From positions 62,001 to 126,000 of the forward strand of contig JAILLP010000020.1 of assembly GCA_024693065.1 (NCBI GenBank): 64,000 nucleotides of DNA, read 5' to 3'. The DNA is from Paludibacteraceae bacterium (GTDB taxonomy: Bacteria > Bacteroidota > Bacteroidia > Bacteroidales > Paludibacteraceae). Of the stretch, positions 1 to 64,000 are shown piece by piece. The translations under genes and the position numbers were made by a program. Each line of letters begins with the position of its first letter. Within the stretch, counting starts at the first letter, position 1. Under the pieces are notes generated by a model. That model worked only from the letters and a program-made list of their open reading frames with translations. It made no database searches and was not told where the DNA came from.

Positions 1-1
1 C

Positions 2-652
2 GGCGTGCCTTACGTGCGCAGCATCAACCAGTGCGGCATCACGGGCTTCGAGACGTGGCTGCGTGAGATCGGGAAGGTTACCCACAGGGAGGATAAGATA
101 GAGAAATACATTCAGGAGCAACGCGCCATCTACCTCCCTAAGATCGAGGAGGTGAAGAAGGAACTGAACGGACTGACCGCAGTGCTCGGCATGGGTCCGG
201 GCTACACCTTCGAGGTCTCCAGAGTGCTGAACGAGCTGGGCATCAAGGTGGTTTGGGCATTGGCTTGGCACTACGACAAGAAGTACGAGAACGGAGACGT
301 TCCACCGTCTATGAAGTATCTGTTAGACAACAACATAGACTTCGAGACATCGGTGGCCGACCAACAGAACTACGAGGTGATGAACATCCTCAACAAGTAC
401 AAGCCAGACATGTACCTTTCCCGCCACCCGGGTTCCACCGTTTGGGCGATAAAGAACGGAACGCCAGCCATTTACGTGGCGGACGAATACATGATCTTCG
501 GCTACAAACACACTTTGGAATTCGCGAATTCAGTACTTGACACGGTAAGGAACCGCAGTTTCGAGAAGAACCTCGCGTTGCGCACGAAACTTCCTTACAC
601 GCAGTGGTGGTACGAACAGAAGGTTGATAAATTTTTTGAGGAGATAAAATAA
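2..652 (+). CDS. nitrogenase-like component 1 alpha subunit, C-terminal part (5' end outside window)
   Basis: The reading frame is open from the first full codon, so only the last 217 or so residues are seen. The visible part matches the C-terminal Rossmann-like domains of NifD-type proteins: a GVPY segment where NifD has GIPW, a central glycine-rich strand (LGMGPGY), and KPDMYLSRH followed by GTPAIYVADEY where NifD carries GVPFRQMHSWDY. In that alignment the histidine that holds FeMo-cofactor (His442 of Azotobacter NifD) is replaced by alanine, which argues against a true N2-fixing nitrogenase and for a nitrogenase-like reductase of group IV or a related group. The stop overlaps the start of the next gene by one base (TAATG), so the two subunits are probably translated together. 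The P-cluster cysteines of this subunit would lie upstream of the window. The substrate is unknown. Confidence 0.8.
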   Translation, partial: GVPYVRSINQCGITGFETWLREIGKVTHREDKIEKYIQEQRAIYLPKIEEVKKELNGLTAVLGMGPGYTFEVSRVLNELGIKVVWALAWHYDKKYENGDVPPSMKYLLDNNIDFETSVADQQNYEVMNILNKYKPDMYLSRHPGSTVWAIKNGTPAIYVADEYMIFGYKHTLEFANSVLDTVRNRSFEKNLALRTKLPYTQWWYEQKVDKFFEEIK

Positions 653-1950
653 TGGCAAAGATATTAGACAAACAACGATACAAATGTGCTTTGGCGGCGA
701 TGCAGACCGTCCAGGCGATAGACCGTGCCTGCCCCGTGCTCCATTCGGGTCCGGGCTGCGCGCAGAAGCTGTCCGACACGACAGGTAGTTCGGGCTACCT
801 CTCTCCACAGATCTTCCCCTGCACATCCATCAACGAGAAGGATGTGGTCTTCGGAGGCGTGAAGAAGTTGGAGACCACCATCGCCAATGCGCTGAAGGTG
901 ATCGACGCGGACCTCTACGTCGTCCTCACAGGATGTATCCCTGAGATTGTGGGCGACGATGCGGCGGAGATAGTCTCCCGATTCGAGGACGCTGACAAAC
1001 CGGTGGTTTTCGCACCCACGGCAGGCTTCAAGGGCAACAACTACAAGGGACATGAACAGGTGGTGGAGGCGATCGTCACGCAATACCTTCAAAAGTCCGA
1101 CAAGAAGCAGAAGGGACTGGTGAACCTCTGGGCGGACGTGCCCTACCAAGACCTCTTCTGGCTCGGCAACATCCGTGAGTTGGAGAACCTCTTGAGGGAG
1201 ATCGGTTTGACCCCCAACACTATCTTCGGCTACCAGCGAGGCATCGATAACATCAACAAGATACCTGAGGCGGAGTTCAACCTGCTGGTCTCCCCATGGG
1301 TGGGACTGAAGAACATGAAGACCATGGAGAAGCGGTTGGGCATTCCATACCTACACTACCCCGTCCTTCCGATCGGCGCCACCGAGACAGGCAAGTTCCT
1401 GCGTGAGGTGGGGAAATTCGCCCATGTCGACGAAGCGAAGGTGGAGGAGGTCATCAAGAAGCACGAGGATTACTTCTACTATCTGATCTCCCGCTACGCC
1501 GACCTCTTCTTGGAGAACCGTGTGATCAACAAGCAGTTCACGGTGGTGGCGGACGCCCAATACGCATTAGGCATCACCAAGTTCCTGGTGAATGATTTGG
1601 GACTGGTTCCAGCCAAGCAATTCATCACCGACGACACGCCCAAGGAGCATCAGGAGTTGATCGCGGCGGAGTTCCAGAGCCTCAACTACGGCATAAAGGC
1701 GGACGTCGCCTTCGAGACCGATGGGTTCAAGATCCACGAGGAAATCAAGAGCCACGACTACCACGGCTATCCGTTGGTCTTGGGCGGTTACTACGAGAAG
1801 GAGGTGACGGAGAAACTCAAGGGCAACTTCCTGAACATCTCATGGCCCGTGATGGACAAGGTAGTCTTCGACGATTTCTACGTAGGCTACACGGGAGGCA
1901 TCCGTCTGATCGAGGACATCTACACCGTAGCGGTGCAGCGTTTCAATTAG
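652..1950 (+). CDS. nitrogenase-like component 1 beta subunit (NifK-like)
   Basis: A 432-residue protein, shorter than typical NifK (about 450-520). It keeps the three cysteines that line up with the P-cluster ligands of NifK: one near residue 12 (KCALAAM), one in HSGPGC near residue 36, and one in LTGCIPEIVGDD near residue 114, followed by the usual nitrogenase C-terminal pattern ending PVMDKVVFDDFYVGYTGG. It therefore probably forms a heterotetramer with the upstream alpha-like subunit and carries an Fe-S cluster at the subunit interface. No homocitrate synthase or other nif assembly gene is visible here, and any NifH-like partner would have to lie upstream. A methylthio-alkane reductase or another reductase is possible; the sequence alone does not settle it. 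A strong terminator follows. Confidence 0.85.
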   Translation: MAKILDKQRYKCALAAMQTVQAIDRACPVLHSGPGCAQKLSDTTGSSGYLSPQIFPCTSINEKDVVFGGVKKLETTIANALKVIDADLYVVLTGCIPEIVGDDAAEIVSRFEDADKPVVFAPTAGFKGNNYKGHEQVVEAIVTQYLQKSDKKQKGLVNLWADVPYQDLFWLGNIRELENLLREIGLTPNTIFGYQRGIDNINKIPEAEFNLLVSPWVGLKNMKTMEKRLGIPYLHYPVLPIGATETGKFLREVGKFAHVDEAKVEEVIKKHEDYFYYLISRYADLFLENRVINKQFTVVADAQYALGITKFLVNDLGLVPAKQFITDDTPKEHQELIAAEFQSLNYGIKADVAFETDGFKIHEEIKSHDYHGYPLVLGGYYEKEVTEKLKGNFLNISWPVMDKVVFDDFYVGYTGGIRLIEDIYTVAVQRFN

Positions 1951-1988
1951 GATTCATTTATTCCACATATAATCTTCGGTTTGCAGGA

Positions 1989-2016
1989 AACGACGCGGGT
2001 TTCGCGTCGTTTTTTT
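1989..2016 (+). terminator. Rho-independent terminator of the nitrogenase-like operon
   Basis: A 9-bp perfect stem (AACGACGCG / CGCGTCGTT) with a 5-base loop runs straight into a T tract, 38 bases after the stop of the beta-like subunit. Confidence 0.85.
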
Positions 2017-2051
2017 GTGCATATTTGTCGCGAAATTTGCGACGTTATATC
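2004..2051 (+). repeat. 48-base direct repeat, left copy (flanks DUF1016 gene)
   Basis: This segment begins in the terminator stem and ends GACGTTATATC. An imperfect copy lies at 3306-3352, on the other side of the DUF1016 gene. Both contain a small hairpin (GTCGC / GCGAC around an A/T-rich loop). No transposase is present, so the repeat marks a cassette boundary or a dispersed palindromic element. Confidence 0.6.
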
Positions 2052-2257
2052 ACGGGGCACGTACCCACATGTTCGTGCGTCACACCACCCACAATTTCAA
2101 CACAACAAAAAATCAACATTCGTGGAATCAAAATATTATTTGTAATTTTACATTCGATAAACGTCTATCTTTTTTTTGCGGCATCATTATGTCCAATAAG
2201 GTGGTCAATGAGAGGAATAATCAATATTTTAATTTGCATCCCTAAAAATAAGTACGT

Positions 2258-3292
2258 ATGAAAAAAGAAAATCCGTCTTTGCAAATGCAGCAACTGGATA
2301 CACTATATAGTGATATCCGCCAGATCATAGAGTCATCACGCAATAATGCGGTGCGTAGTGTTGATTTCTGTCGTGTACAGATGTATTGGCACCTAGGACA
2401 ACGAATATTCGAGGAAGAGCAGCAGGGGAAGGAACGCGCTGACTATGGAGCATACCTTATCAAAACTCTTGCCAATCGACTTGAACCTGAGTTCGGAAGC
2501 GGATTTGGGGTGAGACAATTGGAGCGTGCAAGACAATTCTATAGGATATATCCAATTGCGACCACACTGCGGTCGCAATTGAACTGGAGCCAGTATCGTA
2601 TGTTAATTCAGATTCCTGACCCCGACAAAAGAGAGTACTACGAATTGGAATCTGTCAACAATGCATGGACTGCTCGCGAAACCGAGCGACAAATCAATTC
2701 AATGCTCTATGAGCGCCTGTTGATGAGCAACGACAAAGAGAGTGTACTTGCTGTGGCTCGTAAGGAACGCATTCCCGAAAGCCCCGCAGAAATCATTAAA
2801 GATCCAATGGTGCTTGAATTCCTTGGGCTTCATAGGGAGAGCTGCTATTACGAGAAAGATTTGGAGTCCACAATCATTACTCACCTGACAGAATTTCTAC
2901 TTGAAATGGGTAAAGGTTTCTCTTTCGTAGCACGTCAGAAGCGTATTCTGATCGAGGACGATGAGTTTTTTGCAGATTTAGTTTTCTTTAACCGCTTGTT
3001 GCGTTGTCATGTTGTCATTGAGATTAAAGCGGGTAAACTGACACATCAAGACTTAGGACAACTTCAGATGTACGTTAACTATTATGACCGCAACGTAAAG
3101 CTGCCCGATGAAAACCGAACCATCGGAATACTTCTTTGTACTGAGAAAAACGACACGGTTGTTCAGATGACCTTACCAGAAGACAGTCAAAACATTTTAG
3201 CCAGCGAGTATAAATTGTATCTTCCATCGTCTGAGCAACTTATTGAAGAAATTAACGAAGTGAAGAAGATGGCGCAAAAGATAACAAAATAG
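2258..3292 (+). CDS. DUF1016 (YhcG-like) PD-(D/E)XK nuclease family protein
   Basis: A 344-residue protein with the DUF1016 N-terminal domain (about residues 15-165, with HLGQRIFEEEQQG, GFGVRQLERARQFYRIYP and LNWSQYRMLIQI) and a C-terminal PD-(D/E)XK-type domain. The likely active-site residues are the aspartate of FADLVFFNR and the E-x-K of VVIEIKAGK, around residues 240-265. The family is widespread in accessory DNA; a DNA-cleaving role is inferred from the fold and has not been shown for this protein. The gene stands alone between two copies of a 48-base repeat, as a self-contained cassette would. A palindrome lies within the coding region at 2553-2581. Two further DUF1016 genes occur at 17-20 kb. 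Confidence 0.88.
   Translation: MKKENPSLQMQQLDTLYSDIRQIIESSRNNAVRSVDFCRVQMYWHLGQRIFEEEQQGKERADYGAYLIKTLANRLEPEFGSGFGVRQLERARQFYRIYPIATTLRSQLNWSQYRMLIQIPDPDKREYYELESVNNAWTARETERQINSMLYERLLMSNDKESVLAVARKERIPESPAEIIKDPMVLEFLGLHRESCYYEKDLESTIITHLTEFLLEMGKGFSFVARQKRILIEDDEFFADLVFFNRLLRCHVVIEIKAGKLTHQDLGQLQMYVNYYDRNVKLPDENRTIGILLCTEKNDTVVQMTLPEDSQNILASEYKLYLPSSEQLIEEINEVKKMAQKITK
2553..2581. repeat. palindrome inside DUF1016 gene 1
   Basis: Perfect 11-bp arms (CAATTGCGACC / GGTCGCAATTG) around a 7-base loop. It encodes the IATTLRSQL stretch just before the conserved WSQYRMLI motif. The other two DUF1016 genes carry different palindromes at the matching place. Confidence 0.85.
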
Positions 3293-3305
3293 AAATGAAT
3301 ATTTT

Positions 3306-3352
3306 GCGTCGTTTTTAATGTTCATTTGTCGCAAAATGTGCGACGTTATATC
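3306..3352 (+). repeat. 48-base direct repeat, right copy
   Basis: Imperfect copy of 2004-2051 (GCGTCGTTTTT, then a GTCGC/GCGAC hairpin, then GACGTTATATCG). It continues into GTAGAGACGCA, a sequence that also forms the arm of the palindrome at 19696-19727. The rest of 3293-3629 is A/T rich; a TACTTTTG at 3432-3439 may be the -7 box for the operon that follows, which would give a leader of about 190 bases. Confidence 0.55.
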
Positions 3353-3629
3353 GTAGAGACGCAGCCCCCCTCAAAAAATGCACAAACAGATTTTTTCTAA
3401 ACAGGCACGAAAAATTTAGAAGAAAAATAAATACTTTTGTAAATGCTGTGGTATCTTTTGACTTTTTTTAAATGAGAGAAAAAGTGCCTCAGTACAAATG
3501 GGGAAACGTGAGGGGAAAGTGAATTAATAACGCAAGATGATGAGTTCAGAGTCGGAGGAGAGTGCATAGCGAAAACATACACCTCACAGATCTTTTTTAA
3601 TTTGTCGGATAAATTTAGTTGTCATAATA

Positions 3630-4679
3630 ATGGTTACACGTATTGAATTTGAGAATTATCGCATTTTCAAGCAGAAACAACAGTTTGATATCAAACCAAT
3701 CACCATTGTTTTTGGTAAAAACAATTCAGGTAAAACGGCATTGTTGAAATTACCTTCTTTGGTGGAGAATTTGTTCAAGGCATTTCAAACAGGAGGAGTC
3801 GTGTCCCCTAAAAACAATGGGGTCCGTTTGTTCCATGAATATCTTGACCTGATATATGGTAGAGCTACAAATGAAGTGAAACTGTCAGTATCGTTTGATG
3901 ATGGGCAAATGGAAACTATTGGTTTCCATGTAGATATAAACAAAATGGTGCTTGACTCAATTAAACCTAGCAACCACACGATGAATAGAGTTGATTATAT
4001 TGGTTCAATTCGTTTGACAGAGCCAGATTTGGATGTGAGAATATCAAATGATGATATTGTTTTGTCGGGAATTGATGGGGCCAACATGTATCAAGTATTA
4101 TTGAAAGATTCTATATCTGACACCCCGACGGTATTATCAGCAGTAGCGCAATGGTATCGTGACACATTTGATGGTTGGTATGTAGATGTAGATAAATCAA
4201 TTCAGCCAGTGTATAATATTAGAATGTGTCATGACAATGGCTTAAAGATTCCCATAAATGATTGTGGCACGGGTATTATACAATCATTGCCGATTGTTAC
4301 GAGGGCTTGTACACGGTGTCAAGAACCAACGTTAATAGTACTTGAGGAACCTGAAACACATTTGAATCCATCCGCTCATGCTGATCTTTGTCAGTTGATT
4401 TCCAAATCTGTAGGAGAGGATAAAAACAAAAGATACATAATAGAAACACATTCGCAGACATTTATTCTACGTTTGCAATACTTGCTAGCGGAAGGAACAC
4501 TTGATGTAGATGATGTTGCCATTTATTTTGTTCATTTCGATAAGGGAATTGATAGTAGCATATTGCAGAAAGTGGATGTGAAGAGAGATGGGAGTATTCC
4601 CAATTGGCCAAAAGGCATGTTTACGGAGGTCCTTGAAGAAGCTTGGGCTATTAATAGAATCCGCAATAATAAGAAATGA
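3630..4679 (+). CDS. AAA/SMC-like ATPase (OLD/DUF3696-type), first gene of candidate defence operon
   Basis: A 349-residue ABC/SMC-type ATPase. It has an N-terminal beta start (MVTRIEFENYRIF), Walker A GKNNSGKT at 29-36, a signature-like DCGTGIIQSLPIV at 211-223, Walker B LIVLEEPETHLNP at 235-247 and the switch histidine in ETHSQ at 272-276. This is the layout of OLD-family, AbiEii-neighbour and PARIS AriA ATPases, but the nuclease domain is not fused; a separate TOPRIM protein is encoded four bases downstream. By analogy the ATPase senses a phage trigger and controls the TOPRIM effector. That role is inferred. The closest match might be DUF3696 or AAA_15; I cannot separate them without a search. 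Confidence 0.85.
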   Translation: MVTRIEFENYRIFKQKQQFDIKPITIVFGKNNSGKTALLKLPSLVENLFKAFQTGGVVSPKNNGVRLFHEYLDLIYGRATNEVKLSVSFDDGQMETIGFHVDINKMVLDSIKPSNHTMNRVDYIGSIRLTEPDLDVRISNDDIVLSGIDGANMYQVLLKDSISDTPTVLSAVAQWYRDTFDGWYVDVDKSIQPVYNIRMCHDNGLKIPINDCGTGIIQSLPIVTRACTRCQEPTLIVLEEPETHLNPSAHADLCQLISKSVGEDKNKRYIIETHSQTFILRLQYLLAEGTLDVDDVAIYFVHFDKGIDSSILQKVDVKRDGSIPNWPKGMFTEVLEEAWAINRIRNNKK

Positions 4680-4683
4680 CATT

Positions 4684-5745
4684 ATGAAAGTGACTGTAGA
4701 CAGGAGCATTTTTGATCAATACGGCACTGATTGTGTTCCACACGATTGCTTCCGAAATTTCTTATTAAATATGGGCAATAATCAGAATTATATGTTGAAC
4801 ATAGATCCTGCCATAGAAATGGAATATGTTTCGTCAAGACTTGACTATATCGACAATGCAATTCTTGGGGTGATTCTAAATCGAAGTATTAATCTACCAG
4901 TTGAGTCGCATAATAGTGATTGCGTTATGGTTGTTGGAGGAGAGGTATATACAGACCAAAAACATTTCGCACCAACCGAAATAAACGAATATCTCAATAC
5001 GAGTGCTACGATTGTTGTAGAAAATGGGAAGAATGATGGCTATTTTGTTCGTGCCATCATGAAACATTTTGCACCATCTGTCGAATTCGAAGAACAATTA
5101 TCCAATAATAACGTCGTCATTGAGGCCGCTGGGGGATCTGGGGCAAGAAGTAGAATAAATTATTTTTTGGATATACACCACAATAAGCCTAAGTATTTGC
5201 GTCATTTGGTTATTGTTGACGGAGACAAACGTTTTCCTGAAGATAACACATATGGGAGTTTTAAAACGCAACAAAAAAATAGAGAATATTTTCAATCCAA
5301 TGCTGTGTTTTATCATATTTTGGAGAAACGAGCAATGGAGAATTATATGCCTGATGAAGTTTATGATTCTCATCGTGATGAGTTTGGCGACTCCTGGGTA
5401 AATGCCTATTTAAAATTAACAGAGATACAGAAGGATTATTATTACATTGCTAAAGGGTTCAGGAAAGATGTCCCGGGAAACATGCAAAATGATGCGAGTT
5501 TGAATACCGATAGGACTCGGCTTCTACCTGCAGCAATTCAAGATTTATTTTCTACTGTAAGTGATCTAGATTATCAAGTTCTTTTGGATAAGCCAAATGG
5601 AAAAAATTTTAAAGATGTTTTCCCTGAACATTATAATGATTCACAAGTTACCAAGGATTCGTTATTACGTCGGTCTCCCCGTAAACCTACATCAGGCAAA
5701 TCGGAATTAGAAGAGATAGCAGAAAAAATAAAGCAATTATTGTAA
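4684..5745 (+). CDS. TOPRIM-type (DUF4435-like) effector protein, second gene of candidate defence operon
   Basis: I take the ATG at 4684, four bases after the ATPase stop; the open frame begins earlier, inside the ATPase gene. The 353-residue product has a TOPRIM-like core: a glutamate in TIVVENGKND (E113), an aspartate pair in IVDGDKR (D179, D181), and LEKRAMENYMP (214-223), a motif resembling the R-x-x-ENY stretch of DUF4435 and OLD proteins. About 110 residues precede the core and about 130 follow it. In PARIS, the DUF4435 partner AriB is the nuclease released by its ATPase; this protein sits in the same position relative to its ATPase. The family assignment is from motifs only. The stop is followed by the DUF262 start after a single base. 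Confidence 0.7.
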   Translation: MKVTVDRSIFDQYGTDCVPHDCFRNFLLNMGNNQNYMLNIDPAIEMEYVSSRLDYIDNAILGVILNRSINLPVESHNSDCVMVVGGEVYTDQKHFAPTEINEYLNTSATIVVENGKNDGYFVRAIMKHFAPSVEFEEQLSNNNVVIEAAGGSGARSRINYFLDIHHNKPKYLRHLVIVDGDKRFPEDNTYGSFKTQQKNREYFQSNAVFYHILEKRAMENYMPDEVYDSHRDEFGDSWVNAYLKLTEIQKDYYYIAKGFRKDVPGNMQNDASLNTDRTRLLPAAIQDLFSTVSDLDYQVLLDKPNGKNFKDVFPEHYNDSQVTKDSLLRRSPRKPTSGKSELEEIAEKIKQLL

Positions 5746-5746
5746 G

Positions 5747-7321
5747 ATGAATATGGAAAAGAAATTAAGTATAGAACCAGGGTCGAAAAACATTTCATCC
5801 CTAATAGAAAGTATTCGACAAGGTAATATTCAGGTGCCTCCATTCCAACGTGATTTCGTTTGGGATAGAAAAAACATAATTCGACTTTTTGATAGTATCC
5901 AAAAAGGTTATCCCATAGGGACTCTCTTCTTATGGAGACCTGCGTTTCAATCTGATTGGGATGGAAAATCTCGGTTAGGATCATATACCATTCCTAAAGC
6001 ATCTTCTCAAAACTTCTATGTACTTGATGGTTACCAAAGACTCTCTACTCTTTTTGGATGTTTGGTCAATCATGAACAAACAAAACTGGAATGTGACAAA
6101 ACCATGTGGGAGCATCTCTTTAATCTGTATTATGATGCTAAGGATGATACGTTCACATTTCTTCCCTCTAAAAGCAAACCGAAATATTGGCACTTCCCAA
6201 TGACAGTTTTTTTGGTTGCAAGTGATTTTCGCAAGTATAGTCGAGAGCATCTTGAAAAAGAATGTCAAAACGAGCAAGAAATAACCGAACTATTAAATAA
6301 AGCTGATAAAGTATCCAGTATCCTATTGGATTATCGCATAGGAACAATAGAAATTAATAATGCAAACATTAATCAGGCTGCTGATATTTTTTCCCGCATA
6401 AATTCCGAAGGCACAAAGGTGTCTATTGACTGGATGGTTCACGCTCTATCATACGACGGCAAATTTAACTTGTCCCAAGTGACTGATGATTTGTTGGACT
6501 CATTGCAGGATTACCATTTTGAAACATTGAGCAGGGATGCCATCTTTCGTTGTTTTCAAAGTTCTTTTGGCAAAATATATTTCGACCAAGACAAAATTGA
6601 GAGCTTAGCCGTCGACCCCAAATTTGGCGATATAATAAAAGACAAGTCTGTTCCTGCCATTCGAAAGGCAGTGAAGTTTTTATATGAAGACCTACATGTG
6701 CTTGACAAAACACTACTTCCCTATAATATTCAGATTGTTTTTATTATGGAGTTTTTCCGTCAATTGAGTAATCCTACAGAAGAGCAATTGGGATGGCTCA
6801 AATCATGGTTTTGGCGTACTACATATAGCAATTTTTTCACAAATGGATCATTGTCCGCTCAACGCCAAGAATACAGCTCATTTAAGACCTATTTGAAAAC
6901 AGGGGAATATCAACCCTCTGACATTCTGAAACAAAATCTGTCATTGGAATATTCATTCCCTGAGAAAATCAATTTACGTAGTGTGCGTTCGTGTGCATTA
7001 GTATTATTTGTCATTAATAATTTATTCAAACGTTGTCCTGAGCTGATGTATGATGTCATTTATCGTCAAACAGTTGTTGAGGTGAAGGGTTCTAATCATA
7101 AACACACTTTGTTCACTAACGTAGAACTAAAGGCATATAAAGAATTGTCGGAGAGGCAGTTGGATGTTCTCCCCTCCCGCCGTGAAGAATATGATAAAGA
7201 TTTGGATATTTTAAAAGCTTCTTTTTTTACAGATAACCTCAATCAAGTGGAATCTCGTCGAGAAGAAATGGCTAATGCAGAAAAAACGTTTCTTAGGGAG
7301 ATTGGATTTGAAATAAAGTAG
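5747..7321 (+). CDS. DUF262 (GmrS/ParB-like) domain protein, third gene of candidate defence operon
   Basis: A 524-residue protein with the DUF262 signatures VPPFQRDFVWD (30-40), YVLDGYQRLSTL (91-102, a DGQQR-type motif with Y for the first Q) and FSRINSEGTKVS (about 212-223). DUF262 is the ParB/sulfiredoxin-like fold of the GmrSD and BrxU modification-dependent nucleases, where it binds and hydrolyses nucleotides. No HNH (DUF1524/GmrD) domain is apparent in the C-terminal part, so the nuclease activity of this operon, if any, would come from the TOPRIM protein. The gene follows it directly, which implies one transcript. The TAG stop is followed, in the same frame, by a 99-codon remnant of an S24-like domain. 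Confidence 0.85.
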   Translation: MNMEKKLSIEPGSKNISSLIESIRQGNIQVPPFQRDFVWDRKNIIRLFDSIQKGYPIGTLFLWRPAFQSDWDGKSRLGSYTIPKASSQNFYVLDGYQRLSTLFGCLVNHEQTKLECDKTMWEHLFNLYYDAKDDTFTFLPSKSKPKYWHFPMTVFLVASDFRKYSREHLEKECQNEQEITELLNKADKVSSILLDYRIGTIEINNANINQAADIFSRINSEGTKVSIDWMVHALSYDGKFNLSQVTDDLLDSLQDYHFETLSRDAIFRCFQSSFGKIYFDQDKIESLAVDPKFGDIIKDKSVPAIRKAVKFLYEDLHVLDKTLLPYNIQIVFIMEFFRQLSNPTEEQLGWLKSWFWRTTYSNFFTNGSLSAQRQEYSSFKTYLKTGEYQPSDILKQNLSLEYSFPEKINLRSVRSCALVLFVINNLFKRCPELMYDVIYRQTVVEVKGSNHKHTLFTNVELKAYKELSERQLDVLPSRREEYDKDLDILKASFFTDNLNQVESRREEMANAEKTFLREIGFEIK

Positions 7322-7618
7322 ACTAAATTTGACAGATTAGATTTCTGTGTTTTCCGCGCCAATCCTGCAGGCAGTCGACAAGGGAAAATAGTTCTGGTAC
7401 AGCATCGCAACTATTACGATTCGGACTATACCGGCGCATACTCCATCAAGGAATATAGCAGTGTCAAGAACTATGATGAATTCGGTAATTGGCAACACGA
7501 AAAGATTGAATTGAAGCCTTTAAACAAAGATTATAATCCAATAGTAATCAATGCGGAAGATGCAGAGGATTTCAGGGTAATAGGTGAATTTATTGGCATT
7601 GTTCAAAACCAAATGTAA
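7322..7618 (+). pseudogene. remnant: C-terminal end of an S24/LexA-like peptidase domain
   Basis: Directly after the DUF262 stop, in the same frame, lies an open stretch of 98 sense codons with no start codon of its own. Its translation (DRLDFCVFRANPAGSRQG, IVLVQHRNYYD, AYSIKEYSS and near the end FRVIGEFIGIV) has the look of the S24-like tail that ends some Bacteroidetes helicase/DUF3427 proteins. I read it as what is left of an earlier defence gene at this site after the present operon moved in. Readthrough of the TAG is formally possible but there is no sign that it is used. Confidence 0.65.
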
Positions 7619-7623
7619 AACCT

Positions 7624-7661
7624 ATTCTAACGGAATGCGTAAATACGCGTTTCGTTAGAAT
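7624..7661. repeat. 38-base imperfect palindrome, copy 1
   Basis: ATTCTAACG and CGTTAGAAT close a near-perfect inverted repeat with GCGTAAATACGC at its centre. Related palindromes with the same centre lie at 9177-9212 and 9471-9512, so the DUF4143 gene is bracketed by them. Confidence 0.75.
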
Positions 7662-7702
7662 AAACTCCTCTCTAGTCACTACAATTTGAGGATGGAGGAA
7701 AC

Positions 7703-7789
7703 AAAAGTCGCCCGAAAAAGTGTGCACTAATTGACAAAAGTCGCCCGAAAAAGTGTGAAGACATGATGAAAAGTCGCCCGAAAAAGTGT
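7703..7789 (+). repeat. three-unit array, 33-base period, upstream of DUF4143 gene
   Basis: Three copies of AAAGTCGCCCGAAAAAGTGT preceded by an A (7703-7723, 7736-7756, 7769-7789), each starting exactly 33 bases after the last, with 12-base unlike spacers. The last unit runs into GTAAATTTGC, which resembles a Bacteroidetes -7 box, 30 bases before the ATPase start. The flanking 40 bases upstream are also repeated before the second array (CACTACAATTTGAGGATGGA, then GGAAAC). Confidence 0.9.
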
Positions 7790-7819
7790 AAATTTGCATC
7801 GTAACAAATTTGCATATAC

Positions 7820-9142
7820 ATGTATAACAGAAAGATAGACAGTTTTTTTGCACAATGGAAAAATTCATCAGAAAGGAATCCATTGGTTATCAAAGGGTGT
7901 CGTCAATGTGGGAAGACGAGCTCGGTACTGTCGTTTGCTCGTAAAAATTATAAGAATGTAGTCTATATTGATTTCCATGAGCAGAAGGATTTGTGTGAGT
8001 TGTTCAAGGGGTCTTTACAGGTTGATTATTTGACCGTTGCGATTTCAGCCGCTGTTCCGACTGCTCGTTTTGAAGCGAAAAAGACATGTCTGGTGTTGGA
8101 CGAGATACAAGACTGTCCGCAAGCTCGAGCTGCACTGAAATTTTTCAAGTTGGATGGCAGATACGATGTTATATGTACCGGCTCATTGCTTGGTGTGAGC
8201 GGCTATCGGTCATCCGATTCGGAAACGTCAATCCCGGTCGGGTTTGAGACGATTGTGGATATGTATCCGATGGATTTTGAGGAGTGGCTTTGGGCAAATG
8301 GTTTGCAGGAATCCGTTTTCGACTTGTTGAAAAAGTTGCTGGCAGAGGAGACACCTGTACCGCAGGCGATCCACAATCGAATGAGGCAGTTGCTGTTGGA
8401 GTATATTGTGGTCGGAGGAATGCCGGCGGCTGTTCATGCTTTCCTAAACACACGGGACATCAATCAAGTCATAGCAGTTCAGCGGAGTATTGTGGATGAG
8501 TACAAGTCCGACATGGTGAAGTATGCCAACCCTGCGGATAAAAACAGAATTCGTGAATGTTTCGAATCGATACCTCGTCAGTTGAGCAAGGATAACAAAA
8601 AGTTCTCGTTCTCCACGGTTCGGAAGGGAGGACGAAGCAAAGAATATATTGGTTGTCTGCAATGGATTGAGGATGCAGGAATCATTCAGCGTTGCTATAA
8701 TTTGACGACAACAGAGTTGCCGTTGAGTGGCAATGCGATACATGACTCGTTCAAGGTGTATATGACCGACACAGGCTTGTTTGTCAGCATGTTAGATACG
8801 GGGACACAATCAGACATTTTACAGGGGAATCTGCTCAGTTACAAGGGAGCCATCTACGAGAATATAATGGCTGACTTTCTTTGCAAAATGGGACGCAAAT
8901 TATATTATTACCAAAAAACCGATGGAATAGAAATCGATTTTGTGATTCGGTACAAAGGAAAGTGTGTGCCTGTGGAGTGCAAGGCTCGGACAGGCAATGC
9001 AAAGTCCATGTCCACACTACTGAAACACCCCGAGAAGTATCATGTGTATGATGCCCTAAAATTAGGTGATTACAATATCGGAAGGGATGGCGCATTGTTG
9101 ACCTTGCCGTTCTATATGGGATTCCTTTTGACGGAGTTGTAG
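7820..9142 (+). CDS. ATP-binding protein with AAA_14 and DUF4143 domains
   Basis: A 440-residue protein. Walker A is GCRQCGKT (26-33), Walker B LVLDEIQDC (91-99), then a CTGSLLG sensor-like stretch, the DUF4143 region (about 200-400) and near the C terminus EIDFVIRYKGKCVPVECKA, which has the spacing of a PD-(D/E)XK-like core. The family is common in Bacteroidetes and archaeal accessory DNA and has no settled function. What is odd here is the frame: nearly identical blocks (palindrome, about 40 shared bases, three 33-base repeats) lie on both sides, at 7624-7789 and 9177-9340. The gene and its flanks therefore look like one mobile or duplicated unit. Confidence 0.88.
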   Translation: MYNRKIDSFFAQWKNSSERNPLVIKGCRQCGKTSSVLSFARKNYKNVVYIDFHEQKDLCELFKGSLQVDYLTVAISAAVPTARFEAKKTCLVLDEIQDCPQARAALKFFKLDGRYDVICTGSLLGVSGYRSSDSETSIPVGFETIVDMYPMDFEEWLWANGLQESVFDLLKKLLAEETPVPQAIHNRMRQLLLEYIVVGGMPAAVHAFLNTRDINQVIAVQRSIVDEYKSDMVKYANPADKNRIRECFESIPRQLSKDNKKFSFSTVRKGGRSKEYIGCLQWIEDAGIIQRCYNLTTTELPLSGNAIHDSFKVYMTDTGLFVSMLDTGTQSDILQGNLLSYKGAIYENIMADFLCKMGRKLYYYQKTDGIEIDFVIRYKGKCVPVECKARTGNAKSMSTLLKHPEKYHVYDALKLGDYNIGRDGALLTLPFYMGFLLTEL

Positions 9143-9176
9143 CTGTTTATTGTGTAGATTCCGCCATTTCCAAACT

Positions 9177-9212
9177 TTCGAATATTTTGCGTAAATACGC
9201 ATTCCGTTCGAA
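9177..9212. repeat. imperfect palindrome, copy 2
   Basis: TTCGAA at both ends and GCGTAAATACGC at the centre; counterpart of 7624-7661 on the other side of the DUF4143 gene. Confidence 0.7.
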
Positions 9213-9253
9213 TGTCCCTCTCTAAGCCACTACAATTTAAGGATGGAGGAAAC

Positions 9254-9340
9254 AAAAGTCGCCCGAAAAAGTGTGCACTTATTGATAAAAGTCACCCGAA
9301 AAAGTGTGAAGACATAACGAAAAGTCGCCCGAAAAAGTGT
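9254..9340 (+). repeat. three-unit array, 33-base period, downstream of DUF4143 gene
   Basis: Units at 9254-9274, 9287-9307 and 9320-9340, again spaced exactly 33 bases. The middle unit has one change (CACCCG for CGCCCG). The spacers resemble those of the first array, so the whole block was duplicated as a unit. Confidence 0.9.
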
Positions 9341-9417
9341 ATAAAACTTATTTAATAGACTGAAAATCAGTATATTTAAAACAACAAAACACTACGACTC
9401 TTAAAGGAGAGGATCAC

Positions 9418-9456
9418 ATGTCTGCCAAAAGCAAAGGAAAAACCACATCTAAATAA
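9418..9456 (+). other. 12-codon reading frame in the 9143-9843 gap
   Basis: ATG with a rare good Shine-Dalgarno (AAAGGAGAGG, about 6 bases upstream) opens a frame coding MSAKSKGKTTSK. It may be the surviving start of a lost gene or a leader peptide. Little else can be said. Confidence 0.3.
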
Positions 9457-9470
9457 TTAACCGCCTAACT

Positions 9471-9512
9471 ACTTTCGAATGTTTTGCGTAAATACGCGTT
9501 TCGTTCAAAAGT
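9471..9512. repeat. imperfect palindrome, copy 3
   Basis: ACTTTCGAA and TTCAAAAGT around the same GCGTAAATACGC centre as copies 1 and 2; it adjoins the MNT-HEPN debris. Confidence 0.65.
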
Positions 9513-9725
9513 GGATTTGGTGGGGTAGAAATTACATTGCCTGAGTACTCGATGATATCCATCAACCGTCCCTTATCCCTCGCTTTTTCTCTCATAAATC
9601 AGTATCTTATCACGATTAGCTGTTTCCGCGGCATATGGACGTAGTGAGCCTTCCTCCACCAAATCGACATCACGTCCTAATAATTCCCGCAAGTCCATCA
9701 ACATGCCTCCATGAGTGAAGAGCGT
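9500..9725 (-). pseudogene. remnant of an MNT-HEPN toxin-antitoxin pair
   Basis: On the minus strand, 9725 to 9573 encodes the C-terminal end of an MNT nucleotidyltransferase (LRELLGRDVDLVEEG, then AAETANRDKILIYER). An overlapping ATG at 9595 opens the typical start of a HEPN protein (MREKARDKGRLMDIIEYSG), which is lost after about 20 codons near the palindrome at 9471-9512. Both ends are missing. An intact MNT gene with a similar C terminus lies at 14336. Confidence 0.7.
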
Positions 9726-9843
9726 GAAAGATAGCTAAACAGTAAATTTCCACACAGATTCCACGCAAAAAAAGCGTCCGCCCCACACTCCATTCGAAAA
9801 ATTAAATGTAACTTCGGGGTACAATAAATTCGCTAACATACTT

Positions 9844-11037
9844 ATGGAATACGATTTCGACACAATAATCGACCGAACGGGCTCCCACGACGTGAAGCAT
9901 GAACTTCTGGGAAGACGCTTCGGACGGGAGGACCTGCTGCCTCTGTGGGTGGCCGACATGGATTTCGCCACGCCTCCCTTCATCATCGACGCGATAAGGA
10001 AACGACTGGATCACCCTATCCTTGGCTATACCCTCCCACCCGACCAATGGGAGACATCGATCCGGAAATGGATCGCAGACCATCATCAATGGACCGTCAA
10101 AAGCCATTGGCTCACCTACGTGCCTGGCGTCGTGAAAGGCATCGGAATCGTCGTCAACGCAATGCTCAAGCCGGAGGAGCGCGTCATCATCCAACCACCC
10201 GTGTACCACCCGTTCCGCATCACGCCGGAGGGAAACCGCCACGAGGTCGTCAACAACCCGCTCAAGGAAATCCGTGGGAACGACGGCCGCCTGAAGGGAT
10301 ACGAGATGGACTTCGAAGGGTTGGAGCGGTTGGCGGCGGACCCGCTGAACCGTCTGCTGATACTCTGCAACCCACACAATCCCGGCGGCATCGTCTGGAG
10401 CAGGGAGACGCTCGAACGTGTCGCAAAGATCTGCGCCGCCAACAACGTCCTCGTCCTCAGCGACGAGATACACTGCGACCTGGCGCTGTTCGGACATAAG
10501 CACATCCCGTTCGCCTCGGTATCGGCGGAGGCGGAGAGCTGCAGCATCACCTTGGGCGCACCCTCCAAGACCTTCAACATGGCTGGCGTCGTCAGCTCAT
10601 ACATCATCGTGCCCAACGAGGAGATCCGTCACCCGCTGTTCAGGTGGATGGCCTCCAACGAGTTCAACGAGGCGCATATCTTCGCCCCGATAGCCACCAT
10701 AGCCGCCTTCGAGGAGGGCGAGGAGTGGAGACAACAGATGCTCGCTTACATCGAGAAGAACATCACCTTCGTGGAGGATTTCCTTTCGGACAATATCCCA
10801 GCCATCAAGCCCCTGCGTCCGCAAGCCTCCTTCTTGGTGTGGCTCGACTGCCGAGGGTTGGGACTCACGCACGCCGGTCTGATAGACCTGTTCGTCAACC
10901 AAGCACATCTGGCGCTCAACGATGGCGCCATGTTCGGTCCGGGCGGGGAGGGCTTCATGCGCCTCAACGTGGCCTCCCCTAAAAGCGTGTTGGAGAAGGC
11001 TTTACAGGGACTAAAAAAAGCGACAAATAAGGGGTGA
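9844..11037 (+). CDS. patB: PatB/MalY-type PLP-dependent C-S lyase (cystathionine beta-lyase) / aminotransferase
   Basis: A 397-residue fold-type I PLP enzyme. It shows LPLWVADMDFATPP near the N terminus, NPHNPGG (cofactor binding), LSDEIHCDL, and GAPSKTFNMAG, whose lysine is the expected Schiff-base residue. This set is typical of PatB/MalY C-S lyases, which split cystathionine or cysteine S-conjugates into thiol, pyruvate and ammonia, rather than of ordinary aminotransferases. It is cytoplasmic. Cysteine synthase follows 79 bases later on the same strand, so the two may act together in cysteine and homocysteine metabolism. The substrate is not fixed by the sequence. Codon use is G/C-rich, unlike the accessory genes just upstream. 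Confidence 0.85.
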   Translation: MEYDFDTIIDRTGSHDVKHELLGRRFGREDLLPLWVADMDFATPPFIIDAIRKRLDHPILGYTLPPDQWETSIRKWIADHHQWTVKSHWLTYVPGVVKGIGIVVNAMLKPEERVIIQPPVYHPFRITPEGNRHEVVNNPLKEIRGNDGRLKGYEMDFEGLERLAADPLNRLLILCNPHNPGGIVWSRETLERVAKICAANNVLVLSDEIHCDLALFGHKHIPFASVSAEAESCSITLGAPSKTFNMAGVVSSYIIVPNEEIRHPLFRWMASNEFNEAHIFAPIATIAAFEEGEEWRQQMLAYIEKNITFVEDFLSDNIPAIKPLRPQASFLVWLDCRGLGLTHAGLIDLFVNQAHLALNDGAMFGPGGEGFMRLNVASPKSVLEKALQGLKKATNKG

Positions 11038-11116
11038 AGGATTGAATGAGCCATCAAATATCCCTGCATTTGTAAGAAAAGAAGAGTGTGAAACAGTTAC
11101 ATAAATCATAAAACAT

Positions 11117-12055
11117 ATGGCTAAGATTATCGAAAGCGCATTGGAGTTAATCGGCAAGACGCCACTGATGAGACTCAACAATTATGCGAAGAAAACAGGC
11201 GTGACAAACGCGACACTTTTAGCGAAGTTGGAATACCTCAACCCTGCAGGTTCCGTGAAGGACCGTGTAGCCCTCGCCATGATCGAGGACGCGGAGAAGA
11301 AGGGGCTCCTGAAACCAGGCGCCACCATCATCGAGCCGACCTCCGGCAACACGGGCATCGGTCTCGCCGCCGTAGCCGCCGCAAAGGGTTACAAAGCGAT
11401 CTTGACCTTGCCGGACACCATGAGTGTAGAACGCCGCAACCTGCTGAAGGCCTACGGTGCGGAGATCGTACTGACCGAAGGTGCGAAGGGTATGAAGGGC
11501 GCCATCGCCAAGGCGGAGGAGCTCAACAAGGAGATCCAAGGCTCCATCATCCTTGGGCAGTTCGTCAACCCAGCCAACCCGAAGGCGCACAAAGAGACCA
11601 CGGGTCCTGAGATATGGGACCAGACAGACGGCAAAGTGGACATCTTCGTGGCGGGTGTGGGAACAGGCGGTACCTTATCCGGCGTAGGAGAATTTCTGAA
11701 GTCCAAGAACCCGAACGTGAAGGTGGTAGCGGTGGAGCCCGCCACTTCACCTGTCCTGTCGAAAGGCACGGCGGGAGCACACAAGATCCAAGGCATCGGC
11801 GCAGGTTTCGTCCCTGACACACTGAACACGAAGATCTACGACGAGGTGATCGCCATAGAGAACGAGGACGCATTCACGGAAGGCAAGAACTTCGCGGTCA
11901 GCGAGGGCATCCTGGTGGGCATCTCCTCCGGCGCAGCCCTGAAAGCGGCTTCGATACTGGCGGCCCGTCCCGAGAACAAAGGGAAGAACATCGTGGTCCT
12001 GCTTCCGGATTCAGGAGACAGATACCTATCAACGCCTTTGTTCTCAAATAATTAA
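11117..12055 (+). CDS. cysK: cysteine synthase A (O-acetylserine sulfhydrylase)
   Basis: A 312-residue PLP enzyme of the CysK family, of usual length. NPAGSVKDR carries the cofactor lysine (K48), TSGNTG (75-80) is the substrate-binding loop, and GTGGTLSG binds the PLP phosphate. It makes cysteine from O-acetylserine and sulfide in the cytoplasm. It lies behind the patB-like gene with its own TGCATTTG-like box in the gap near 11070, so it may be transcribed both with patB and alone. A hairpin follows at 12140-12170. Confidence 0.93.
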
Positions 12056-12139
12056 AAAGGGGAAAAGACGGCCAACTATTGTTGAATTACGCCGTCTAAT
12101 TTGAGTCATAATGGCAAGGGAATCAACATTCCCAATTAG

Positions 12140-12170
12140 GGAAAGGCTTCATGTGAACTGAAGTCTTTCC
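12140..12170 (+). terminator. hairpin after cysK (possible terminator)
   Basis: GGAAAGGCTTCA and TGAAGTCTTTCC form a 12-bp stem (one G-T pair) with a 7-base loop. The T tract after it is poor (CCCCATTTAT), so termination is uncertain. A second inverted pair, GACGGC / GCCGTC, lies between it and the cysK stop. Confidence 0.5.
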
Positions 12171-12298
12171 CCATTTATAGGCACACCCATCCATATACAA
12201 CACGAAAGAGGAATCGCCCACCAATTACTTTTTCACAAGGCAAACACCTTATCTCCAAAAAACAATCTTTCGAACACCATTTTTTCATTTTTTTATCG

Positions 12299-12306
12299 TA
12301 TCTTTG
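12299..12306 (+). promoter_or_regulatory. -7 box of pckG promoter
   Basis: TATCTTTG followed by CACC fits the Bacteroidetes TAnnTTTG box; the -33 region is a T-rich tract. It predicts a leader of about 65 bases. Confidence 0.65.
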
Positions 12307-12378
12307 CACCGCTTTTTCCGGAAACGGTTCGTTTAGCCGTAAAGTAGTGACAATGTTCATTTTATATATAATAGTTTT

Positions 12379-14223
12379 ATGATTAACACTAAAAATGCAA
12401 AATTGAACGCATGGGTTAAGATGTGGGCAGATATCTGTCAACCAGAGAATGTTTACCTATGCGACGGCTCCGATGAGGAGTTCACTCGTTTGATGGACGA
12501 GTGTGTAGCAAACGGTTTGGCTAAGAAGTTGAACGAGAAGAAACGTCCAAACAGCTACTATTTCCAATCAGATCCAAGTGACGTAGCTCGTGTTGAGAAC
12601 CGTACTTTCATCTGCTCTAAGAAGCAAGAAGATGCAGGTCCAACTAACAACTGGATGGATCCTGTTGAAATGAAACATATTTTGATCAACAAATACAACG
12701 GCTGTATGAAGGGTCGTACGATGTACGTTATCCCATTCTCAATGGGTCCATTGGGTGGTCCTATCAGCCAGTTGGGTGTTGAGCTTACCGACTCCGCATA
12801 CGTGGTTGGTTCCATGAAGATCATGACTCGTATGGGTAAGAAAGCTTTGGAATTGATCGAGAAGAGCGGCGAATTCATCCCTTGTATCCACTCTGTAGGT
12901 AAGCCATTGCCAGCAGGTTTGAAGGATGCTAAGTGGCCTTGCGCTCCAATCGATGAGAAATACATCGTACAATTCCCTGAGGAGCGCGAAATCTGGACCT
13001 ATGGTTCTGGTTACGGAGGAAACGCTTTGTTGGGTAAGAAGTGCTTCGCTTTGCGTATCGCTTCTAAGATGGCTCAAGAAGATGGATGGTTGGCAGAGCA
13101 CATGTTGATCCTTCGTCTTACTAAGAAGGCTACTAACGAGACTAAGTATGTTTGCGCCGCATTCCCATCAGCATGTGGTAAGACTAACTTGGCCATGTTG
13201 ATCCCTACTATCCCAGGATGGGACGTTAAGACTGTAGGTGACGATATCGCTTGGATGAAGTTCGACGAGGAGGGTAACCTTCGCGCTATCAACCCAGAGG
13301 CTGGTTTCTTCGGTGTAGCTCCTTATACTTCAGCTAAGACTAACAAGAACGCTCTTGATTCTTGCTGCAAGAACACTATCTTCACGAACGTAGGATACAC
13401 TCCAGACGGTGATATTTGGTGGGAAGGAATTGGTTACGATTGTCCTAAGGGCACAATCGACTGGAAGGGTAACATCGTAAACGACCCTGCTTCTCGCGAC
13501 GCTGACGAGAACCCAGTGGCTCACAAGAACTCTCGTTTCGCTGCTCCTGCAGCTAACTGTCCTGCTATCGACCCAGATTGGGAATCTCCTAAGGGTGTAA
13601 AAGTTGACGCTATCCTCTTCGGTGGTCGTCGTCCTAACACTGTGCCATTGGTACACGAGGCTGAGGATTGGGCACACGGTGTATTCATGGGATCTATCGT
13701 AGGTTCTGAGGTTACCGCTGCTGCTATTGGTTTGAAGGCTGGTGTTCGTCGTGACCCATTCGCTATGTTGCCATTCTGTGGTTACAACATGGGTGACTAC
13801 TTCCAGCACTGGATCGACATGGAGAAGTTGCCACAAGCTAAGGGTGGTAAGAACTTGCCTAAGATCTTCTTCGTTAACTGGTTCCGTCGTGACAAGAGCA
13901 ACAAGGCACTTCCAGGTGGATTCTTGTGGCCAGGTTACGGTGACAACAGCCGTGTATTGGCTTACATCTTCGACCGTTGCGACGGTAAGGGTGAGACAGT
14001 TGACACTCCAATCGGAAAGGTACCTGCTAAGGGCGCTATCAACATCGAGGGTCTCGACTCTTGCTGGAATGAGAAGACGATGGAGCAAGTATTGGCAGTT
14101 AACGTTGACGAGTGGAAAGAGGAAGTTGGACGTATCGAAGAGCACTTCGCTAAGTTCGGCAAGCACCTTCCTAAGGAACTCGTTGCACGTCTTGACATTC
14201 TCAAGAAACGTTTGGGTATGTAA
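12379..14223 (+). CDS. pckG: phosphoenolpyruvate carboxykinase (GTP)
   Basis: A 614-residue protein of the GTP-using PEPCK family, of normal length. It shows the kinase loop CAAFPSACGKTNLAML (P-loop form typical of the GTP enzyme), the metal-site stretch DDIAWMKFDEEG, and FVNWFRRDKSNKALPGGFLWPGYGDNSR near the C terminus. It interconverts oxaloacetate and PEP and in fermenting gut bacteria usually fixes CO2 on the way to succinate. Codon choice differs sharply from its neighbours: T-ending Val, Gly, Arg and Ala codons and TTG for Leu dominate, as expected of a very highly expressed gene. Many Bacteroidetes have the ATP-type enzyme instead, so the GTP type is a useful taxonomic hint. Confidence 0.95.
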   Translation: MINTKNAKLNAWVKMWADICQPENVYLCDGSDEEFTRLMDECVANGLAKKLNEKKRPNSYYFQSDPSDVARVENRTFICSKKQEDAGPTNNWMDPVEMKHILINKYNGCMKGRTMYVIPFSMGPLGGPISQLGVELTDSAYVVGSMKIMTRMGKKALELIEKSGEFIPCIHSVGKPLPAGLKDAKWPCAPIDEKYIVQFPEEREIWTYGSGYGGNALLGKKCFALRIASKMAQEDGWLAEHMLILRLTKKATNETKYVCAAFPSACGKTNLAMLIPTIPGWDVKTVGDDIAWMKFDEEGNLRAINPEAGFFGVAPYTSAKTNKNALDSCCKNTIFTNVGYTPDGDIWWEGIGYDCPKGTIDWKGNIVNDPASRDADENPVAHKNSRFAAPAANCPAIDPDWESPKGVKVDAILFGGRRPNTVPLVHEAEDWAHGVFMGSIVGSEVTAAAIGLKAGVRRDPFAMLPFCGYNMGDYFQHWIDMEKLPQAKGGKNLPKIFFVNWFRRDKSNKALPGGFLWPGYGDNSRVLAYIFDRCDGKGETVDTPIGKVPAKGAINIEGLDSCWNEKTMEQVLAVNVDEWKEEVGRIEEHFAKFGKHLPKELVARLDILKKRLGM

Positions 14224-14246
14224 TTCATTAAGAATTCATTATAGAG

Positions 14247-14276
14247 AAAGCCGCATCCATTGGGTGCGGCTTTTTT
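14247..14276 (+). terminator. terminator of pckG
   Basis: AAGCCGCATCC / GGGTGCGGCTT stem with a short loop and a run of six T's. Confidence 0.88.
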
Positions 14277-14285
14277 GTTTAAAGA

Positions 14286-14317
14286 TTTGGAGGATTAGAT
14301 GGCAAGATGTAAATTTG
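14286..14317 (+). promoter_or_regulatory. promoter of MNT gene
   Basis: TTTG (14286-14289), exactly 20 bases, then TAAATTTG (14310-14317): a textbook Bacteroidetes promoter. The 55 bases around it are closely similar to the promoter at 19822-19853. Confidence 0.8.
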
Positions 14318-14335
14318 TGTGAATGTAGGATTCTC

Positions 14336-14668
14336 ATGTATAACATTCAACAGATTGACAATGAAATGAAGAAGAGTATAGAAGCATTAATCCCTAAAAT
14401 CCAAGAATATTTTTCTGAACAACCCATTGAAAAGGCTTGGATCTTCGGTTCGTGTTCACGTAGTGAGAACACGAGAAACAGTGATGTGGATATTCTTGTC
14501 AAATATACAGACAACCAGATTATATCCCTTTTCACCATCTCTCGTATCATGGTCAATCTATCAAAATTGCTTAACCGAAAAGTTGATTTGGTGGAAGATG
14601 GTCAATTGATGGATTTTGCAGCCGAGAGTGTTAATCGCGATAAAATATTGATTTATGAGAGACAATAA
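14336..14668 (+). CDS. MNT-type nucleotidyltransferase (antitoxin-like), partner missing
   Basis: The open frame runs back into pckG, but the ATG at 14336, just after a good promoter, is the likely start; it gives 110 residues. The MNT signature is plain: WIFGSCSRSENTRNSDVDILV (GS-x10-D-x-D). In MNT-HEPN pairs such a protein AMPylates and silences the HEPN RNase toxin encoded just downstream with an overlapping start. Here the overlapping ATG is present at 14655 but stops after five codons (MRDNK), so the toxin is lost or was never acquired. The C terminus (AAESVNRDKILIYERQ) resembles that of the broken MNT at 9.6 kb. Confidence 0.85.
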   Translation: MYNIQQIDNEMKKSIEALIPKIQEYFSEQPIEKAWIFGSCSRSENTRNSDVDILVKYTDNQIISLFTISRIMVNLSKLLNRKVDLVEDGQLMDFAAESVNRDKILIYERQ

Positions 14669-14743
14669 ATAAACACATTAACAAGCAATAGTAGAAGGAG
14701 GTAATACAGAAAGAGTTATAATTTATACATAACATAAAAATTT

Positions 14744-14924
14744 GAGCTTAACGCTCTTATTCTCAACTTAGTAAAATCCGCCAAATTTTATAGACACGAG
14801 AATAAGCAATGCGGGAGGTTCACGCCTTTGGGCGTGAGCCGTTTCGTGCTTGTCAGTGTCATCGGTTCTTGGCGGAGCCTACTAAGTTGTGGCAAGTAAT
14901 CAACGAACGGTTCACGCTTTTTTT
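14744..14924 (+). ncRNA. structured RNA candidate, copy 1
   Basis: A 181-base element with a near relative on the other strand at 41703-41880. The pairs I can draw are: a closing stem CAACTTAGTA (14764-14773) with TACTAAGTTG (14880-14889), continued by CCGCCAA (14778-14784) with TTGGCGG (14869-14875) and GACAC (14793-14797) with GTGTC (14856-14860). Inside is a hairpin GGTTCACGCC / GGCGTGAGCC (14817-14840). A competing pairing joins GGCGTGAGCCGTT to AACGGTTCACGC (14906-14917), which is followed by seven T's, so the 3' arm could form a terminator at the cost of the inner hairpin. CTTATTCTC near the 5' end can also pair with GAGAATAAG. In the second copy the closing stem has different bases but still pairs. 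I do not recognise the family. Confidence 0.75.
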
Positions 14925-15134
14925 ATGCACATTGGCAAACACATAGAATTTATTTTTCGGGACCAAGGGAGGAAAGTCTCTTGGCTTGCAGAGAAACTTT
15001 GCTGCGACAGAAGAAATATCTACAAGATTTTTGAGCGAGAGAGCATCGACACCGCTCTACTCATGAAAATATCCAAACTACTTGGACATGATTTTTTGAA
15101 AGATCTTTCGGAAGAAATGCATAAGAACAAATAG
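14925..15134 (+). CDS. small HTH (XRE-like) protein
   Basis: I take the ATG at 14925, the first base after the T tract of the structured RNA, giving 69 residues. The open frame extends back to 14889 inside that RNA. The protein (KVSWLAEKLCCDRRNIYKIFERESIDTALLMKISKLLGHDFL) has the spacing of a Cro/XRE helix-turn-helix that covers most of its length. The position, directly downstream of an RNA with competing hairpins, suggests that the RNA may control it, although the second RNA copy has no HTH gene after it. Function beyond DNA binding is unknown. Confidence 0.75.
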   Translation: MHIGKHIEFIFRDQGRKVSWLAEKLCCDRRNIYKIFERESIDTALLMKISKLLGHDFLKDLSEEMHKNK

Positions 15135-15234
15135 TTCACAATACGGGAAAATATCAGGCACACAAAATGTCACTCTCGACATTATACAACGAATATATTT
15201 GTAAAAAAATAACACTCAGTAAATTGATTTGATT

Positions 15235-16245
15235 ATGGGTTCATACTGGAAAGATAAGGAGAATTACGAACGTAAGAAACGCGAAGATGAAACAAACCAG
15301 GCAATATTAAAATTTATACTAGCCGCAGTTGGAGGTATACTAACTTTTATTCTCTCGAAATTATTGGCACCGATAGTTTCTAAATATCCTGTTGCCTCAG
15401 TTGTTGTTTTCTTAGCGATAGGTATTGGTTGTTATTTTTACTTCGCCAATGATAAAGAATCTTCAAAAGAAACTAAAGTTGAAAACTTTGAAGCTTTTGC
15501 AAATAAATTTTCTCAAGATGAAAACTTCTGTAAACAACGCTTAAGCAAGATTGTCGAGGCAGAAGGATACAAAAAAAAGTCTTACAAGGCGACTGAACTT
15601 TCAGCCAAGAAAATCATGGCTTCAATCATTAGCAATGAGCCACAAAACTATACAGGAGATGATGTTGAGAATGAATTGTGTTATGGCAAATTCTCAAATG
15701 TTTCGGAGGATAAATATGCATATCAATTAATTAAGATGTCTGACAACTCCCTTATTAAATTGTATGAGTTCACACTTGAAAAAACAGAATGGTATCTGAC
15801 GAAAATACAGAAAGGTGGCAATGCAATAGAGACAATCTCAGACAATGATTCTGCAACAAACATTCCGAACAGTTCTAACGACAGCGAAACAGACTACATT
15901 CATGTTGAAGGCTTCAACATTTACATTCCCAAGGATTTTGTTGAACACCCGAAAATGATTAACACGTATGTTTTACCTGATATTAGTGGAGGTGATTCCA
16001 TGTACTTTAGTTATGAAGTTCTATCCGACCCTAAAGGTCCATGGGATTTGAACCCAGATGCCTGCGAAGCTGATTATGTAGGTAGTGAAAATGAATTACA
16101 CGTTTCTAGGAAAGGAGAGGAAAATGAGTATTCTTCTATTTGGCGCGAATACAAAAAAAACGGCAAATGGTGTGTATTGTCAGTTGATTATGTTGACGAT
16201 GATAAATATAGAGACATCTGGGAATTTTTGGATAAATCCAATTAA
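15235..16245 (+). CDS. membrane protein of unknown function
   Basis: Start taken at the ATG at 15235 (a TTG lies two codons earlier). The 336-residue product has a charged N terminus, two membrane segments (about residues 26-48 and 53-70, ILKFILAAVGGILTFIL and VASVVVFLAIGIGCYFYF) and a long hydrophilic remainder with no cysteine pattern or known motif. A possible TATATTTG box lies at 15193. Base composition is A/T-rich, like the other accessory genes here. The gene ends 13 bases before the start of the UDG-like gene, so they are probably cotranscribed. I do not recognise the family. Confidence 0.7.
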   Translation: MGSYWKDKENYERKKREDETNQAILKFILAAVGGILTFILSKLLAPIVSKYPVASVVVFLAIGIGCYFYFANDKESSKETKVENFEAFANKFSQDENFCKQRLSKIVEAEGYKKKSYKATELSAKKIMASIISNEPQNYTGDDVENELCYGKFSNVSEDKYAYQLIKMSDNSLIKLYEFTLEKTEWYLTKIQKGGNAIETISDNDSATNIPNSSNDSETDYIHVEGFNIYIPKDFVEHPKMINTYVLPDISGGDSMYFSYEVLSDPKGPWDLNPDACEADYVGSENELHVSRKGEENEYSSIWREYKKNGKWCVLSVDYVDDDKYRDIWEFLDKSN

Positions 16246-16258
16246 TCAAAAATGTTGT

Positions 16259-17044
16259 ATGAAAGGAGAACTAAATAAAATATTTGAAGAGTGGAAAGAG
16301 AGAATGAAGAGGAACGGTGATGGCGATTTTTTCACTAAAGATGGCATCTTGCGACAAAACAACAAATCAGACGAACAAATTGAACAAGAATGGTTTTCTT
16401 CTTCAAAACGAATTTTGTTTTTGTTAAAAGACCAACACCAAGACGGAGAGCCCAAATGGGACGAAGATATTCGCGATTGGCTGAAAGACACGGAAACCGA
16501 CAATGGGAAAGCATTAGAGCAGAAGAGGGAAAATCGTAATCTAGAAATACTTTTCACCCAAAGATTAGCCTATCTTCTGTGGGGACTATCAAAGGCAGAT
16601 AAAAATTGTGATTGGTGGTACGACGAAATAACCCAACATTTCGAAGAAGTAAAAACCTTTTTCATCACACAACCATTTGCATTAGTTGAATGTAAAAAAA
16701 TGCCGGGAGGAGGATCTCTTGATGATAATATTTTAAAAAGGCATCTTAGTAGCTATGGCGATCTCCTTAAAAAAGAGCTTGATTTACTAAAACCGAACAT
16801 CATAATATGTACAAGCGAACACATTTATGATTTTGTCATTTCTTCATGTTCAGAAGATTCCATACAAAAATTAGAAGGGCACAATAGCATCCGAATCATT
16901 CGGAACAACAACCATACTGAAACTCTGATTTTCTGTTCGTACCATCCAAGTGTTTTTGGTAAAAAAAAGGACTTTTTCTATGAAGGAGTAATGTATCATT
17001 ATAGAGCCTTCTTGAAAAGCAAATTCAATGATATAGACGCATGA
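16259..17044 (+). CDS. uracil-DNA-glycosylase-superfamily-like protein
   Basis: Start taken at the ATG at 16259, which gives 261 residues; the open frame extends upstream inside the preceding gene. RILFLLKDQHQDG resembles the strand and loop of motif A of UDG-fold proteins, KKMPGGGS is followed by a long helix, LLKPNIIICTS looks like the central strand, and CSYHPSVFG fits the HPS motif near the C terminus. The catalytic residues of true UDGs are not obvious, so the activity is open. It may form a two-gene unit with the membrane protein upstream, and a terminator follows. Confidence 0.5.
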   Translation: MKGELNKIFEEWKERMKRNGDGDFFTKDGILRQNNKSDEQIEQEWFSSSKRILFLLKDQHQDGEPKWDEDIRDWLKDTETDNGKALEQKRENRNLEILFTQRLAYLLWGLSKADKNCDWWYDEITQHFEEVKTFFITQPFALVECKKMPGGGSLDDNILKRHLSSYGDLLKKELDLLKPNIIICTSEHIYDFVISSCSEDSIQKLEGHNSIRIIRNNNHTETLIFCSYHPSVFGKKKDFFYEGVMYHYRAFLKSKFNDIDA

Positions 17045-17070
17045 ATTAAATGGTTTTAATATCATAGGAG

Positions 17071-17096
17071 CCGCATCCTATGGATGCGGTTTTTTG
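17071..17096 (+). terminator. terminator after UDG-like gene
   Basis: CCGCATCC / GGATGCGG stem with a TAT loop and a T run; very similar in sequence to the pckG terminator. Confidence 0.85.
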
Positions 17097-17240
17097 TTTA
17101 TGATCCTTTGATACGATGTGTACATCATCTCGGTCGTGCCGTCTACAGAAACAACCATCTTTACATTTTTCCATTCTATTTGAAAATTTATACCTACATT
17201 TGCATATTATTAATTTTTGCTTGTTTAATTATTTGCATTT

Positions 17241-18383
17241 ATGAAAAAAGAGCATCCTGTCATACCGCTTTCACAGGCGGTGGAGACAATCAAAACAGCT
17301 ATTCTGCAAAGTCAGGCACGTGCGGCCAAAATGGTTAGTGGATCACAATTGTCGTTGTATTTTGGTGTGGGACTATATGTTTCAGCCAATTCTCGAGAAG
17401 GCACATGGGGAACTGGGGCCGTCCATACCATCAGTGAACAATTGCACAGAGAATTGCCTGGGTTACGAGGCTTTTCCGTTCAAAATATCCGAAATATGCG
17501 TCAATTCGCAGAGTTTTGGCAACCGTTTCTAATTCGCTCGCCAATGGCGAGCGAATTAGAAACGGAAGATTTGCGGAACAAGATCGAGTATGATAGTTTC
17601 GCCTTAGCAAAATGGGCGCCAACAACGAGCGAAATTAACCGCGACGAGTTTCTTGGCATCAGTTTCTCTCACCACATAGAGATTCTCCACAAAACGAAGA
17701 ACATTCAAGAGGTGCTGAACTGCATTCACGAGGCAGTTGTCCACCAATGGGACAAATACACTTTGAGGGACGTACTAAAAGCTGGCATTCCACAACCGGA
17801 ACATATTGCACCCAACAATTTTGCCCAAACAATACCGACAGCGAAAGCAAGCATGAAAGCCATCCGCATGTTCAAGGACGAATACTTGCTGGATTATATT
17901 AACGTAGAAGAAATAGACGCAGAAGATGAAGATGTAGATGAAGCGGTCGTTGAGCAGCACATTATACAGAACATCAAAAGGTTTATCATGACGTTGGGAC
18001 GAGACTTCACGTTCGTAGGCAACCAATATCATCTGGAAATTTATGGAGAGGAGATGAAAAGCGACTTGTTATTCTTTAATCGTGAACTAAATGCCCTTGT
18101 AGCCATTGAATTAAAGAAAGGGAAATTTAAACCTGCATATCTAGGTCAATTGTATGCATACATGCAAGTGCTGGATGACAAGGTAAAAAAGCCCCATGAA
18201 AATCCTTGCATTGGCATCGTGCTTTGCAGAAGTGCCAACCAAGCTTATGTGGAATATGCAGTACGAGACTACAACAAGCCTATGGGAGTGTCAACATACA
18301 AAACACTTTCTGATATGCCCACAAATATGCGTGAGATTCTGCCAGACGTCAAAGAAATGATGAAGTTGCTGGATGAAGAATGA
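17241..18383 (+). CDS. DUF1016 (YhcG-like) nuclease family protein, gene 2
   Basis: A 380-residue protein with the DUF1016 N-terminal domain (YFGVGLYVSAN, LPGLRGFSVQNIRNMRQFAEFW, FSHHIEILHKT) and a C-terminal PD-(D/E)XK-type domain (DLLFFNRELNALVAIELKKGKF, about residues 274-295). It shares most of its domain order with the next gene, and 57 bases near its 5' end (17253-17309) are identical to 18477-18533. A 43-base palindrome (17523-17565) lies in the coding region between the N-terminal helices and the SHH-x-E motif. The pair may be a tandem duplication that has since diverged; function is inferred only from the fold. Confidence 0.87.
   Translation: MKKEHPVIPLSQAVETIKTAILQSQARAAKMVSGSQLSLYFGVGLYVSANSREGTWGTGAVHTISEQLHRELPGLRGFSVQNIRNMRQFAEFWQPFLIRSPMASELETEDLRNKIEYDSFALAKWAPTTSEINRDEFLGISFSHHIEILHKTKNIQEVLNCIHEAVVHQWDKYTLRDVLKAGIPQPEHIAPNNFAQTIPTAKASMKAIRMFKDEYLLDYINVEEIDAEDEDVDEAVVEQHIIQNIKRFIMTLGRDFTFVGNQYHLEIYGEEMKSDLLFFNRELNALVAIELKKGKFKPAYLGQLYAYMQVLDDKVKKPHENPCIGIVLCRSANQAYVEYAVRDYNKPMGVSTYKTLSDMPTNMREILPDVKEMMKLLDEE
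17523..17565. repeat. palindrome inside DUF1016 gene 2
   Basis: Perfect 20-bp arms (CCGTTTCTAATTCGCTCGCC and its complement) around AAT. It is in frame and encodes PFLIRSPMASELETE. Confidence 0.92.
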
Positions 18384-18402
18384 CATTATCTATACAGAAG
18401 GA

Positions 18403-18436
18403 TTTTAAATCGGTCGTTGCGACGCACGATTTAAAA
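18403..18436. repeat. palindrome between DUF1016 genes 2 and 3
   Basis: TTTTAAATCG / CGATTTAAAA arms enclose a smaller GTCG-TTG-CGAC hairpin. It may terminate or process the upstream message. Confidence 0.7.
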
Positions 18437-18503
18437 GTACACAAACAACAACAAAAAGAATATTTATGGAAAAGAACATCCTGTCATACCGCTTTCACAG
18501 GCG

Positions 18504-19676
18504 GTGGAGACAATCAAAACAGCTATTCTGCAAGGGCAATACGAAGCCCTAAAGGAAGTTAACCGAGTACAGCTCGCTGTGTATTATGCCATCGGCAAGT
18601 TTCTGTCGAGGAACACGCGAAAAGGTGTTTGGGGCACGAGCGCTCTCAAACAAATCAGTGACCAATTACGCAAGGAACTACCCGGACTTCGAGGCTATTC
18701 TGAAGCGAATCTAAAAAACATGAGACTCTTTTATGAACAGTGGATACAGTTGGACTCAAATTCGTCAGTTACAACTGACGAATTATTAAGGACTGCAAAC
18801 CAAACAGACACGCTACATACGCACAAATCGTCAGTCATAACTGACGATTTATATCCCCTCGACAATCAAATAAATATATACCAATCACTCACCATACCTA
18901 ATATGGCAGGATTCCCCATCGATGATTTCTTTAAAGTTCCCTTTACCCATCACATAGAGATATTTAAACATGTAAGAAGTATGCCTGCTCGCTACTATTA
19001 TATCCACCGAACAGCAGAGGAGCATCTCTCTGTTGAGTCTCTCGAACATCTTATCAGGGAAAAAGCATTCGAGAACAGAGAGAGTATGCCTAACAACTTC
19101 GCCCAAACCATATTCGACTCTTCTATGGCTCGCAAAGCGGTGATGATGTTCAAAGACTCATACGCCTTGCAATTCATTAATACGGAGGAAATTGGAGAGA
19201 GGGACAAACAAGATATCGACGAAAAAGTCATCGAACAGAAGATTGTTCAGAACATAAAGAACTTCATCATGACCTTTGGCAATGATTTCACTTTTGTCGG
19301 CAACCAATATCACCTTGAAATATATGAAGAAGAATTTTTTCCCGACTTGATTTTCTTTAATCGCGAATTAAATGCGCTGGTGGTGGTTGAACTGAAGATG
19401 GGGGATTTTAAACCAAGCTATCTCGGACAACTGACAACATATTTGAAAATATTGGACACAAAAGTTCGCAAACCGCATGAAAGTTCTTCGATTGGTATTG
19501 TTCTCTGCAAGTCTGCTAATAAAGATTTTGTGGAATTTGTCATACAAGATTATGACAGACCGATGGGTGTCGCCACCTATTCCACCGCAGAAGAAATGCC
19601 TAATCGCTTGCGAAAAGCATTGCCAGACGTTGAAGAACTGAGAAAAATTATGCGTAAAGGTATTGACGGAAAATGA
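18504..19676 (+). CDS. DUF1016 (YhcG-like) nuclease family protein, gene 3 (start codon displaced)
   Basis: A 390-residue frame from a GTG at 18504, with the same domains as gene 2: LPGLRGYSEANLKNMRLFYEQW, FTHHIEIFKH, and a C-terminal PD-(D/E)XK-like DLIFFNRELNALVVVELKMGDF. Compared with gene 2, the ATG at 18465 is out of frame because the A run after it is one base shorter (ATGGAAAAGAACAT against ATGAAAAAAGAGCAT). The protein thus either starts at the GTG, losing 14 residues, or uses a frameshift on the A run. Two palindromes with a shared CGTCAGT core lie in the coding region before the THH-x-E motif. Confidence 0.82.
   Translation: METIKTAILQGQYEALKEVNRVQLAVYYAIGKFLSRNTRKGVWGTSALKQISDQLRKELPGLRGYSEANLKNMRLFYEQWIQLDSNSSVTTDELLRTANQTDTLHTHKSSVITDDLYPLDNQINIYQSLTIPNMAGFPIDDFFKVPFTHHIEIFKHVRSMPARYYYIHRTAEEHLSVESLEHLIREKAFENRESMPNNFAQTIFDSSMARKAVMMFKDSYALQFINTEEIGERDKQDIDEKVIEQKIVQNIKNFIMTFGNDFTFVGNQYHLEIYEEEFFPDLIFFNRELNALVVVELKMGDFKPSYLGQLTTYLKILDTKVRKPHESSSIGIVLCKSANKDFVEFVIQDYDRPMGVATYSTAEEMPNRLRKALPDVEELRKIMRKGIDGK
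18759..18784. repeat. palindrome inside DUF1016 gene 3, first
   Basis: AATTCGTCAGTT / AACTGACGAATT, perfect 12-bp arms with a 2-base loop. Confidence 0.88.
18825..18850. repeat. palindrome inside DUF1016 gene 3, second
   Basis: AAATCGTCAGT / ACTGACGATTT, perfect 11-bp arms with a 4-base loop; it has the same CGTCAGT core as the first. Confidence 0.88.
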
Positions 19677-19695
19677 AAAGAGGAAGAGACGAGGA

Positions 19696-19727
19696 ACGTA
19701 GAGACGCACGGCCGTGCGTCTCTACGT
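19696..19727. repeat. 32-base palindrome
   Basis: ACGTAGAGACGCACG and its perfect complement around GC. A degenerate echo follows (CCTACGTCCGTGCGTTCC), and part of the arm occurs at 3352-3363. It looks like a dispersed palindromic element, and it could act as a terminator for the DUF1016 gene. Confidence 0.85.
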
Positions 19728-19821
19728 ATGTGCATTCCTACGTCCGTGCGTTCCTGCAACGGTCTGTCATATCATAACAAACCGATTTCAATTGGTGTGT
19801 TTCCCATTTTTTGTTTAAAGA

Positions 19822-19853
19822 TTTGGCGATTTAAGGGGCAAGATATAAATTTG
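19822..19853 (+). promoter_or_regulatory. promoter of membrane protein gene
   Basis: TTTG, 20 bases, TAAATTTG, about 35 bases before the start codon. The surrounding sequence nearly repeats the promoter of the MNT gene. Confidence 0.8.
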
Positions 19854-19888
19854 CGTAAACACGGAACCGATTCCTCTATCTTCTCGAG

Positions 19889-20884
19889 ATGAAACACAAC
19901 AAACTCTTTACTATTTGCATATGCATTGTTGCGACCTTGTTCTGCAACACACTCCCATCCATGGCAAATGCAAGCGCCTACGACCCTGTTCCCGGAGCCG
20001 GCACGATATCAGGTCCGAAAGAGTTGGGGGAATTCTGTGTGGCCTATTATCATGACGGCAAACTCTACAACGAGCTTGACCCCAAATGGGGAATCCCGTA
20101 TCTCGACGAGCAAGAAGAAGCATTTGATTCCATTGCCCTTGCACAAGACACTCTTCCTTATTCCGACACACTAAATGACTACGAGAGTGATGACACAACA
20201 TCCGAATACATTCAAGAAGAGTTTTCCCCTGAAGAAAACGAGCTCACAGACTCTGCGATCATCGCCATGGCAAAGGTCTTCCATTTCGAGAATTGCTCAC
20301 AAAATCAAAAAATCCATCTCTTCCATGGTGTACACTCCTTCTGCAACTTCAGGTTCATAGTTCATTACCCCAACACGGATTATTATTACATCTCTCCCAG
20401 CGTAGACACAGAACATTACATCCATCATACCATTTCCCTCGACGAAGGAGGAATATCAACTCAAGAGAAAGACTATACATTCACCATGACGGTTATCCTG
20501 ATAATATTGGCGATGCTCATAACCGTCGGTTTGGAATTAGGTATGGGCTGGACATTCTCTTATCGATCAAGAAAAGATTTACTTACGATTGCCATAACCA
20601 ATACCATAACCAATCTGCTGATGAACATCCTTATCTGTCCTTCATTCCTGCACGGAAACGATTTTGAACGCTTTTTTGGAATGGCTTTTGTTATCGTCAT
20701 CCTTGAGCCATTGGTATGGATAATCGAAAGTATTGTATATCTATATACTCTAGAGAGAAAGGGCGAACACTACATACTGAGAACGGTTGGATTTGCCTTG
20801 GTTGCGAATGTTGTATCATTTGTTATCGGCCTTGTCATTATCTCATTTGTTAAAGATTTGATTGTTAGTTTATTCGGATTTTGA
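19889..20884 (+). CDS. exported membrane protein of unknown function
   Basis: A 331-residue protein with a signal peptide (LFTICICIVATLFCNTLPSMANA), an extracytoplasmic acidic domain of about 175 residues without known motifs, and a C-terminal membrane part of three or four segments starting at MTVILIILAMLITVGLELGM and ending near FVIGLVIISFVKDLIVSLFGF. The arrangement is that of a periplasm-facing domain anchored by a helical bundle. It has a canonical promoter of its own and no close neighbour on the same strand, so there is no context for its role. I do not recognise the family. Confidence 0.72.
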   Translation: MKHNKLFTICICIVATLFCNTLPSMANASAYDPVPGAGTISGPKELGEFCVAYYHDGKLYNELDPKWGIPYLDEQEEAFDSIALAQDTLPYSDTLNDYESDDTTSEYIQEEFSPEENELTDSAIIAMAKVFHFENCSQNQKIHLFHGVHSFCNFRFIVHYPNTDYYYISPSVDTEHYIHHTISLDEGGISTQEKDYTFTMTVILIILAMLITVGLELGMGWTFSYRSRKDLLTIAITNTITNLLMNILICPSFLHGNDFERFFGMAFVIVILEPLVWIIESIVYLYTLERKGEHYILRTVGFALVANVVSFVIGLVIISFVKDLIVSLFGF

Positions 20885-21022
20885 CCCATGTAAACCAGTT
20901 ATGACTTAATCTATGATGGTAATATGTTCCCTTAGATTTTTATAGCTCAATTGCACATCTATAAAAGAATTGCACCACGAAAGTGCAATTTCTGATGTAT
21001 TTCTGCACTTTTGTAGTGCAAT

Positions 21023-21298
21023 TTACCGAACAACCTCACGAGTTTCAACCCCATTGTCCACAATAAGCCAAGAATCCACTATCGGCATAAAGATATCCAC
21101 AAGGTTTTGAGTCCCTTCTCGTATCGTCTGTAGATAACATCCGTAGGGATATTATGACCTCCTTTATCGCAAACATATAGAATCTTTTCATAAATCACCG
21201 CCCCATTAGTTATTTAACGGGATCCGCCCCCCTAACAAATTCAACAGCGACTTCCCGCATATCTTTTTGCCAATCAGCCAGTGAAATATTTCCCCCGA
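21023..21298 (-). pseudogene. decayed zeta-toxin gene with upstream ORF remnant
   Basis: The minus strand of the 20885-21361 gap encodes GGHNIPTDVIYRRYEKGLKT and then, after a one-base frame change, LVDIFMPIVDSWLIVDN, which together match the C-terminal part of Bacteroidetes zeta-toxin-type kinases. Upstream (21298-21210) is the end of another frame (SLADWQKDMREVAVEFVRG), a possible antitoxin remnant. The start and kinase P-loop are gone. Past its 3' end, around 20960-21025, are two small inverted repeats built on TTGCAC / GTGCAA. Confidence 0.6.
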
Positions 21299-21330
21299 TT
21301 TGGCAGTTTAGTTGTCAAAATATAAATTTG
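21299..21330 (+). promoter_or_regulatory. promoter of 646-residue surface protein gene
   Basis: TTTG (21299-21302), 20 bases, TAAATTTG (21323-21330), with the start codon 32 bases later. Confidence 0.8.
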
Positions 21331-21361
21331 CATAAGTGCGGACAACTAGACATTTAGTATC

Positions 21362-23302
21362 ATGAGAAAAATATTTTGCATTCTATCTTACATTCTATTG
21401 ACAGTTCTTCCCATTCAATTGAAAGCCGACGATGCATCTGCCGTCGCCTACGAGCATTGGTCGTATGGACACGTCAAGGCGAGCACTCCCAACAAACAAA
21501 TCGCCCTAGAGAAGGAGCTAATGATTGTGACAGAAAAAAGCATACAGGCCATCTTCATCTTCAGAAACACCACCAATCAATATGTGGAAACACCTTGCGT
21601 CTTTCCTATCACTTCGGACATACGTTGTGATGAAAAGACCGAAGAAGGTGATTCTGTGTTTTTTATGGCATATCAAGGAGCCTCTAATCACCTGTTATGG
21701 GCTATTGCCTTAGACGAAAGAGTTCACAACCCGACTACCGCACCTGTCAACTTTAGCACAACAAAAGCTGCCATCAAAGCAGCCGACAAGAGACTGAGGA
21801 AATATACTTACAGAGATTACCTGAAAAGAGTAAAGGAGTTGACCGACACCACCTATTTGACGGGGTGCTCTATCCAACAAAATGGTCAGAATGTGCCGAT
21901 CATGAATGTTGGAATCGAAACAACCACAAATGCAGGCTTACATATGGACATCTATTTCTACCATTTCCTGAAATTCAAACCCAATGAAGTCTCTAAGGTG
22001 GTGGTGGAATATCCTATCGAGTCATTTGAAATAGAATATGACGGATGTAGAAGCTATAAAATGGTCTATGACATTTCATCTGGAGGCACATGGAAAAACA
22101 GAATCAAATCCTTTATGATTTACTCCACCATGTCTATGGAATCCTCATCAAAAAATCCTGAGAATCAAAAATTTGGAAGTTGCATATTCTCAGACTGGAA
22201 AATATATTACAAAAAGGACTACAAGCCTATAGCAGATGATCGTTTCATATTCCGAAGCGCAGATTGTACATCCTTTATGGGTGAGGCGAGTGAATCTTTG
22301 CTGAAAGATAGAATGGATTATTATCTGGAGAGTGATTCAATTGTTAAAATCATAAATGGACGGGATGAGTTGAATCCATATGCCGCCTACCCCAAAAAAT
22401 CAGAGCCATCTCCTTATGTGGTCAATGCCTCGTCCTCCACAGGCAAGGATGTTTCTTCCCTATTCGACGGCAACCTTTACACATCATACGTCACACCCAA
22501 GTCTTCTTATGTGGAATTTAGCTTGAAGGAACCAGTACTTGGACCATTTGTGTCTAATGGTTTCGTAACCAATACATTTAACGAGAAGGTCTTTTGTCAA
22601 AACATGGATCCTCGGGAGGACTATGCTTTCCCCATGTTCAAGGATTCTATTTGGGAGAACACCTCAAGAATAAAGAAGATAGCGCTTCAACGGATAGGGG
22701 CTGCGGAAACGGACACATTTTTATTGGTAGACAAGTATGGTGTTTTGCCGTGCATGAGAGATGACTGGAAGAGTGTCAATGCGGTTCATCATCCTAAAAT
22801 TTTATTGCCAGGCAAATATCGCCTGTCGTTCATTGAGACGTACAAGGGTAAGAAATATAGTGATGCAGGGGTGAGTGAGATATGGTTTTATCCATACCCG
22901 GAAGATTTGATCGCCATGGTGGACGAAGAGCAGAAGGATTCTCTTCGGATTTTCCAAGACTATTACAAAAACACCGCACCAGATTGGGTGGTTAGATATG
23001 ATTTCGTCCCCTATGATTTGCTTAGAAGCCAGGAGGGATCGTATTACAAGGAATGTCTCAAGAAGTATGAGGATGACAGTCTGAGAATGCAACTTGATTC
23101 GCTCGCCAACTACTGTGAGGAACTACGGACGAATGATTCGGGAACGGAAACGGGCACAGGCACAACCGCCACACAGGATTCAGGCGACGGCTCCTCTGGT
23201 TCCACAGTCGCTAACAGTTCATATCGCTACATCATTCTAGGTGCCATTCTGCTTTTGCTCATAGCCGGTGGATTAATATTCTTTCTGCGCAAGAAAAAAT
23301 AA
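21362..23302 (+). CDS. membrane-anchored surface protein, paralogue of the 46.4-48.3 kb gene
   Basis: A 646-residue protein with a signal peptide (ILSYILLTVLPIQLKA), a long extracytoplasmic part and a C-terminal anchor (YIILGAILLLLIAGGLIFFL followed by RKKK). The N-terminal block (WSYGHVKASTPNKQIALEKELMI and FIFRNTTNQYVETPCVFPI) matches the minus-strand gene at 46403-48253, with which it shares size and domain order. A middle stretch (NASSSTGKDVSSLFDGNLYTSYV) looks like the start of a discoidin or NADase-type glycan-binding fold. A linker rich in Thr, Gly and Ser precedes the anchor. Function is unknown; ligand binding at the cell surface is a guess. Confidence 0.75.
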   Translation: MRKIFCILSYILLTVLPIQLKADDASAVAYEHWSYGHVKASTPNKQIALEKELMIVTEKSIQAIFIFRNTTNQYVETPCVFPITSDIRCDEKTEEGDSVFFMAYQGASNHLLWAIALDERVHNPTTAPVNFSTTKAAIKAADKRLRKYTYRDYLKRVKELTDTTYLTGCSIQQNGQNVPIMNVGIETTTNAGLHMDIYFYHFLKFKPNEVSKVVVEYPIESFEIEYDGCRSYKMVYDISSGGTWKNRIKSFMIYSTMSMESSSKNPENQKFGSCIFSDWKIYYKKDYKPIADDRFIFRSADCTSFMGEASESLLKDRMDYYLESDSIVKIINGRDELNPYAAYPKKSEPSPYVVNASSSTGKDVSSLFDGNLYTSYVTPKSSYVEFSLKEPVLGPFVSNGFVTNTFNEKVFCQNMDPREDYAFPMFKDSIWENTSRIKKIALQRIGAAETDTFLLVDKYGVLPCMRDDWKSVNAVHHPKILLPGKYRLSFIETYKGKKYSDAGVSEIWFYPYPEDLIAMVDEEQKDSLRIFQDYYKNTAPDWVVRYDFVPYDLLRSQEGSYYKECLKKYEDDSLRMQLDSLANYCEELRTNDSGTETGTGTTATQDSGDGSSGSTVANSSYRYIILGAILLLLIAGGLIFFLRKKK

Positions 23303-23365
23303 GGGGTGAATGAGACCCGAAATCATGCGCAAATAGGCAGCCCCACACATGCTTGGATGGACAAC

Positions 23366-23408
23366 AAAAAAAACCATAGGATCGCACCGCAGAAGTGCAA
23401 TCCTATGG
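23366..23408 (-). terminator. terminator of the minus-strand T9SS-cargo-like gene
   Basis: Read on the minus strand, CCATAGGATTGCAC and GTGCGATCCTATGG form a 14-bp stem (one G-T pair) followed by a T tract. Confidence 0.85.
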
Positions 23409-23433
23409 ATATACCTAAACCTTCAAAAACTAT

Positions 23434-25488
23434 TTAAAGGGAGACTTTGAACACTTCTGTCCCCACTCTCACGATGAAGATGCCCGAGCCGAGAGCGTCG
23501 ATCGTCATCTTATCCGAATCGACCTTGCCTGAATAAACCAGACGGCCCATCAAATCCATGACAACCACTTCCGTGCCTATCTGAGCATTACCGATAACCA
23601 CCTGCCTATCGCTCGTCCATACGTGCGTCGACGTGTTGGCGGTCATTGGCGCATCCGTGAGAATCTTCTGCTTATAGACTACGGACAAAGTTGAATTCTC
23701 CGTCACCTCCGGTGTATTATAATAGCCATCCTGCAACTGGTCGGTCACATCCGCTCCGTTGTAGGAGACAGACTCGATAACCCAGCCTTCGTCAGGCACA
23801 AAACCAGCCTTGAAGGTATTGCATTGATCGATCAATATGTCAGTCTTTCCGTTCGAGCCGTCATAAAGGGTCAGGAATACGGAAGGGCAACCACCCGTCG
23901 TGATTTCACCCACAATCAACACCTTTTTCTCCGCCCCGCGACCTGGTATGAGGATAAGCTTATAGGCATAGGAGCTGCAGAAATCGACGCTGTCCACGTA
24001 AGCCCCCTTGACAAACACCTCTCTCGAAAGCGTATCCTCTGAAGTCGTCAGTGTGGTCAAATCAGTTCTACTAAGGACGAACTGCGTGCCTTCCGTCCAC
24101 ATCTTTCCTGTCTTTTCCCAAGTTATCACCGCAGTGGATTGATCAGGAGACACCTGCACTTTCGGTGCATCAGGATAAGCATGGTCACCATAAGCCATGG
24201 AAACAGATAGCTTCCGTTTAAAGACGTCAAAGCATTCCAAATCCTTTGTGGTACCACGTCCCACCGAGAAGAGATAATTAACCGTTCCCACATAGGTAGG
24301 AATCTTGTACGAATAATCCGTCACGCCCGGCTCGTATGGGAACTCCATCTTCTCTTCCGTCGTATCCGTCTCCGTCGTTCTAGTCATCGTCACAATGAAA
24401 GGGCTGTTATCATAATGAGTCGTAGGAGCGGATGGTATCTTCCAAACAAAGAATATTCCTTCACTTTTCTCCTCCACGTTCACGTAAGAGACCTGGGAAT
24501 AGGCGTTCACCTCCACCGTATTGGACTCAAACGCGTACAAGATATTGCTTTGGATACCATTGGCTTCTATTTGCAGTTCCAACTCATGCCTCAACTTATA
24601 CGTGTAGTAATTATTCGTGTTGTGATAGTCCCCGTCTTCAGTCGTAACCCCCACATAGAAAGGGGAAGGCTCCGTCTTCGCATAGCGAGCGGTAGAACCT
24701 GCATTTTTCGTTTGTTCAGTGGATCCGCCTTCACACAAGAAAACCGCACCCTCGGTGGCAATCCATGCCGAACTGTTATTACGCTTCCAATCGAAATAGA
24801 TCACCGGTGCGGACTTTCCTGTCGTTGTCTGCGCGCAATCATAATAAACCTTGGTTATTTGCAGACCCGGATCGGCTGGATAGGTCAACGTGACCTGGCG
24901 GAAGTTCGGCTCATCATAATTCTCGTCTACTCCTTCTCCCACTCCACCTTTTTTCCACCAATGTCCTTTCAAGCTGATGGTGATGGGTTTTCCTAAATCC
25001 GCTTGGGAGACAGGCACGTCAAACACATAAAAACGAGTCGACTCATCACTACCACCTTGAGCGGAAGGCGCCTTTTCGGTGCTCACACCATACTGCAACT
25101 TTCTTCCGTCTATCGTACTTCCATTGTCTTTCCCGTCTTCATCGGTCAAAATCTTGATGACATGAGTGGTTGAACTTTTCTGCGTCAGCGTGAGCGGATC
25201 ACCATCCACGCCCCAACAGCAACGCGCATTACCTTCTCCACCCCACGTCTGATAAGCACGGATCTTATAGTGGATCACACCATTTTCCGGATCCCATGAG
25301 ACCTCGTCGAGGTTGCTATACGACGACCATGAGCACCCGCTGATGGCGGAAACGCTTTGGGACATGAAGACATGGCAAAGAGCGAACAACAAAAAATATT
25401 TAAGTTTTGAAGAGAGATGATCGCTCCAAACGGAGGATTTCACATTCAGACTCTCTCTTGAAAAAGACACTAATTTCATATTTGGCAT
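23434..25488 (-). CDS. secreted protein with T9SS-type C-terminal tail, paralogue 1
   Basis: A 684-residue protein with an N-terminal hydrophobic export signal (LKYFLLFALCHVFMSQSVSA, about residues 28-48), several beta-rich repeats of fibronectin-III style, a short INLB-like block (VIESVSYNGADVTDQLQDGYY) and a C-terminal domain with the type A T9SS sorting pattern: VVVMDLMGRLVYSGKV, then IDALGSGIFIVRVG and a final FKVSL. It should be moved across the outer membrane by the type IX system. The next gene on the same strand (25529-27553) encodes a relative with the same plan. Ligand or substrate is unknown. Confidence 0.78.
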   Translation of the reverse strand: MPNMKLVSFSRESLNVKSSVWSDHLSSKLKYFLLFALCHVFMSQSVSAISGCSWSSYSNLDEVSWDPENGVIHYKIRAYQTWGGEGNARCCWGVDGDPLTLTQKSSTTHVIKILTDEDGKDNGSTIDGRKLQYGVSTEKAPSAQGGSDESTRFYVFDVPVSQADLGKPITISLKGHWWKKGGVGEGVDENYDEPNFRQVTLTYPADPGLQITKVYYDCAQTTTGKSAPVIYFDWKRNNSSAWIATEGAVFLCEGGSTEQTKNAGSTARYAKTEPSPFYVGVTTEDGDYHNTNNYYTYKLRHELELQIEANGIQSNILYAFESNTVEVNAYSQVSYVNVEEKSEGIFFVWKIPSAPTTHYDNSPFIVTMTRTTETDTTEEKMEFPYEPGVTDYSYKIPTYVGTVNYLFSVGRGTTKDLECFDVFKRKLSVSMAYGDHAYPDAPKVQVSPDQSTAVITWEKTGKMWTEGTQFVLSRTDLTTLTTSEDTLSREVFVKGAYVDSVDFCSSYAYKLILIPGRGAEKKVLIVGEITTGGCPSVFLTLYDGSNGKTDILIDQCNTFKAGFVPDEGWVIESVSYNGADVTDQLQDGYYNTPEVTENSTLSVVYKQKILTDAPMTANTSTHVWTSDRQVVIGNAQIGTEVVVMDLMGRLVYSGKVDSDKMTIDALGSGIFIVRVGTEVFKVSL

Positions 25489-25528
25489 TTATATTAGTTA
25501 TCAATCTATTTTCCTATCTCTAAGCAGT

Positions 25529-27553
25529 TTAAAGGGAGACCTTGAACACTTCGCCTGCCACATTCACCAAGAAGATTCCTGACCCGATCGAATCGATCGT
25601 CATCTCGTCGGAAGCGACCTTACCCGAGTAAACTGCACTGCCCGCCATATCGGTGATGGTCACATCCGAACCAAGCGGCGCATCCTTGATGATTAAGTTC
25701 CCTTCATTTGTCCAAACACGCACCCAAGTATTGGATAAGCGTGGCGCAGGGGAAGTCACTTTTATCCTATAAACGACCGACAGCGTCGAGTTCTTCACCA
25801 GACCCGGCACCTCAAAGAAACCCTCCTGCAACTGGTTCGTCACATCCTCACCATTGAAGGAGACGGAGCCGATCAACCAGCTCTCGTCCGGCACGAACCT
25901 GAACTTAAATGCCTTAGTAGGGTCCAGTTGCAGATTCGTCTTGCCGTTGGCGCCATCAAGGATGGTCAACACCAAAGGCTCTTCGTCTTCGCAACCCAAC
26001 GTCGTCACCTCCTCACTGATAGGCAACACATGTTCCTCCGCGTCGCCATCTTGCTTATAAATCAATTCATACGAATATGAGCCGCAAGGTTCAGCATGAT
26101 CGATATATGACAAAGCCTCGAAATCAGCCTTCGTCAAGGTATCCCTGGTGACCTTCGAAGTGGACAAGTCAGTTCGGCTAACGACGAAGAGAGATTTCTT
26201 CATCCAGACATCACCATCCTTTTCCCACGTGATCTTCACCCCAGCCGGATAGGCGGCAAGTGACGCATGAGGGTTCTTCGGATAGGCCGGGAAACCGGCG
26301 TTTATGGTCACGGCAACAGACTTCCTGAACTTGTCGTAACAGCTCAGATCCTTCGTCGATGAACGCACGACAGAGAACTCGTATTTAGCGCTCGTCTTCG
26401 TGATAGTCAGAGGATAAGAATAATCCGTCACACCCGGCTCATAAGCTATTTCAGCGGTTTTACTCTCCACCACGCTATCCTCCACAATTTTATTGATCGT
26501 CAGGAGGAAGGAGCCGTCATCATAATTTTCGCTCGGGGCGACATCGATATTCCAGTCGCAGGATATGGTAGAGTCATTTGCGAGCCTGCAAGTGATTTTA
26601 GAGACCTGAGGATAGGCGTTCACCACCACCTTGTTGGATTCATAGACATATGTCAGATGGCTTTCAATACCATTACTATTCACTATCAAATCGGTTTCCT
26701 GCATGATTTTATACGTACAGGATTTTTTCAAATCATGATATGGAGTGGTGTAGGCCACCACGGAAAATGGGGAAGTGCCACTCACCGTTTGGTACGTAGT
26801 GCCTTGGATAGAGGTGCGATGGGAAGAATCCGCCTCGCACAGGCTAACAACACCATAGGCATGGACACCCGTCGTGTCCTTACGTTTCCAATCAAAATAG
26901 ATCATCGGGTTATTCGCTTCCGTGCTACAACCATAATAGACATTAGTGATTTCCAACCCGGGATCCTTAGCTTGATTCAATGTGAGTTTGCGGTAAGAAG
27001 GTTCATCGATGGGTTCATCCAAAACAGTACCGTATCTCCACCATATTCCCTTTAAATCAATGGTGATCTCCTTCCCTATATCCTCCTGAGAGGCAGGAAT
27101 AGAAAACTCCAGGAAACGGAGGATATTACTCTTGCCATCAATCGTCACCTCTTCATCAGTCACCGTAAAACTCAAATGTCTTCCGTCGATAAAGGTTTGA
27201 TTCTCAGACGAACCATCTTCATTCATCTGAATGGAGATCTGATGCTTCTCCGCCGTGTTTTGGGTCAATGTGAGAGGGGTAAGGGAATCGGTCCATCCGC
27301 AAGGGTTGTCCCCAGAACCTCCCCAAGTCTGGTACACTCGGATCTTGTAGCGGATTTTACCCGACTCAGGATCCCACGTGATTTCATCCAAATCACGGTT
27401 GTCTTCCCAACTGGAAATAGCCGAAGCATCTTGCCACGACACAAAAAGGAATAGGCTTAACGTTATCGCCCATTTAAGTTTCGAAATAGGATGCTTACAT
27501 CCTCCAGAGAGATTTTCTCTTAACTTTTCACCTAAAAAAGACATAAAACTCAT
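25529..27553 (-). CDS. secreted protein with T9SS-type C-terminal tail, paralogue 2
   Basis: A 674-residue relative of its downstream neighbour. Both share the N-terminal block (ITWDPESGKIRYKIRVYQTWGG here), the beta repeats, the FNGEDVTNQLQEGFF block and a near-identical sorting tail ending VFKVSL. It lies 41 bases upstream of the other, so the two form an operon and arose by tandem duplication. The first 45 residues hold a late export signal (WAITLSLFLFVSWQDASA). A TATCTTTA at about 27733-27726 on the minus strand may be the -7 box, giving a leader of about 170 bases. Confidence 0.78.
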   Translation of the reverse strand: MSFMSFLGEKLRENLSGGCKHPISKLKWAITLSLFLFVSWQDASAISSWEDNRDLDEITWDPESGKIRYKIRVYQTWGGSGDNPCGWTDSLTPLTLTQNTAEKHQISIQMNEDGSSENQTFIDGRHLSFTVTDEEVTIDGKSNILRFLEFSIPASQEDIGKEITIDLKGIWWRYGTVLDEPIDEPSYRKLTLNQAKDPGLEITNVYYGCSTEANNPMIYFDWKRKDTTGVHAYGVVSLCEADSSHRTSIQGTTYQTVSGTSPFSVVAYTTPYHDLKKSCTYKIMQETDLIVNSNGIESHLTYVYESNKVVVNAYPQVSKITCRLANDSTISCDWNIDVAPSENYDDGSFLLTINKIVEDSVVESKTAEIAYEPGVTDYSYPLTITKTSAKYEFSVVRSSTKDLSCYDKFRKSVAVTINAGFPAYPKNPHASLAAYPAGVKITWEKDGDVWMKKSLFVVSRTDLSTSKVTRDTLTKADFEALSYIDHAEPCGSYSYELIYKQDGDAEEHVLPISEEVTTLGCEDEEPLVLTILDGANGKTNLQLDPTKAFKFRFVPDESWLIGSVSFNGEDVTNQLQEGFFEVPGLVKNSTLSVVYRIKVTSPAPRLSNTWVRVWTNEGNLIIKDAPLGSDVTITDMAGSAVYSGKVASDEMTIDSIGSGIFLVNVAGEVFKVSL

Positions 27554-28223
27554 TGTATTATTTGTTTAGTTACTAAATTCCATCACGCTTACGACACGAG
27601 GGACATCTGTCCTATTGTCAATTATCCAGGCGTCCATTTCCCATTTGTCACCGCCCCTAACGGAAGAGCGCTTTTGCGGCGCCCTCACATCCATCCCCTG
27701 CCATCATCCGATTACTCGGAACGTAAAGATAAGAAAAGAAAAGTAATATATCAATCGTTCGTATGAAAAAATTACACAGAAATATTTTGGGGGAGAGGCG
27801 GGGTGATCATGAGTGACAATTGGCAATAATAGACATTAAACACCTGCGCAATTCAATTAAAAACACACAAACACGCACGAAATTAAAAAACTATCCATAT
27901 ATTTGCACCGATCTGTGGGGAGAAATCCATGGATTGGAAAGGCATTTTTGCATGAAGTCCTAATTCTGAAATTTCGCCAAAAATTTTTACGAAGGACGAG
28001 TGTGGAACAATGCCGTGTCTATTTTTGTCTATGTAGATTGGGTTTTGCGCCTATACACATAAGCAAGATGGACGTGGATTGTTTCTATTCTGCGTTTATT
28101 TCGTAAGGGTGTTTGGCGATACCTCAGAATTGATGGACGTAAGGCGAAACAAGTCTCACGTCCTTTTCTTTTTATATAACATCCTGAATTCGGAGGCTTA
28201 TAGGGGGTTATTTAGAGCATACT
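27554..28223. other. 670-base gap between divergent genes
   Basis: No convincing gene. A TATATTTG at 27896-27903 on the plus strand is a possible -7 box. GGACGT / ACGTCC around 28135-28164 with a T-rich tail could be a terminator or attenuator about 55 bases before the next gene. Short frames in between have no recognisable product. Confidence 0.4.
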
Positions 28224-28985
28224 ATGAAATACAAATTAACATTATTGTTGTTATTGTTTTTTACAATGACAGCAAATGCAAAAGGCGGATTAGACAATTT
28301 CCTAAACGTTTTAGATGCGGTCAACCAAGGATTACAAGATGCAAATAATAAACGTATTATTGGTTATGACACCATATACAAAACCGTGACTAAAGACGTA
28401 ATAGTCGAAAGAAAGTATATGGAAGATGGAAGCATGTCAAACATTCGCGAAATCTTCGTCCATTCATGTTCTGTATTACAAGACCCCAAAACCGTCTATA
28501 CCATCAAGATTCCTCAGGCACAACGAACTGGTTCAACAGAGAAGAAAGTGGTAGGTGTCTCATATTGGATATCTGTAGATCAAAGTGCAAGAGAATGTAT
28601 GAACAAAGCCATTTCAGGATTGACAGAAGCCGGGGTGAAATACTATATGGCAGTCAATGGAATTGGGACATTTAGCGGGGCATCCAAAATAGTTGCAAAC
28701 TTCGTTCCTAAGACGAAAGAAAACATACGATATAGGGTCGAATATGACAAGAATGTTGTCGACAAATGGAGGAAAAGTGATTATAGCGGCGATTTGTTAT
28801 CTATTAAATCAGACTTTGACGTTTTAGATGTATCAGAAAAAGAAAATGTTTATTTTTGCATGTTTAATGGCAACTTATATACGAAAGTTTTGGTATATCT
28901 GGCTTATACATTCATATACGAGATTGACGAATACGAGACAAGACAAGTAAGAGAAATAGAAGAAATAAGGCCTATATATAAATAA
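28224..28985 (+). CDS. exported protein of unknown function
   Basis: A 253-residue protein with a clear signal peptide (LTLLLLLFFTMTANA, cleavage after about residue 19). The mature part has DNFLNVLDAVNQGLQDANN near its start and no cysteine, metal or catalytic pattern that I recognise. The gene is A/T-rich, stands alone on the plus strand and is followed by the minus-strand DUF3791/DUF3990 module with a 28-base gap. Confidence 0.65.
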   Translation: MKYKLTLLLLLFFTMTANAKGGLDNFLNVLDAVNQGLQDANNKRIIGYDTIYKTVTKDVIVERKYMEDGSMSNIREIFVHSCSVLQDPKTVYTIKIPQAQRTGSTEKKVVGVSYWISVDQSARECMNKAISGLTEAGVKYYMAVNGIGTFSGASKIVANFVPKTKENIRYRVEYDKNVVDKWRKSDYSGDLLSIKSDFDVLDVSEKENVYFCMFNGNLYTKVLVYLAYTFIYEIDEYETRQVREIEEIRPIYK

Positions 28986-29013
28986 ACTGACAAATTGGTT
29001 GCCTCATTGCAGA

Positions 29014-29235
29014 CTATTGAGCAAATTCCATCATCATTTCATACAGATATGCAGGACTTTGCACGTATAGTTCCCCCTCCTCGTCCTGCAAGGCTGGCAT
29101 GATGGGAGAGTTGTAGACGCGTTCCATAGCCTCCTCAATGGAGCACCCCGTATCCTCCATAACGTACTTCACCAATTCGCTCAGAGCATAATTGATCAAG
29201 TATGTCGCTGTTTGGTGGTGTGATGGCTGTTTCAT
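29014..29235 (-). CDS. small protein, third gene of DUF3791-DUF3990 module
   Basis: A 73-residue acidic helical protein (ELVKYVMEDTGCSIEEAMERVYNS, then YVQSPAYLYEMMMEF). Its start overlaps the stop of the DUF3990 gene by four bases (ATGA), so it belongs to the same message. Small genes of this kind often follow DUF3990 in Bacteroidales, and a role as an accessory or second antitoxin is inferred only from position. Confidence 0.72.
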   Translation of the reverse strand: MKQPSHHQTATYLINYALSELVKYVMEDTGCSIEEAMERVYNSPIMPALQDEEGELYVQSPAYLYEMMMEFAQ

Positions 29236-29720
29236 ACGGTTTTTACGTTTACTTTACGAAGAAAGCGGAGGGATCTTTCCGTTCCAAAGAAGTACTGTTG
29301 GTCAAGGTATTTGTCCTGTAACATTTGAGCCGCTTGTTCAGGCGTATATATACCTTCATGATAGTTCGTCAATTGCAATACTACTCCATCGTCAGCAATT
29401 GGGCCTATGATGATGTCATAGTCGTGGATGGCATCCTTGTTCTCCCTGCTACGATTAGCATCTATGAATAGAAACCATTCCACACTAGCCTTTGCAGGGA
29501 AGATTTTTATTTTCAAGTCCGAATGCATTGCAGCCTCGTCCATTTCGTAGGTTATTAGAGTGGGTATGCCTCCGAATAATCGAGACTTCTTTTGTGCCAT
29601 ACGGATGGCTGTTGTTTTGTCGGGTGTCAAATAGAATCCCTTGCCGAAGTCTTTGTAACGCAGGCCCCTGGAGAGGTCTATCGTTTCGATATCCTGATTC
29701 GTGCCGTGATAGAGTTTCAT
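29232..29720 (-). CDS. DUF3990 protein (ADP-ribosyltransferase-like toxin candidate)
   Basis: A 162-residue protein starting KLYHGTNQDIETIDLSRGLRYKDFGKGFYLT, the hallmark of DUF3990: the H-G-T of the ART fold near the N terminus, then the FGKGFYLT strand, and a C-terminal LDQQYFFGT stretch with the Q-x-x that stands near the ART catalytic position. Fold and family predict NAD-dependent modification of a target. It is sandwiched between two small genes with four-base overlaps on each side, the compact arrangement of a toxin-antitoxin operon. The target and whether it is toxic are unknown. Confidence 0.8.
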   Translation of the reverse strand: MKLYHGTNQDIETIDLSRGLRYKDFGKGFYLTPDKTTAIRMAQKKSRLFGGIPTLITYEMDEAAMHSDLKIKIFPAKASVEWFLFIDANRSRENKDAIHDYDIIIGPIADDGVVLQLTNYHEGIYTPEQAAQMLQDKYLDQQYFFGTERSLRFLRKVNVKTV

Positions 29721-29932
29721 GCCAATGTTCCTCCATTCTTTCGACAGATGATGAGCAGGTCATCTATCGTCTCATCCATCGATTGAAGATGCTCTACGTC
29801 ATAGAACTCAATCAGGAACGCCAACCCTTTGTATTGGTGCAAATAACGGAACGCCGCTTGCCGTGTCATGGCGAAACGCTGTCCGAATGCTTGGATACAT
29901 GCCGTTATGAAAGGTATTTCGTACTTGCTCAT
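29717..29932 (-). CDS. DUF3791 protein, first gene of the module (antitoxin candidate)
   Basis: A 71-residue helical protein (FITACIQAFGQRFAMTRQAAFRYLHQYKGLAFLIEFYDVEHLQSMDETIDDLLIICRKNGG) that fits DUF3791, the usual companion of DUF3990. It is the first gene of the three-gene operon and its stop overlaps the toxin start. Being first and small, it is the likely antitoxin, which I infer from gene order. Confidence 0.8.
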   Translation of the reverse strand: MSKYEIPFITACIQAFGQRFAMTRQAAFRYLHQYKGLAFLIEFYDVEHLQSMDETIDDLLIICRKNGGTLA

Positions 29933-30044
29933 TTCAGTCGTGGATGTTTATTCTTGCCAACCTTAAATCTGCGAATCATTGCAAATCAGTAGTTCACACG
30001 ACAAAAATAATAAATTTGCACAAACAAAATTCTTAGCCACACAC

Positions 30045-30077
30045 AAAAAAGAGGAATCATCCGAAGACGATTCCCCT
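30045..30077 (-). terminator. terminator of pnp
   Basis: On the minus strand, AGGGGAATCGTC and GATGATTCCTCT pair around a TTCG loop and run into six T's, 36 bases after the pnp stop. Confidence 0.88.
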
Positions 30078-30113
30078 TTCGATATGGTTAAGGAAGGCAA
30101 GCCTCCCCGTTTT

Positions 30114-32258
30114 TTAGTTCTCTTTCTTCTCCTCACGTTGTGGACGAGGGAGCAATGCTTTGTGGGAGAGTTTGAACTTACCCGTCTTAGCATCGATGTC
30201 GAGCAATTTGACGGTGATCATATCACCCTCCTTCATGCCCGTATCTTCCATCTTCTCGATACGTCTCCACTCGATCTCAGAGATGTGGAGCAAGCCCTCT
30301 TTACCAGGCATGAACTCTACGAATGCGCCGTAAGGCATGATAGACTTCACCTTTGCCTCGTAGGTCTCTCCGACCTCCGGAACAGCAACGATGGCCTTGA
30401 TGCGTGATACAGCGTTGTCCAAAGACTCCTTGTTGGTAGCGGCCACTTCCACGTGTCCCTTGCCGTCCGTCTCCTCGATGGAAACCGTAGCGCCAGACTT
30501 CTCTTGGATGTCTTGGATGATCTTTCCACCAGGGCCGATCACAGCACCGATCATATCCTTTGGAATATCGAAAGTGACGATGCGTGGAGCGTGTGGCTTG
30601 AGGTCAGCGCGAGGTTCAGCGATCGTCTCCTCGATCTTGCCCAAGATATGCAATCTACCAGCCTTAGCTTGGTTCAAAGCCTTCTCCAAGATCTCGTAAG
30701 AGAGACCGTCCACCTTGATATCCATCTGAGTAGCCGTGATACCATCCTTCGTACCCGTCACCTTGAAGTCCATATCACCGAGGTGATCCTCATCGCCCAA
30801 GATATCGGAGAGCACAGAGTACTTCACGTTACCCTTGTCGGTGATCAGACCCATCGCGATACCGGAAACAGGCTTCTTGATCTTCACACCCGCATCCATC
30901 AACGCCAGCGTACCAGCGCAGACAGTAGCCATGGAAGAAGAACCGTTAGACTCCATGATATCGGAAACGATACGCACGCAATATGGATAGTCAGCAGGGA
31001 TCATACGCTTCAAGGCACGCCAAGCGAGGTGACCGTGACCGATCTCACGACGGCCCACACCACGTTGCGCCTTCGCCTCGCCCGTAGAGAACGGAGGGAA
31101 GTTATAGTGCAACAAGAAACGTTCCTTGCCATGAACGAGCACCTCGTCGATCAGCTTCTCGTCCTGCTTCGTACCCAAGGTACAAGTCGTCAAGGACTGC
31201 GTCTCACCACGGGTGAAGATAGCCGATCCGTGAGGGCCAGGGAGGTAACCCACTTCGCACCAGATAGGGCGGATGTCCGTCGTGGTACGACCATCGAGAC
31301 GCTTGCCCTCGTCCAAGATGGAACGACGCATAGCCTCCTTCTCGACAGCGTGGTAGTAGCGGTCGATCATGCCCGCCTTAGCCTCCAGATCCTCCTCGCT
31401 GAGGTTCAAAGACTCGATATATTCAGTCTTCACCGCGCTGAATTTCTCCTCGCGGTCATGCTTATCCGTGTTAGCGGAAGTGGCGAGCGCATAGGCCTTG
31501 TCGTAGCACTTAGCCCAAACGTCCTTCTCCAACTCCTCGTCATTCTCCTCGTGGCAGTACTCACGTTTGGTCTCTTTGCCGACCTCCTTCGTCAGTTCTT
31601 TTTGCACGAGGCACATAGGTTTGATAGCTTCGTGAGCCGCCTTGAGGGCGTTGAGGAGGTCTTGTTCAGACACCTCGTCCATCTCACCTTCCACCATCAT
31701 GATATTCTCGTAAGTAGCGCCGACCATCAAATCCATATCGGCTTTCTCCAATTGCTCGAAAGTAGGGTCGATTACGAACTGGCCGTCGATACGAGCCACA
31801 CGCACCTCCGAGATAGGTCCGTTGAACGGGATGTCGGAAACAGCCAACGCAGCCGAAGCCGCGAGACCCGCCAACGCATCCGGTTGGTCCACACCATCCG
31901 CGGAAATCATATTCACCGTCACGAAAGTTTCCGCATGGTAGTTGTCCGGGAACAAAGGTCTGAGGGCACGGTCGATCAGACGTGCCGTCAAAATCTCATA
32001 ATCGGAGGCTTTTCCCTCCCTCTTCGTAAAACCGCCTGGGAATCGTCCGTACGCGCCGAACTTCTCTTTGTACTCCACCGTCAACGGCATGAAATCCGTT
32101 CCCGGTACTGCTTCCTTCGCGGAACACACTGTCGCCAACACCATAGTGTTGCCCATTTTCACTACGACAGCGCCGTCCGCTTGCTTCGCCAACTTACCCG
32201 TCTCGATACTGATCGTACGGCCGTCAGGCAAAGCGATCGTCTTAGTAATTACATTCAT
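30114..32258 (-). CDS. pnp: polyribonucleotide nucleotidyltransferase
   Basis: A 714-residue PNPase of full length. Two RNase PH domains are visible, the first starting [28 protein letters not shown] and the second around [13 protein letters not shown] and [27 protein letters not shown], then a KH domain ([23 protein letters not shown]) and a C-terminal S1 domain ([34 protein letters not shown]). It degrades RNA 3' to 5' with phosphate in the cytoplasm. It is monocistronic here with its own terminator. Confidence 0.97.
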
Positions 32259-32297
32259 CTTTTTTCTTTTTCGTCTAAAAACATCTTAAATATCCCA

Positions 32298-32305
32298 CAA
32301 ATATA
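32298..32305 (-). promoter_or_regulatory. -7 box of pnp promoter
   Basis: TATATTTG on the minus strand, about 40 bases before the pnp start; the -33 box is weak. Confidence 0.5.
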
Positions 32306-32467
32306 ACCAATATTCACTTTAAACCATCATTTTTGCATATTATTTTTCCATCATTTGATATTCAACCCATTATATGTTTTCAAATCATCACTTATTTTCA
32401 CGAACTATATGCGTTGGCAGTAGGATAAAAAAGTTAGGAACAAACAGCAACGAGAACTGAAAATCCG

Positions 32468-32498
32468 TTGTGAATCAAAGAAAAAAAAAGTACATTTG
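32468..32498 (+). promoter_or_regulatory. promoter of hicBA
   Basis: TTG (32468-32470), 20 bases, TACATTTG (32491-32498). Confidence 0.75.
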
Positions 32499-32542
32499 CA
32501 CTAAACAAACGGTAGAAACATTAACAAAAAAAACTAACAATC

Positions 32543-32755
32543 ATGAAGTACTCTGTTGTCATAGAGAAAGACGATAATGGGTGGTATGTGGGACAATGCT
32601 GTGAAGTCCCATCCGCCATGAGTCAAGGCAAAACATTGAAGGAATTGATGGCGAACATGAAGGAAGCCATCGAACTCGCCATTTTATGTCAGAAAGAAGA
32701 AACAAGGGAAAAATATAGGGGGAGAAAAGTATTACATCGTAATGTTTCGGTATGA
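32543..32755 (+). CDS. hicB: HicB-family antitoxin
   Basis: A 70-residue protein with the HicB fold pattern: MKYSVVIEKDDNGWYVGQCCEVPSAMSQGKTLKELMANMKEAIELA, a degenerate RNase H-like domain without the extra DNA-binding C terminus of longer HicB proteins. It neutralises the HicA RNase. It precedes hicA and overlaps it by four bases (ATGA), the antitoxin-first order. It has its own promoter, which the complex probably autoregulates. Confidence 0.88.
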   Translation: MKYSVVIEKDDNGWYVGQCCEVPSAMSQGKTLKELMANMKEAIELAILCQKEETREKYRGRKVLHRNVSV

Positions 32756-32949
32756 AAAAGGAAAAGTTATTGAAGCACTTACGCCAATATAATTGTTATC
32801 CTACCGGAAGGCAAAAGGGGAGCCACGCACAGTTCAAAAACCTCGAAACCGGAGCACAGACAATTATCCCCATACACAATGAAATATCAGACATATTGGC
32901 GAAGAAAATATGCAAACAACTTGGCATACCTGTAGTTGGAAACAATTAA
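32752..32949 (+). CDS. hicA: HicA-family mRNA interferase toxin
   Basis: A 65-residue dsRNA-binding-fold protein with the catalytic GSH motif in QKGSHAQFKN (histidine near residue 25) and the C-terminal IHNEISDILAKKICKQLGI typical of HicA. Length and layout are complete, so the toxin is probably active. It is expected to cleave mRNA in the cytoplasm when HicB is lost. Confidence 0.9.
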   Translation: MKKEKLLKHLRQYNCYPTGRQKGSHAQFKNLETGAQTIIPIHNEISDILAKKICKQLGIPVVGNN

Positions 32950-33123
32950 CAAACAAAAAACATACTCTCAGAAAAGAGATTCTAATCCCCCAAAAACAGA
33001 ATGCGCCATCATTACAGACGCGCAAACATCTCCTGAAACCCCTGTTTTTTTTTGCACCCCCCAACGTTTCCAACCATTGTTTCCCCTTCCACAACAATCT
33101 CCCCAAAGATGAGGATCCTCAAA

Positions 33124-33199
33124 AATAGTAAATCGTAAATAGCTAAATAGTAAATCAAACACCCAAATAGTAAATCGTAAATAGCTAAACAGTAAATAT
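33124..33199 (+). repeat. AGTAAATCGTAAATAGCTAAA direct repeats
   Basis: Two copies of a TAGTAAATCGTAAATAGCTA unit (about 33126-33147 and 33168-33189) with further AGTAAAT echoes. Related sequence occurs on the minus strand at 57698-57723 and at 9735-9747. The rest of the 32950-33345 gap has no gene. Confidence 0.75.
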
Positions 33200-33288
33200 T
33201 TACAATCCTCCCACAAACCAAACAAAAAATCCTCCACCCTCTTCCACGAAACAGAAAACATTGTCACTAATTATTCCGCGATTTTTTG

Positions 33289-33296
33289 TAACTTTG
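33289..33296 (+). promoter_or_regulatory. -7 box of metG promoter
   Basis: TAACTTTG, followed by CACT, 50 bases before the metG start. Confidence 0.6.
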
Positions 33297-33345
33297 CACT
33301 CCGTTTCTGCATGCGATAGAAAAAGAATAAATAATTAATAACGAT

Positions 33346-35406
33346 ATGGATAAGAAATTCAAAAGAACAACGGTCACATCGGCCCTGCCATACGCCAACG
33401 GTCCCGTACACATCGGTCACCTGGCGGGTGTATACGTGCCAGCGGACATCTACGTCCGCTATCTCCGCCTGAAGGGTGAGGAGGTGGTCTTCATCGGTGG
33501 ATCCGACGAGCACGGCGTGCCAGTCACCATCCGCGCGAAGAAAGAGGGATGCACCCCGCAGGACGTGGTGGACCGCTACCACAAGATCATCAAGGACTCC
33601 TTCCAGGAGTTCGGCATCTCGTTCGACGTCTATTCCCGAACGACTTCCGCCACACACCACAAACTCGCGTCAGACTTCTTCCGCACGCTCTACGACAAGG
33701 GCGAGTTCATCGAGAAGGAGAGCGAGCAATACTACGACGAGGAGGCGAAGCAGTTCTTGGCGGACCGCTACATCGTGGGCGAATGTCCACGCTGCCATGC
33801 GCAAGGCGCTTACGGCGACCAATGCGAGAAGTGCGGTAGCGCCCTCTCCCCTGAGGAGCTGATCAACCCAGTCAGCAAGCTCTCTGGCGCCAAACCGGTC
33901 ATGCGCAAGACGAAGCACTGGTACCTGCCGTTGGACAAGCATGAGGGATGGCTCCGCAAATGGATCCTCGACGACCACAAGGAGTGGAGAACGAACGTCT
34001 ACGGACAGTGCAAGAGTTGGTTGGACAACGGTCTGCAACCCCGCGCCGTGAGCCGCGACTTGGATTGGGGTATCCCTGTGCCTGTGGAAGGCGCCGAGGG
34101 CAAAGTGCTCTACGTATGGTTCGACGCCCCTATCGGCTACATCAGCAACACCAAGGAGCTGTGCGACAACAACCCTGACAAGTTCGGTAATTGGGAGAAG
34201 TGGTGGAAAGACCCTGAGACCCGACTCGTCCACTTCATCGGCAAGGACAACATCGTATTCCACTGCATCGTCTTCCCTTCCATGCTGAAGGCGGAGGGCA
34301 GCTACATCCTGCCGGACAACGTGCCAAGCAACGAGTTCCTCAACCTGGAGGGCGACAAGATATCCACCTCCCGTAACTGGGCGGTTTGGTTGAACGAATA
34401 CCTGGTGGACTTCCCTGGCAAGCAAGACACCTTGCGCTACGTGCTGACGGCCAATGCGCCTGAGACGAAGGACAACGACTTCACATGGAAGGATTTCCAG
34501 GCCCGCAACAACAACGAGCTGGTGGCCATCTACGGCAACTTCGTGAACCGCGCATTAGTGCTGACACAGAAGTATTTCGAAGGGAAAGTGCCTGAACTGA
34601 AGGGACTGACCGACTACGACAAGGCCACTTTGCAAGAGTTCGCCGACGTGAAGGAGAAGTTGGAGCAACTGCTCGACAACTTCAAGTTCCGCGACGCACA
34701 GAAGGAGGCGATGAACCTGGCCCGCATCGGAAACAAATACTTGGCGGAGACCGAGCCTTGGAAACTCTCCAAGACGGACATGGACCGCACATCGTCCATC
34801 CTCCACATCGGTCTGCAGATCGCAGCCAACCTCGCCATCGCATTCGAGCCATTCCTGCCATTCTCTTCGGAGAAACTTCGCAAAATGCTGAACATGAACT
34901 CATTCGATTGGAACCAATTGGGCAAGATCGATTTGCTGCAGACGGGTGCGCAACTCGGCAAGGCGGAGCTCCTCTTCGAGAAGATCGAGGACGAGGCCAT
35001 CGATGCACAAATGAAGCGTCTGGAGAACATCAAGAAGGAGAACGAGGCCAGCAACTGGCAGCCTGAGCCGATCGAGGGACAAAGCACCATCGACGACTTC
35101 GCCAAGCTGGACATCCGTGTCGGCACCATCCTGGAGTGTCAGAAAGTGCCTAAGTCGGACAAGCTACTCCAGTTCAAGATCGACGACGGTTTGGGCGGAC
35201 GCACCATCCTTTCCGGCATCGCCAAGTCTTACCCTGACCCGCAGGAATTGGTAGGCTTGCAGGTTCTCTTCGTGGCGAACTTCCCTACCCGCAAGATGAT
35301 GGGTCTCGAAAGCCAAGGCATGATCATGTCGGCTGTAGACAAGGACGGCAAGTTGGTGGTCACCTCCGTATCCAAGAAGGTGGCGAACGGATCTAGAGTG
35401 GGATAA
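33346..35406 (+). CDS. metG: methionyl-tRNA synthetase
   Basis: A 686-residue class I synthetase of the long type. It has the HIGH motif in [10 protein letters not shown], a zinc knuckle with two Cys pairs ([18 protein letters not shown], about residues 147-164), a KMSKS-type loop as DKISTSRNW, and a C-terminal EMAP/CsaA-like tRNA-binding domain starting [23 protein letters not shown], which makes it a dimeric form. It charges tRNA-Met in the cytoplasm. It stands alone with promoter and terminator. Confidence 0.97.
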
Positions 35407-35450
35407 CAAAAACGTCCGATTCGCCAAGCGTAACCGGACCAGATCATACG

Positions 35451-35479
35451 AAAGGTGAGGCTTCGGTCTCACCTTTTTT
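35451..35479 (+). terminator. terminator of metG
   Basis: AAGGTGAG / CTCACCTT stem with an 8-base loop and six T's. Confidence 0.88.
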
Positions 35480-35567
35480 GTTTTGAAATCATCCTTTTAA
35501 TTTTAGGGAAAAACTTTTTTTGTACTTTTGAGGGATTATTAAAAACGACTAACCATATTGATAAATC

Positions 35568-36347
35568 ATGAAGAAGAAAATATTCCTCTTGCTGCTCATG
35601 ACAGGGCAGTTCATGGCAGGTTCGGCGAAGGATGTAATCGTCATGAAGAACACTACGCCCATTGAAGCAAAAGTACTAGAAGTGACACCCACAGAGGTCA
35701 AGTATAAAAAAATCAGCAATTTGGAAGGACCCACATTCGTCATTTACAGATCAGAAATCAACACCATCGTTTACGAGAATGGAGAAGTAGAATCCTTCGT
35801 ACAGGAGTCAGCAACGAATACCGACAAGACTAATACCCCTCAACAAGCTGAAGTCTCAGAGAGTAACACAAACAAGGAACTTCAGCTCTACCCGACGCTC
35901 GATCGTGTAAAAGGGCAATACGTATTGGGGAATGTGACAATGAACAAAAAGGAATACGGGAATTTCTTATACGACAATTGTCCTGTAGCATACGATAAAT
36001 GGCATAGCGGAACAAAGAGAGTGAGATGCGGATGGATATTTGCCATAACAGGTTTGACATGCGAGGTGATGTCAACCATATCGTTTATCTCCTATGCGGA
36101 TTCCGAGCATTACTACTCAAAAGGAGGCTATTACACGTACGACGACGGAGCATTGGCTATGGGCATCGCGACCTTGGTGCCAGCGATTCTGCTTGAGACA
36201 ACCGCTATTCCTCTATTAGCCACAGGCTACAGTTCAAGACGCAAGTCCATCGGTCTGTACAACGAACAATGTGCGCCGAAGAACTCAGCGTTCGATCTTC
36301 GGCTGAATCTGAAGGGGAACGGGTTGGGTCTGTCATTGAACTTCTAA
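35568..36347 (+). CDS. exported protein of unknown function, tandem paralogue 1
   Basis: A 259-residue protein with signal peptide (IFLLLLMTGQFMAGSA) and a short N-terminal beta domain (KDVIVMKNTTPIEAKVLEVTPTEVKYKKISNLEGPTFVIYRSEINTIVYENGE) of the kind seen in many Bacteroidetes exported proteins. Further on, two hydrophobic stretches (about residues 150-172 and 197-219) suggest a membrane insertion. The next gene is a close relative, and the promoter region before each (TACTTTTG at 35522 and 36410) is also repeated, so the whole unit was duplicated. Function unknown. Confidence 0.75.
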   Translation: MKKKIFLLLLMTGQFMAGSAKDVIVMKNTTPIEAKVLEVTPTEVKYKKISNLEGPTFVIYRSEINTIVYENGEVESFVQESATNTDKTNTPQQAEVSESNTNKELQLYPTLDRVKGQYVLGNVTMNKKEYGNFLYDNCPVAYDKWHSGTKRVRCGWIFAITGLTCEVMSTISFISYADSEHYYSKGGYYTYDDGALAMGIATLVPAILLETTAIPLLATGYSSRRKSIGLYNEQCAPKNSAFDLRLNLKGNGLGLSLNF

Positions 36348-36456
36348 TAGAAACGCAACCCAAAGAATTATAGATTTTCAGGAGATTGCGATGTCCTAAT
36401 TTATATTTTGTACTTTTGAGGAAAATATAAAAAAGCAACAAGCATATAGATCGATC

Positions 36457-37341
36457 ATGAAGAAAAAAGCACTCCTCTTGCTGCTCATGGCAGGGCAGTT
36501 CATGGCAGGTTCGGCGAAGGATGTTAAGGATATAATCGTTTTGAATAACACGAGCTCCATCGAGGCGAAGATCCTTGAGGTAACACCGACAGAAGTCAAG
36601 TACAAGAAACTGAACTACTTGGATGGCCCCACCTTCGTCATCCACAAATCAGACATACGTACCATCACCTATGGGAATGGAGATGTTGAATCCTTCGTAC
36701 AAAAGGAAGAAAAGAACGTCGTCGTGGATAGTACCAGTAACAGCGCAAGCGCAAGCATCAGCACAAGCGCAAACGTCAGCACAAGCGCCAATGACAGCGC
36801 CAGCGCAACCGCAGCCATTAGCGCAAGCACATTATCCCCTATCGATAGTGAGAAGAGCAATTCTGTCAAGGAAGAGCCGTCATACCCGATGCTTGACCGC
36901 ATAAAAGGGAAATACGTGTTGGGAGACCTGACCATGGACAAGAAGGAGTACGGGGAATTCCTGTATACCAATTGTCCTAGCGCCTACAAGAAGTGGCAAT
37001 CCGGCTCGAAACGGGTGAAAAGCGGATGGACATTGCTCATAACTGGGTTAACCTGCCATACGATATCCACCATTTCGCACTTCTCCTATACGAAATCCGA
37101 GCGTTACCATGCAAGAGGCGGTTACTACACCTACAACGACGGAGCACGGGCCCTATCCATCGCGACCATGGTGCCGGCAACCCTGCTTGAGGCGACCGCC
37201 GTCCCACTATTAGTTACAGGCTACGTTTCAAGACGCAAGTCCATCGGTCTCTACAACGAACAATGTGCGCCGAAGAACTCAGCGTTCGATCTCCAGTTGA
37301 ATGTGAAGGGGAACGGGTTGGGACTAACATTGAACTTCTAA
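36457..37341 (+). CDS. exported protein of unknown function, tandem paralogue 2 with Ser/Ala linker
   Basis: A 294-residue relative of the gene before it. The signal peptide, the N-terminal beta domain, and the C-terminal half (KGKYVLGDLTMDKKEYGEFLY and SRRKSIGLYNEQCAPKNSAFDL) are nearly the same in both. The main difference is an added linker of about 40 residues made almost only of Ser, Ala, Thr and Asn (residues 90-130), coded by AGCGCAAGC/AGCACAAGC-like repeats that can slip. A TACTTTTG box at 36410-36417 gives it its own promoter. Function unknown. Confidence 0.75.
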   Translation: MKKKALLLLLMAGQFMAGSAKDVKDIIVLNNTSSIEAKILEVTPTEVKYKKLNYLDGPTFVIHKSDIRTITYGNGDVESFVQKEEKNVVVDSTSNSASASISTSANVSTSANDSASATAAISASTLSPIDSEKSNSVKEEPSYPMLDRIKGKYVLGDLTMDKKEYGEFLYTNCPSAYKKWQSGSKRVKSGWTLLITGLTCHTISTISHFSYTKSERYHARGGYYTYNDGARALSIATMVPATLLEATAVPLLVTGYVSRRKSIGLYNEQCAPKNSAFDLQLNVKGNGLGLTLNF

Positions 37342-37464
37342 CTGAGGTCTTGTGGGATGCCCATCATCCCACAAGACACTTTTGTCAACATCTTATCTAG
37401 GCATCTACCGATTTCGCTGAAATTTAAATATCGACACCTGAGAGATATTCATCACAGCAGTTTT

Positions 37465-38163
37465 TCACCAAAAAAACACCCCACCCCCATCATAGAGATA
37501 ATCGTCGGAGAGTGAGACGGGTTCCAGACCGGCAGCCTCCACAAAACGGAGAAGTGCAGGGCCATCCCTGTGCCTCAACGGATTGCCTAAAAAGAATAGT
37601 CTATCGTCCCAACGTCCGCACGTTCCGCCTAAGAAGCCGTAGCGATGCACAGGGATCCGAATCTCCTCGGGGGAGAAGAGGAAGGAAGAGAAGCCCTCCC
37701 GTAACAACACCTGATGGATGCCCCCATCGGAAGTGATGAAAGCCTGGTCGGAAAGGGGGAACATCGAGCAACGAGTATAGGACTGCGGAAGTTCAACGAA
37801 GCGCTTTCCATGGTTCAAGGCGAGCAAGGCCTCGTCCGTATAGCCTTTCCGGTGAAAGAGGCAGGTGTCAGTCGACACACAATTGTACAGGCTGGAATCC
37901 CGCAGCGACTCCCCCACAGGAGAAACGCCCCAACGGAAGGACACAGCCAAGGAAGCGAGTTTCTCCGCCAACGCCTGGGGCGCATTCGGTGCCAGAAGCG
38001 TGACGGTGGAATCTTTGTAGAGAAATACATCAGGGTGGCAGGAGACCGATTCATAAGTGACGCCTTGCGTACGGAAGAGAAAGAGCTCCTCCGCATACTC
38101 GCCCAAGCGGGACAAGAGGTGTGCGTCACACCGCGCGTCAACGACAGCCAACCTGCACTTCAT
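37465..38163 (-). CDS. DUF6873-like protein
   Basis: I take the internal ATG at 38163 (KCRLAVVDARCD), which overlaps the upstream radical SAM gene by 26 bases; an earlier ATG at 38181 would add six residues. The 232-residue product has no signal peptide and ends with DDYLYDGGGVFFW, the C-terminal pattern I associate with the DUF6873 (GME fold) family. HPDVFLYKDSTVTLLAPNAP and FLGGTCGRWDDRLFFLGN are conserved-looking stretches. The overlap implies a joint message with the radical SAM gene. Function unknown. Confidence 0.7.
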   Translation of the reverse strand: MKCRLAVVDARCDAHLLSRLGEYAEELFLFRTQGVTYESVSCHPDVFLYKDSTVTLLAPNAPQALAEKLASLAVSFRWGVSPVGESLRDSSLYNCVSTDTCLFHRKGYTDEALLALNHGKRFVELPQSYTRCSMFPLSDQAFITSDGGIHQVLLREGFSSFLFSPEEIRIPVHRYGFLGGTCGRWDDRLFFLGNPLRHRDGPALLRFVEAAGLEPVSLSDDYLYDGGGVFFW

Positions 38164-39139
38164 ACTTTCCCAGATGATCATCCGTGAGCAACTTCACACG
38201 CAAATCCTTCTGTTCGAAGAAGCGTTTGTTTTTCCCGGCATATCCCCACACGAAATTCACTTGCGAGGGATGCACCTTTAGTATCATATCCTGATGATTA
38301 TAACCATTCAGTTTTTCGGCTAATATCTCCGCCCATATCTCCGTCATCATCAGCTCCTTGAACGACCGATGGTAAGGCCCCGCCAGCAGGGAACGTTCGG
38401 GGGTCAGTTCCTCGGAAGCGTGGAGCCCCACACGCAAGACATTCACGCCAGCCGTCTCGAAGCGCAGGTAGAAATCCTTCGCCCAGGAGAGTGCGGTCGG
38501 CAGATCCAACGGCACATAGTGGCCCGACTCGTAGCGCTTGGCCAGCTGAGTGCCCTTGATGACCAGTGTCGGGTAGATGCGGGTATTGTCCGCCCCGAGC
38601 GAGATGATATCCTCCACCGTCTGGCGGGAACGTTCGTAGGTGTCGTGCGGCAAGCCGATCATCATCTGCAGACCCAGATGGAACCCATTCTCCAAGATCC
38701 TTTCGGAAGCCCTGCGGATCGCGTCCGCCTTATGTCCTCTGCCGGAAGCCAAGAGGACATCGTCGTTGGTAGACTGCGCACCCAGTTCGATGGTGGTCAC
38801 GCCATAGCGCTTCAGCAGATCTAGCACAGCGTCATTGATATAGTCCGGACGAGTGGAGAGGCGAATGCCGCAGATTCTGCCCTCCCGCAGATAGCGGTGC
38901 GCCTCGGCGAGGTAGCGTTCCTGCAGGTCAAGAGGAATGCCCGTGAAGGAGCCTCCGAAGAAAGCCACCTCCACCTCCCGTCCGTCGTTCATCGTCGAAA
39001 GGTATGTATCAATGATTGCGGGGATCTCCTCCGGCGTCGGAACACTCATCTGTCCGCTGATCTTCGCCTGGTTGCAGAAGACGCACTGGTGCGGGCAGGC
39101 CAATTCAGGGATGAATATGGGGATGTTCGAGTGTTTCAT
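38138..39139 (-). CDS. radical SAM protein (Elp3-like)
   Basis: A 333-residue radical SAM protein with the cluster motif CPHQCVFC (Cys 15, 19, 22), then a GGSFTGIP stretch, STRPDYI and ELGAQSTNDDVL. The layout matches the Elp3/MiaB-like Elp3 domain family, without an acetyltransferase domain. It binds a 4Fe-4S cluster and SAM. In Bacteroidetes such proteins are usually next to small conserved genes. The DUF6873-like gene overlaps its 3' end, so they may work on the same pathway. The substrate is unknown. Confidence 0.85.
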   Translation of the reverse strand: MKHSNIPIFIPELACPHQCVFCNQAKISGQMSVPTPEEIPAIIDTYLSTMNDGREVEVAFFGGSFTGIPLDLQERYLAEAHRYLREGRICGIRLSTRPDYINDAVLDLLKRYGVTTIELGAQSTNDDVLLASGRGHKADAIRRASERILENGFHLGLQMMIGLPHDTYERSRQTVEDIISLGADNTRIYPTLVIKGTQLAKRYESGHYVPLDLPTALSWAKDFYLRFETAGVNVLRVGLHASEELTPERSLLAGPYHRSFKELMMTEIWAEILAEKLNGYNHQDMILKVHPSQVNFVWGYAGKNKRFFEQKDLRVKLLTDDHLGKYEVQVGCR

Positions 39140-39159
39140 GCCGAGAAGGGAGGAAACCC

Positions 39160-40596
39160 CTATTTCTTTTTCTTAGACTTACTCTTCCCCGTGTCCAATT
39201 TCACGATATCGCTCAGTTTGATCTCCGTGTAGACCCCGTCGATGAGGGCATAGAGGAATCCGTTGCGGATGGAGGCCTCCGTGATGCTCTTCGTCTCAGC
39301 GATGAAGTCGCCCGTCTGGTTGGACACGAAGACGGAGGATCCATTTTTCGTGTAGAGGGAGAATTGGTCCGTGACGAGCACCTTCGCCCAAATGTTATTC
39401 ATATCGTAACGGTTGACGGTGGAGAAGCTGGTCTTATTCACGGCGCACAGCTCATCGTCCCGCAACACGAAGATGCATGCGGTGTCGTTAATCGGTTTGA
39501 ATGCGCCGAACTCGCCCTCATAGAGTGCGGAAGCGTCCAAGAAAACGTTCAGATTATGTTTTCCTCCGCTAGCGGACTTCACGATGATATCCTGCTCCAC
39601 CCAGCAACTATCCTTGTAGATCCGTGCGAAACGGTCTTTCGTCAAGGCATAGATCCTGTCCCCTTGCTCCAGCGTGGCGACGAATTCCATGCCACGGGCC
39701 TCACCGTTATGGACGATGTGGCCATCCTCCTTGGCGACCACGACGAAGTACGGTTCCACCGTGCCCCAACTGCTATGGACACCTTTGTTCATGTAGAAAA
39801 GTGTGGTATCATCATGAGCGAAGAGCAACGCGTCACCGTTCGTATTGGTGGAGAGTTGAGACTTCCACACGAGCTTACCGTTCGCCTTTTCAATCTTGTA
39901 GACAAAATTCGCGGAGGCGTAATAGATGAAATCGCCCTCCTTCACGTATTGCGACATATAGTCGGTTCCGTCCACTCCCTGTCCCTTGATGAAGGAAGCC
40001 ATCAGGTTGCTTGCGGTGCCGAAGACGCTCTCCATACCCGAGACCGCCGTATTCTGCTTAGAAGCGTTCTTGATGCGTTGTTTCTTATCCACCTCATACT
40101 CCCAGCCCTGGCCGTCCGACAAGCCAATATGTCTCAAGGTAGTAGTCACCGCGAGCAAGGAAGCGTCACCCTCCATGACGTATTCGCTGAAACGCACACC
40201 GTCCCGCAATGGGCGGCTCCAAAGGAGGTTACCCTTCCAGCGGTCTAGGCAGACGATATCCGAGCCGAAAGTAATGATTTTATCGCCGAAGAAATGGACA
40301 GGGTCCCCCTTCCTGACGTCATAGCTCCACAAGATGGAATCCTGGGAGAAGGAGTAGTCCATTAATCCGTTGCGGGTCCGCATCAGCAGCGTGCCGGAGG
40401 CGGCGTCATAGCGTGAGAACACTATCTTTTCAGAACCCAAGGAATACTGTTTGCCCTTCAGCGGGGCGTCATTTTGGCTAAACGTGCCCACCTTTCCCGT
40501 CTTCACACTCATCCATAGGACATCACCGTAATTGTCCGCCAAGCAAAGCGAACAGGCAAAGGCAAAAGCCGTCAATGTTGTCAATAATCTTCTCAT
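39160..40596 (-). CDS. exported PQQ-type beta-propeller-like protein
   Basis: Start taken at the ATG at 40596 (MRRLLTTLTAFAFACSLCLA, a signal peptide), giving 478 residues. The protein has repeated blades with WSYDVRKG, CLDRWKGNLLWSRPL and YKIEKANGKLVWKSQL, the tryptophan-containing pattern of PQQ/WD-like propellers, but no enzyme motif. It ends in a Lys/Ser tail. It lies 20 bases upstream of the radical SAM gene and may be cotranscribed. Location is probably periplasmic; the role is unknown. Confidence 0.72.
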   Translation of the reverse strand: MRRLLTTLTAFAFACSLCLADNYGDVLWMSVKTGKVGTFSQNDAPLKGKQYSLGSEKIVFSRYDAASGTLLMRTRNGLMDYSFSQDSILWSYDVRKGDPVHFFGDKIITFGSDIVCLDRWKGNLLWSRPLRDGVRFSEYVMEGDASLLAVTTTLRHIGLSDGQGWEYEVDKKQRIKNASKQNTAVSGMESVFGTASNLMASFIKGQGVDGTDYMSQYVKEGDFIYYASANFVYKIEKANGKLVWKSQLSTNTNGDALLFAHDDTTLFYMNKGVHSSWGTVEPYFVVVAKEDGHIVHNGEARGMEFVATLEQGDRIYALTKDRFARIYKDSCWVEQDIIVKSASGGKHNLNVFLDASALYEGEFGAFKPINDTACIFVLRDDELCAVNKTSFSTVNRYDMNNIWAKVLVTDQFSLYTKNGSSVFVSNQTGDFIAETKSITEASIRNGFLYALIDGVYTEIKLSDIVKLDTGKSKSKKKK

Positions 40597-40691
40597 TACA
40601 ATCAAAATTTACATCATATCTGTAAATATACGAAAAAAAACAAAAGAGCAAATATAGATGCGTGTTTTTTAGAGGTTGAGCATACAAACAC

Positions 40692-40719
40692 GTGGGGGCG
40701 AAAAATTATTCGCCCCTAC
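40692..40719. repeat. dispersed palindrome GTGGGGGCGAA...TTCGCCCCTAC, copy 1
   Basis: Arms of 11 bases around AAATTA (one mismatch). A nearly identical copy is at 42066-42093; in both the arm is preceded by CAC. Confidence 0.85.
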
Positions 40720-40820
40720 ATGTTTTCGTTCTCATGAGACATACAAATTCTTTGGAATTCCCCCTTCCAGAGAATTTACAAACAATTATAAACAACTAAA
40801 TAGCAATCTTTTATGTTGCT

Positions 40821-40855
40821 TTTTGCAAATTAAAAGTCCGACTTTCAATTTGCAA
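40821..40855. repeat. long hairpin TTTTGCAAATTAAAAGT
   Basis: A 17-bp stem with one mismatch and a CCG loop. A second hairpin (CGTACC / GGGTACG) follows at about 40861-40878. They lie between a minus-strand lipoprotein gene and the propeller gene, and either could end a transcript. Confidence 0.75.
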
Positions 40856-40946
40856 AAACCGTACCACGACGGGTACGGCTTTCGTACAGACACGATATAA
40901 ATGATTCCTACGCAATGACGTTCAAATCCAACCGCATCCACCCATT

Positions 40947-41585
40947 CTATTGATTTTCAGCAAAATAGTCGGATTCAACGATCATTCTATATTTGCACGC
41001 CAACCTATATTCTTTCAATTCTTCAGATTCAGACAAGTATTCAGACGAGTAGTTATATTTACGGCTATCATCAATCTTTATGTCAAAATTTCCTTCGACA
41101 GCATAAAGATAATTGCCATTGAAGGACCTCCCAACCTTTTCCACATTTGTAATGGTATGTTTTTGATTTTCACACGGACGGAAGCTCCAACTTCCCCATA
41201 GCTCCAATTCAAATTGCAGGTCAGTATACGTTTTCCAATCTTCGTCGCCAATTACATCAAATGTACCCTTCGAGAGTTTTAGCGGCAGGGAAGCTGTTTG
41301 GGCTTCATAAGAAAAAGCAATGAAACCATCCTGTTTTTCCAAATATATATCCATCCAACCTAAACCATCTACCCAAGCATCTTGAAGTTGAGCCTGTTTC
41401 CCTTCGTCAAGCACATTTCCGTTCATGTCCTTTAAAGACCATTCCACCCAGCCCATGTCTATCACATTTGTTCCACTGGCAGTTTCCTTATCATCCTCAT
41501 CATCCTTTTCGCAGGAAGAGAACATAACCAAACCACACCAAAACGCGAACCAAACCAATGGCTGCAAAAAAACACTCTTTCTCAT
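40947..41585 (-). CDS. lipoprotein of unknown function
   Basis: Start taken at the ATG at 41585 (MRKSVFLQPLVWFAFW), giving 212 residues. The lipobox is VMFSSC, and the acidic EKDDEDDKE after the cysteine is the surface-export signal seen in Bacteroidetes lipoproteins, so it probably faces outside. The rest (VEWSLKDMNGNVLDEGKQAQLQDAWVDG and LELWGSWSFRPCENQKHTI) has no motif I know. The gene stands alone. Confidence 0.75.
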   Translation of the reverse strand: MRKSVFLQPLVWFAFWCGLVMFSSCEKDDEDDKETASGTNVIDMGWVEWSLKDMNGNVLDEGKQAQLQDAWVDGLGWMDIYLEKQDGFIAFSYEAQTASLPLKLSKGTFDVIGDEDWKTYTDLQFELELWGSWSFRPCENQKHTITNVEKVGRSFNGNYLYAVEGNFDIKIDDSRKYNYSSEYLSESEELKEYRLACKYRMIVESDYFAENQ

Positions 41586-41702
41586 AAAAAACACCCTATT
41601 TCCGTGTCGGGCACAACGTTAAAAAGATTTCCCCTACTCTTTAACGGATTTTCAGGATACTCCGTCGAGCCCAACATTCCATATTCCAATAAGTAAGCGC
41701 AC

Positions 41703-41880
41703 AAAAAAAGCGTAAACCGTTCGTTGATCGCTTATTAAAACTCATGGGTCTGGACTCCCAATACACTAATAAGCACGAAACGGCTCACGCCCTAAGACGT
41801 GAACCTCCCGCGATCTTATCCCCGTGTATTTTTTAGAATTGTCCAGATTCTTGAGTTTGAGAATAAGAGCGTTTAGCCCG
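41703..41880 (-). ncRNA. structured RNA candidate, copy 2
   Basis: The reverse complement lines up with the element at 14744-14924 from its 5' GCTCTTATTCTCAA to its 3' AACGAACGGTTTACGC plus seven T's. The closing stem has other bases but still pairs: AAACTCA with TGAGTTT, TCTGGAC with GTCCAGA, ATACAC with GTGTAT. The inner hairpin is kept through G-T pairs (GGTTCACGTC / GGCGTGAGCC), and the alternative 3' pairing too. No gene starts right after it on the minus strand; the lipoprotein gene lies about 120 bases further on. Confidence 0.75.
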
Positions 41881-42065
41881 ATATGTTAAATCAATTTCTT
41901 ATCTTATTCCTATCTTGCCTATACTATTTGTTTAAGTTAACAAATCAATTGAGCGGAACAGATTTGGGAATAGCCCAAAAATGTTTCATCATTGTCGCGA
42001 ATATATATAAAAAAATCATACAATTAGCATTGGAGGAATTTAGGAGAATAGACCTATAACAACAC

Positions 42066-42093
42066 GTAGGGGCGAAAAATTATTCGCCCCTAC
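42066..42093. repeat. dispersed palindrome GTAGGGGCGAA...TTCGCCCCTAC, copy 2
   Basis: Perfect 11-bp arms around AAATTA; relative of 40692-40719. Besides this and the structured RNA, the 41586-42130 gap has no gene. Confidence 0.88.
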
Positions 42094-42130
42094 AATTATT
42101 CCAACAATCTATCGCCCCAAGGGCGACGTA

Positions 42131-44236
42131 TCATTTACCCTTCACGACATATTTCTTTCCGTTCAATAAATAGACGCCACGAGGCAATTCGTCGGCAATT
42201 TTGGAGGCATCCACGTTCTTGCGCAAGACACGTCCGTTGAGGTCCACCACCGTCACCTTCCCTTGTAGCCCCGAAGGAGAAACGCCTTGCGAAGGCGAGA
42301 GAGGAGCCATGCCAGTCAATTCAGACGAAGACATCTTGCTCAGAAGATGAGCGCCGATCTTGTCGCCGATCACCCTATAGCCCGCCTCGTTCGGATGAGT
42401 TCCATCCGCAGTGTAGAGGCTAGTCCAATTCGAAGCGGTGAAGCCCATCTCATGGTAAGCGTCGATAGCATCCGCCCCACATCGTTGTGCGACACTAATC
42501 ATCGTCTCCGCCACCTCATACAGATAGAGTTCGCTCCTCGGGTTGCGGTAATAGTCGCTGAAAGTGGTCGTATCACTGTACTCCAACTGACGTACAATCG
42601 GAGGGATGATTAGGATATGGAGCTTCGGATTGAGCTCATACAACGTCGAGATGATGTTTTTCAGCGCCACCGTATAATTTTGTAATGGGTTAGTATCTTC
42701 CCATTTGCCCAATTTTCTTGCCGCATTGTTCCAGTCGTTCGTACCTGCATCGATGCATACGATGTCATAGTCTGTAGCCTTCGTGGTCTTGATGATCTCC
42801 TGCACATGGTCCCATCTTTTGCCATATTTGCTTTGGTGAGCCCAAGAAATACTGCTATCCACTAAAGCGTAATCGCCCGTCTTCCAAGCGTTCACCAAGC
42901 TATAGACACCGATTCCATTCACGCCCGTTCCAGGCTTCAATGATGTAGGGGTCAGATGGGTTCCGCCCACAGCCGCATTCGTGACGATACAGCCATACTG
43001 TTCCTGCATATAATAGGCCCAAGACCTATACTCTCCATTCACCTGGTTTCCAACGCCTTCCGCCTTAGAGTCACCGAAGACGATTACCCGTTTTCCTTCG
43101 AGTGTCGGTTTCGACACAACCGTGCCACCATCGACAGCCCCATCAGGGATAGAATCACCCCCGCCCTCCAGAATAGGTTCCGTCTCATCTGGCCACACAG
43201 GCAGTTCAGTAGCATTCATAGAGACAAGGAGATCCGAGTAGTCCGCCCAATCCGGTGCGCTCTTATACGCCTCGAATTTCGTGGCAGGCACATAAATCTC
43301 TTTGAGAGCAGAAGCTTGCGCAAAGACCTCCCGTCCAAGGCTACAGATATCCACAGAGAGATCCGGGTTGTATTCGCCCCCCTCATATCCACTGTAATCC
43401 AATATATTAACCGTCTCCAACGCACTACATTTCAAGAAACAGCTATCACCGATTGGCGACAAATCATATTGGTGAGTATAACGAAGAGTCAGATTTTTAA
43501 TGGAATAGCAGCCCATGAAAGCATGATGGTCGATCGTCAACGGATTGGTCAGATTCACCTCCTTCAGTTTCTTACAGCCATAGAAGGAATATACACCCAC
43601 TGAACATTTCTCGCCAAACAACACGTCCGTAAGGAGGAAACACTTATAGAAAGCCTTGTCGCCGATGCGACGAACCGACCGAAGGTCCAGCTTTCCCGCA
43701 AGATTCTGGCAATTCGAGAAAGCCATGTCGCCGACCTCCCCAGAGAAGAGGAAAGAGCCCAAAGAAGTGAGTGACTGACAATCGTAGAAGGTATTCTTCG
43801 GAACAGACAGTCCCTCGCCACGTTTCTCAAAATCAACAGTTTCAAGGCTGGAACAAGCATAAAACACACCTTCACCAAGTGAGGAAAGGGAAGATGGAAG
43901 ATGGGCCGACCGCAACTGGGAGCAATGTCCGAAGACATAATCACCCAAAGAGACGAGACCTTCCGGCAGGTTAATGACCTTTATGGAGTCATTGCGATAA
44001 AAGGCTTTTTCGCCTATACCGACCACCGTATACTTCACGTTTCCGTACTCGATTGTGCCAGGGATATCCACAACAGAATCCTTCACACTCTTCGCATCGG
44101 TTATGACAAGCGTCCGATCCTCCTCCGACACATCAAACTTCACTCCACCATAAACGACGGACGCAGCAAGCGTCACCTGTGACGATAACGCCACCAATAT
44201 AGTAGACAAAACATTCCTGAAACAGCTCATTGACAT
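42131..44236 (-). CDS. secreted BspA-type LRR and SGNH hydrolase protein with T9SS-like tail
   Basis: A 701-residue protein. After a signal peptide it has BspA-type LRR_5 repeats (about residues 60-340; IGEKAFYRNDSIKVINLPEGLVSLGDYVFGHC and so on), a linker, and an SGNH hydrolase domain from about residue 380: block I FGDSKAEGVG (catalytic Ser), DAGTNDW and DGTHPNEAGY (Asp/His). The C terminus (VTVVDLNGRVLRK, GVYLLNGKKYVVKGK) resembles a type A sorting tail. It is probably an exported deacetylase or esterase acting on glycans, held by the repeats. The natural substrate is unknown. Confidence 0.85.
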   Translation of the reverse strand: MSMSCFRNVLSTILVALSSQVTLAASVVYGGVKFDVSEEDRTLVITDAKSVKDSVVDIPGTIEYGNVKYTVVGIGEKAFYRNDSIKVINLPEGLVSLGDYVFGHCSQLRSAHLPSSLSSLGEGVFYACSSLETVDFEKRGEGLSVPKNTFYDCQSLTSLGSFLFSGEVGDMAFSNCQNLAGKLDLRSVRRIGDKAFYKCFLLTDVLFGEKCSVGVYSFYGCKKLKEVNLTNPLTIDHHAFMGCYSIKNLTLRYTHQYDLSPIGDSCFLKCSALETVNILDYSGYEGGEYNPDLSVDICSLGREVFAQASALKEIYVPATKFEAYKSAPDWADYSDLLVSMNATELPVWPDETEPILEGGGDSIPDGAVDGGTVVSKPTLEGKRVIVFGDSKAEGVGNQVNGEYRSWAYYMQEQYGCIVTNAAVGGTHLTPTSLKPGTGVNGIGVYSLVNAWKTGDYALVDSSISWAHQSKYGKRWDHVQEIIKTTKATDYDIVCIDAGTNDWNNAARKLGKWEDTNPLQNYTVALKNIISTLYELNPKLHILIIPPIVRQLEYSDTTTFSDYYRNPRSELYLYEVAETMISVAQRCGADAIDAYHEMGFTASNWTSLYTADGTHPNEAGYRVIGDKIGAHLLSKMSSSELTGMAPLSPSQGVSPSGLQGKVTVVDLNGRVLRKNVDASKIADELPRGVYLLNGKKYVVKGK

Positions 44237-44442
44237 TACACTTTAGGTTAAACATAATAGTAGGCACTGAATTTTCTCGACTTACAAATAATCGATGCAA
44301 AAACCATGCGAATATAGTAAAAATTGAAATAGGAAGGACAATCATCATCCCATTTTTCGGCGAAAGGACAGGGAAGAACGCACATTCTGCCGTCGTTCCA
44401 CGTGTCAAACGACACAAGATCGCCTGCATCTACAAAAACGTG

Positions 44443-45105
44443 CTAAAACTTGACGCCCAGACATCCGGTGATATTGAATCCATCGACTCTAAAACAATCC
44501 GCATCCCAATCCACCCTCCAGAATGGATCATTATTGGTTTTTACCCTAAAACCATAATAGCCTATGCTCGGGCCTGCCACGACGTACTTACCTATGCAAA
44601 ACAAATACTTCATATCGATCAGATAGCCAAAGGCGCCCGTCACAAATCGATCCTCTACCCATTCACCCGTACGGGAAGTTTGCGTGACATACTTGTCGGA
44701 ATAACGGGTATATCCCGCAGACGCATACAGTCCCAACAAACCAGGGCCAAAATATTCATGGCAGCCAAGAGCTGGCCCGATATACTTCATATCCACATCT
44801 TCAGTTGTACTATACACAAGGTCATCATCCGAGGCAGAAAAACCCTTTTTCCAAACGACAAAACCCACACAAGCGTTCTGAGTAATACAGCCCAAAGCAG
44901 CGGCTTGAACAGAGTACCCATTCCTAAGCTGTCGCTGGAAACTGCTGAAATATTGGCTCCACGTGCTATTCAAATCTCCGAAGGAATGGGAATAGCCTCC
45001 CTCCACAAACAAAAGCGCATGAATGTCCCCACTTGCATCCTTTGCCGAAATACCACCCGTCAAACAAGACAGCAATACCAACATCATTAACAATGACTTC
45101 CTCAT
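44443..45105 (-). CDS. outer-membrane beta-barrel-like protein
   Basis: Start taken at the ATG at 45105 (MRKSLLMMLVLLSCLTGGISA), a signal peptide; 220 residues. The mature part alternates aromatic and polar residues, and the protein ends in GVKF, a C-terminal phenylalanine typical of outer-membrane barrels. A TATCTTTG on the minus strand at 45127-45120 is its -7 box. It diverges from the esterase gene at 45201. Confidence 0.65.
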   Translation of the reverse strand: MRKSLLMMLVLLSCLTGGISAKDASGDIHALLFVEGGYSHSFGDLNSTWSQYFSSFQRQLRNGYSVQAAALGCITQNACVGFVVWKKGFSASDDDLVYSTTEDVDMKYIGPALGCHEYFGPGLLGLYASAGYTRYSDKYVTQTSRTGEWVEDRFVTGAFGYLIDMKYLFCIGKYVVAGPSIGYYGFRVKTNNDPFWRVDWDADCFRVDGFNITGCLGVKF

Positions 45106-45119
45106 ATCCTTTTTTTTCG

Positions 45120-45127
45120 CAAAGATA
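45120..45127 (-). promoter_or_regulatory. -7 box of barrel-like gene
   Basis: TATCTTTG on the minus strand, 15 bases before the start codon; it gives a very short leader. Confidence 0.6.
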
Positions 45128-45168
45128 AACAACAAAAGAAGAAGAATGGCAACATGACTAAATAATAT

Positions 45169-45176
45169 TATCTTTG
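45169..45176 (+). promoter_or_regulatory. -7 box of esterase gene
   Basis: TATCTTTG, 25 bases before the start codon; back to back with the box of the divergent gene. Confidence 0.65.
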
Positions 45177-45200
45177 TCCATCAAGCAAACGATTCATATA

Positions 45201-46382
45201 ATGAGGAAAATTATTCTTTTTCTTTTCATATTCAACATCCTCCACCTCTCCGCACAGGAAGCCATTTGGTGGAAGACGCCTACCGTTTCCCCGGAGATAT
45301 ACGACAATCACATGGTGACCTTCCGATTGGTCGCGCCACGTGCCAAGGAGGTCCTGCTGGTGGGCGACTTCCTACCGCCCTCGTACGTCGTAAAAGACGG
45401 CATAACCACAGAATTGGCAGGTACAGCTTCCTTAAGGAAGGGAGGGGATGGCGTCTGGACCTACACGACACCACGTCCCATGGAGCCTGGCTACTACAAC
45501 TACAATTTCGTAGTGGACGGGCTTACCATCACGGACCCTTCCAATATACACATGACCCGCGACGTGGTGAAAACCAGCAGCATATTCTTCATCGAAGGGG
45601 GATGGAGTGACTACTACAAAGACCAGGACGTCCCTCATGGGACTCTCTCCCATGTCTGGTACCATTGCGACAAAACAGAACGGAACCGAAGGCTAACGGT
45701 CTACACACCAGCCGGATACGAGGATGGACTGCGCTACCCGGTACTCTACCTGTTGCACGGCATGGGAGGCGACGAGGATTCATGGGTCACCTTGGGACGC
45801 GCCGCCCAGATTTTGGACAACCTTATCGCACAGGGGAAGGCCAAACCGATGATTGTGGTCATGACCAACAGTTACATGGACCTACAGGCAGCACCCGGCC
45901 ACGGTCCGGAAGGATTCATCAAGCCCGACCTTGAACTGTCACCCTCCTACGACGGTGTGTTCGAGGAGTCATTCCCAAGCATCATACGCTACGTGGACAA
46001 GGCATACCATACCATCCCGAGGAAGCAGTCGCGCGCGATCGCCGGCCTCTCCATGGGAGGGTTCCACGCCATGCAGATCTCCAGGGCATACCCTGACTAC
46101 TTCGATTACGTCGGACTATTCTCCGCAGCGGTAGGTCATGAAGCGGGAGACATCCCGATCTACCAAAACCCCATGAAGAAGCTCCGCACACAATTTTCCA
46201 AGAAGCCCGCACTCTACTGGATCGCCATCGGCAAGGAGGATTTCCTCTACGACGCCAATGCGGAGTATGTGCAACTACTGGAGACCAACCGATTCCGCTA
46301 CGAATACTTCGAAACGGGCGGCGGCCATACTTGGTACAACTGGCGGTTCTATCTGACGGAGTTCTTACGGAGACTGTTTTAG
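45201..46382 (+). CDS. secreted CE1-type esterase with N-terminal E-set domain
   Basis: Start taken at the ATG at 45201, with a signal peptide ending LHLSA; 393 residues. An N-terminal immunoglobulin-like E-set/CBM48-type domain (VTFRLVAPRAKEVLLVGDFL, YNYNFVVDG) is followed by an alpha/beta hydrolase of the esterase D / feruloyl esterase family: YLLHGMGGDEDSW, GLSMGGFHAM with the nucleophile Ser, and GGGHTWYNW with the His. This is the plan of CE1 acetylxylan/feruloyl esterases of plant-glycan degraders. No glycan-degrading cluster surrounds it, so the substrate is open. Confidence 0.87.
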   Translation: MRKIILFLFIFNILHLSAQEAIWWKTPTVSPEIYDNHMVTFRLVAPRAKEVLLVGDFLPPSYVVKDGITTELAGTASLRKGGDGVWTYTTPRPMEPGYYNYNFVVDGLTITDPSNIHMTRDVVKTSSIFFIEGGWSDYYKDQDVPHGTLSHVWYHCDKTERNRRLTVYTPAGYEDGLRYPVLYLLHGMGGDEDSWVTLGRAAQILDNLIAQGKAKPMIVVMTNSYMDLQAAPGHGPEGFIKPDLELSPSYDGVFEESFPSIIRYVDKAYHTIPRKQSRAIAGLSMGGFHAMQISRAYPDYFDYVGLFSAAVGHEAGDIPIYQNPMKKLRTQFSKKPALYWIAIGKEDFLYDANAEYVQLLETNRFRYEYFETGGGHTWYNWRFYLTEFLRRLF

Positions 46383-46402
46383 GGGAAAGACTACCCTTCC
46401 CA

Positions 46403-48253
46403 CTAACGCCTCTTCCTGCGCCAATAGACGATACCGCCTATCAACGCCAGAGCGGCGACAGCCCCTATGACCACATATAAGACAGTGAAGTTCGTTTCCT
46501 TCTCATCCTGCTCCGGGGCATTAGTGTATGTACGGTGGAACTTCTTATCGCCAAAGAGTTCTGGTTTTTTATAGGGACCTGATACATTGCCATGAGTTTC
46601 CACATCTCCTTGTGCGCCCCCCCCATAAAGCATATAATCTCTAAAATTTTCCTTTCCCTTAACATAATCAAACACATCCTGGAAAATCGGGATTTCACTT
46701 TTCCTATCCTCCGCCATCATCTCCGGCATGTCATGAGACACAGGCAAAAACCAGAGTTCCGTAACGTAGGTGGTATCACGGCACCTTTCGCACTCATAGC
46801 AATCCTCAATGGACAAACGATACCTGCCGGCAGGGAAACAGTTCATCTGCCGCACTGCACTGATACGTCCCCAATCGTACAACATAGGGAATTCCCGCAT
46901 ATCAAATTTCTCCAGAGAAAAGGCAAACGAATCAAAGGGCTCTTCCAATCGTTTCAGGGAAATCGCTTTCGGCCAATAATAATCATATATGGATAAATCA
47001 CTCTTAAAAGGCTCATATCCATAGGCATCGTCCCATGTCTTTGCAGAATCGCCCGATCCACTAAACATTTCCACGAAAGCATACAAATCCTTTTCCGACA
47101 CCAAATTTCCACTCGTCCCACTGCAAATGAAAGGGCCATAACCGCTTTGTGGCAAAGTGAACTCCAACGAAGCATTCCGCCAATCCACAATCGCGCAAGA
47201 GGTGAATTGGCTTCCATCCATCACAGCACTTGGATTCAGCCACGACGAAGACTTGACATCCTTCAGCGGGACACAACGTAACTTCACATACTCGGGTACC
47301 GGGTAAGAACCGTATGACATGGGAGGATCATAATAGCCAAAGGAAAAACAATCACCCTTCTCAGGCTTATAATCTTTTTTAAAATAGATGCCACTCTCAT
47401 CCAGTTCGCTACAACACATATAGTCGAAATGGCGGTTCATAGGGTTAGACGAAACACTATTCATAGAACAATTGCGCGTCACCACCATAAAAGAGCGGAT
47501 GTTACCCTTCCACGTACCGCCCGTGGAGATATCATAACAATAGCAGTAATTAGAATTATAACTCCCCTCCTTCAACGATTCTATCCCATAGCGAACAACC
47601 ACCTTGGAATAAGCATTAGGCAAGAAAGTCAATTGATGATGGAAATGGAAACGCATCGATATATCTTGCGAAGAGACATCGCTCTCAATACCCACGTTTA
47701 AGAATGTGACCGGCTTGCCATCCTGAGCGATCTCGCATAAAGGGTAAAAACGAGCATGGTCTTCCCCCAACAAGGATTCCATGTATTGGCAGTAATGACC
47801 AAAATCCATCACCCTCAACTCTTTGTCATGTCGGAGGACCAGCTCCTTGACACGGTCATTCAGCGCAATCGTGCCATCCTCACCTATCACTTCCGCAGGC
47901 TTCAACGTATCCTTGGGTCCCAACAGCCACTTCAAAACACGAAAAGAATAGTATCTCCACCAATCAAGATCCTCATCCCTTTTGTTTCCACACGTATAGG
48001 ACAGTTTGACATCCATCGGGAAGGCGCAATCCACGGCAACCGTATCCGCTGTTGTATTCTTAAAAACAAAAATCGCTGTGATGCTGTCCTTATCACACAC
48101 CATCAACTCCTTCTCCAAGGCGATTTTGTCATTAGGCTCCTTCACATAGATATTGCCGTATGTCCAATCCTCGTCATTCGTCACACCACCTTCGTCCGCC
48201 ATCAACGGGAAGAGGGTGGCCTGCATGATCAAAAAGAATAATATCCGTTTCAT
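46403..48253 (-). CDS. membrane-anchored surface protein, paralogue of the 21.4-23.3 kb gene
   Basis: Start taken at the ATG at 48253 (MKRILFFLIMQATLFPLMA), giving 616 residues. The N-terminal block (WTYGNIYVKEPNDKIALEKELMV, FVFKNTTADTVAVDCAFPM), a middle part, and a C-terminal single membrane segment with basic tail (VLYVVIGAVAALALIGGIVYWRRKRR) follow the same plan as the 646-residue protein at 21362. The two have clearly diverged. It is convergent with the esterase gene, 20 bases away. Function unknown. Confidence 0.75.
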   Translation of the reverse strand: MKRILFFLIMQATLFPLMADEGGVTNDEDWTYGNIYVKEPNDKIALEKELMVCDKDSITAIFVFKNTTADTVAVDCAFPMDVKLSYTCGNKRDEDLDWWRYYSFRVLKWLLGPKDTLKPAEVIGEDGTIALNDRVKELVLRHDKELRVMDFGHYCQYMESLLGEDHARFYPLCEIAQDGKPVTFLNVGIESDVSSQDISMRFHFHHQLTFLPNAYSKVVVRYGIESLKEGSYNSNYCYCYDISTGGTWKGNIRSFMVVTRNCSMNSVSSNPMNRHFDYMCCSELDESGIYFKKDYKPEKGDCFSFGYYDPPMSYGSYPVPEYVKLRCVPLKDVKSSSWLNPSAVMDGSQFTSCAIVDWRNASLEFTLPQSGYGPFICSGTSGNLVSEKDLYAFVEMFSGSGDSAKTWDDAYGYEPFKSDLSIYDYYWPKAISLKRLEEPFDSFAFSLEKFDMREFPMLYDWGRISAVRQMNCFPAGRYRLSIEDCYECERCRDTTYVTELWFLPVSHDMPEMMAEDRKSEIPIFQDVFDYVKGKENFRDYMLYGGGAQGDVETHGNVSGPYKKPELFGDKKFHRTYTNAPEQDEKETNFTVLYVVIGAVAALALIGGIVYWRRKRR

Positions 48254-48366
48254 ATTAAACACATTACACATACAAATATAAACAAAATGATAGGGAAAGC
48301 GCAATAAAAAGCTGCAGAACCAACTGGATTAGGTTCTACAAAACCACACGACAAGGGTGCATTCCC

Positions 48367-49011
48367 CTATTTCCTCATCTTCCTCCGCTTCACTGGGATG
48401 GCCCGGATGGTATCGTTTCTCCCCTCTTCTTTCAAGCGCATTCGTTTCTCTTTTAGTATTTTTTGCAATTTCTCTTCGTCCACAGAAGACCTGGTGATTT
48501 TTTTTATCACGAATATGGTGTCCGCATGGGGATCGTATTTTTTTACTTGCAGAGTATACTCTTCGCCTTCCTCATACAAGAAGTTACTGAACTTCCCGCA
48601 GAAAGGCTCCCAAGCAGTCGTATCCCGCCTACTAAAGCCCTTCCTAATCTGATAGCAGAGCGAATCGTTGACCGTGATTCTCTCTTTGTGAACCCTCATG
48701 AATACCCTTGGCACTTCATAGCTTGCCACTGTTTTAATCACAAACATCGTGTCCGCATGAGGATTGTACTCTTTTACTTGCAGGGTGTATTCATATCCCT
48801 CCTCATACCAAAGGTTGCTGAACTTCCCGCAGAAAGGCTCCCAAGGGGTCGTATCCCGCCTACTAAAGCCCTTCCTCACCTGATAACAGAGCGAGTCGTT
48901 GACCTTGATTAGCTCTCCATGGATCTTCATGTACTGCGCCTGGTCACCCTGCGAAAGACAGAGACCGGCGGAGAAAAGAATCAGCAGGAATATTAGTAGT
49001 GGTTTGCGCAT
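48367..49011 (-). CDS. exported protein with two DUF4377-like domains
   Basis: Start taken at the ATG at 49011 (MRKPLLIFLLILFSAGLCLS); 214 residues. Two tandem repeats of about 75 residues share INGELIKVNDSLCYQVRKGFSRRDTTPWEPFCGKFSN-like sequence and YEYTLQVKEYNPHADTMFVIK, which I read as DUF4377. The repeats are nearly identical at DNA level in places, so the duplication is recent. The C terminus is a basic helical stretch. The previous gene on the strand (49062-49610) ends 50 bases upstream. Function unknown. Confidence 0.72.
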   Translation of the reverse strand: MRKPLLIFLLILFSAGLCLSQGDQAQYMKIHGELIKVNDSLCYQVRKGFSRRDTTPWEPFCGKFSNLWYEEGYEYTLQVKEYNPHADTMFVIKTVASYEVPRVFMRVHKERITVNDSLCYQIRKGFSRRDTTAWEPFCGKFSNFLYEEGEEYTLQVKKYDPHADTIFVIKKITRSSVDEEKLQKILKEKRMRLKEEGRNDTIRAIPVKRRKMRK

Positions 49012-49061
49012 ACGAAAACTATTATAATCAATTGGATATGAACAATATACCACAAATATAA

Positions 49062-49610
49062 TCAATAGTTCAGCAAATCACAAGGGGCAACCACCCATTG
49101 GTCGAGGTCCATGCCTCTTTTCTTGAGGACATCCTCCATGCCTTCGATGCGATACTCACGTATCGTCCGAGGCTTGCAAAGCTCTATGCCTAACTGTGTT
49201 TTGTAGATGTCATAGATTAGTTCCGAGCAATACCACTTGCCGTTGTCGAATTGAAAGGCAAGGTCGTATGGCTTGCCGAGGTATTTCTTGTATTTGATCT
49301 TAACAGGCTCCTTTTTCACGCGCATCTTCTTCACCTTCCCGTCTTTCCCTCGCTTGATCCACTCCTTCAAAGGCGTCAGTTTGACCTTCTTGGAGGCTTC
49401 CAGCACATACAACTGCTTCTCCTTCTCAACCACGACACCGCAATGGGACCATTTCGAGCCGGTGGCTTTCTGGATCAATGGTGACTGACCGCTCTTCGAA
49501 ACCTGAAAGAGAATATCACCCTCCTTGTACCCCTTTTGCTGACGTACATAGTAAGCGCCACCAACGACCACGGATAGGAGGAGGAATAGGATGGCTAGTT
49601 TCTTTTTCAT
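49062..49610 (-). CDS. YiiX-like NlpC/P60-type cysteine hydrolase
   Basis: A 182-residue protein with an N-terminal membrane signal (LAILFLLLSVVVGGAYYV) and the permuted papain-like pattern of the YiiX/YebB family: GDILFQVSKSGQS, SKWSHCGVVV with the catalytic His, and FDNGKWYCSELIYDIY with the Cys. It likely cleaves an amide or ester bond in the envelope. Its exact substrate is not known. Confidence 0.82.
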   Translation of the reverse strand: MKKKLAILFLLLSVVVGGAYYVRQQKGYKEGDILFQVSKSGQSPLIQKATGSKWSHCGVVVEKEKQLYVLEASKKVKLTPLKEWIKRGKDGKVKKMRVKKEPVKIKYKKYLGKPYDLAFQFDNGKWYCSELIYDIYKTQLGIELCKPRTIREYRIEGMEDVLKKRGMDLDQWVVAPCDLLNY

Positions 49611-49675
49611 GCGGAAGGGATAATAAAGGGCGAACCATTAAGCAATGATTCGCCCCCCATATTTAACATTCAAGC

Positions 49676-52600
49676 TTACGCTTTCTTCACCTCGATATTC
49701 ACCTTGAAGTCGTCGAAGTCCAACTCGGTCGGGTTGGCCACCTTCTCCACCAAGGAGATCTTGTTGGCGAGCACCTGCGAGGAGATGTACTCCTTGAACT
49801 GCTCTACCGCCGCATTCACATTGTCTGACTGCTCGATGTCGATAACAATCTTATCGGTTATCTCGAAACCGCTTGTCTTACGGATGTTCTGGATACGGTT
49901 GATGAACTCACGCGCGATACCCTCCCGTTGCAACTCAGGCGTGATGGTCACGTCGAGCGCGATAGTGATCGTTCCATTGTTGGCTACCAACCAGCCTGGG
50001 ATATCCTCCGAAAGGATCTCCACGTCGGCCTTGTCCACAACGACGCAGCATCCGTCGAGACAGATCTCATAGCTGCCGTTCTTCTCGAACTGCGCGATCT
50101 GCTCTTGCGACAGGCCTTGCAGCTGTGCCGCAACCGTCTTCATGTTCTTGCCGCACTTAGGACCGAGCTTCTTGAAGTCTGGCTTGATCTTCTTCACAAG
50201 GATACCGGCTGAGTCACGCACGAAATTGATCTCCTTGACATTCACCTCGTTCATGATCAAGTCCTTCACCGCCTCGACATTCTCCTGCTCATGCTCCGCC
50301 AAGATAGGTACCATGATTTGCTTCAACGGTTGACGGACCTTGATGTTCTCTTTCTTACGGAGAGAGAGGGTCATGGATGAGATGTCTTGCGCCAACTGCA
50401 TACGCTCCTCCAAGGTCTTGTCGATCAAGGATTCGTCGTACTTAGGGAAGTTAGCCAAGTGAACGGACTCGCTCTTGTCGCAGCCTGTGGCATTGTTCAG
50501 ATCCAAGAAGAGTTGGTCCGCATAGAATGGAGAGATTGGTGCCATCAGACGTGCCACCGTGTCCAAACAGGTGTAGAGCGTCTGGTAAGCGGCGAGCTTA
50601 TCCTCTGTCAATGTGCCACCCCAGAAACGTTTACGGTTCAGACGAACGTACCAGTTACTCAGGTGATCGTTCACGAATATAGAGATCGCACGACCTGCCT
50701 TGGTCGGCTCATAGTCATTGTAGCTCTCATCCACCTCCTTGATGAGTGAGTTGAGCAGGGAGATGATCCAACGGTCAATCTCAGGGCGCTTGTTCATTGG
50801 CACCCGTGGCTGGCTGTTGGTGAAGTTATCCACGTTCGCGTAGAGGGCGAAGAAGGAATAGGTGTTATAGAGTGTGCCGAAGAATTTACGGCGCACTTCC
50901 TCGATGCCCTCCGTATCGAACTTCAGGTTGTCCCAAGGCGATGCGTTGGTGATCATGTACCAACGGAGCGGGTCGGAACCATATTTCTCGATGGCGCCGA
51001 ACGGATCGACTGCGTTGCCGAGACGTTTGGACATCTTGTTACCGTTCTTATCAAGCACCAAACCATTGGAGATAACTGCCTTGAAGGCTACGCTATCCTT
51101 GATCATGGTGGAGATGGCGTGCAATGTGAAGAACCAACCACGGGTCTGGTCCACACCCTCCGCGATGAAGTCGGCAGGGTAGAACTCTCCGCTATCGACC
51201 ACCTCTTTGTTCTCGAACGGATAGTGTTGCTGTGCGAAAGGCATAGCACCTGAATCGAACCACACGTCGATCAAGTCCGCCTCACGCTTCATCGGCTTGC
51301 CACTATCGGAAACCAGGATGACACTGTCGATATATGGACGGTGGAGGTCGATGTTCTTAGGATCATAGTTCTCCTTCGAGTAATCGCCCACCTTGAAGTT
51401 CTTCCAAGGGTTCTCCTTCATGAAACCAGCCTTGATGGACTTGTCGATCTCCTCGAACAATTCCGCGATGGAGCCGATGCACTTCTCTTCCGTACCCTCC
51501 TCCGTTCTCCAGATCGGGAGCGGTGTGCCCCAGTAGCGGGAGCGGGAGAGGTTCCAGTCATTCAGGTTCTCCAACCATTTGCCGAAGCGGCCGGTACCCG
51601 TCGATTCAGGCTTCCATTGGATGGTCTTATTCAACTCCATCATTCTCTCGCGAGCCTTGGTGGATTTGATGAACCAGCTATCCAGCGGGTAGTAGAGGAC
51701 AGGCTTGTCCGTACGCCAGCAGTGTGGATAGTTGTGGACGTGCTTCTCGATCTTGAAGGCTTTGTCGGTCACCTTCATGTCCATGCAGATGGAGATGTCG
51801 AGCGTCTCGTCCTTGTCCGTCAGGTTAGGATCGTATGCGTTCTTCACGAAGCGGCCTTCGAATTTCTTGTAGGCCTCCACGTTGATGCGTGATTTCACGA
51901 AATCAGCGTCCAAGTCTGAGAGCAGATAGAACTTACCCGTCAAATCCACGGAAGGACGCAAGTTGCCGAACTTATCGACTAACTGCAACGGAGGGATGCC
52001 GGCGGCCTTCGCCACCTTCGCATCGTCCGCACCGAAGGTAGGGGCGATATGGACGATACCCGTACCATCCTCAGTGGTGACGTAATCGCCTGGGATAACA
52101 CGGAAGGCTTGGTCAGCGTTCTCCGGTGTGATCCAGTCGAAGAGTTGTTCGTATTTCATGCCTACAAGGTCAGTGCCCTTGTATTCAGCGATGACTTTAT
52201 AAGGGATGAGCTTGTCGCCCTCCTTGTAATCCTCCAAGGCCAATTCAGCGGCCTTAGGGTTGAAATGAGCGTTCACCAGATCCTTCGCCAGCACATAAGT
52301 GGCAGGCTTACCCGTGTAAGGGTTGTAGGACTGAACAGCCACGTAGGTGATGTTCGGTCCGACGCAAAGAGCCGTGTTGGACGAAAGGGTCCAAGGCGTG
52401 GTGGTCCATGCCAGGAAGTACGGTGTACCGAACTGAGCCATCTCAGGCTTCGGATCCACCATCTTGAACTGCGCCACGACGGTCGTATCCTTCACGTCAC
52501 GGTAGCAGCCCGGCTGGTTCAGCTCGTGGGAGCTAAGACCCGTACCCGCAGCAGGGGAATAAGGCTGGATGGTGTAACCCTTGTAGAGGTAACCCTTCTT

Positions 52601-53107
52601 GTAGAGCTCCTTCAAGAGGTACCACAACGTCTCGATGTATTTGTTGTCGTAGGTGATATAAGGGTTCTCGAGGTCTACCCAATAACCCATCTTCTTGGTG
52701 AGGTCGGTCCACTCCTTGGTGAACTTCATCACGTTGGTACGGCAAGCCTTGTTATAGTCATCGACAGAGATCTTCTTTCCGATGTCCTCTTTTGTGATGC
52801 CCAACTCCTTCTCGACGCCCAACTCGACAGGCAATCCGTGGGTATCCCAACCCGCCTTACGCTTCACGTGGAAGCCCTTCATGGTCTTGTAGCGGCAGAA
52901 GATATCCTTAATAGAGCGCGCCATCACGTGGTGGATGCCCGGCATTCCGTTAGCGGACGGCGGACCCTCGAAGAAGACGAAGGAAGGAGCACCCTCCCTG
53001 ATTTTCACACTCTTATGAAACAAATCTTTTTCCTCCCATTGCTTCAGAACCTCTTTGTTGATGTCCGAGAGGTTGAAACTGGAATGTTCAGCGAATTTCT
53101 TTGCCAT
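49676..53107 (-). CDS. ileS: isoleucyl-tRNA synthetase
   Basis: A 1143-residue class Ia synthetase of the long IleS2-like type. The HIGH motif appears as GIHHVMARS near residue 57, the editing domain in the middle (WTTTPWTLSSNTAL), KMSKS as NKMSKRLGNAVDPFGA, and a long C-terminal part with the anticodon-binding domain. It charges tRNA-Ile in the cytoplasm. It follows queA by 33 bases on the minus strand and may be the last gene of the ftsX-queA operon. Confidence 0.97.
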   Translation of the reverse strand: MAKKFAEHSSFNLSDINKEVLKQWEEKDLFHKSVKIREGAPSFVFFEGPPSANGMPGIHHVMARSIKDIFCRYKTMKGFHVKRKAGWDTHGLPVELGVEKELGITKEDIGKKISVDDYNKACRTNVMKFTKEWTDLTKKMGYWVDLENPYITYDNKYIETLWYLLKELYKKGYLYKGYTIQPYSPAAGTGLSSHELNQPGCYRDVKDTTVVAQFKMVDPKPEMAQFGTPYFLAWTTTPWTLSSNTALCVGPNITYVAVQSYNPYTGKPATYVLAKDLVNAHFNPKAAELALEDYKEGDKLIPYKVIAEYKGTDLVGMKYEQLFDWITPENADQAFRVIPGDYVTTEDGTGIVHIAPTFGADDAKVAKAAGIPPLQLVDKFGNLRPSVDLTGKFYLLSDLDADFVKSRINVEAYKKFEGRFVKNAYDPNLTDKDETLDISICMDMKVTDKAFKIEKHVHNYPHCWRTDKPVLYYPLDSWFIKSTKARERMMELNKTIQWKPESTGTGRFGKWLENLNDWNLSRSRYWGTPLPIWRTEEGTEEKCIGSIAELFEEIDKSIKAGFMKENPWKNFKVGDYSKENYDPKNIDLHRPYIDSVILVSDSGKPMKREADLIDVWFDSGAMPFAQQHYPFENKEVVDSGEFYPADFIAEGVDQTRGWFFTLHAISTMIKDSVAFKAVISNGLVLDKNGNKMSKRLGNAVDPFGAIEKYGSDPLRWYMITNASPWDNLKFDTEGIEEVRRKFFGTLYNTYSFFALYANVDNFTNSQPRVPMNKRPEIDRWIISLLNSLIKEVDESYNDYEPTKAGRAISIFVNDHLSNWYVRLNRKRFWGGTLTEDKLAAYQTLYTCLDTVARLMAPISPFYADQLFLDLNNATGCDKSESVHLANFPKYDESLIDKTLEERMQLAQDISSMTLSLRKKENIKVRQPLKQIMVPILAEHEQENVEAVKDLIMNEVNVKEINFVRDSAGILVKKIKPDFKKLGPKCGKNMKTVAAQLQGLSQEQIAQFEKNGSYEICLDGCCVVVDKADVEILSEDIPGWLVANNGTITIALDVTITPELQREGIAREFINRIQNIRKTSGFEITDKIVIDIEQSDNVNAAVEQFKEYISSQVLANKISLVEKVANPTELDFDDFKVNIEVKKA

Positions 53108-53140
53108 TTTATAATGATACTATATCTTTTTTTGTTCGAA

Positions 53141-54190
53141 TTAGAGGATTAACATAGCGTCTCCGTAAGGGCCGAACTTATAGCCCTCCTTCAAAGCCAC
53201 GTCGTAAGCGTTCATCACATAGTCATACTCGCCGAAGGCGCACACCATCATGAGGAAGGTGGAGTATGGCATGTGGAAGTTGGTCACCAGGCGATCCGCC
53301 ACGGTGAAGTTGTATGGAGGGAAGATGAACTTGTTCGTCCAGCCCTCTGACGGTTTGATCAAACCATCCGTACCCACACTGCTCTCGACGGCGCGCAACA
53401 CGGTCGTTCCGACGGCGCAGATATGTTGTCTCGCCTCGTGCGCACGGTTCACGATCTTCGTGCACTCCTCGGTGATGTACATCTCCTCGGAATCCATCTT
53501 ATGCTTCGTGAGGTCCTCCACGTCGATCTCGCGGAAGTTGCCCAAGCCAGCGTGCAGGGTCAGGAAAGCGAAGTCGCAACCCTTGATCTCCAAGCGTTTC
53601 ATCAGCTCGCGGCTGAAGTGCATACCGGCGGTCGGAGCGACCACGGCACCCTCGTTCTTGGCGAAGATCGTTTGGTAACGCTCAGCATCCTCCGGCTCGA
53701 CCGGACGGTTGATGAACTTCGGCAACGGTGTCTCGCCCAGTTTGTAAAGGGTCTCGCGGAACTCCTCGTAGGAGCCCTCGTAGAGGAAGCGGAGCGTACG
53801 TCCGCGGGAAGTGGTGTTGTCGATCACCTCGGCCACCAAAGACTCGTCCTCGCCGAAATAGAGTTTATTTCCGATACGTATCTTGCGGGCAGGATCCACA
53901 AGGACATCCCAGAACTTCAGTTCATGGTTCAATTCACGGAGCAGGAAGACCTCGATCTTCGCGCCGTTCTTCTCCTTGATACCATAGAGACGAGCAGGGA
54001 ACACCTTCGTGTCGTTGAAGATGAACACATCCTTGTCGTCGAAATACTGGAGGATTTCCTTAAAGATTTTGTGTTCTATCTCACCCGTTTTACGGTTGAG
54101 TACCAGCAATCTAGCCTCATCCCTGTTATGGGCAGGGTAAAGAGCGATCTGCTCTTCCGGCAAGTTGAATTTGAATTTTGATAATTTCAT
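53141..54190 (-). CDS. queA: S-adenosylmethionine:tRNA ribosyltransferase-isomerase
   Basis: A 349-residue QueA of normal length starting [33 protein letters not shown], with APTAGMHFS and [11 protein letters not shown] as conserved stretches. It adds the epoxycyclopentane group during queuosine synthesis on tRNA. Its start overlaps the truB stop by four bases, so the two RNA-modification genes are coupled. Confidence 0.96.
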
Positions 54191-54894
54191 GCAATATCGG
54201 AATTTATCTGTTCATGTTCATTAACCATATTCTGGAACTCTTCGAGGGAGATGCAATTCTCCACCGTGACGTCCCCCACCCTCGTGCGCCGTAGCGAAGT
54301 CAGGTGCGCACCGCTCTTCAGGGCGATGCCGATGTCGCGCGCCAAGGCGCGTATGTAGGTGCCTTTGCTGCATACCACACGTATCGTGATGCACGGCAGC
54401 TGGCAATCCAGAAGTTCTATCTCATCGATGACGAGCAACTTAGGCTTCAGCTCCACCTCGTTGCCCTTGCGGGCGTAGTCGTAGGCGCGCTTCCCGTTCA
54501 CCTTCACGGCAGAATAGACCGGCGGTATTTGTTGGATCTCACCGATGAAACTCTTCAGCGTCTCCTCCACCATCTCACGGGTGATATGCTCCGTAGGATA
54601 TTCAGCGTCAATCTCCTGCTCCAAATCGAAGGAGGGCGTGGTGGCGCCCAGCCTCAACGTGGCGACATACTCCTTCGTCTGGTACTGGAACTCTTCAATT
54701 CGCTTGGTAGCCTTCCCCGTGCATACGATCAGCACGCCTGTCGCCAGAGGATCCAGCGTGCCGGCATGCCCGATCTTGAACTTCTTCACACCCAGTTTGC
54801 GCTTGATCATGTAGCGCACCTTATTGACCAGGTCGAAGGAAGTCCACTCCAAAGGTTTGTCGAAGTATAATATTTCGCCGTCCAAGAAATTCAT
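54187..54894 (-). CDS. truB: tRNA pseudouridine(55) synthase
   Basis: A 235-residue TruB with the catalytic motif [12 protein letters not shown] (Asp 48), [15 protein letters not shown] near the N terminus and [17 protein letters not shown]. It makes pseudouridine 55 in the T loop of tRNA. It sits between uppP and queA on the minus strand with short gaps, part of the conserved Bacteroidetes cluster. The C-terminal PUA domain of longer TruB proteins is absent, as is usual in this phylum. Confidence 0.96.
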
Positions 54895-54907
54895 TCTCCA
54901 CTAATCA

Positions 54908-55711
54908 TTACGAGCACAGCACGCAGACCGCACCCACGATGAAGCAATAGATGGCGAAATAAATGAGTTTACCCTTCTTCACTATGTTAATCATCCACTT
55001 GCAAGCGAGGCACCCGAAGATGAAAGCGGTGACGAAACCCACGCAAAGCGCAAGAGGTGAGATACCACTGGCGACAGAATCATATCCATCCTTCGCGATC
55101 TTCAAGCAATCCAGCAAGGCCTCTCCAAGTATCGGAGGAATGACCATCAGGAAAGAGAACTGCGCCAGGTTTTCCTTCTTGTTACCCAACAAGAGACCCG
55201 TGGCGATCGTGGAGCCGGAGCGGGACAAACCTGGCATCACGGCACATGCCTGCGCCAAACCGATGACGAAAGCGTCCAATTTGGAAATCTCCTCCTTCTG
55301 ACGAGGCTTGGCGAAATATGCGAAAGCCAACAACGCGGCAGTCAAGAAAAGCATTAGACCCACAAGGAACAACCCGGAGCCGAAGAACTCCTCCACCGTA
55401 TCCTTGAAGAAAACACCCACGATACCCACAGGAATCATGGAGATAAGAATGTTGACAAAGTATTTCATCTCGTCGTTCCACTGGAACTTCAAGACACCCT
55501 TAAAGAGCCATACCACTTCTTTCCACAAGATAACCAGGGTGCTCAACACCGTGGCGACATGCACAGCGATGGTGAACATCAGGTTGGACTCACCGTCCTC
55601 CAAACCGAAAAGATAGGAACCTATGGTCAAGTGACCACTACTACTAACGGGAAGATACTCCGTCAATCCTTGGATAATACCCAAGATCAAAGCCTGTAAC
55701 CAATCCATCAA
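54908..55711 (-). CDS. uppP: undecaprenyl-diphosphatase
   Basis: A 267-residue polytopic inner-membrane protein of the UppP/BacA family, with the conserved [13 protein letters not shown] near residue 16 and the [13 protein letters not shown] motif. It recycles undecaprenyl pyrophosphate for cell-wall and glycan synthesis. The gene is 13 bases from truB and 12 from the DUF3098 gene, hence in one operon. Confidence 0.96.
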
Positions 55712-55723
55712 GCAATCTCCCCC

Positions 55724-56080
55724 TTATTTCTTCACAACACTCATTTCCTTCTTTCCACCTCTTGGCAATGATTTGCGAGCTGCCCCATCCGATTCCGGGC
55801 GGTCATATTCATCATCAGAGGTCGGACGCTCACTCGTCACTTCAACACCTTTTCCCACGCGAAGCCACACAATGGCGACAATTTCAAAGAAGAAACCGAT
55901 GACAAGGATAATCGGGGCTACCGTAATCCTCATCGTGCTGAATATCTCCGGGTTATAGGAGACCCCATCCTTACTTCCACCACCAATCATGCAAATACAT
56001 CCGATAATGATGATGACTAAACCAACCGCCAGGAGAAGCAAATTCTCCTTAGGCAACGCGTAATTTTCTTTTAATGCCAT
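55724..56080 (-). CDS. DUF3098 membrane protein
   Basis: A 118-residue protein with two membrane segments (LLLLAVGLVIIIIGCICMIGG and ITVAPIILVIGFFFEIVAIVWL) and a hydrophilic, charged tail. Its gene neighbours ftsX and uppP, as in most Bacteroidetes, which supports the family call. Function is unknown but the place suggests the cell envelope or division. Confidence 0.9.
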   Translation of the reverse strand: MALKENYALPKENLLLLAVGLVIIIIGCICMIGGGSKDGVSYNPEIFSTMRITVAPIILVIGFFFEIVAIVWLRVGKGVEVTSERPTSDDEYDRPESDGAARKSLPRGGKKEMSVVKK

Positions 56081-56109
56081 TTTTATGTAATTGTTTACTT
56101 GTTCAAAAA

Positions 56110-56991
56110 CTATATATAATACAAATCATCCACCTGCTGCTTCAGATACTTGCTCACCGCACGGTGCGTTGCCACACATGTGATGATGATACTGAACACG
56201 AAGATGCTTCCCAACACAACGATGTAGAGCATCGGATCGCTCGTCATTCCCTCCATGCTTGGCGGGAAATCATCTTTCAACAGATACCCTAGCCCCATCA
56301 GGTAAATCGTGGCCAATACAAACGCCACCACCGCAATGATAAGGCTCTCTAAAATATATGGACGGCGCACGAAACTTTTCGTGGCCCCCACCAACGTCAT
56401 CGTATGTATCAAGAAACGATCCGAGTGGATCAGAAGTTGTATTGTATTGCTAATCAGCACATAAGAAATCAGCAGCAAGACCGCCGCCGTGCAGATCAAC
56501 ACGGAGACCAACTTTTGGATGTTATTGCCGATACGGTCTATCATGCTCTCCTGGTAATCCACACGGTCCACACACTCGAAGAGCTGGATGGTCTTCACGA
56601 TCGGGAGGATGCTGTCGTTGTTCGCATAGACCGCATTCATGCTCACCTCAATCATATCGTTGATGCGGTCAATCTCCATATCCTTGTACTCTTCGGGATC
56701 CTCGCCGATGTCCTGGCAAAGCTCCTCGATGGCAGTCGCCTTATCGATGAACTTCTCTTTTTTGGTATAAGGTTGCGCCGCCAAATACTTCTCCAAGTTC
56801 ACACGGGCCTCCTCCGTCGTGTTCTTCTGCAAGAAAACGGTCAACGAGACACTCTCTAAAACGTAGGTAGACAACGTTTTAGACATGAAACCGACAAATA
56901 TGATACATCCTAGGAGAAAGAGTACGATCGAAATACTAATCGCCGAAGTTAACTTCGAATTGAAAAATCTATGTTTCGCTTTCTTTTTCAT
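56110..56991 (-). CDS. ftsX: cell-division protein FtsX
   Basis: A 293-residue permease-type protein with an N-terminal membrane segment after a basic start, a large extracytoplasmic domain (VSLTVFLQKNTTEEARVNLEKYLAAQPYTKKEKFIDKATAIEEL), and three C-terminal segments. It works with the ATPase FtsE, whose gene is not in the window, to control peptidoglycan hydrolysis at the septum. It is the first gene of the minus-strand operon to queA. Confidence 0.92.
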   Translation of the reverse strand: MKKKAKHRFFNSKLTSAISISIVLFLLGCIIFVGFMSKTLSTYVLESVSLTVFLQKNTTEEARVNLEKYLAAQPYTKKEKFIDKATAIEELCQDIGEDPEEYKDMEIDRINDMIEVSMNAVYANNDSILPIVKTIQLFECVDRVDYQESMIDRIGNNIQKLVSVLICTAAVLLLISYVLISNTIQLLIHSDRFLIHTMTLVGATKSFVRRPYILESLIIAVVAFVLATIYLMGLGYLLKDDFPPSMEGMTSDPMLYIVVLGSIFVFSIIITCVATHRAVSKYLKQQVDDLYYI

Positions 56992-57146
56992 CAGATACTA
57001 TACACCCAAATTTTCCGCAAAAAAAGCAACAAATAAACTCTCTTGGAAATAATTAATGTTAAAAAAGTTTAATTGCGGGCTTTTTCAGGTGCAAGGAGTC
57101 CTCGAGACACAAGGGAACGCATCAGGCGAAGGAGGGCAGAGCGGTC

Positions 57147-57611
57147 TTACTTCAGGTCCTCCACCGAAACATGCGGAGGAAGGAAGGTGGTGATATCCTT
57201 CCCATAGCGGATCAGGTCTCGTACAACGGTAGAGCTGATGAAGGAATGTTGAGGCTCCGTGAAGAGGAGCACCGTGTCGATACCCGACAGACGGCGGTTG
57301 GCGTCGGCGATGGTCTTCTCGTACTCGAAGTCCTGGATGGAGCGGATGCCCCTGAGGATGATGTCGGCGTTGACCTCCCGAGCGAAGTCGACCGTCAAGG
57401 AGTCGTAGCTCTTCACAGAGACGTGCGGCTCGTCACAAAATGCCTTAGAGATGATCTTATACCGTTGCTCAACGGAGAAGAGTGACTTCTTCGCATCATT
57501 CACACCAATGGCAATCACCACCTCGTCCACGAAATTTAAAGCTCGTTTCACGACAGAATAGTGTCCTATCGTAAATGGATCGAAACTACCAGGAAATACA
57601 GCTATTCTCAT
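57147..57611 (-). CDS. coaD: phosphopantetheine adenylyltransferase
   Basis: A 154-residue protein with [20 protein letters not shown] (T-x-G-H nucleotide-binding motif), [12 protein letters not shown] and the C-terminal [13 protein letters not shown]. It makes dephospho-CoA in coenzyme A synthesis. Length and motifs are complete. A TACCTTTG box lies 15 bases before the start on the minus strand. Confidence 0.96.
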
Positions 57612-57625
57612 CTTCTTTTTTTTTG

Positions 57626-57633
57626 CAAAGGTA
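57626..57633 (-). promoter_or_regulatory. -7 box of coaD promoter
   Basis: TACCTTTG on the minus strand, giving a leader of under 20 bases. Confidence 0.6.
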
Positions 57634-57697
57634 CAAATAATATGTTAAAAAACATACAATCAGGAAGAAACATCATATTTAGTGACATGACATTTAC

Positions 57698-57723
57698 AAT
57701 TTTACGATTTACGATTTACTATT
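57698..57723 (-). repeat. AGTAAATCGTAAATCGTAAAA repeat
   Basis: The minus strand reads TAGTAAATCGTAAATCGTAAAA, a relative of the repeats at 33124-33199. It lies in the gap between coaD and hemW, which holds nothing else. Confidence 0.6.
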
Positions 57724-57801
57724 CCATAGATATGGAAAAGTTGATCGTATGCTGACAGATTATGGGCAACGTCTATGATTCTCATTGATAACATTTAACA
57801 T

Positions 57802-58932
57802 TTAATCATTTACCATCATCATCTCCTCCATCACCGCATCCGAGACGAAAAGTCCCTGTTCGGTCAGGAAGAGACGGTCCGACGTGCGACAAAGCAGTCC
57901 ACGTTCTAAGAATGGCTGTGCCTGCCTCATGCAATAGGAGACATAAGGTTCACCGAACCGTTCCGAAAGGTGTTTCAAGTCCATTCCAACAATGGTGCGC
58001 AACGAAGTGATGACATAGTCGTTGTAGGAGGAGGTTTCATCCAGCACCTCCAATTCATAGTAAGGTTCTCCCGAGCGAATGGCTTCGATGTAGCGGCGCG
58101 TGTTGGAGATATTCCACCGTCTATCCTTGCCGTCGAACGAATGGGCGGCCGGACCCGCACCCAAATAAGGCGTGCCGTCCCAATAAGAGGAGTTGTGCCG
58201 CGCATGACATCCCGTCCGGGCGAAATTGGAGATCTCATACTGCTGGATACCAGCCTCTTGCAGCATGGAGCGAAGCAGATGGAACATCTCGACGCTCAGT
58301 TCCTCGTCCACCTCACTCACCTCACCCTTCTGCAACATCCTGTAGATCTTCGTCCCCTCCTCGTATGTCAGGTGGTAGGCGGAGATGTGCGGGACATCCA
58401 GTTCGATAGCTTGGCGCAGGTTATCCTCCCAAGCGGAGAGGGTCTGGTTCGGCAACCCGTAGATAAGGTCGATGCTGATGTTCGTGAAGCCGTGCGACTG
58501 GCAACGGCGCACCGCCGCCTTCGCCTCCGCCGCCGTATGCCTGCGGTTCAAGAGGGTAAGGTCATCGTCGTGGAAGCTTTGTATACCAATGCTCAAGCGG
58601 TTAATGGGGAAACGTTTCAGCGACGTCAGGAAATCATCGGAAAGGTCGTCCGGGTTTGCCTCCAGCGTCACCTCCTCGAAGGCACAAGGGTAATTCGCCT
58701 CCACGGCAGAGAAGATCTTGGACAACTCGTCCGGGCGCAAGAGCGAAGGCGTACCGCCCCCGAAGTAGAGCGTCTTGACAGTCGCCCCCCGCAGGTAGTC
58801 CCGACGCTCGGTCAACTCCGCACAGATAGCCTCGACCAGTTCGGAGCGGTTGCCGTCGAACGTGGAGGAGTAGAAGTCGCAATAGACGCAACGACTCCTG
58901 CAGAGCGGAATATGGATGTAGATGCCTGCCAT
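57802..58932 (-). CDS. hemW: radical SAM coproporphyrinogen-III-oxidase-like / heme chaperone HemW
   Basis: Start taken at the ATG at 58932 (MAGIYIHIPLCRSRCVYCDFYSS), which gives 376 residues; the open frame extends 32 codons further without support. The radical SAM motif C-x3-C-x2-C is in CRSRCVYC, with FGGGTPSLL, NPDDLSDDFL and SIGIQSFHDDDL after it. HemW inserts heme into respiratory proteins. A TATCTTTG on the minus strand ends only four bases before the ATG (58944-58937), so the mRNA may be almost leaderless. Confidence 0.93.
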   Translation of the reverse strand: MAGIYIHIPLCRSRCVYCDFYSSTFDGNRSELVEAICAELTERRDYLRGATVKTLYFGGGTPSLLRPDELSKIFSAVEANYPCAFEEVTLEANPDDLSDDFLTSLKRFPINRLSIGIQSFHDDDLTLLNRRHTAAEAKAAVRRCQSHGFTNISIDLIYGLPNQTLSAWEDNLRQAIELDVPHISAYHLTYEEGTKIYRMLQKGEVSEVDEELSVEMFHLLRSMLQEAGIQQYEISNFARTGCHARHNSSYWDGTPYLGAGPAAHSFDGKDRRWNISNTRRYIEAIRSGEPYYELEVLDETSSYNDYVITSLRTIVGMDLKHLSERFGEPYVSYCMRQAQPFLERGLLCRTSDRLFLTEQGLFVSDAVMEEMMMVND

Positions 58933-59040
58933 GGCGCAAAGATAGTAAAAATAGGGGCCAGGAGGGTCGACCCCCAAAAAGCAATCATAGACATCGACAC
59001 AAACAGCAAAAACATTACCTCCTGACAATCAAGTACAAAT

Positions 59041-59121
59041 ACACTTTTCGGGACGACAATAACATTTTTTAACACACTTTTCGGGACGACAAACAATTCA
59101 AACCATACACTTTTCGGGACG
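59041..59121 (-). repeat. three-unit array, 33-base period, third occurrence
   Basis: Units ACACTTTTCGGGACGA(C) at 59041-59057, 59074-59090 and 59107-59121; reversed they read TCGTCCCGAAAAGTGT, a relative of TCGCCCGAAAAAGTGT in the arrays around the DUF4143 gene. The period is again exactly 33. No ATPase gene is near; the array lies between hemW and the yraN promoter. Confidence 0.88.
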
Positions 59122-59136
59122 AATACCCATTACCCC

Positions 59137-59168
59137 TTTGGCGAAACTGAAAATTTTCCATAACTTTG
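59137..59168 (+). promoter_or_regulatory. promoter of yraN-sufS-sufE
   Basis: TTTG (59137-59140), exactly 20 bases, TAACTTTG (59161-59168). The last array unit ends 15 bases before the -33 box, a position typical of an operator or activator site. Confidence 0.82.
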
Positions 59169-59210
59169 CATCACATTCAATTAATTATTAACCTGTTTAT
59201 TTGTGAAATC

Positions 59211-59573
59211 ATGGCAGAACATAATGACTTAGGCCTATTAGGCGAAGAAAAAGCAGTGGAATACCTTTCGGCGAAAGGGTACAAGATCAGGCATCGCAAC
59301 TGGCGAAGCGGCAAGCTGGAACTGGACATCGTGGCGGAAAAGGATGGCACCCTGGTGGTCGTGGAGGTGCGGACCAGACGGGACAACTTCCTCCTCGCTC
59401 CAGCGGAGACGGTGAACAGGACGAAGATGCGCAACACCATCTCGGCGGCGGAAGCCTACATCTTCAAGTTCAACATCATGATGCCTACCCAATTCGACAT
59501 CCTCTCCGTCGTCGTCGGCGCCCAAAACAGTTCCTTCAGAATCGAGCATATCGAAGACGCATTTTTACCATAA
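59211..59573 (+). CDS. yraN: YraN/UPF0102 family protein
   Basis: Start taken at the ATG at 59211 (MAEHNDLGLLGEEKAVEYL), giving 120 residues; the open frame extends further up through the promoter. The family pattern GEEKAVEYLSAKGYKIRHRNWRSGKLELDIVAEKDGTLVVVEVRTR shows an endonuclease-like fold with E, D and E-x-R residues. A role in recombination or repair has been proposed for the family. It is the first gene of a run with sufS and sufE. Confidence 0.92.
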   Translation: MAEHNDLGLLGEEKAVEYLSAKGYKIRHRNWRSGKLELDIVAEKDGTLVVVEVRTRRDNFLLAPAETVNRTKMRNTISAAEAYIFKFNIMMPTQFDILSVVVGAQNSSFRIEHIEDAFLP

Positions 59574-59634
59574 GGAGATGTTGGATTGGCACTTTTTTAA
59601 TACATTCGCGCAAAAATATGAAAACGATAGCAAG

Positions 59635-60861
59635 ATGAGTATCAACATAGAAAAAATCAGGGAAGATTTCCCTATTCTGAAGAAAGAGATATACGGCAAA
59701 CCGCTTGTCTACATGGACAATGCGGCGACGACCCAAAAACCGCTCTGCGTGGTGGAGAAGATCAGCGAGAACTATCTGAACCACAACGCGAACATCCATC
59801 GCGGCGTGCATTTCCTGAGCCAGGAGGCGACAGAAGCCCACGAAGCGGCCCGCGAAACCGTGAGGAAGTTTATCAACGCGAAATATGCCCGCGAGATCAT
59901 CTTCACCCGCGGCACGACCGAAGCCATCAACCTGGTGGTCTCCTCCTTCTGCAGAAGCCAATGCAAGGACGGTGACGAGGTCATCATCACGCAGATGGAG
60001 CACCACTCCAACATTGTCCCTTGGCAACTGCAGCAACAAGATCGGGACATCCGCTTGAAGGTCATCCCTTTCGATGCGGACGGTGTGCTGCAAGTGGACC
60101 AGCTGGACAAACTCATCACGGAAAAGACAAAATTCATATCCGTGACGCACGTCTCCAACGCACTCGGAACGGTGAACCCTGTGAGGAAAATCATACGGAA
60201 AGCGCACGCACACGGCATCCCCGTGCTGGTGGACGGCGCACAATCGGTGCCGCACATGCCGATCGACGTGCAGGAGCTCGATGCGGACTTCTACGTCTTC
60301 TCCGGGCATAAGATCTACGGACCGACAGGCATCGGCGTGCTCTACGGCAAGGAGGCTTGGCTCGACAAGCTACCACCCTACCAAGGCGGTGGCGAGATGA
60401 TCAAGAAAGTGACCTTCGAGAAGACCACCTTCAACGAGCTGCCATTCAAATTCGAGGCCGGCACACCCGACTACATCGGCTCCACAGCCTTGGCGGCAGC
60501 GTTGAACTACGTCAGCCAAATAGGCATGACGAACATCGCGGAGCATGAGCAGCAGCTGGTCAGATACGCCAAGGAGAAGCTGAGCGGAATCGAGCACATA
60601 CGATTCATAGGCAATGCAAAGGAGCGGAGCGGACTCATCTCGTTCCTCGTCGGCGATATCCACCCGTACGACCTTGGCTCCATCCTCGACAAACTCGGCA
60701 TCGCGGTGCGCACCGGCCATCACTGTGCGGAGCCCGTCATGACAGCGTTCGGCATCGAGGGAACCGTGCGGGCATCCTTCGGACTCTATAACACCGAAGC
60801 GGAAATCGACACCCTCGTGGCAGGCGTGGAACGTGCCGCGAAAATGTTCGGAAGAAGATAA
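59635..60861 (+). CDS. sufS: cysteine desulfurase SufS
   Basis: Start taken at the ATG at 59635 (MSINIEKIREDFPILKKEI); an ATG at 59578 would add 19 residues. The 408-residue PLP enzyme has DNAATTQKP, HRGVHFLSQEAT, the cofactor lysine in FSGHKIYGPTG, and RTGHHCAEPVM with the active cysteine. It takes sulfur from cysteine for Fe-S cluster assembly. Its natural partner SufE follows 21 bases later. Confidence 0.96.
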   Translation: MSINIEKIREDFPILKKEIYGKPLVYMDNAATTQKPLCVVEKISENYLNHNANIHRGVHFLSQEATEAHEAARETVRKFINAKYAREIIFTRGTTEAINLVVSSFCRSQCKDGDEVIITQMEHHSNIVPWQLQQQDRDIRLKVIPFDADGVLQVDQLDKLITEKTKFISVTHVSNALGTVNPVRKIIRKAHAHGIPVLVDGAQSVPHMPIDVQELDADFYVFSGHKIYGPTGIGVLYGKEAWLDKLPPYQGGGEMIKKVTFEKTTFNELPFKFEAGTPDYIGSTALAAALNYVSQIGMTNIAEHEQQLVRYAKEKLSGIEHIRFIGNAKERSGLISFLVGDIHPYDLGSILDKLGIAVRTGHHCAEPVMTAFGIEGTVRASFGLYNTEAEIDTLVAGVERAAKMFGRR

Positions 60862-60882
60862 AGAAGACTAAAAACATACACC

Positions 60883-61311
60883 ATGACAATAGCGGAAAAA
60901 CAAGAAGAGATCATCTCGGAGTTCGAATTCCTCGACGATTGGTTGGACAAGTACCAGCAGATCATCGACAAGGGCATGTCTAACCCAGGCATCGACCCGC
61001 AATACAAAACGGACGAGTACCTCATCGAGGGATGTCAGAGCAAGGTGTGGGTCTATGCGGAATACAAGGACGGACTGGTCTACTACCAAGGCGAAAGCAA
61101 CACCGACATCGCCGGGGGCATCGTCGCCATGCTGGTCGAAGTGATGTCCGGGCACACCCCAGACGAGATCCTGGAAACCGACCTCTACTTCATCGACAAG
61201 ATAGGGTTGAAAGAGCACCTTTCCCCCACCCGATCCAACGGAATGCTCGCCATGGTGAAGCAGATGAGGATGTACGCATTGGCCTTCAAATCGAAGAGAT
61301 GCGAGGATTGA
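60883..61311 (+). CDS. sufE: SufE family sulfur acceptor
   Basis: A 142-residue SufE-fold protein (IISEFEFLDDWLDKYQQIIDKG, then YLIEGCQSKVWVYAEYKDG, with the acceptor cysteine in EGCQS, and GGIVAMLVEVMSG). It accepts persulfide from SufS and passes it to the scaffold. Other suf genes (sufB, C, D) are not in the window. Confidence 0.95.
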   Translation: MTIAEKQEEIISEFEFLDDWLDKYQQIIDKGMSNPGIDPQYKTDEYLIEGCQSKVWVYAEYKDGLVYYQGESNTDIAGGIVAMLVEVMSGHTPDEILETDLYFIDKIGLKEHLSPTRSNGMLAMVKQMRMYALAFKSKRCED

Positions 61312-61476
61312 GGAACTTTTCGACCGGTTCCACACTAGAAAAATAGGGTCAAATCCGCTTTCAAGACATTTGTCATTTCACATTTTGTTAATAACTCAGT
61401 TCCTAAAAATTTCATATCTCCACCGCAGATGACTATATTAGCGGGAACGAATATGAACTAACAAAACGCCAAAACA

Positions 61477-61812
61477 ATGGAAAAGGAACTAGAGCCTATT
61501 ACAAGGAAAAGCGCGGCAGACATCGCTAGGGAAATCGATCGGTTGTTGGCAGACATGAAGCAGAAATTCAACATCCTGCAGTTTGAGCAAAAACAGATCC
61601 AACCCCTCACCAATGACATCGCGAACGTCAGTCCATCAGACTGTGACTCTCCTGAAACCATGGTCGTAACGAAAGACTTGGTATGCAGACTCACCCAAGC
61701 GGACAAGACCCTCAAAGAGGCCTTCTACATGATTCAAGACGCCCTATCCTCCATCGCGACAGGTTGCAAGAACTACAAAGGGAACGACCAATTGCAAAAG
61801 AAGGTAGGATAG
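61477..61812 (+). CDS. small helical protein of unknown function
   Basis: A 111-residue protein, all-helical by sequence (DIAREIDRLLADMKQKFNILQFEQKQIQPL, then LVCRLTQADKTLKEAFYMIQDALSSI), with three cysteines and no signal peptide. It follows sufE after 165 bases and ends before a strong terminator, so it may be on its own transcript. I do not recognise the family. Confidence 0.7.
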   Translation: MEKELEPITRKSAADIAREIDRLLADMKQKFNILQFEQKQIQPLTNDIANVSPSDCDSPETMVVTKDLVCRLTQADKTLKEAFYMIQDALSSIATGCKNYKGNDQLQKKVG

Positions 61813-61865
61813 TGGAATCCGCAGGGGAAAGAAAACACCAAGGAATTATTTATTAACTTAACAAG

Positions 61866-61896
61866 AAAGCGATGGCAAAACCGTCGCTTTTTTTTT
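61866..61896 (+). terminator. terminator after small helical gene
   Basis: AAAGCGATGG / CCGTCGCTTT stem (one G-T pair) with CAAAA loop and a run of T's. Confidence 0.87.
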
Positions 61897-62009
61897 GAGC
61901 CATCCGCCCCCGCACATGGGAAGGGAAGAACTCAATTGACAATAACTAAGAAATACAAGACGGTATCGAATTCGCACATGAGATTTTTCTGCATCCGAAT
62001 TGTTTTCTG

Positions 62010-62017
62010 TACATTTG
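62010..62017 (+). promoter_or_regulatory. -7 box of GLUG protein gene
   Basis: TACATTTG, about 85 bases before the start codon. Confidence 0.5.
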
Positions 62018-62102
62018 GCGAATTAATTGCCCTTCAGCAATAAATGGAATACAAGGTTTTCACATCAACCGAATTATTCACAAAATTCGGAACAAATCAG
62101 GA

Positions 62103-64000
62103 ATGAATATGAAACATGTATACACGATTCTATGGATGTCTTTGATAAACACCTGCCTCTCCTTTGCCATGAACGGAACGGGCACGAAAGAGGATCCCTA
62201 CCAGATTGGCACAGCGGACGAACTGTATGAGTTCGCATCCATCACCAACGGCACACATGAAAGCATCGAGGGGAACACAGCCGCATGCGCATTCCTATCG
62301 AACGACATTGTCATCAACGAGAATGTCCTGGACAGTGTAGGGGAAATAAGAGAAGGCACATTCAGAGAGTGGACCCCCATCGTGACATTCCAAGGTGTAT
62401 TTGATGGGAAGAAGCATACAATCAACGGGTTATACATAAAAGGAAACGACAAATCCGCATTCATCAAAGATTTGGCCAATGGGGAAGTGAAAAATTTAGG
62501 TTTTAAAGATTCCTATTTAAGTTCACCGATGGGGAGATGCGGTGGCATTTGCGCACAATCCTGGGGAGTATCATCAATCCGGAACTGCTACTATATTGGA
62601 TCAATCAATTGCACGGGGGAAGAAGTAGGAGGAATCTGCTCCTCCCTCAACAACGGTGGGGTTATAACCAACTGCTTCAGCATTTGTCGGACAAAAGGAA
62701 AGAATAAGACAAATGGCATCTGTCCAATTAACCAGAACTCAAAAATCACAGATTGTTACACCATAACCTTCACAGAGCCAGATGATTCGGAAGGGAAGCA
62801 TTCCTTCGAGAGCGGAGAAGTGACATATCTCCTGCAAAAAGGACAGGAAGAGCACATCTGGGGACAAAAGATCGGGAAGGACACTCACCCTGTTTTCGGA
62901 GGAGACTCAGTATACCCCACGAAGTGTCCAAAATATTTTTCGAACGACCCCCAAGCCACATCGCTTGACGAACATTCCGCCCACGCATTTGACAACTGCA
63001 TATGCGTCCATTGCGGCTATCGCGACACCACCTGTATTTGTTCGCATGAGGTAAAGGACTGCAAATGCATCTATTGCGGGGAGGAAATACACGAATTTGA
63101 CAACTGTTATTGCGTGCACTGCGAAAAAAGGGATTTAACATGTACCAACCATAAACATCAATATGAAAATTGTCGTTGTGCATGCGGGGAACGAGACACG
63201 ATAGGAGAATGCTATTTCGACATCTATACAATGGATGACCTCTATGAATTTGCTAGCAAGGTAAATGGAGGAGACATTTGGCTGAACGCAAGACTACATG
63301 ACGACATCGTCATCAACGAGAATGTTCTGGATAGTGCGGGGAACATAAAAGAAGGCTCATTCGAAAAATGGACATCCATCAAGGCTTACAAAGGCTCATT
63401 TGACGGCATGGGGCATACAATCCAGGGAATATATATCAAAGCAGACACTACCGATTACTGCGGGTTGTTCACCCTTGTCGAGGAAGAGGGTGAAGTGAAA
63501 AATCTGGGGATCAAAGACTCCCGTCTCGCAGGAAGATATTACAACGGATTTATCGCAGGACATAACAAAGGGATTGTTACCAACTGTCAAAACGAAGGAA
63601 CGATTGATTATTCCCACGATTACTCCGGTGGAATTGTAGGTCTTAACGAAGGAAAGATTTCATCATGCAGCAATTATGGAAACATGACGGCGGAAGGTGG
63701 CATCTGTGGCATGAACGATGGCGGAACGATAGAAAACTGCACAAATTACGGTAATGTATCCACTGGCTACAACTTCGCCGGTATATGTGGCACGCAGAAG
63801 GATGGCGTCATAAGCGCATGTGTTAACCTCGGTGAAATCGGACTGGATAACAAGGGTACTAGGTATGCTGGCATTTGCGGAGAACTAAAGGATGGTTCCA
63901 TCGTCAATTGCCTCAATACAGGCATCATTAATCCACAAGTATCCCCAGCGCGGGCGGGAATATGCGCAGAACAAAGCGGCGGAGAAATACGAGCCTGCTT
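62103..64000 (+). CDS. secreted GLUG/beta-helix repeat protein with Cys-rich blocks (3' end outside window)
   Basis: The frame opens at the ATG at 62103 (or 62109, MKHVYTILWMSLINTCLSFA) with a signal peptide and stays open to the window end, about 630 residues. Two similar beta-helix modules are seen: residues about 20-250, and again from about 375, each starting with YxFAS and DDIVINENVLDS and holding GLUG-type units (KNLGFKDSYL, GGICAQ, TNC). Between them (about 295-365) are four Cys-rich blocks with the pattern H-x-[FY]-[DE]-N-C-x-C-x2-C-G-x2-R-D. After 63500 come many short GGICG/NC-x-N-x-G repeats. It is probably an exported, surface-exposed adhesin-like protein. The C terminus, and thus the anchoring mode, is not visible. 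Confidence 0.82.
   Translation, partial: MNMKHVYTILWMSLINTCLSFAMNGTGTKEDPYQIGTADELYEFASITNGTHESIEGNTAACAFLSNDIVINENVLDSVGEIREGTFREWTPIVTFQGVFDGKKHTINGLYIKGNDKSAFIKDLANGEVKNLGFKDSYLSSPMGRCGGICAQSWGVSSIRNCYYIGSINCTGEEVGGICSSLNNGGVITNCFSICRTKGKNKTNGICPINQNSKITDCYTITFTEPDDSEGKHSFESGEVTYLLQKGQEEHIWGQKIGKDTHPVFGGDSVYPTKCPKYFSNDPQATSLDEHSAHAFDNCICVHCGYRDTTCICSHEVKDCKCIYCGEEIHEFDNCYCVHCEKRDLTCTNHKHQYENCRCACGERDTIGECYFDIYTMDDLYEFASKVNGGDIWLNARLHDDIVINENVLDSAGNIKEGSFEKWTSIKAYKGSFDGMGHTIQGIYIKADTTDYCGLFTLVEEEGEVKNLGIKDSRLAGRYYNGFIAGHNKGIVTNCQNEGTIDYSHDYSGGIVGLNEGKISSCSNYGNMTAEGGICGMNDGGTIENCTNYGNVSTGYNFAGICGTQKDGVISACVNLGEIGLDNKGTRYAGICGELKDGSIVNCLNTGIINPQVSPARAGICAEQSGGEIRAC

Follow-up and report, generated by a model that had tools for sequence, protein, structure and literature searches.

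An ATPase, TOPRIM-like and DUF262 gene trio in a Paludibacteraceae genome corresponds to the catalogued candidate defence system PDC-M55

Three closely packed genes in a Paludibacteraceae genome, encoding an ATPase, a TOPRIM-like protein and a DUF262 protein, raise the question of whether they form an anti-phage system and how such a system might work. They lie on the + strand of a 64,000-nucleotide stretch of DNA (the window) as intact ORFs without internal stops, gene 1 at 3630..4679, gene 2 at 4684..5745 and gene 3 at 5747..7321, with gaps of 4 nt (CATT) and 1 nt (G). The GC content of the genes is 0.372, 0.361 and 0.364, respectively, compared with 0.540 (positions 1-2000), 0.516 (9844-14223) and 0.494 (30000-64000) elsewhere in the window, so that coordinates and GC counts (36-37% vs 49-54%) agree with the original prediction of a tightly spaced, A/T-rich operon. 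Promoter-like sites occurred at about the chance level (21 vs 17.3, sd 4.5) while terminator-like sites numbered 6 vs 2.7 (sd 1.6), none of the six falling at the end of the operon.

The operon is part of a variable island (2046..9777, with edges that are approximate and drawn from a single comparison) that also holds a DUF1016/YhcG gene (2258-3292), an S24-peptidase remnant (~7333-7618) and a DUF4143 ATPase gene (7820-9142), Pfam having identified DUF1016 and DUF4143 as the neighbours that were predicted. The comparison was with a stretch of a same-genus genome (L147), which aligns to window positions 262-2045 (93%) and 9778-12002 (96%) with ~3.5 kb of unrelated sequence between the two flanks; the island is not at that site and no trio-type gene 3 was found in that genome.

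Gene 1 (349 aa) encodes an ABC ATPase of the OLD/NsnB type, matching AAA_15 (1.7e-19), AAA_21 (4.8e-11) and DUF3696 (5e-06) in Pfam. With GKNNSGKT at residue 29, LEEPETHLNP at 238 and ETHSQT at 272, the Walker A/B and switch His motifs are all present, as foreseen for an ATPase of the SMC/OLD type. The NsnB model of Menshen (PDLC03878) matched residues 1-334 on model positions 1-335 of 345 (2.8e-39, 133.9 bits), compared with 8.4e-21 (73.2 bits) for AriA of PARIS in PADLOC, and a gene-1 profile run against the PDB matched OLD (6p74, 3.1e-8) and AriA (7.1e-4). By sequence, gene 1 is closer to NsnB than to AriA. A truncated ATPase was considered and rejected because the copies at two other loci (L024 and L025) have the same 349-aa length.

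Gene 2 (353 aa) gave no Pfam or NCBIfam match at E<=1, no credible solved relative by sequence and a sole PADLOC match at E<=1, to PDC-M55B. The TOPRIM-like residues that had been predicted, E113, D179 and D181, were found together with the ENY motif (E219-N220-Y221, within KRxxENY at 215-221), and in an alignment of 21 sequences E113, D181, E219, N220 and Y221 are invariant with D179 conserved in at least 90%. In an AlphaFold2 model (pLDDT 86.9, pTM 0.84) strands and helices follow the TOPRIM order, with E113 right after strand 108-112 and D179/D181 right after strand 174-178. The six best rows of a Foldseek search were all GajA or OLD, with GajA best at 1.1e-2 and the OLD C-terminal region at 3.4e-2, neither being significant (TM-scores 0.20-0.22 by query length); TOPRIM-fold matches ranged from 1.1e-2 to 1.1e-1, none of the 640 matches reached E<=1e-3 and AriB was absent among the 50 of these that were listed. 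The TOPRIM fold anticipated for gene 2 is favoured by the catalytic residues and the modelled strand order but not by the structural matches, and from its motifs and topology the most plausible reading of the protein is a TOPRIM nuclease that stands alone. Profile comparisons gave 0.0018 for the OLD type, 0.056 and 0.083 for two DUF4435 sets and 0.39 for four NsnC, none of which is strong. The suggested link to DUF4435 held for the arrangement of the ENY motif, which also occurs in three of the DUF4435 proteins compared, but not for membership of the family, there being no DUF4435 match in Pfam at E up to 1 and only the weak profile scores above. An assignment to NsnC was likewise rejected on its profile score and the lack of an NsnC match at E<=1 in PADLOC.

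Gene 3 (524 aa) encodes a DUF262/ParB-like NTP-binding protein, matching GmrSD_N (DUF262, PF03235; 3.8e-29) in Pfam and BrxU (5.7e-9) and SspE (1.1e-4) by fold in Foldseek, with G95 and R98 of its GxxR motif unchanged across an alignment of 22 sequences. A review describes DUF262 as the half of GmrSD, BrxU and SspE that acts as an NTPase (PMC10952713), and the domain, fold match and GxxR pocket of gene 3 all resemble these enzymes. In keeping with the prediction of a DUF262 protein without HNH, and in contrast to GmrSD, BrxU and SspE, gene 3 matched no HNH family in Pfam (including DUF1524/HNH nuclease) and the HNH motif was found in none of the 28 trio DUF262 proteins scanned, whereas 14 of the 15 stand-alone proteins most closely related to them have it. 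In the gene-3 tree all 29 trio proteins fall within one supported set of 31 (97/93), the remaining two also being HNH-less; further HNH-less DUF262 proteins fall outside this set, so lacking HNH does not by itself set the trio apart.

Recurrence of the trio was assessed by an unselected scan with gene 3 alone, the best 25 loci being examined for gene order. Genes 1-2-3 were found in the same order at 23 of these 25 loci, spanning several phyla, such that the co-occurrence asked of other genomes was borne out. Trio loci were mostly from Bacteroidota, with others in a Limnohabitans MAG, Leclercia plasmids, Nonomuraea and a Myxococcota MAG, and some lie on conjugative plasmids adjoining an integrase. 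The genes mostly abut or overlap (21 loci measured). Over 19 loci the distance-matrix correlation was 0.925 for genes 1-3, 0.765 for genes 1-2 and 0.717 for genes 2-3, with 0 of 5000 permutations reaching the observed values; as judged from the conserved order and these sequence distances, the association of the trio exceeds chance. Two PDC-M55B matches, one inside a 1303-aa ORF at L022, which from its start we take to be Cas9, and one to a 604-aa OLD-like ATPase ORF at L019, were regarded as chance or distant.

The original prediction had held that no described system joins the three genes. This did not stand, as PADLOC-DB 2.0.0 lists the candidate PDC-M55, whose A, B and C models match genes 1, 2 and 3 (1.9e-64, 1.6e-18 and 9.9e-82) in this order, adjacent and on the same strand, with nothing seen to differ. 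The set therefore matches a named entry, although one listed as a candidate only, and because it is already listed the trio is not undescribed; it is real as a conserved set rather than a first discovery. None of the papers searched mentions PDC-M55, and no experiment on any member was found.

PDC-M55 resembles several studied systems. Like Menshen it has a DUF262 protein, an NsnB-type ATPase and a third protein, but that third protein has TOPRIM motifs and no NsnC match, and the order is ATPase-TOPRIM-DUF262 rather than the DUF262-ATPase-NsnC of four Menshen loci (L078, L083, L084 and L085). The HNH motif is also absent from three of four Menshen NsnA, that of L084 having a DHYVP match, and in the genome of the window one NsnC model gave no match. 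The review associates an OLD-type TOPRIM domain with one Menshen component and reports that loss of the DUF262 gene abolishes Menshen protection (PMC10952713). The former statement is at odds with our Pfam scan, in which the TOPRIM family was absent from four NsnC and one NsnB (L084), and the idea of Menshen itself as a system with a TOPRIM third gene was set aside since the four NsnC showed neither the family nor an evident motif. Like PARIS, the trio carries an OLD-type ATPase and a TOPRIM protein as separate adjacent genes, the domain calls agreeing with the plan that had been proposed, while differing in that gene 2 is not detectably DUF4435 and the operon includes a DUF262 gene. OLD and Gabija GajA share the ATPase family and a weak TOPRIM fold match with the trio, but there the two form one chain, whereas here they are on separate ORFs, both in the window and in the 29 loci holding both genes.

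From the genes, their motifs and conservation, the predicted folds and the missing HNH we infer that the trio is, on balance, probably a three-component anti-phage system of the PDC-M55 kind, built like Menshen and PARIS. The gene 1 ATPase would act as a scaffold keeping the gene 2 TOPRIM protein inactive, and gene 3, with its ParB-like NTP pocket kept and its own nuclease domain absent, would be an NTP-dependent sensor or switch responding to a putative phage feature such as modified DNA, a phage protein or a nucleotide state. On infection the ATPase would free or activate the TOPRIM nuclease, which would cut nucleic acid (DNA or tRNA) and halt phage growth, probably at a cost to the cell. 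A working precedent that supports such an ATPase-TOPRIM mechanism is PARIS, in which, according to a published account, AriA senses and AriB is freed as a dimer that cuts tRNA (PMC12409363).

The trio might instead be a split type IV restriction enzyme, in which DUF262 recognises modified phage DNA and recruits the TOPRIM protein to cut it under regulation by the ATPase, the infection being cured rather than aborted. This would suit the relationship of DUF262 to GmrSD, BrxU and SspE, the fold match to BrxU, the lack of HNH alongside a second nuclease gene and the position of the trio at L024 and L025, where it begins 4 nt downstream of a type III res gene. It is nonetheless unlikely, since gene 1 belongs with the NsnB/AriA/OLD ATPases, PARIS acts by releasing a toxic TOPRIM protein, and two-gene loci with an ATPase and a TOPRIM-like protein occur without a gene-3 match (L018, and the near-copies L020 and L021). 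A guard closer to PARIS, in which the ATPase detects an anti-restriction protein of the phage and the TOPRIM nuclease is freed when DUF262, serving as an extra host factor or bait, is disturbed, we regard as quite improbable: the separate ATPase and TOPRIM genes, the shared ENY motif and the AriA matches to gene 1 fit it, but gene 2 has no DUF4435 match and gene 1 is closer to NsnB. Moreover, genes 1 and 3 show the strongest distance correlation, and DUF262 therefore looks like a core partner of the ATPase.

Possible, if somewhat doubtful, is that the trio is a Menshen variant proper, with the same sensor and ATPase core and NsnC replaced by a TOPRIM protein, which is a question of filing and is compatible with the proposed mechanism. 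A 2025 paper on Menshen domain polymorphism may already cover such a variant. The NsnB model spans the whole of gene 1, the DUF3696 tail is common to gene 1 and the NsnB of L084, the only NsnB run through Pfam, the NsnA model PDLC03877 matches part of gene 3 (6.8e-11, profile 42-200 of 385) and the OLD-type TOPRIM that the review ties to a Menshen component (PMC10952713) would bring the systems closer; against this stand the NsnC comparison, the Pfam result for NsnC and NsnB and the differing gene order. Finally, a mobile or housekeeping operon of some other use is very unlikely, with all three domains known from defence systems and the trio patchily distributed across phyla, carried on conjugative plasmids beside an integrase and present in a variable island, even though the literature search found no protection assay and defence families are not clearly enriched in the flanks. 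The flanking proteins were scanned with PADLOC (143 of the 144 listed ORFs, leaving out a 1794-aa ORF of L031) and none of the listed families had matches to more than 3 of 65 or 1 of 78 of them, with single matches to type III and IIG restriction, DndD/PbeC, MADS, AbiLi, SoFic and PDC-S02 models; enrichment is not claimed because these scans had no control set.

If the proposed three-component mechanism is true, PDC-M55 would connect three studied families, GmrSD/BrxU, Menshen and PARIS/OLD, and would offer a direct test of an NTP-dependent ParB-like switch driving a nuclease that a different gene encodes. A catalogue entry known from several phyla and from conjugative plasmids would moreover gain a likely effector in gene 2, with E113, D179 and D181 as mutation targets. 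More tentatively, DUF262 proteins may be interchangeable sensor modules, the built-in HNH nuclease having here given way to a TOPRIM nuclease that acts in trans and is caged by the ATPase, which would turn a self-contained, modification-dependent restriction enzyme into an alarm that is regulated and probably abortive; Menshen, PDC-M55 and an AbiC-linked DUF262 pair on a Klebsiella plasmid could then be three outcomes of one effector swap.

Gene 2 had no match in the phage collection at E<=0.01, and blastn of the Leclercia gene against E. coli genomes likewise found nothing. The L047 copy of gene 2 was considered as shortened and this was rejected, the frame being open from ~5967 up to a single stop that ends it. 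Among 30 trio loci gene 2 is disrupted in three (L015, L031 and L119), while no disruption of genes 1 and 3 was seen, contig ends apart. By length alone, gene 2 being 29% of the coding length, the chance of all three falling there is ~0.02, and while the broken copies are few and two come from MAG contigs, this is the pattern one might expect of a costly effector.

The three genes of the set lie on the forward strand at 3630-4679 (gene 1), 4684-5745 (gene 2) and 5747-7321 (gene 3), each an open frame with no internal stop and separated by 4 and 1 nt, exactly as the original prediction had placed them; the gene 2 frame as listed opens at 4588, with 4684 taken as the start because it agrees with the relatives. 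Gene 1 encodes an AAA_15/AAA_21 family ATPase with a DUF3696 tail (Pfam) and the expected motifs, matching the PADLOC model PDC-M55A (216 bits) ahead of the Menshen protein NsnB (134 bits, over the whole length), with HEC-03B (83 bits) and the PARIS protein AriA (73 bits) lower, such that it is nearer to NsnB than to AriA. For gene 2, PADLOC gave PDC-M55B and nothing else, and neither Pfam nor NCBIfam gave a match at E<=1; gene 3 is a DUF262 protein (Pfam GmrSD_N, 3.8e-29; PDC-M55C, 273 bits). The trio therefore corresponds to the PADLOC candidate PDC-M55, and the window locus is a further member of an already catalogued candidate, although the original prediction had known of no described system joining the three. 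To this candidate the analysis contributes a probable identity for component B, the finding that component C lacks HNH throughout the family, and an ATPase-based tie to Menshen and not to PARIS. Part of this may already be covered in a 2025 paper on domain polymorphism in Menshen. No mention of PDC-M55 was found in the 5.39 million papers searched, the coverage of which leaves out most subscription papers and bioRxiv. According to the accessible text of a paper on defence, which does not name M55, most PDCs await validation and have a 2024 preprint as their cited source (PMC12988326).

The trio recurs in other genomes in this gene order. The PDC-M55B model matched in 9 of 393 genomes of the order, the window's own included, and comparison with the window proteins revealed the full trio in four of the other eight, two of them with a split gene 2. 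Scanning genome contigs with a gene 3 alignment gave 54 loci, with genes 1-2-3 in order in 23 of the best 25 (L024-L048); the other two were L038, whose contig opens within gene 2, and L041, a shortened gene 3 alone. The remaining 29 held one trio, in a Myxococcota MAG (L056), and plasmid searches added two conjugative IncFII Leclercia plasmids with near-identical trio genes and a Nonomuraea gerenzanensis trio. Thirty loci picked for holding the trio were checked gene by gene (the window, the 24 of L024-L048 other than L041, L015, L056, L086, L087 and L119; L031, L034 and L042, on the same contigs as three loci of the 393-genome search, were counted once), and all three genes were present in 29, L038 lacking gene 1 at the contig end; distant members match the gene profiles only in part. 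Across 21 measured loci, the gaps between neighbouring genes lay between -26 and +17 nt, bar one of 239 nt that is an ORF-calling effect. Pairwise protein distances correlated over 19 loci (r 0.925 for genes 1-3, 0.765 for 1-2 and 0.717 for 2-3; 0 of 5000 permutations as high), to be read as joint inheritance and not contact since common host ancestry could contribute. Gene 2 was disrupted in three of the 30 loci, by frame breaks in two MAG contigs and an IS1 insertion in the third, with no visible disruption of gene 1 or 3 in these loci, contig ends aside. A Menshen locus (L078) and a trio with a split gene 2 (L015) occur together in one genome.

Gene 2 most likely encodes a TOPRIM nuclease. 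Invariant positions over 21 sequences include E113, D118, G150, G151, D181, K215, R216, E219, N220 and Y221, with D179 present in at least 90% and replaced in L037. The AlphaFold2 model (pLDDT 86.9, pTM 0.84) shows the alternation of strands and helices seen in TOPRIM; E113 comes immediately after strand 108-112, and D179/D181 immediately after strand 174-178. The TOPRIM assignment is drawn from these motifs and this topology and not from a significant structural match: Foldseek against the PDB gave 640 matches at E<=10 and none at E<=1e-3. Five GajA entries and the C-terminal region of OLD made up the six best (1.1e-2 to 1.1e-1), at probabilities of at most 0.63 and TM-scores near 0.2, with unrelated folds below them among the best 50 of the 640. 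Profile comparison gave 0.0018 with OLD-type proteins at a probability of only 15%, 0.056 and 0.083 with two DUF4435 sets, 0.10 with gene 3, 0.39 with NsnC and 0.46 with gene 1. The ENY motif also occurs in three of the DUF4435 proteins inspected (L091, L093 and L104). Trios from Prevotella (L048), Myxococcota (L056), Nonomuraea (L087) and Leclercia (L086) have E, GG, DxD and R-x-x-EN motifs in their middle gene, as do three ATPase pairs in their second gene. These two-gene pairs (L018, 5571-8241; L020, 5056-7800; L021, 8003-10747; the last two near-copies) are related to gene 1 and, weakly, gene 2, an unfiltered search with the gene 2 profile matching L018 (3.6e-13) and not L020 (0.15); they have no gene 3 match nearby.

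Gene 3 is a DUF262 protein without a nuclease domain. Its model (pLDDT 82.9) matched BrxU (5.7e-9) and SspE (1.1e-4 to 2.9e-4); normalised to the query length, the TM-scores were 0.23-0.34. The HNH signature was found in none of 28 trio gene 3 proteins, in 21 of 32 non-trio DUF262 proteins (decayed L041 and L073, a 268-aa piece, included; the L072 match, near the protein end, may be chance), among them 14 of the 15 nearest non-trio relatives (L049-L064 minus L056), the fifteenth, L057, having a similar motif near the start of a separate downstream ORF. In a tree of 60 DUF262 sequences, all 29 trio proteins fell in one set of 31 with L041 and L088 (support 97/93), another (91/77) was made up of 17 stand-alone proteins, of which 16 bear the motif, and a third set held six more proteins without it. 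A single HNH loss in the trio lineage fits this tree but is not proved by it, since the tree does not settle its root or the fork that joins the trio and stand-alone sets. Non-trio proteins mostly read DGQQR or DGRQR and the trio mostly DG[FY]QR; four Menshen NsnA proteins read DGLQR. The GxxR part, which goes by the name P motif in the ParB-CTPase fold (PMC12704722), is retained in the trio. In L088, a Klebsiella pneumoniae plasmid (OW969918), a DUF262 gene without the HNH motif (locus 4928-7521) has a single-base overlap with a gene that is putatively AbiC-like and of the abortive-infection kind (Pfam PF16872, 4e-16), another partner for a nuclease-less DUF262.

A defence role for the trio is very probable, and a TOPRIM effector under ATPase control is probable. 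AriA of PARIS is the sensor and AriB, once released, cuts tRNA (PMC12409363); in Menshen, the DUF262 gene is required (PMC10952713). On the strength of these two systems, the ATPase would hold the gene 2 product and the DUF262 protein would gate it with NTP; by analogy, this mechanism taken whole is one towards which we lean slightly. The rival readings overlap with this mechanism, and whether the trio is a Menshen variant is a question of filing. The review cited for Menshen also associates an OLD-type TOPRIM domain with a component of that system (PMC10952713), but no TOPRIM family emerged when four NsnC and one NsnB were scanned.

The trio has a GC content of 0.36-0.37 vs 0.54 over the window's first 2 kb and 0.52 at 9844-14223. 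In a genome of the same genus, one stretch matches 262-2045 and 9778-12002 with some 3.5 kb of unrelated sequence between, and 2046-9777 (7.7 kb) is therefore a variable island; the only gene 3 profile match in that genome was distant (1.4e-4, 84 positions). The left edge (2045/2046) lies within the first copy of a 41-nt direct repeat (2011-2051 and 3312-3352, 83% alike) that brackets a DUF1016 gene and may mark a single-gene cassette, its 28-nt core occurring only twice in the genome with up to three mismatches allowed. A remnant of an S24-peptidase C-terminus (7333-7618; Pfam 1.1e-6) directly follows the trio, and a 117-nt direct repeat (7674-7790 and 9225-9341, 94% alike), which contains three copies of a short motif and was found in the genome in these two copies only, brackets a DUF4143 ATPase gene. 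Elsewhere, the trio begins 4 nt downstream of a type III res gene in L024 and L025, sits beside a tyrosine integrase on the conjugative plasmids and adjoins topoisomerase IV genes in two Flavobacterium species (by Pfam, both genes in L043 and the parE-like gene in L047). It follows the parE-like gene in both and precedes the parC-like gene at least in L043, which suggests a common insertion spot. Further along the window are a weak uracil-DNA-glycosylase superfamily match (16085-17044, scanned from 16169; 4.4e-6), two more DUF1016/YhcG nuclease genes in tandem (17241-18383 and 18504-19676) and, on the reverse strand, a DUF3990 protein with a weak ADP-ribosyltransferase family match (29232-29720).
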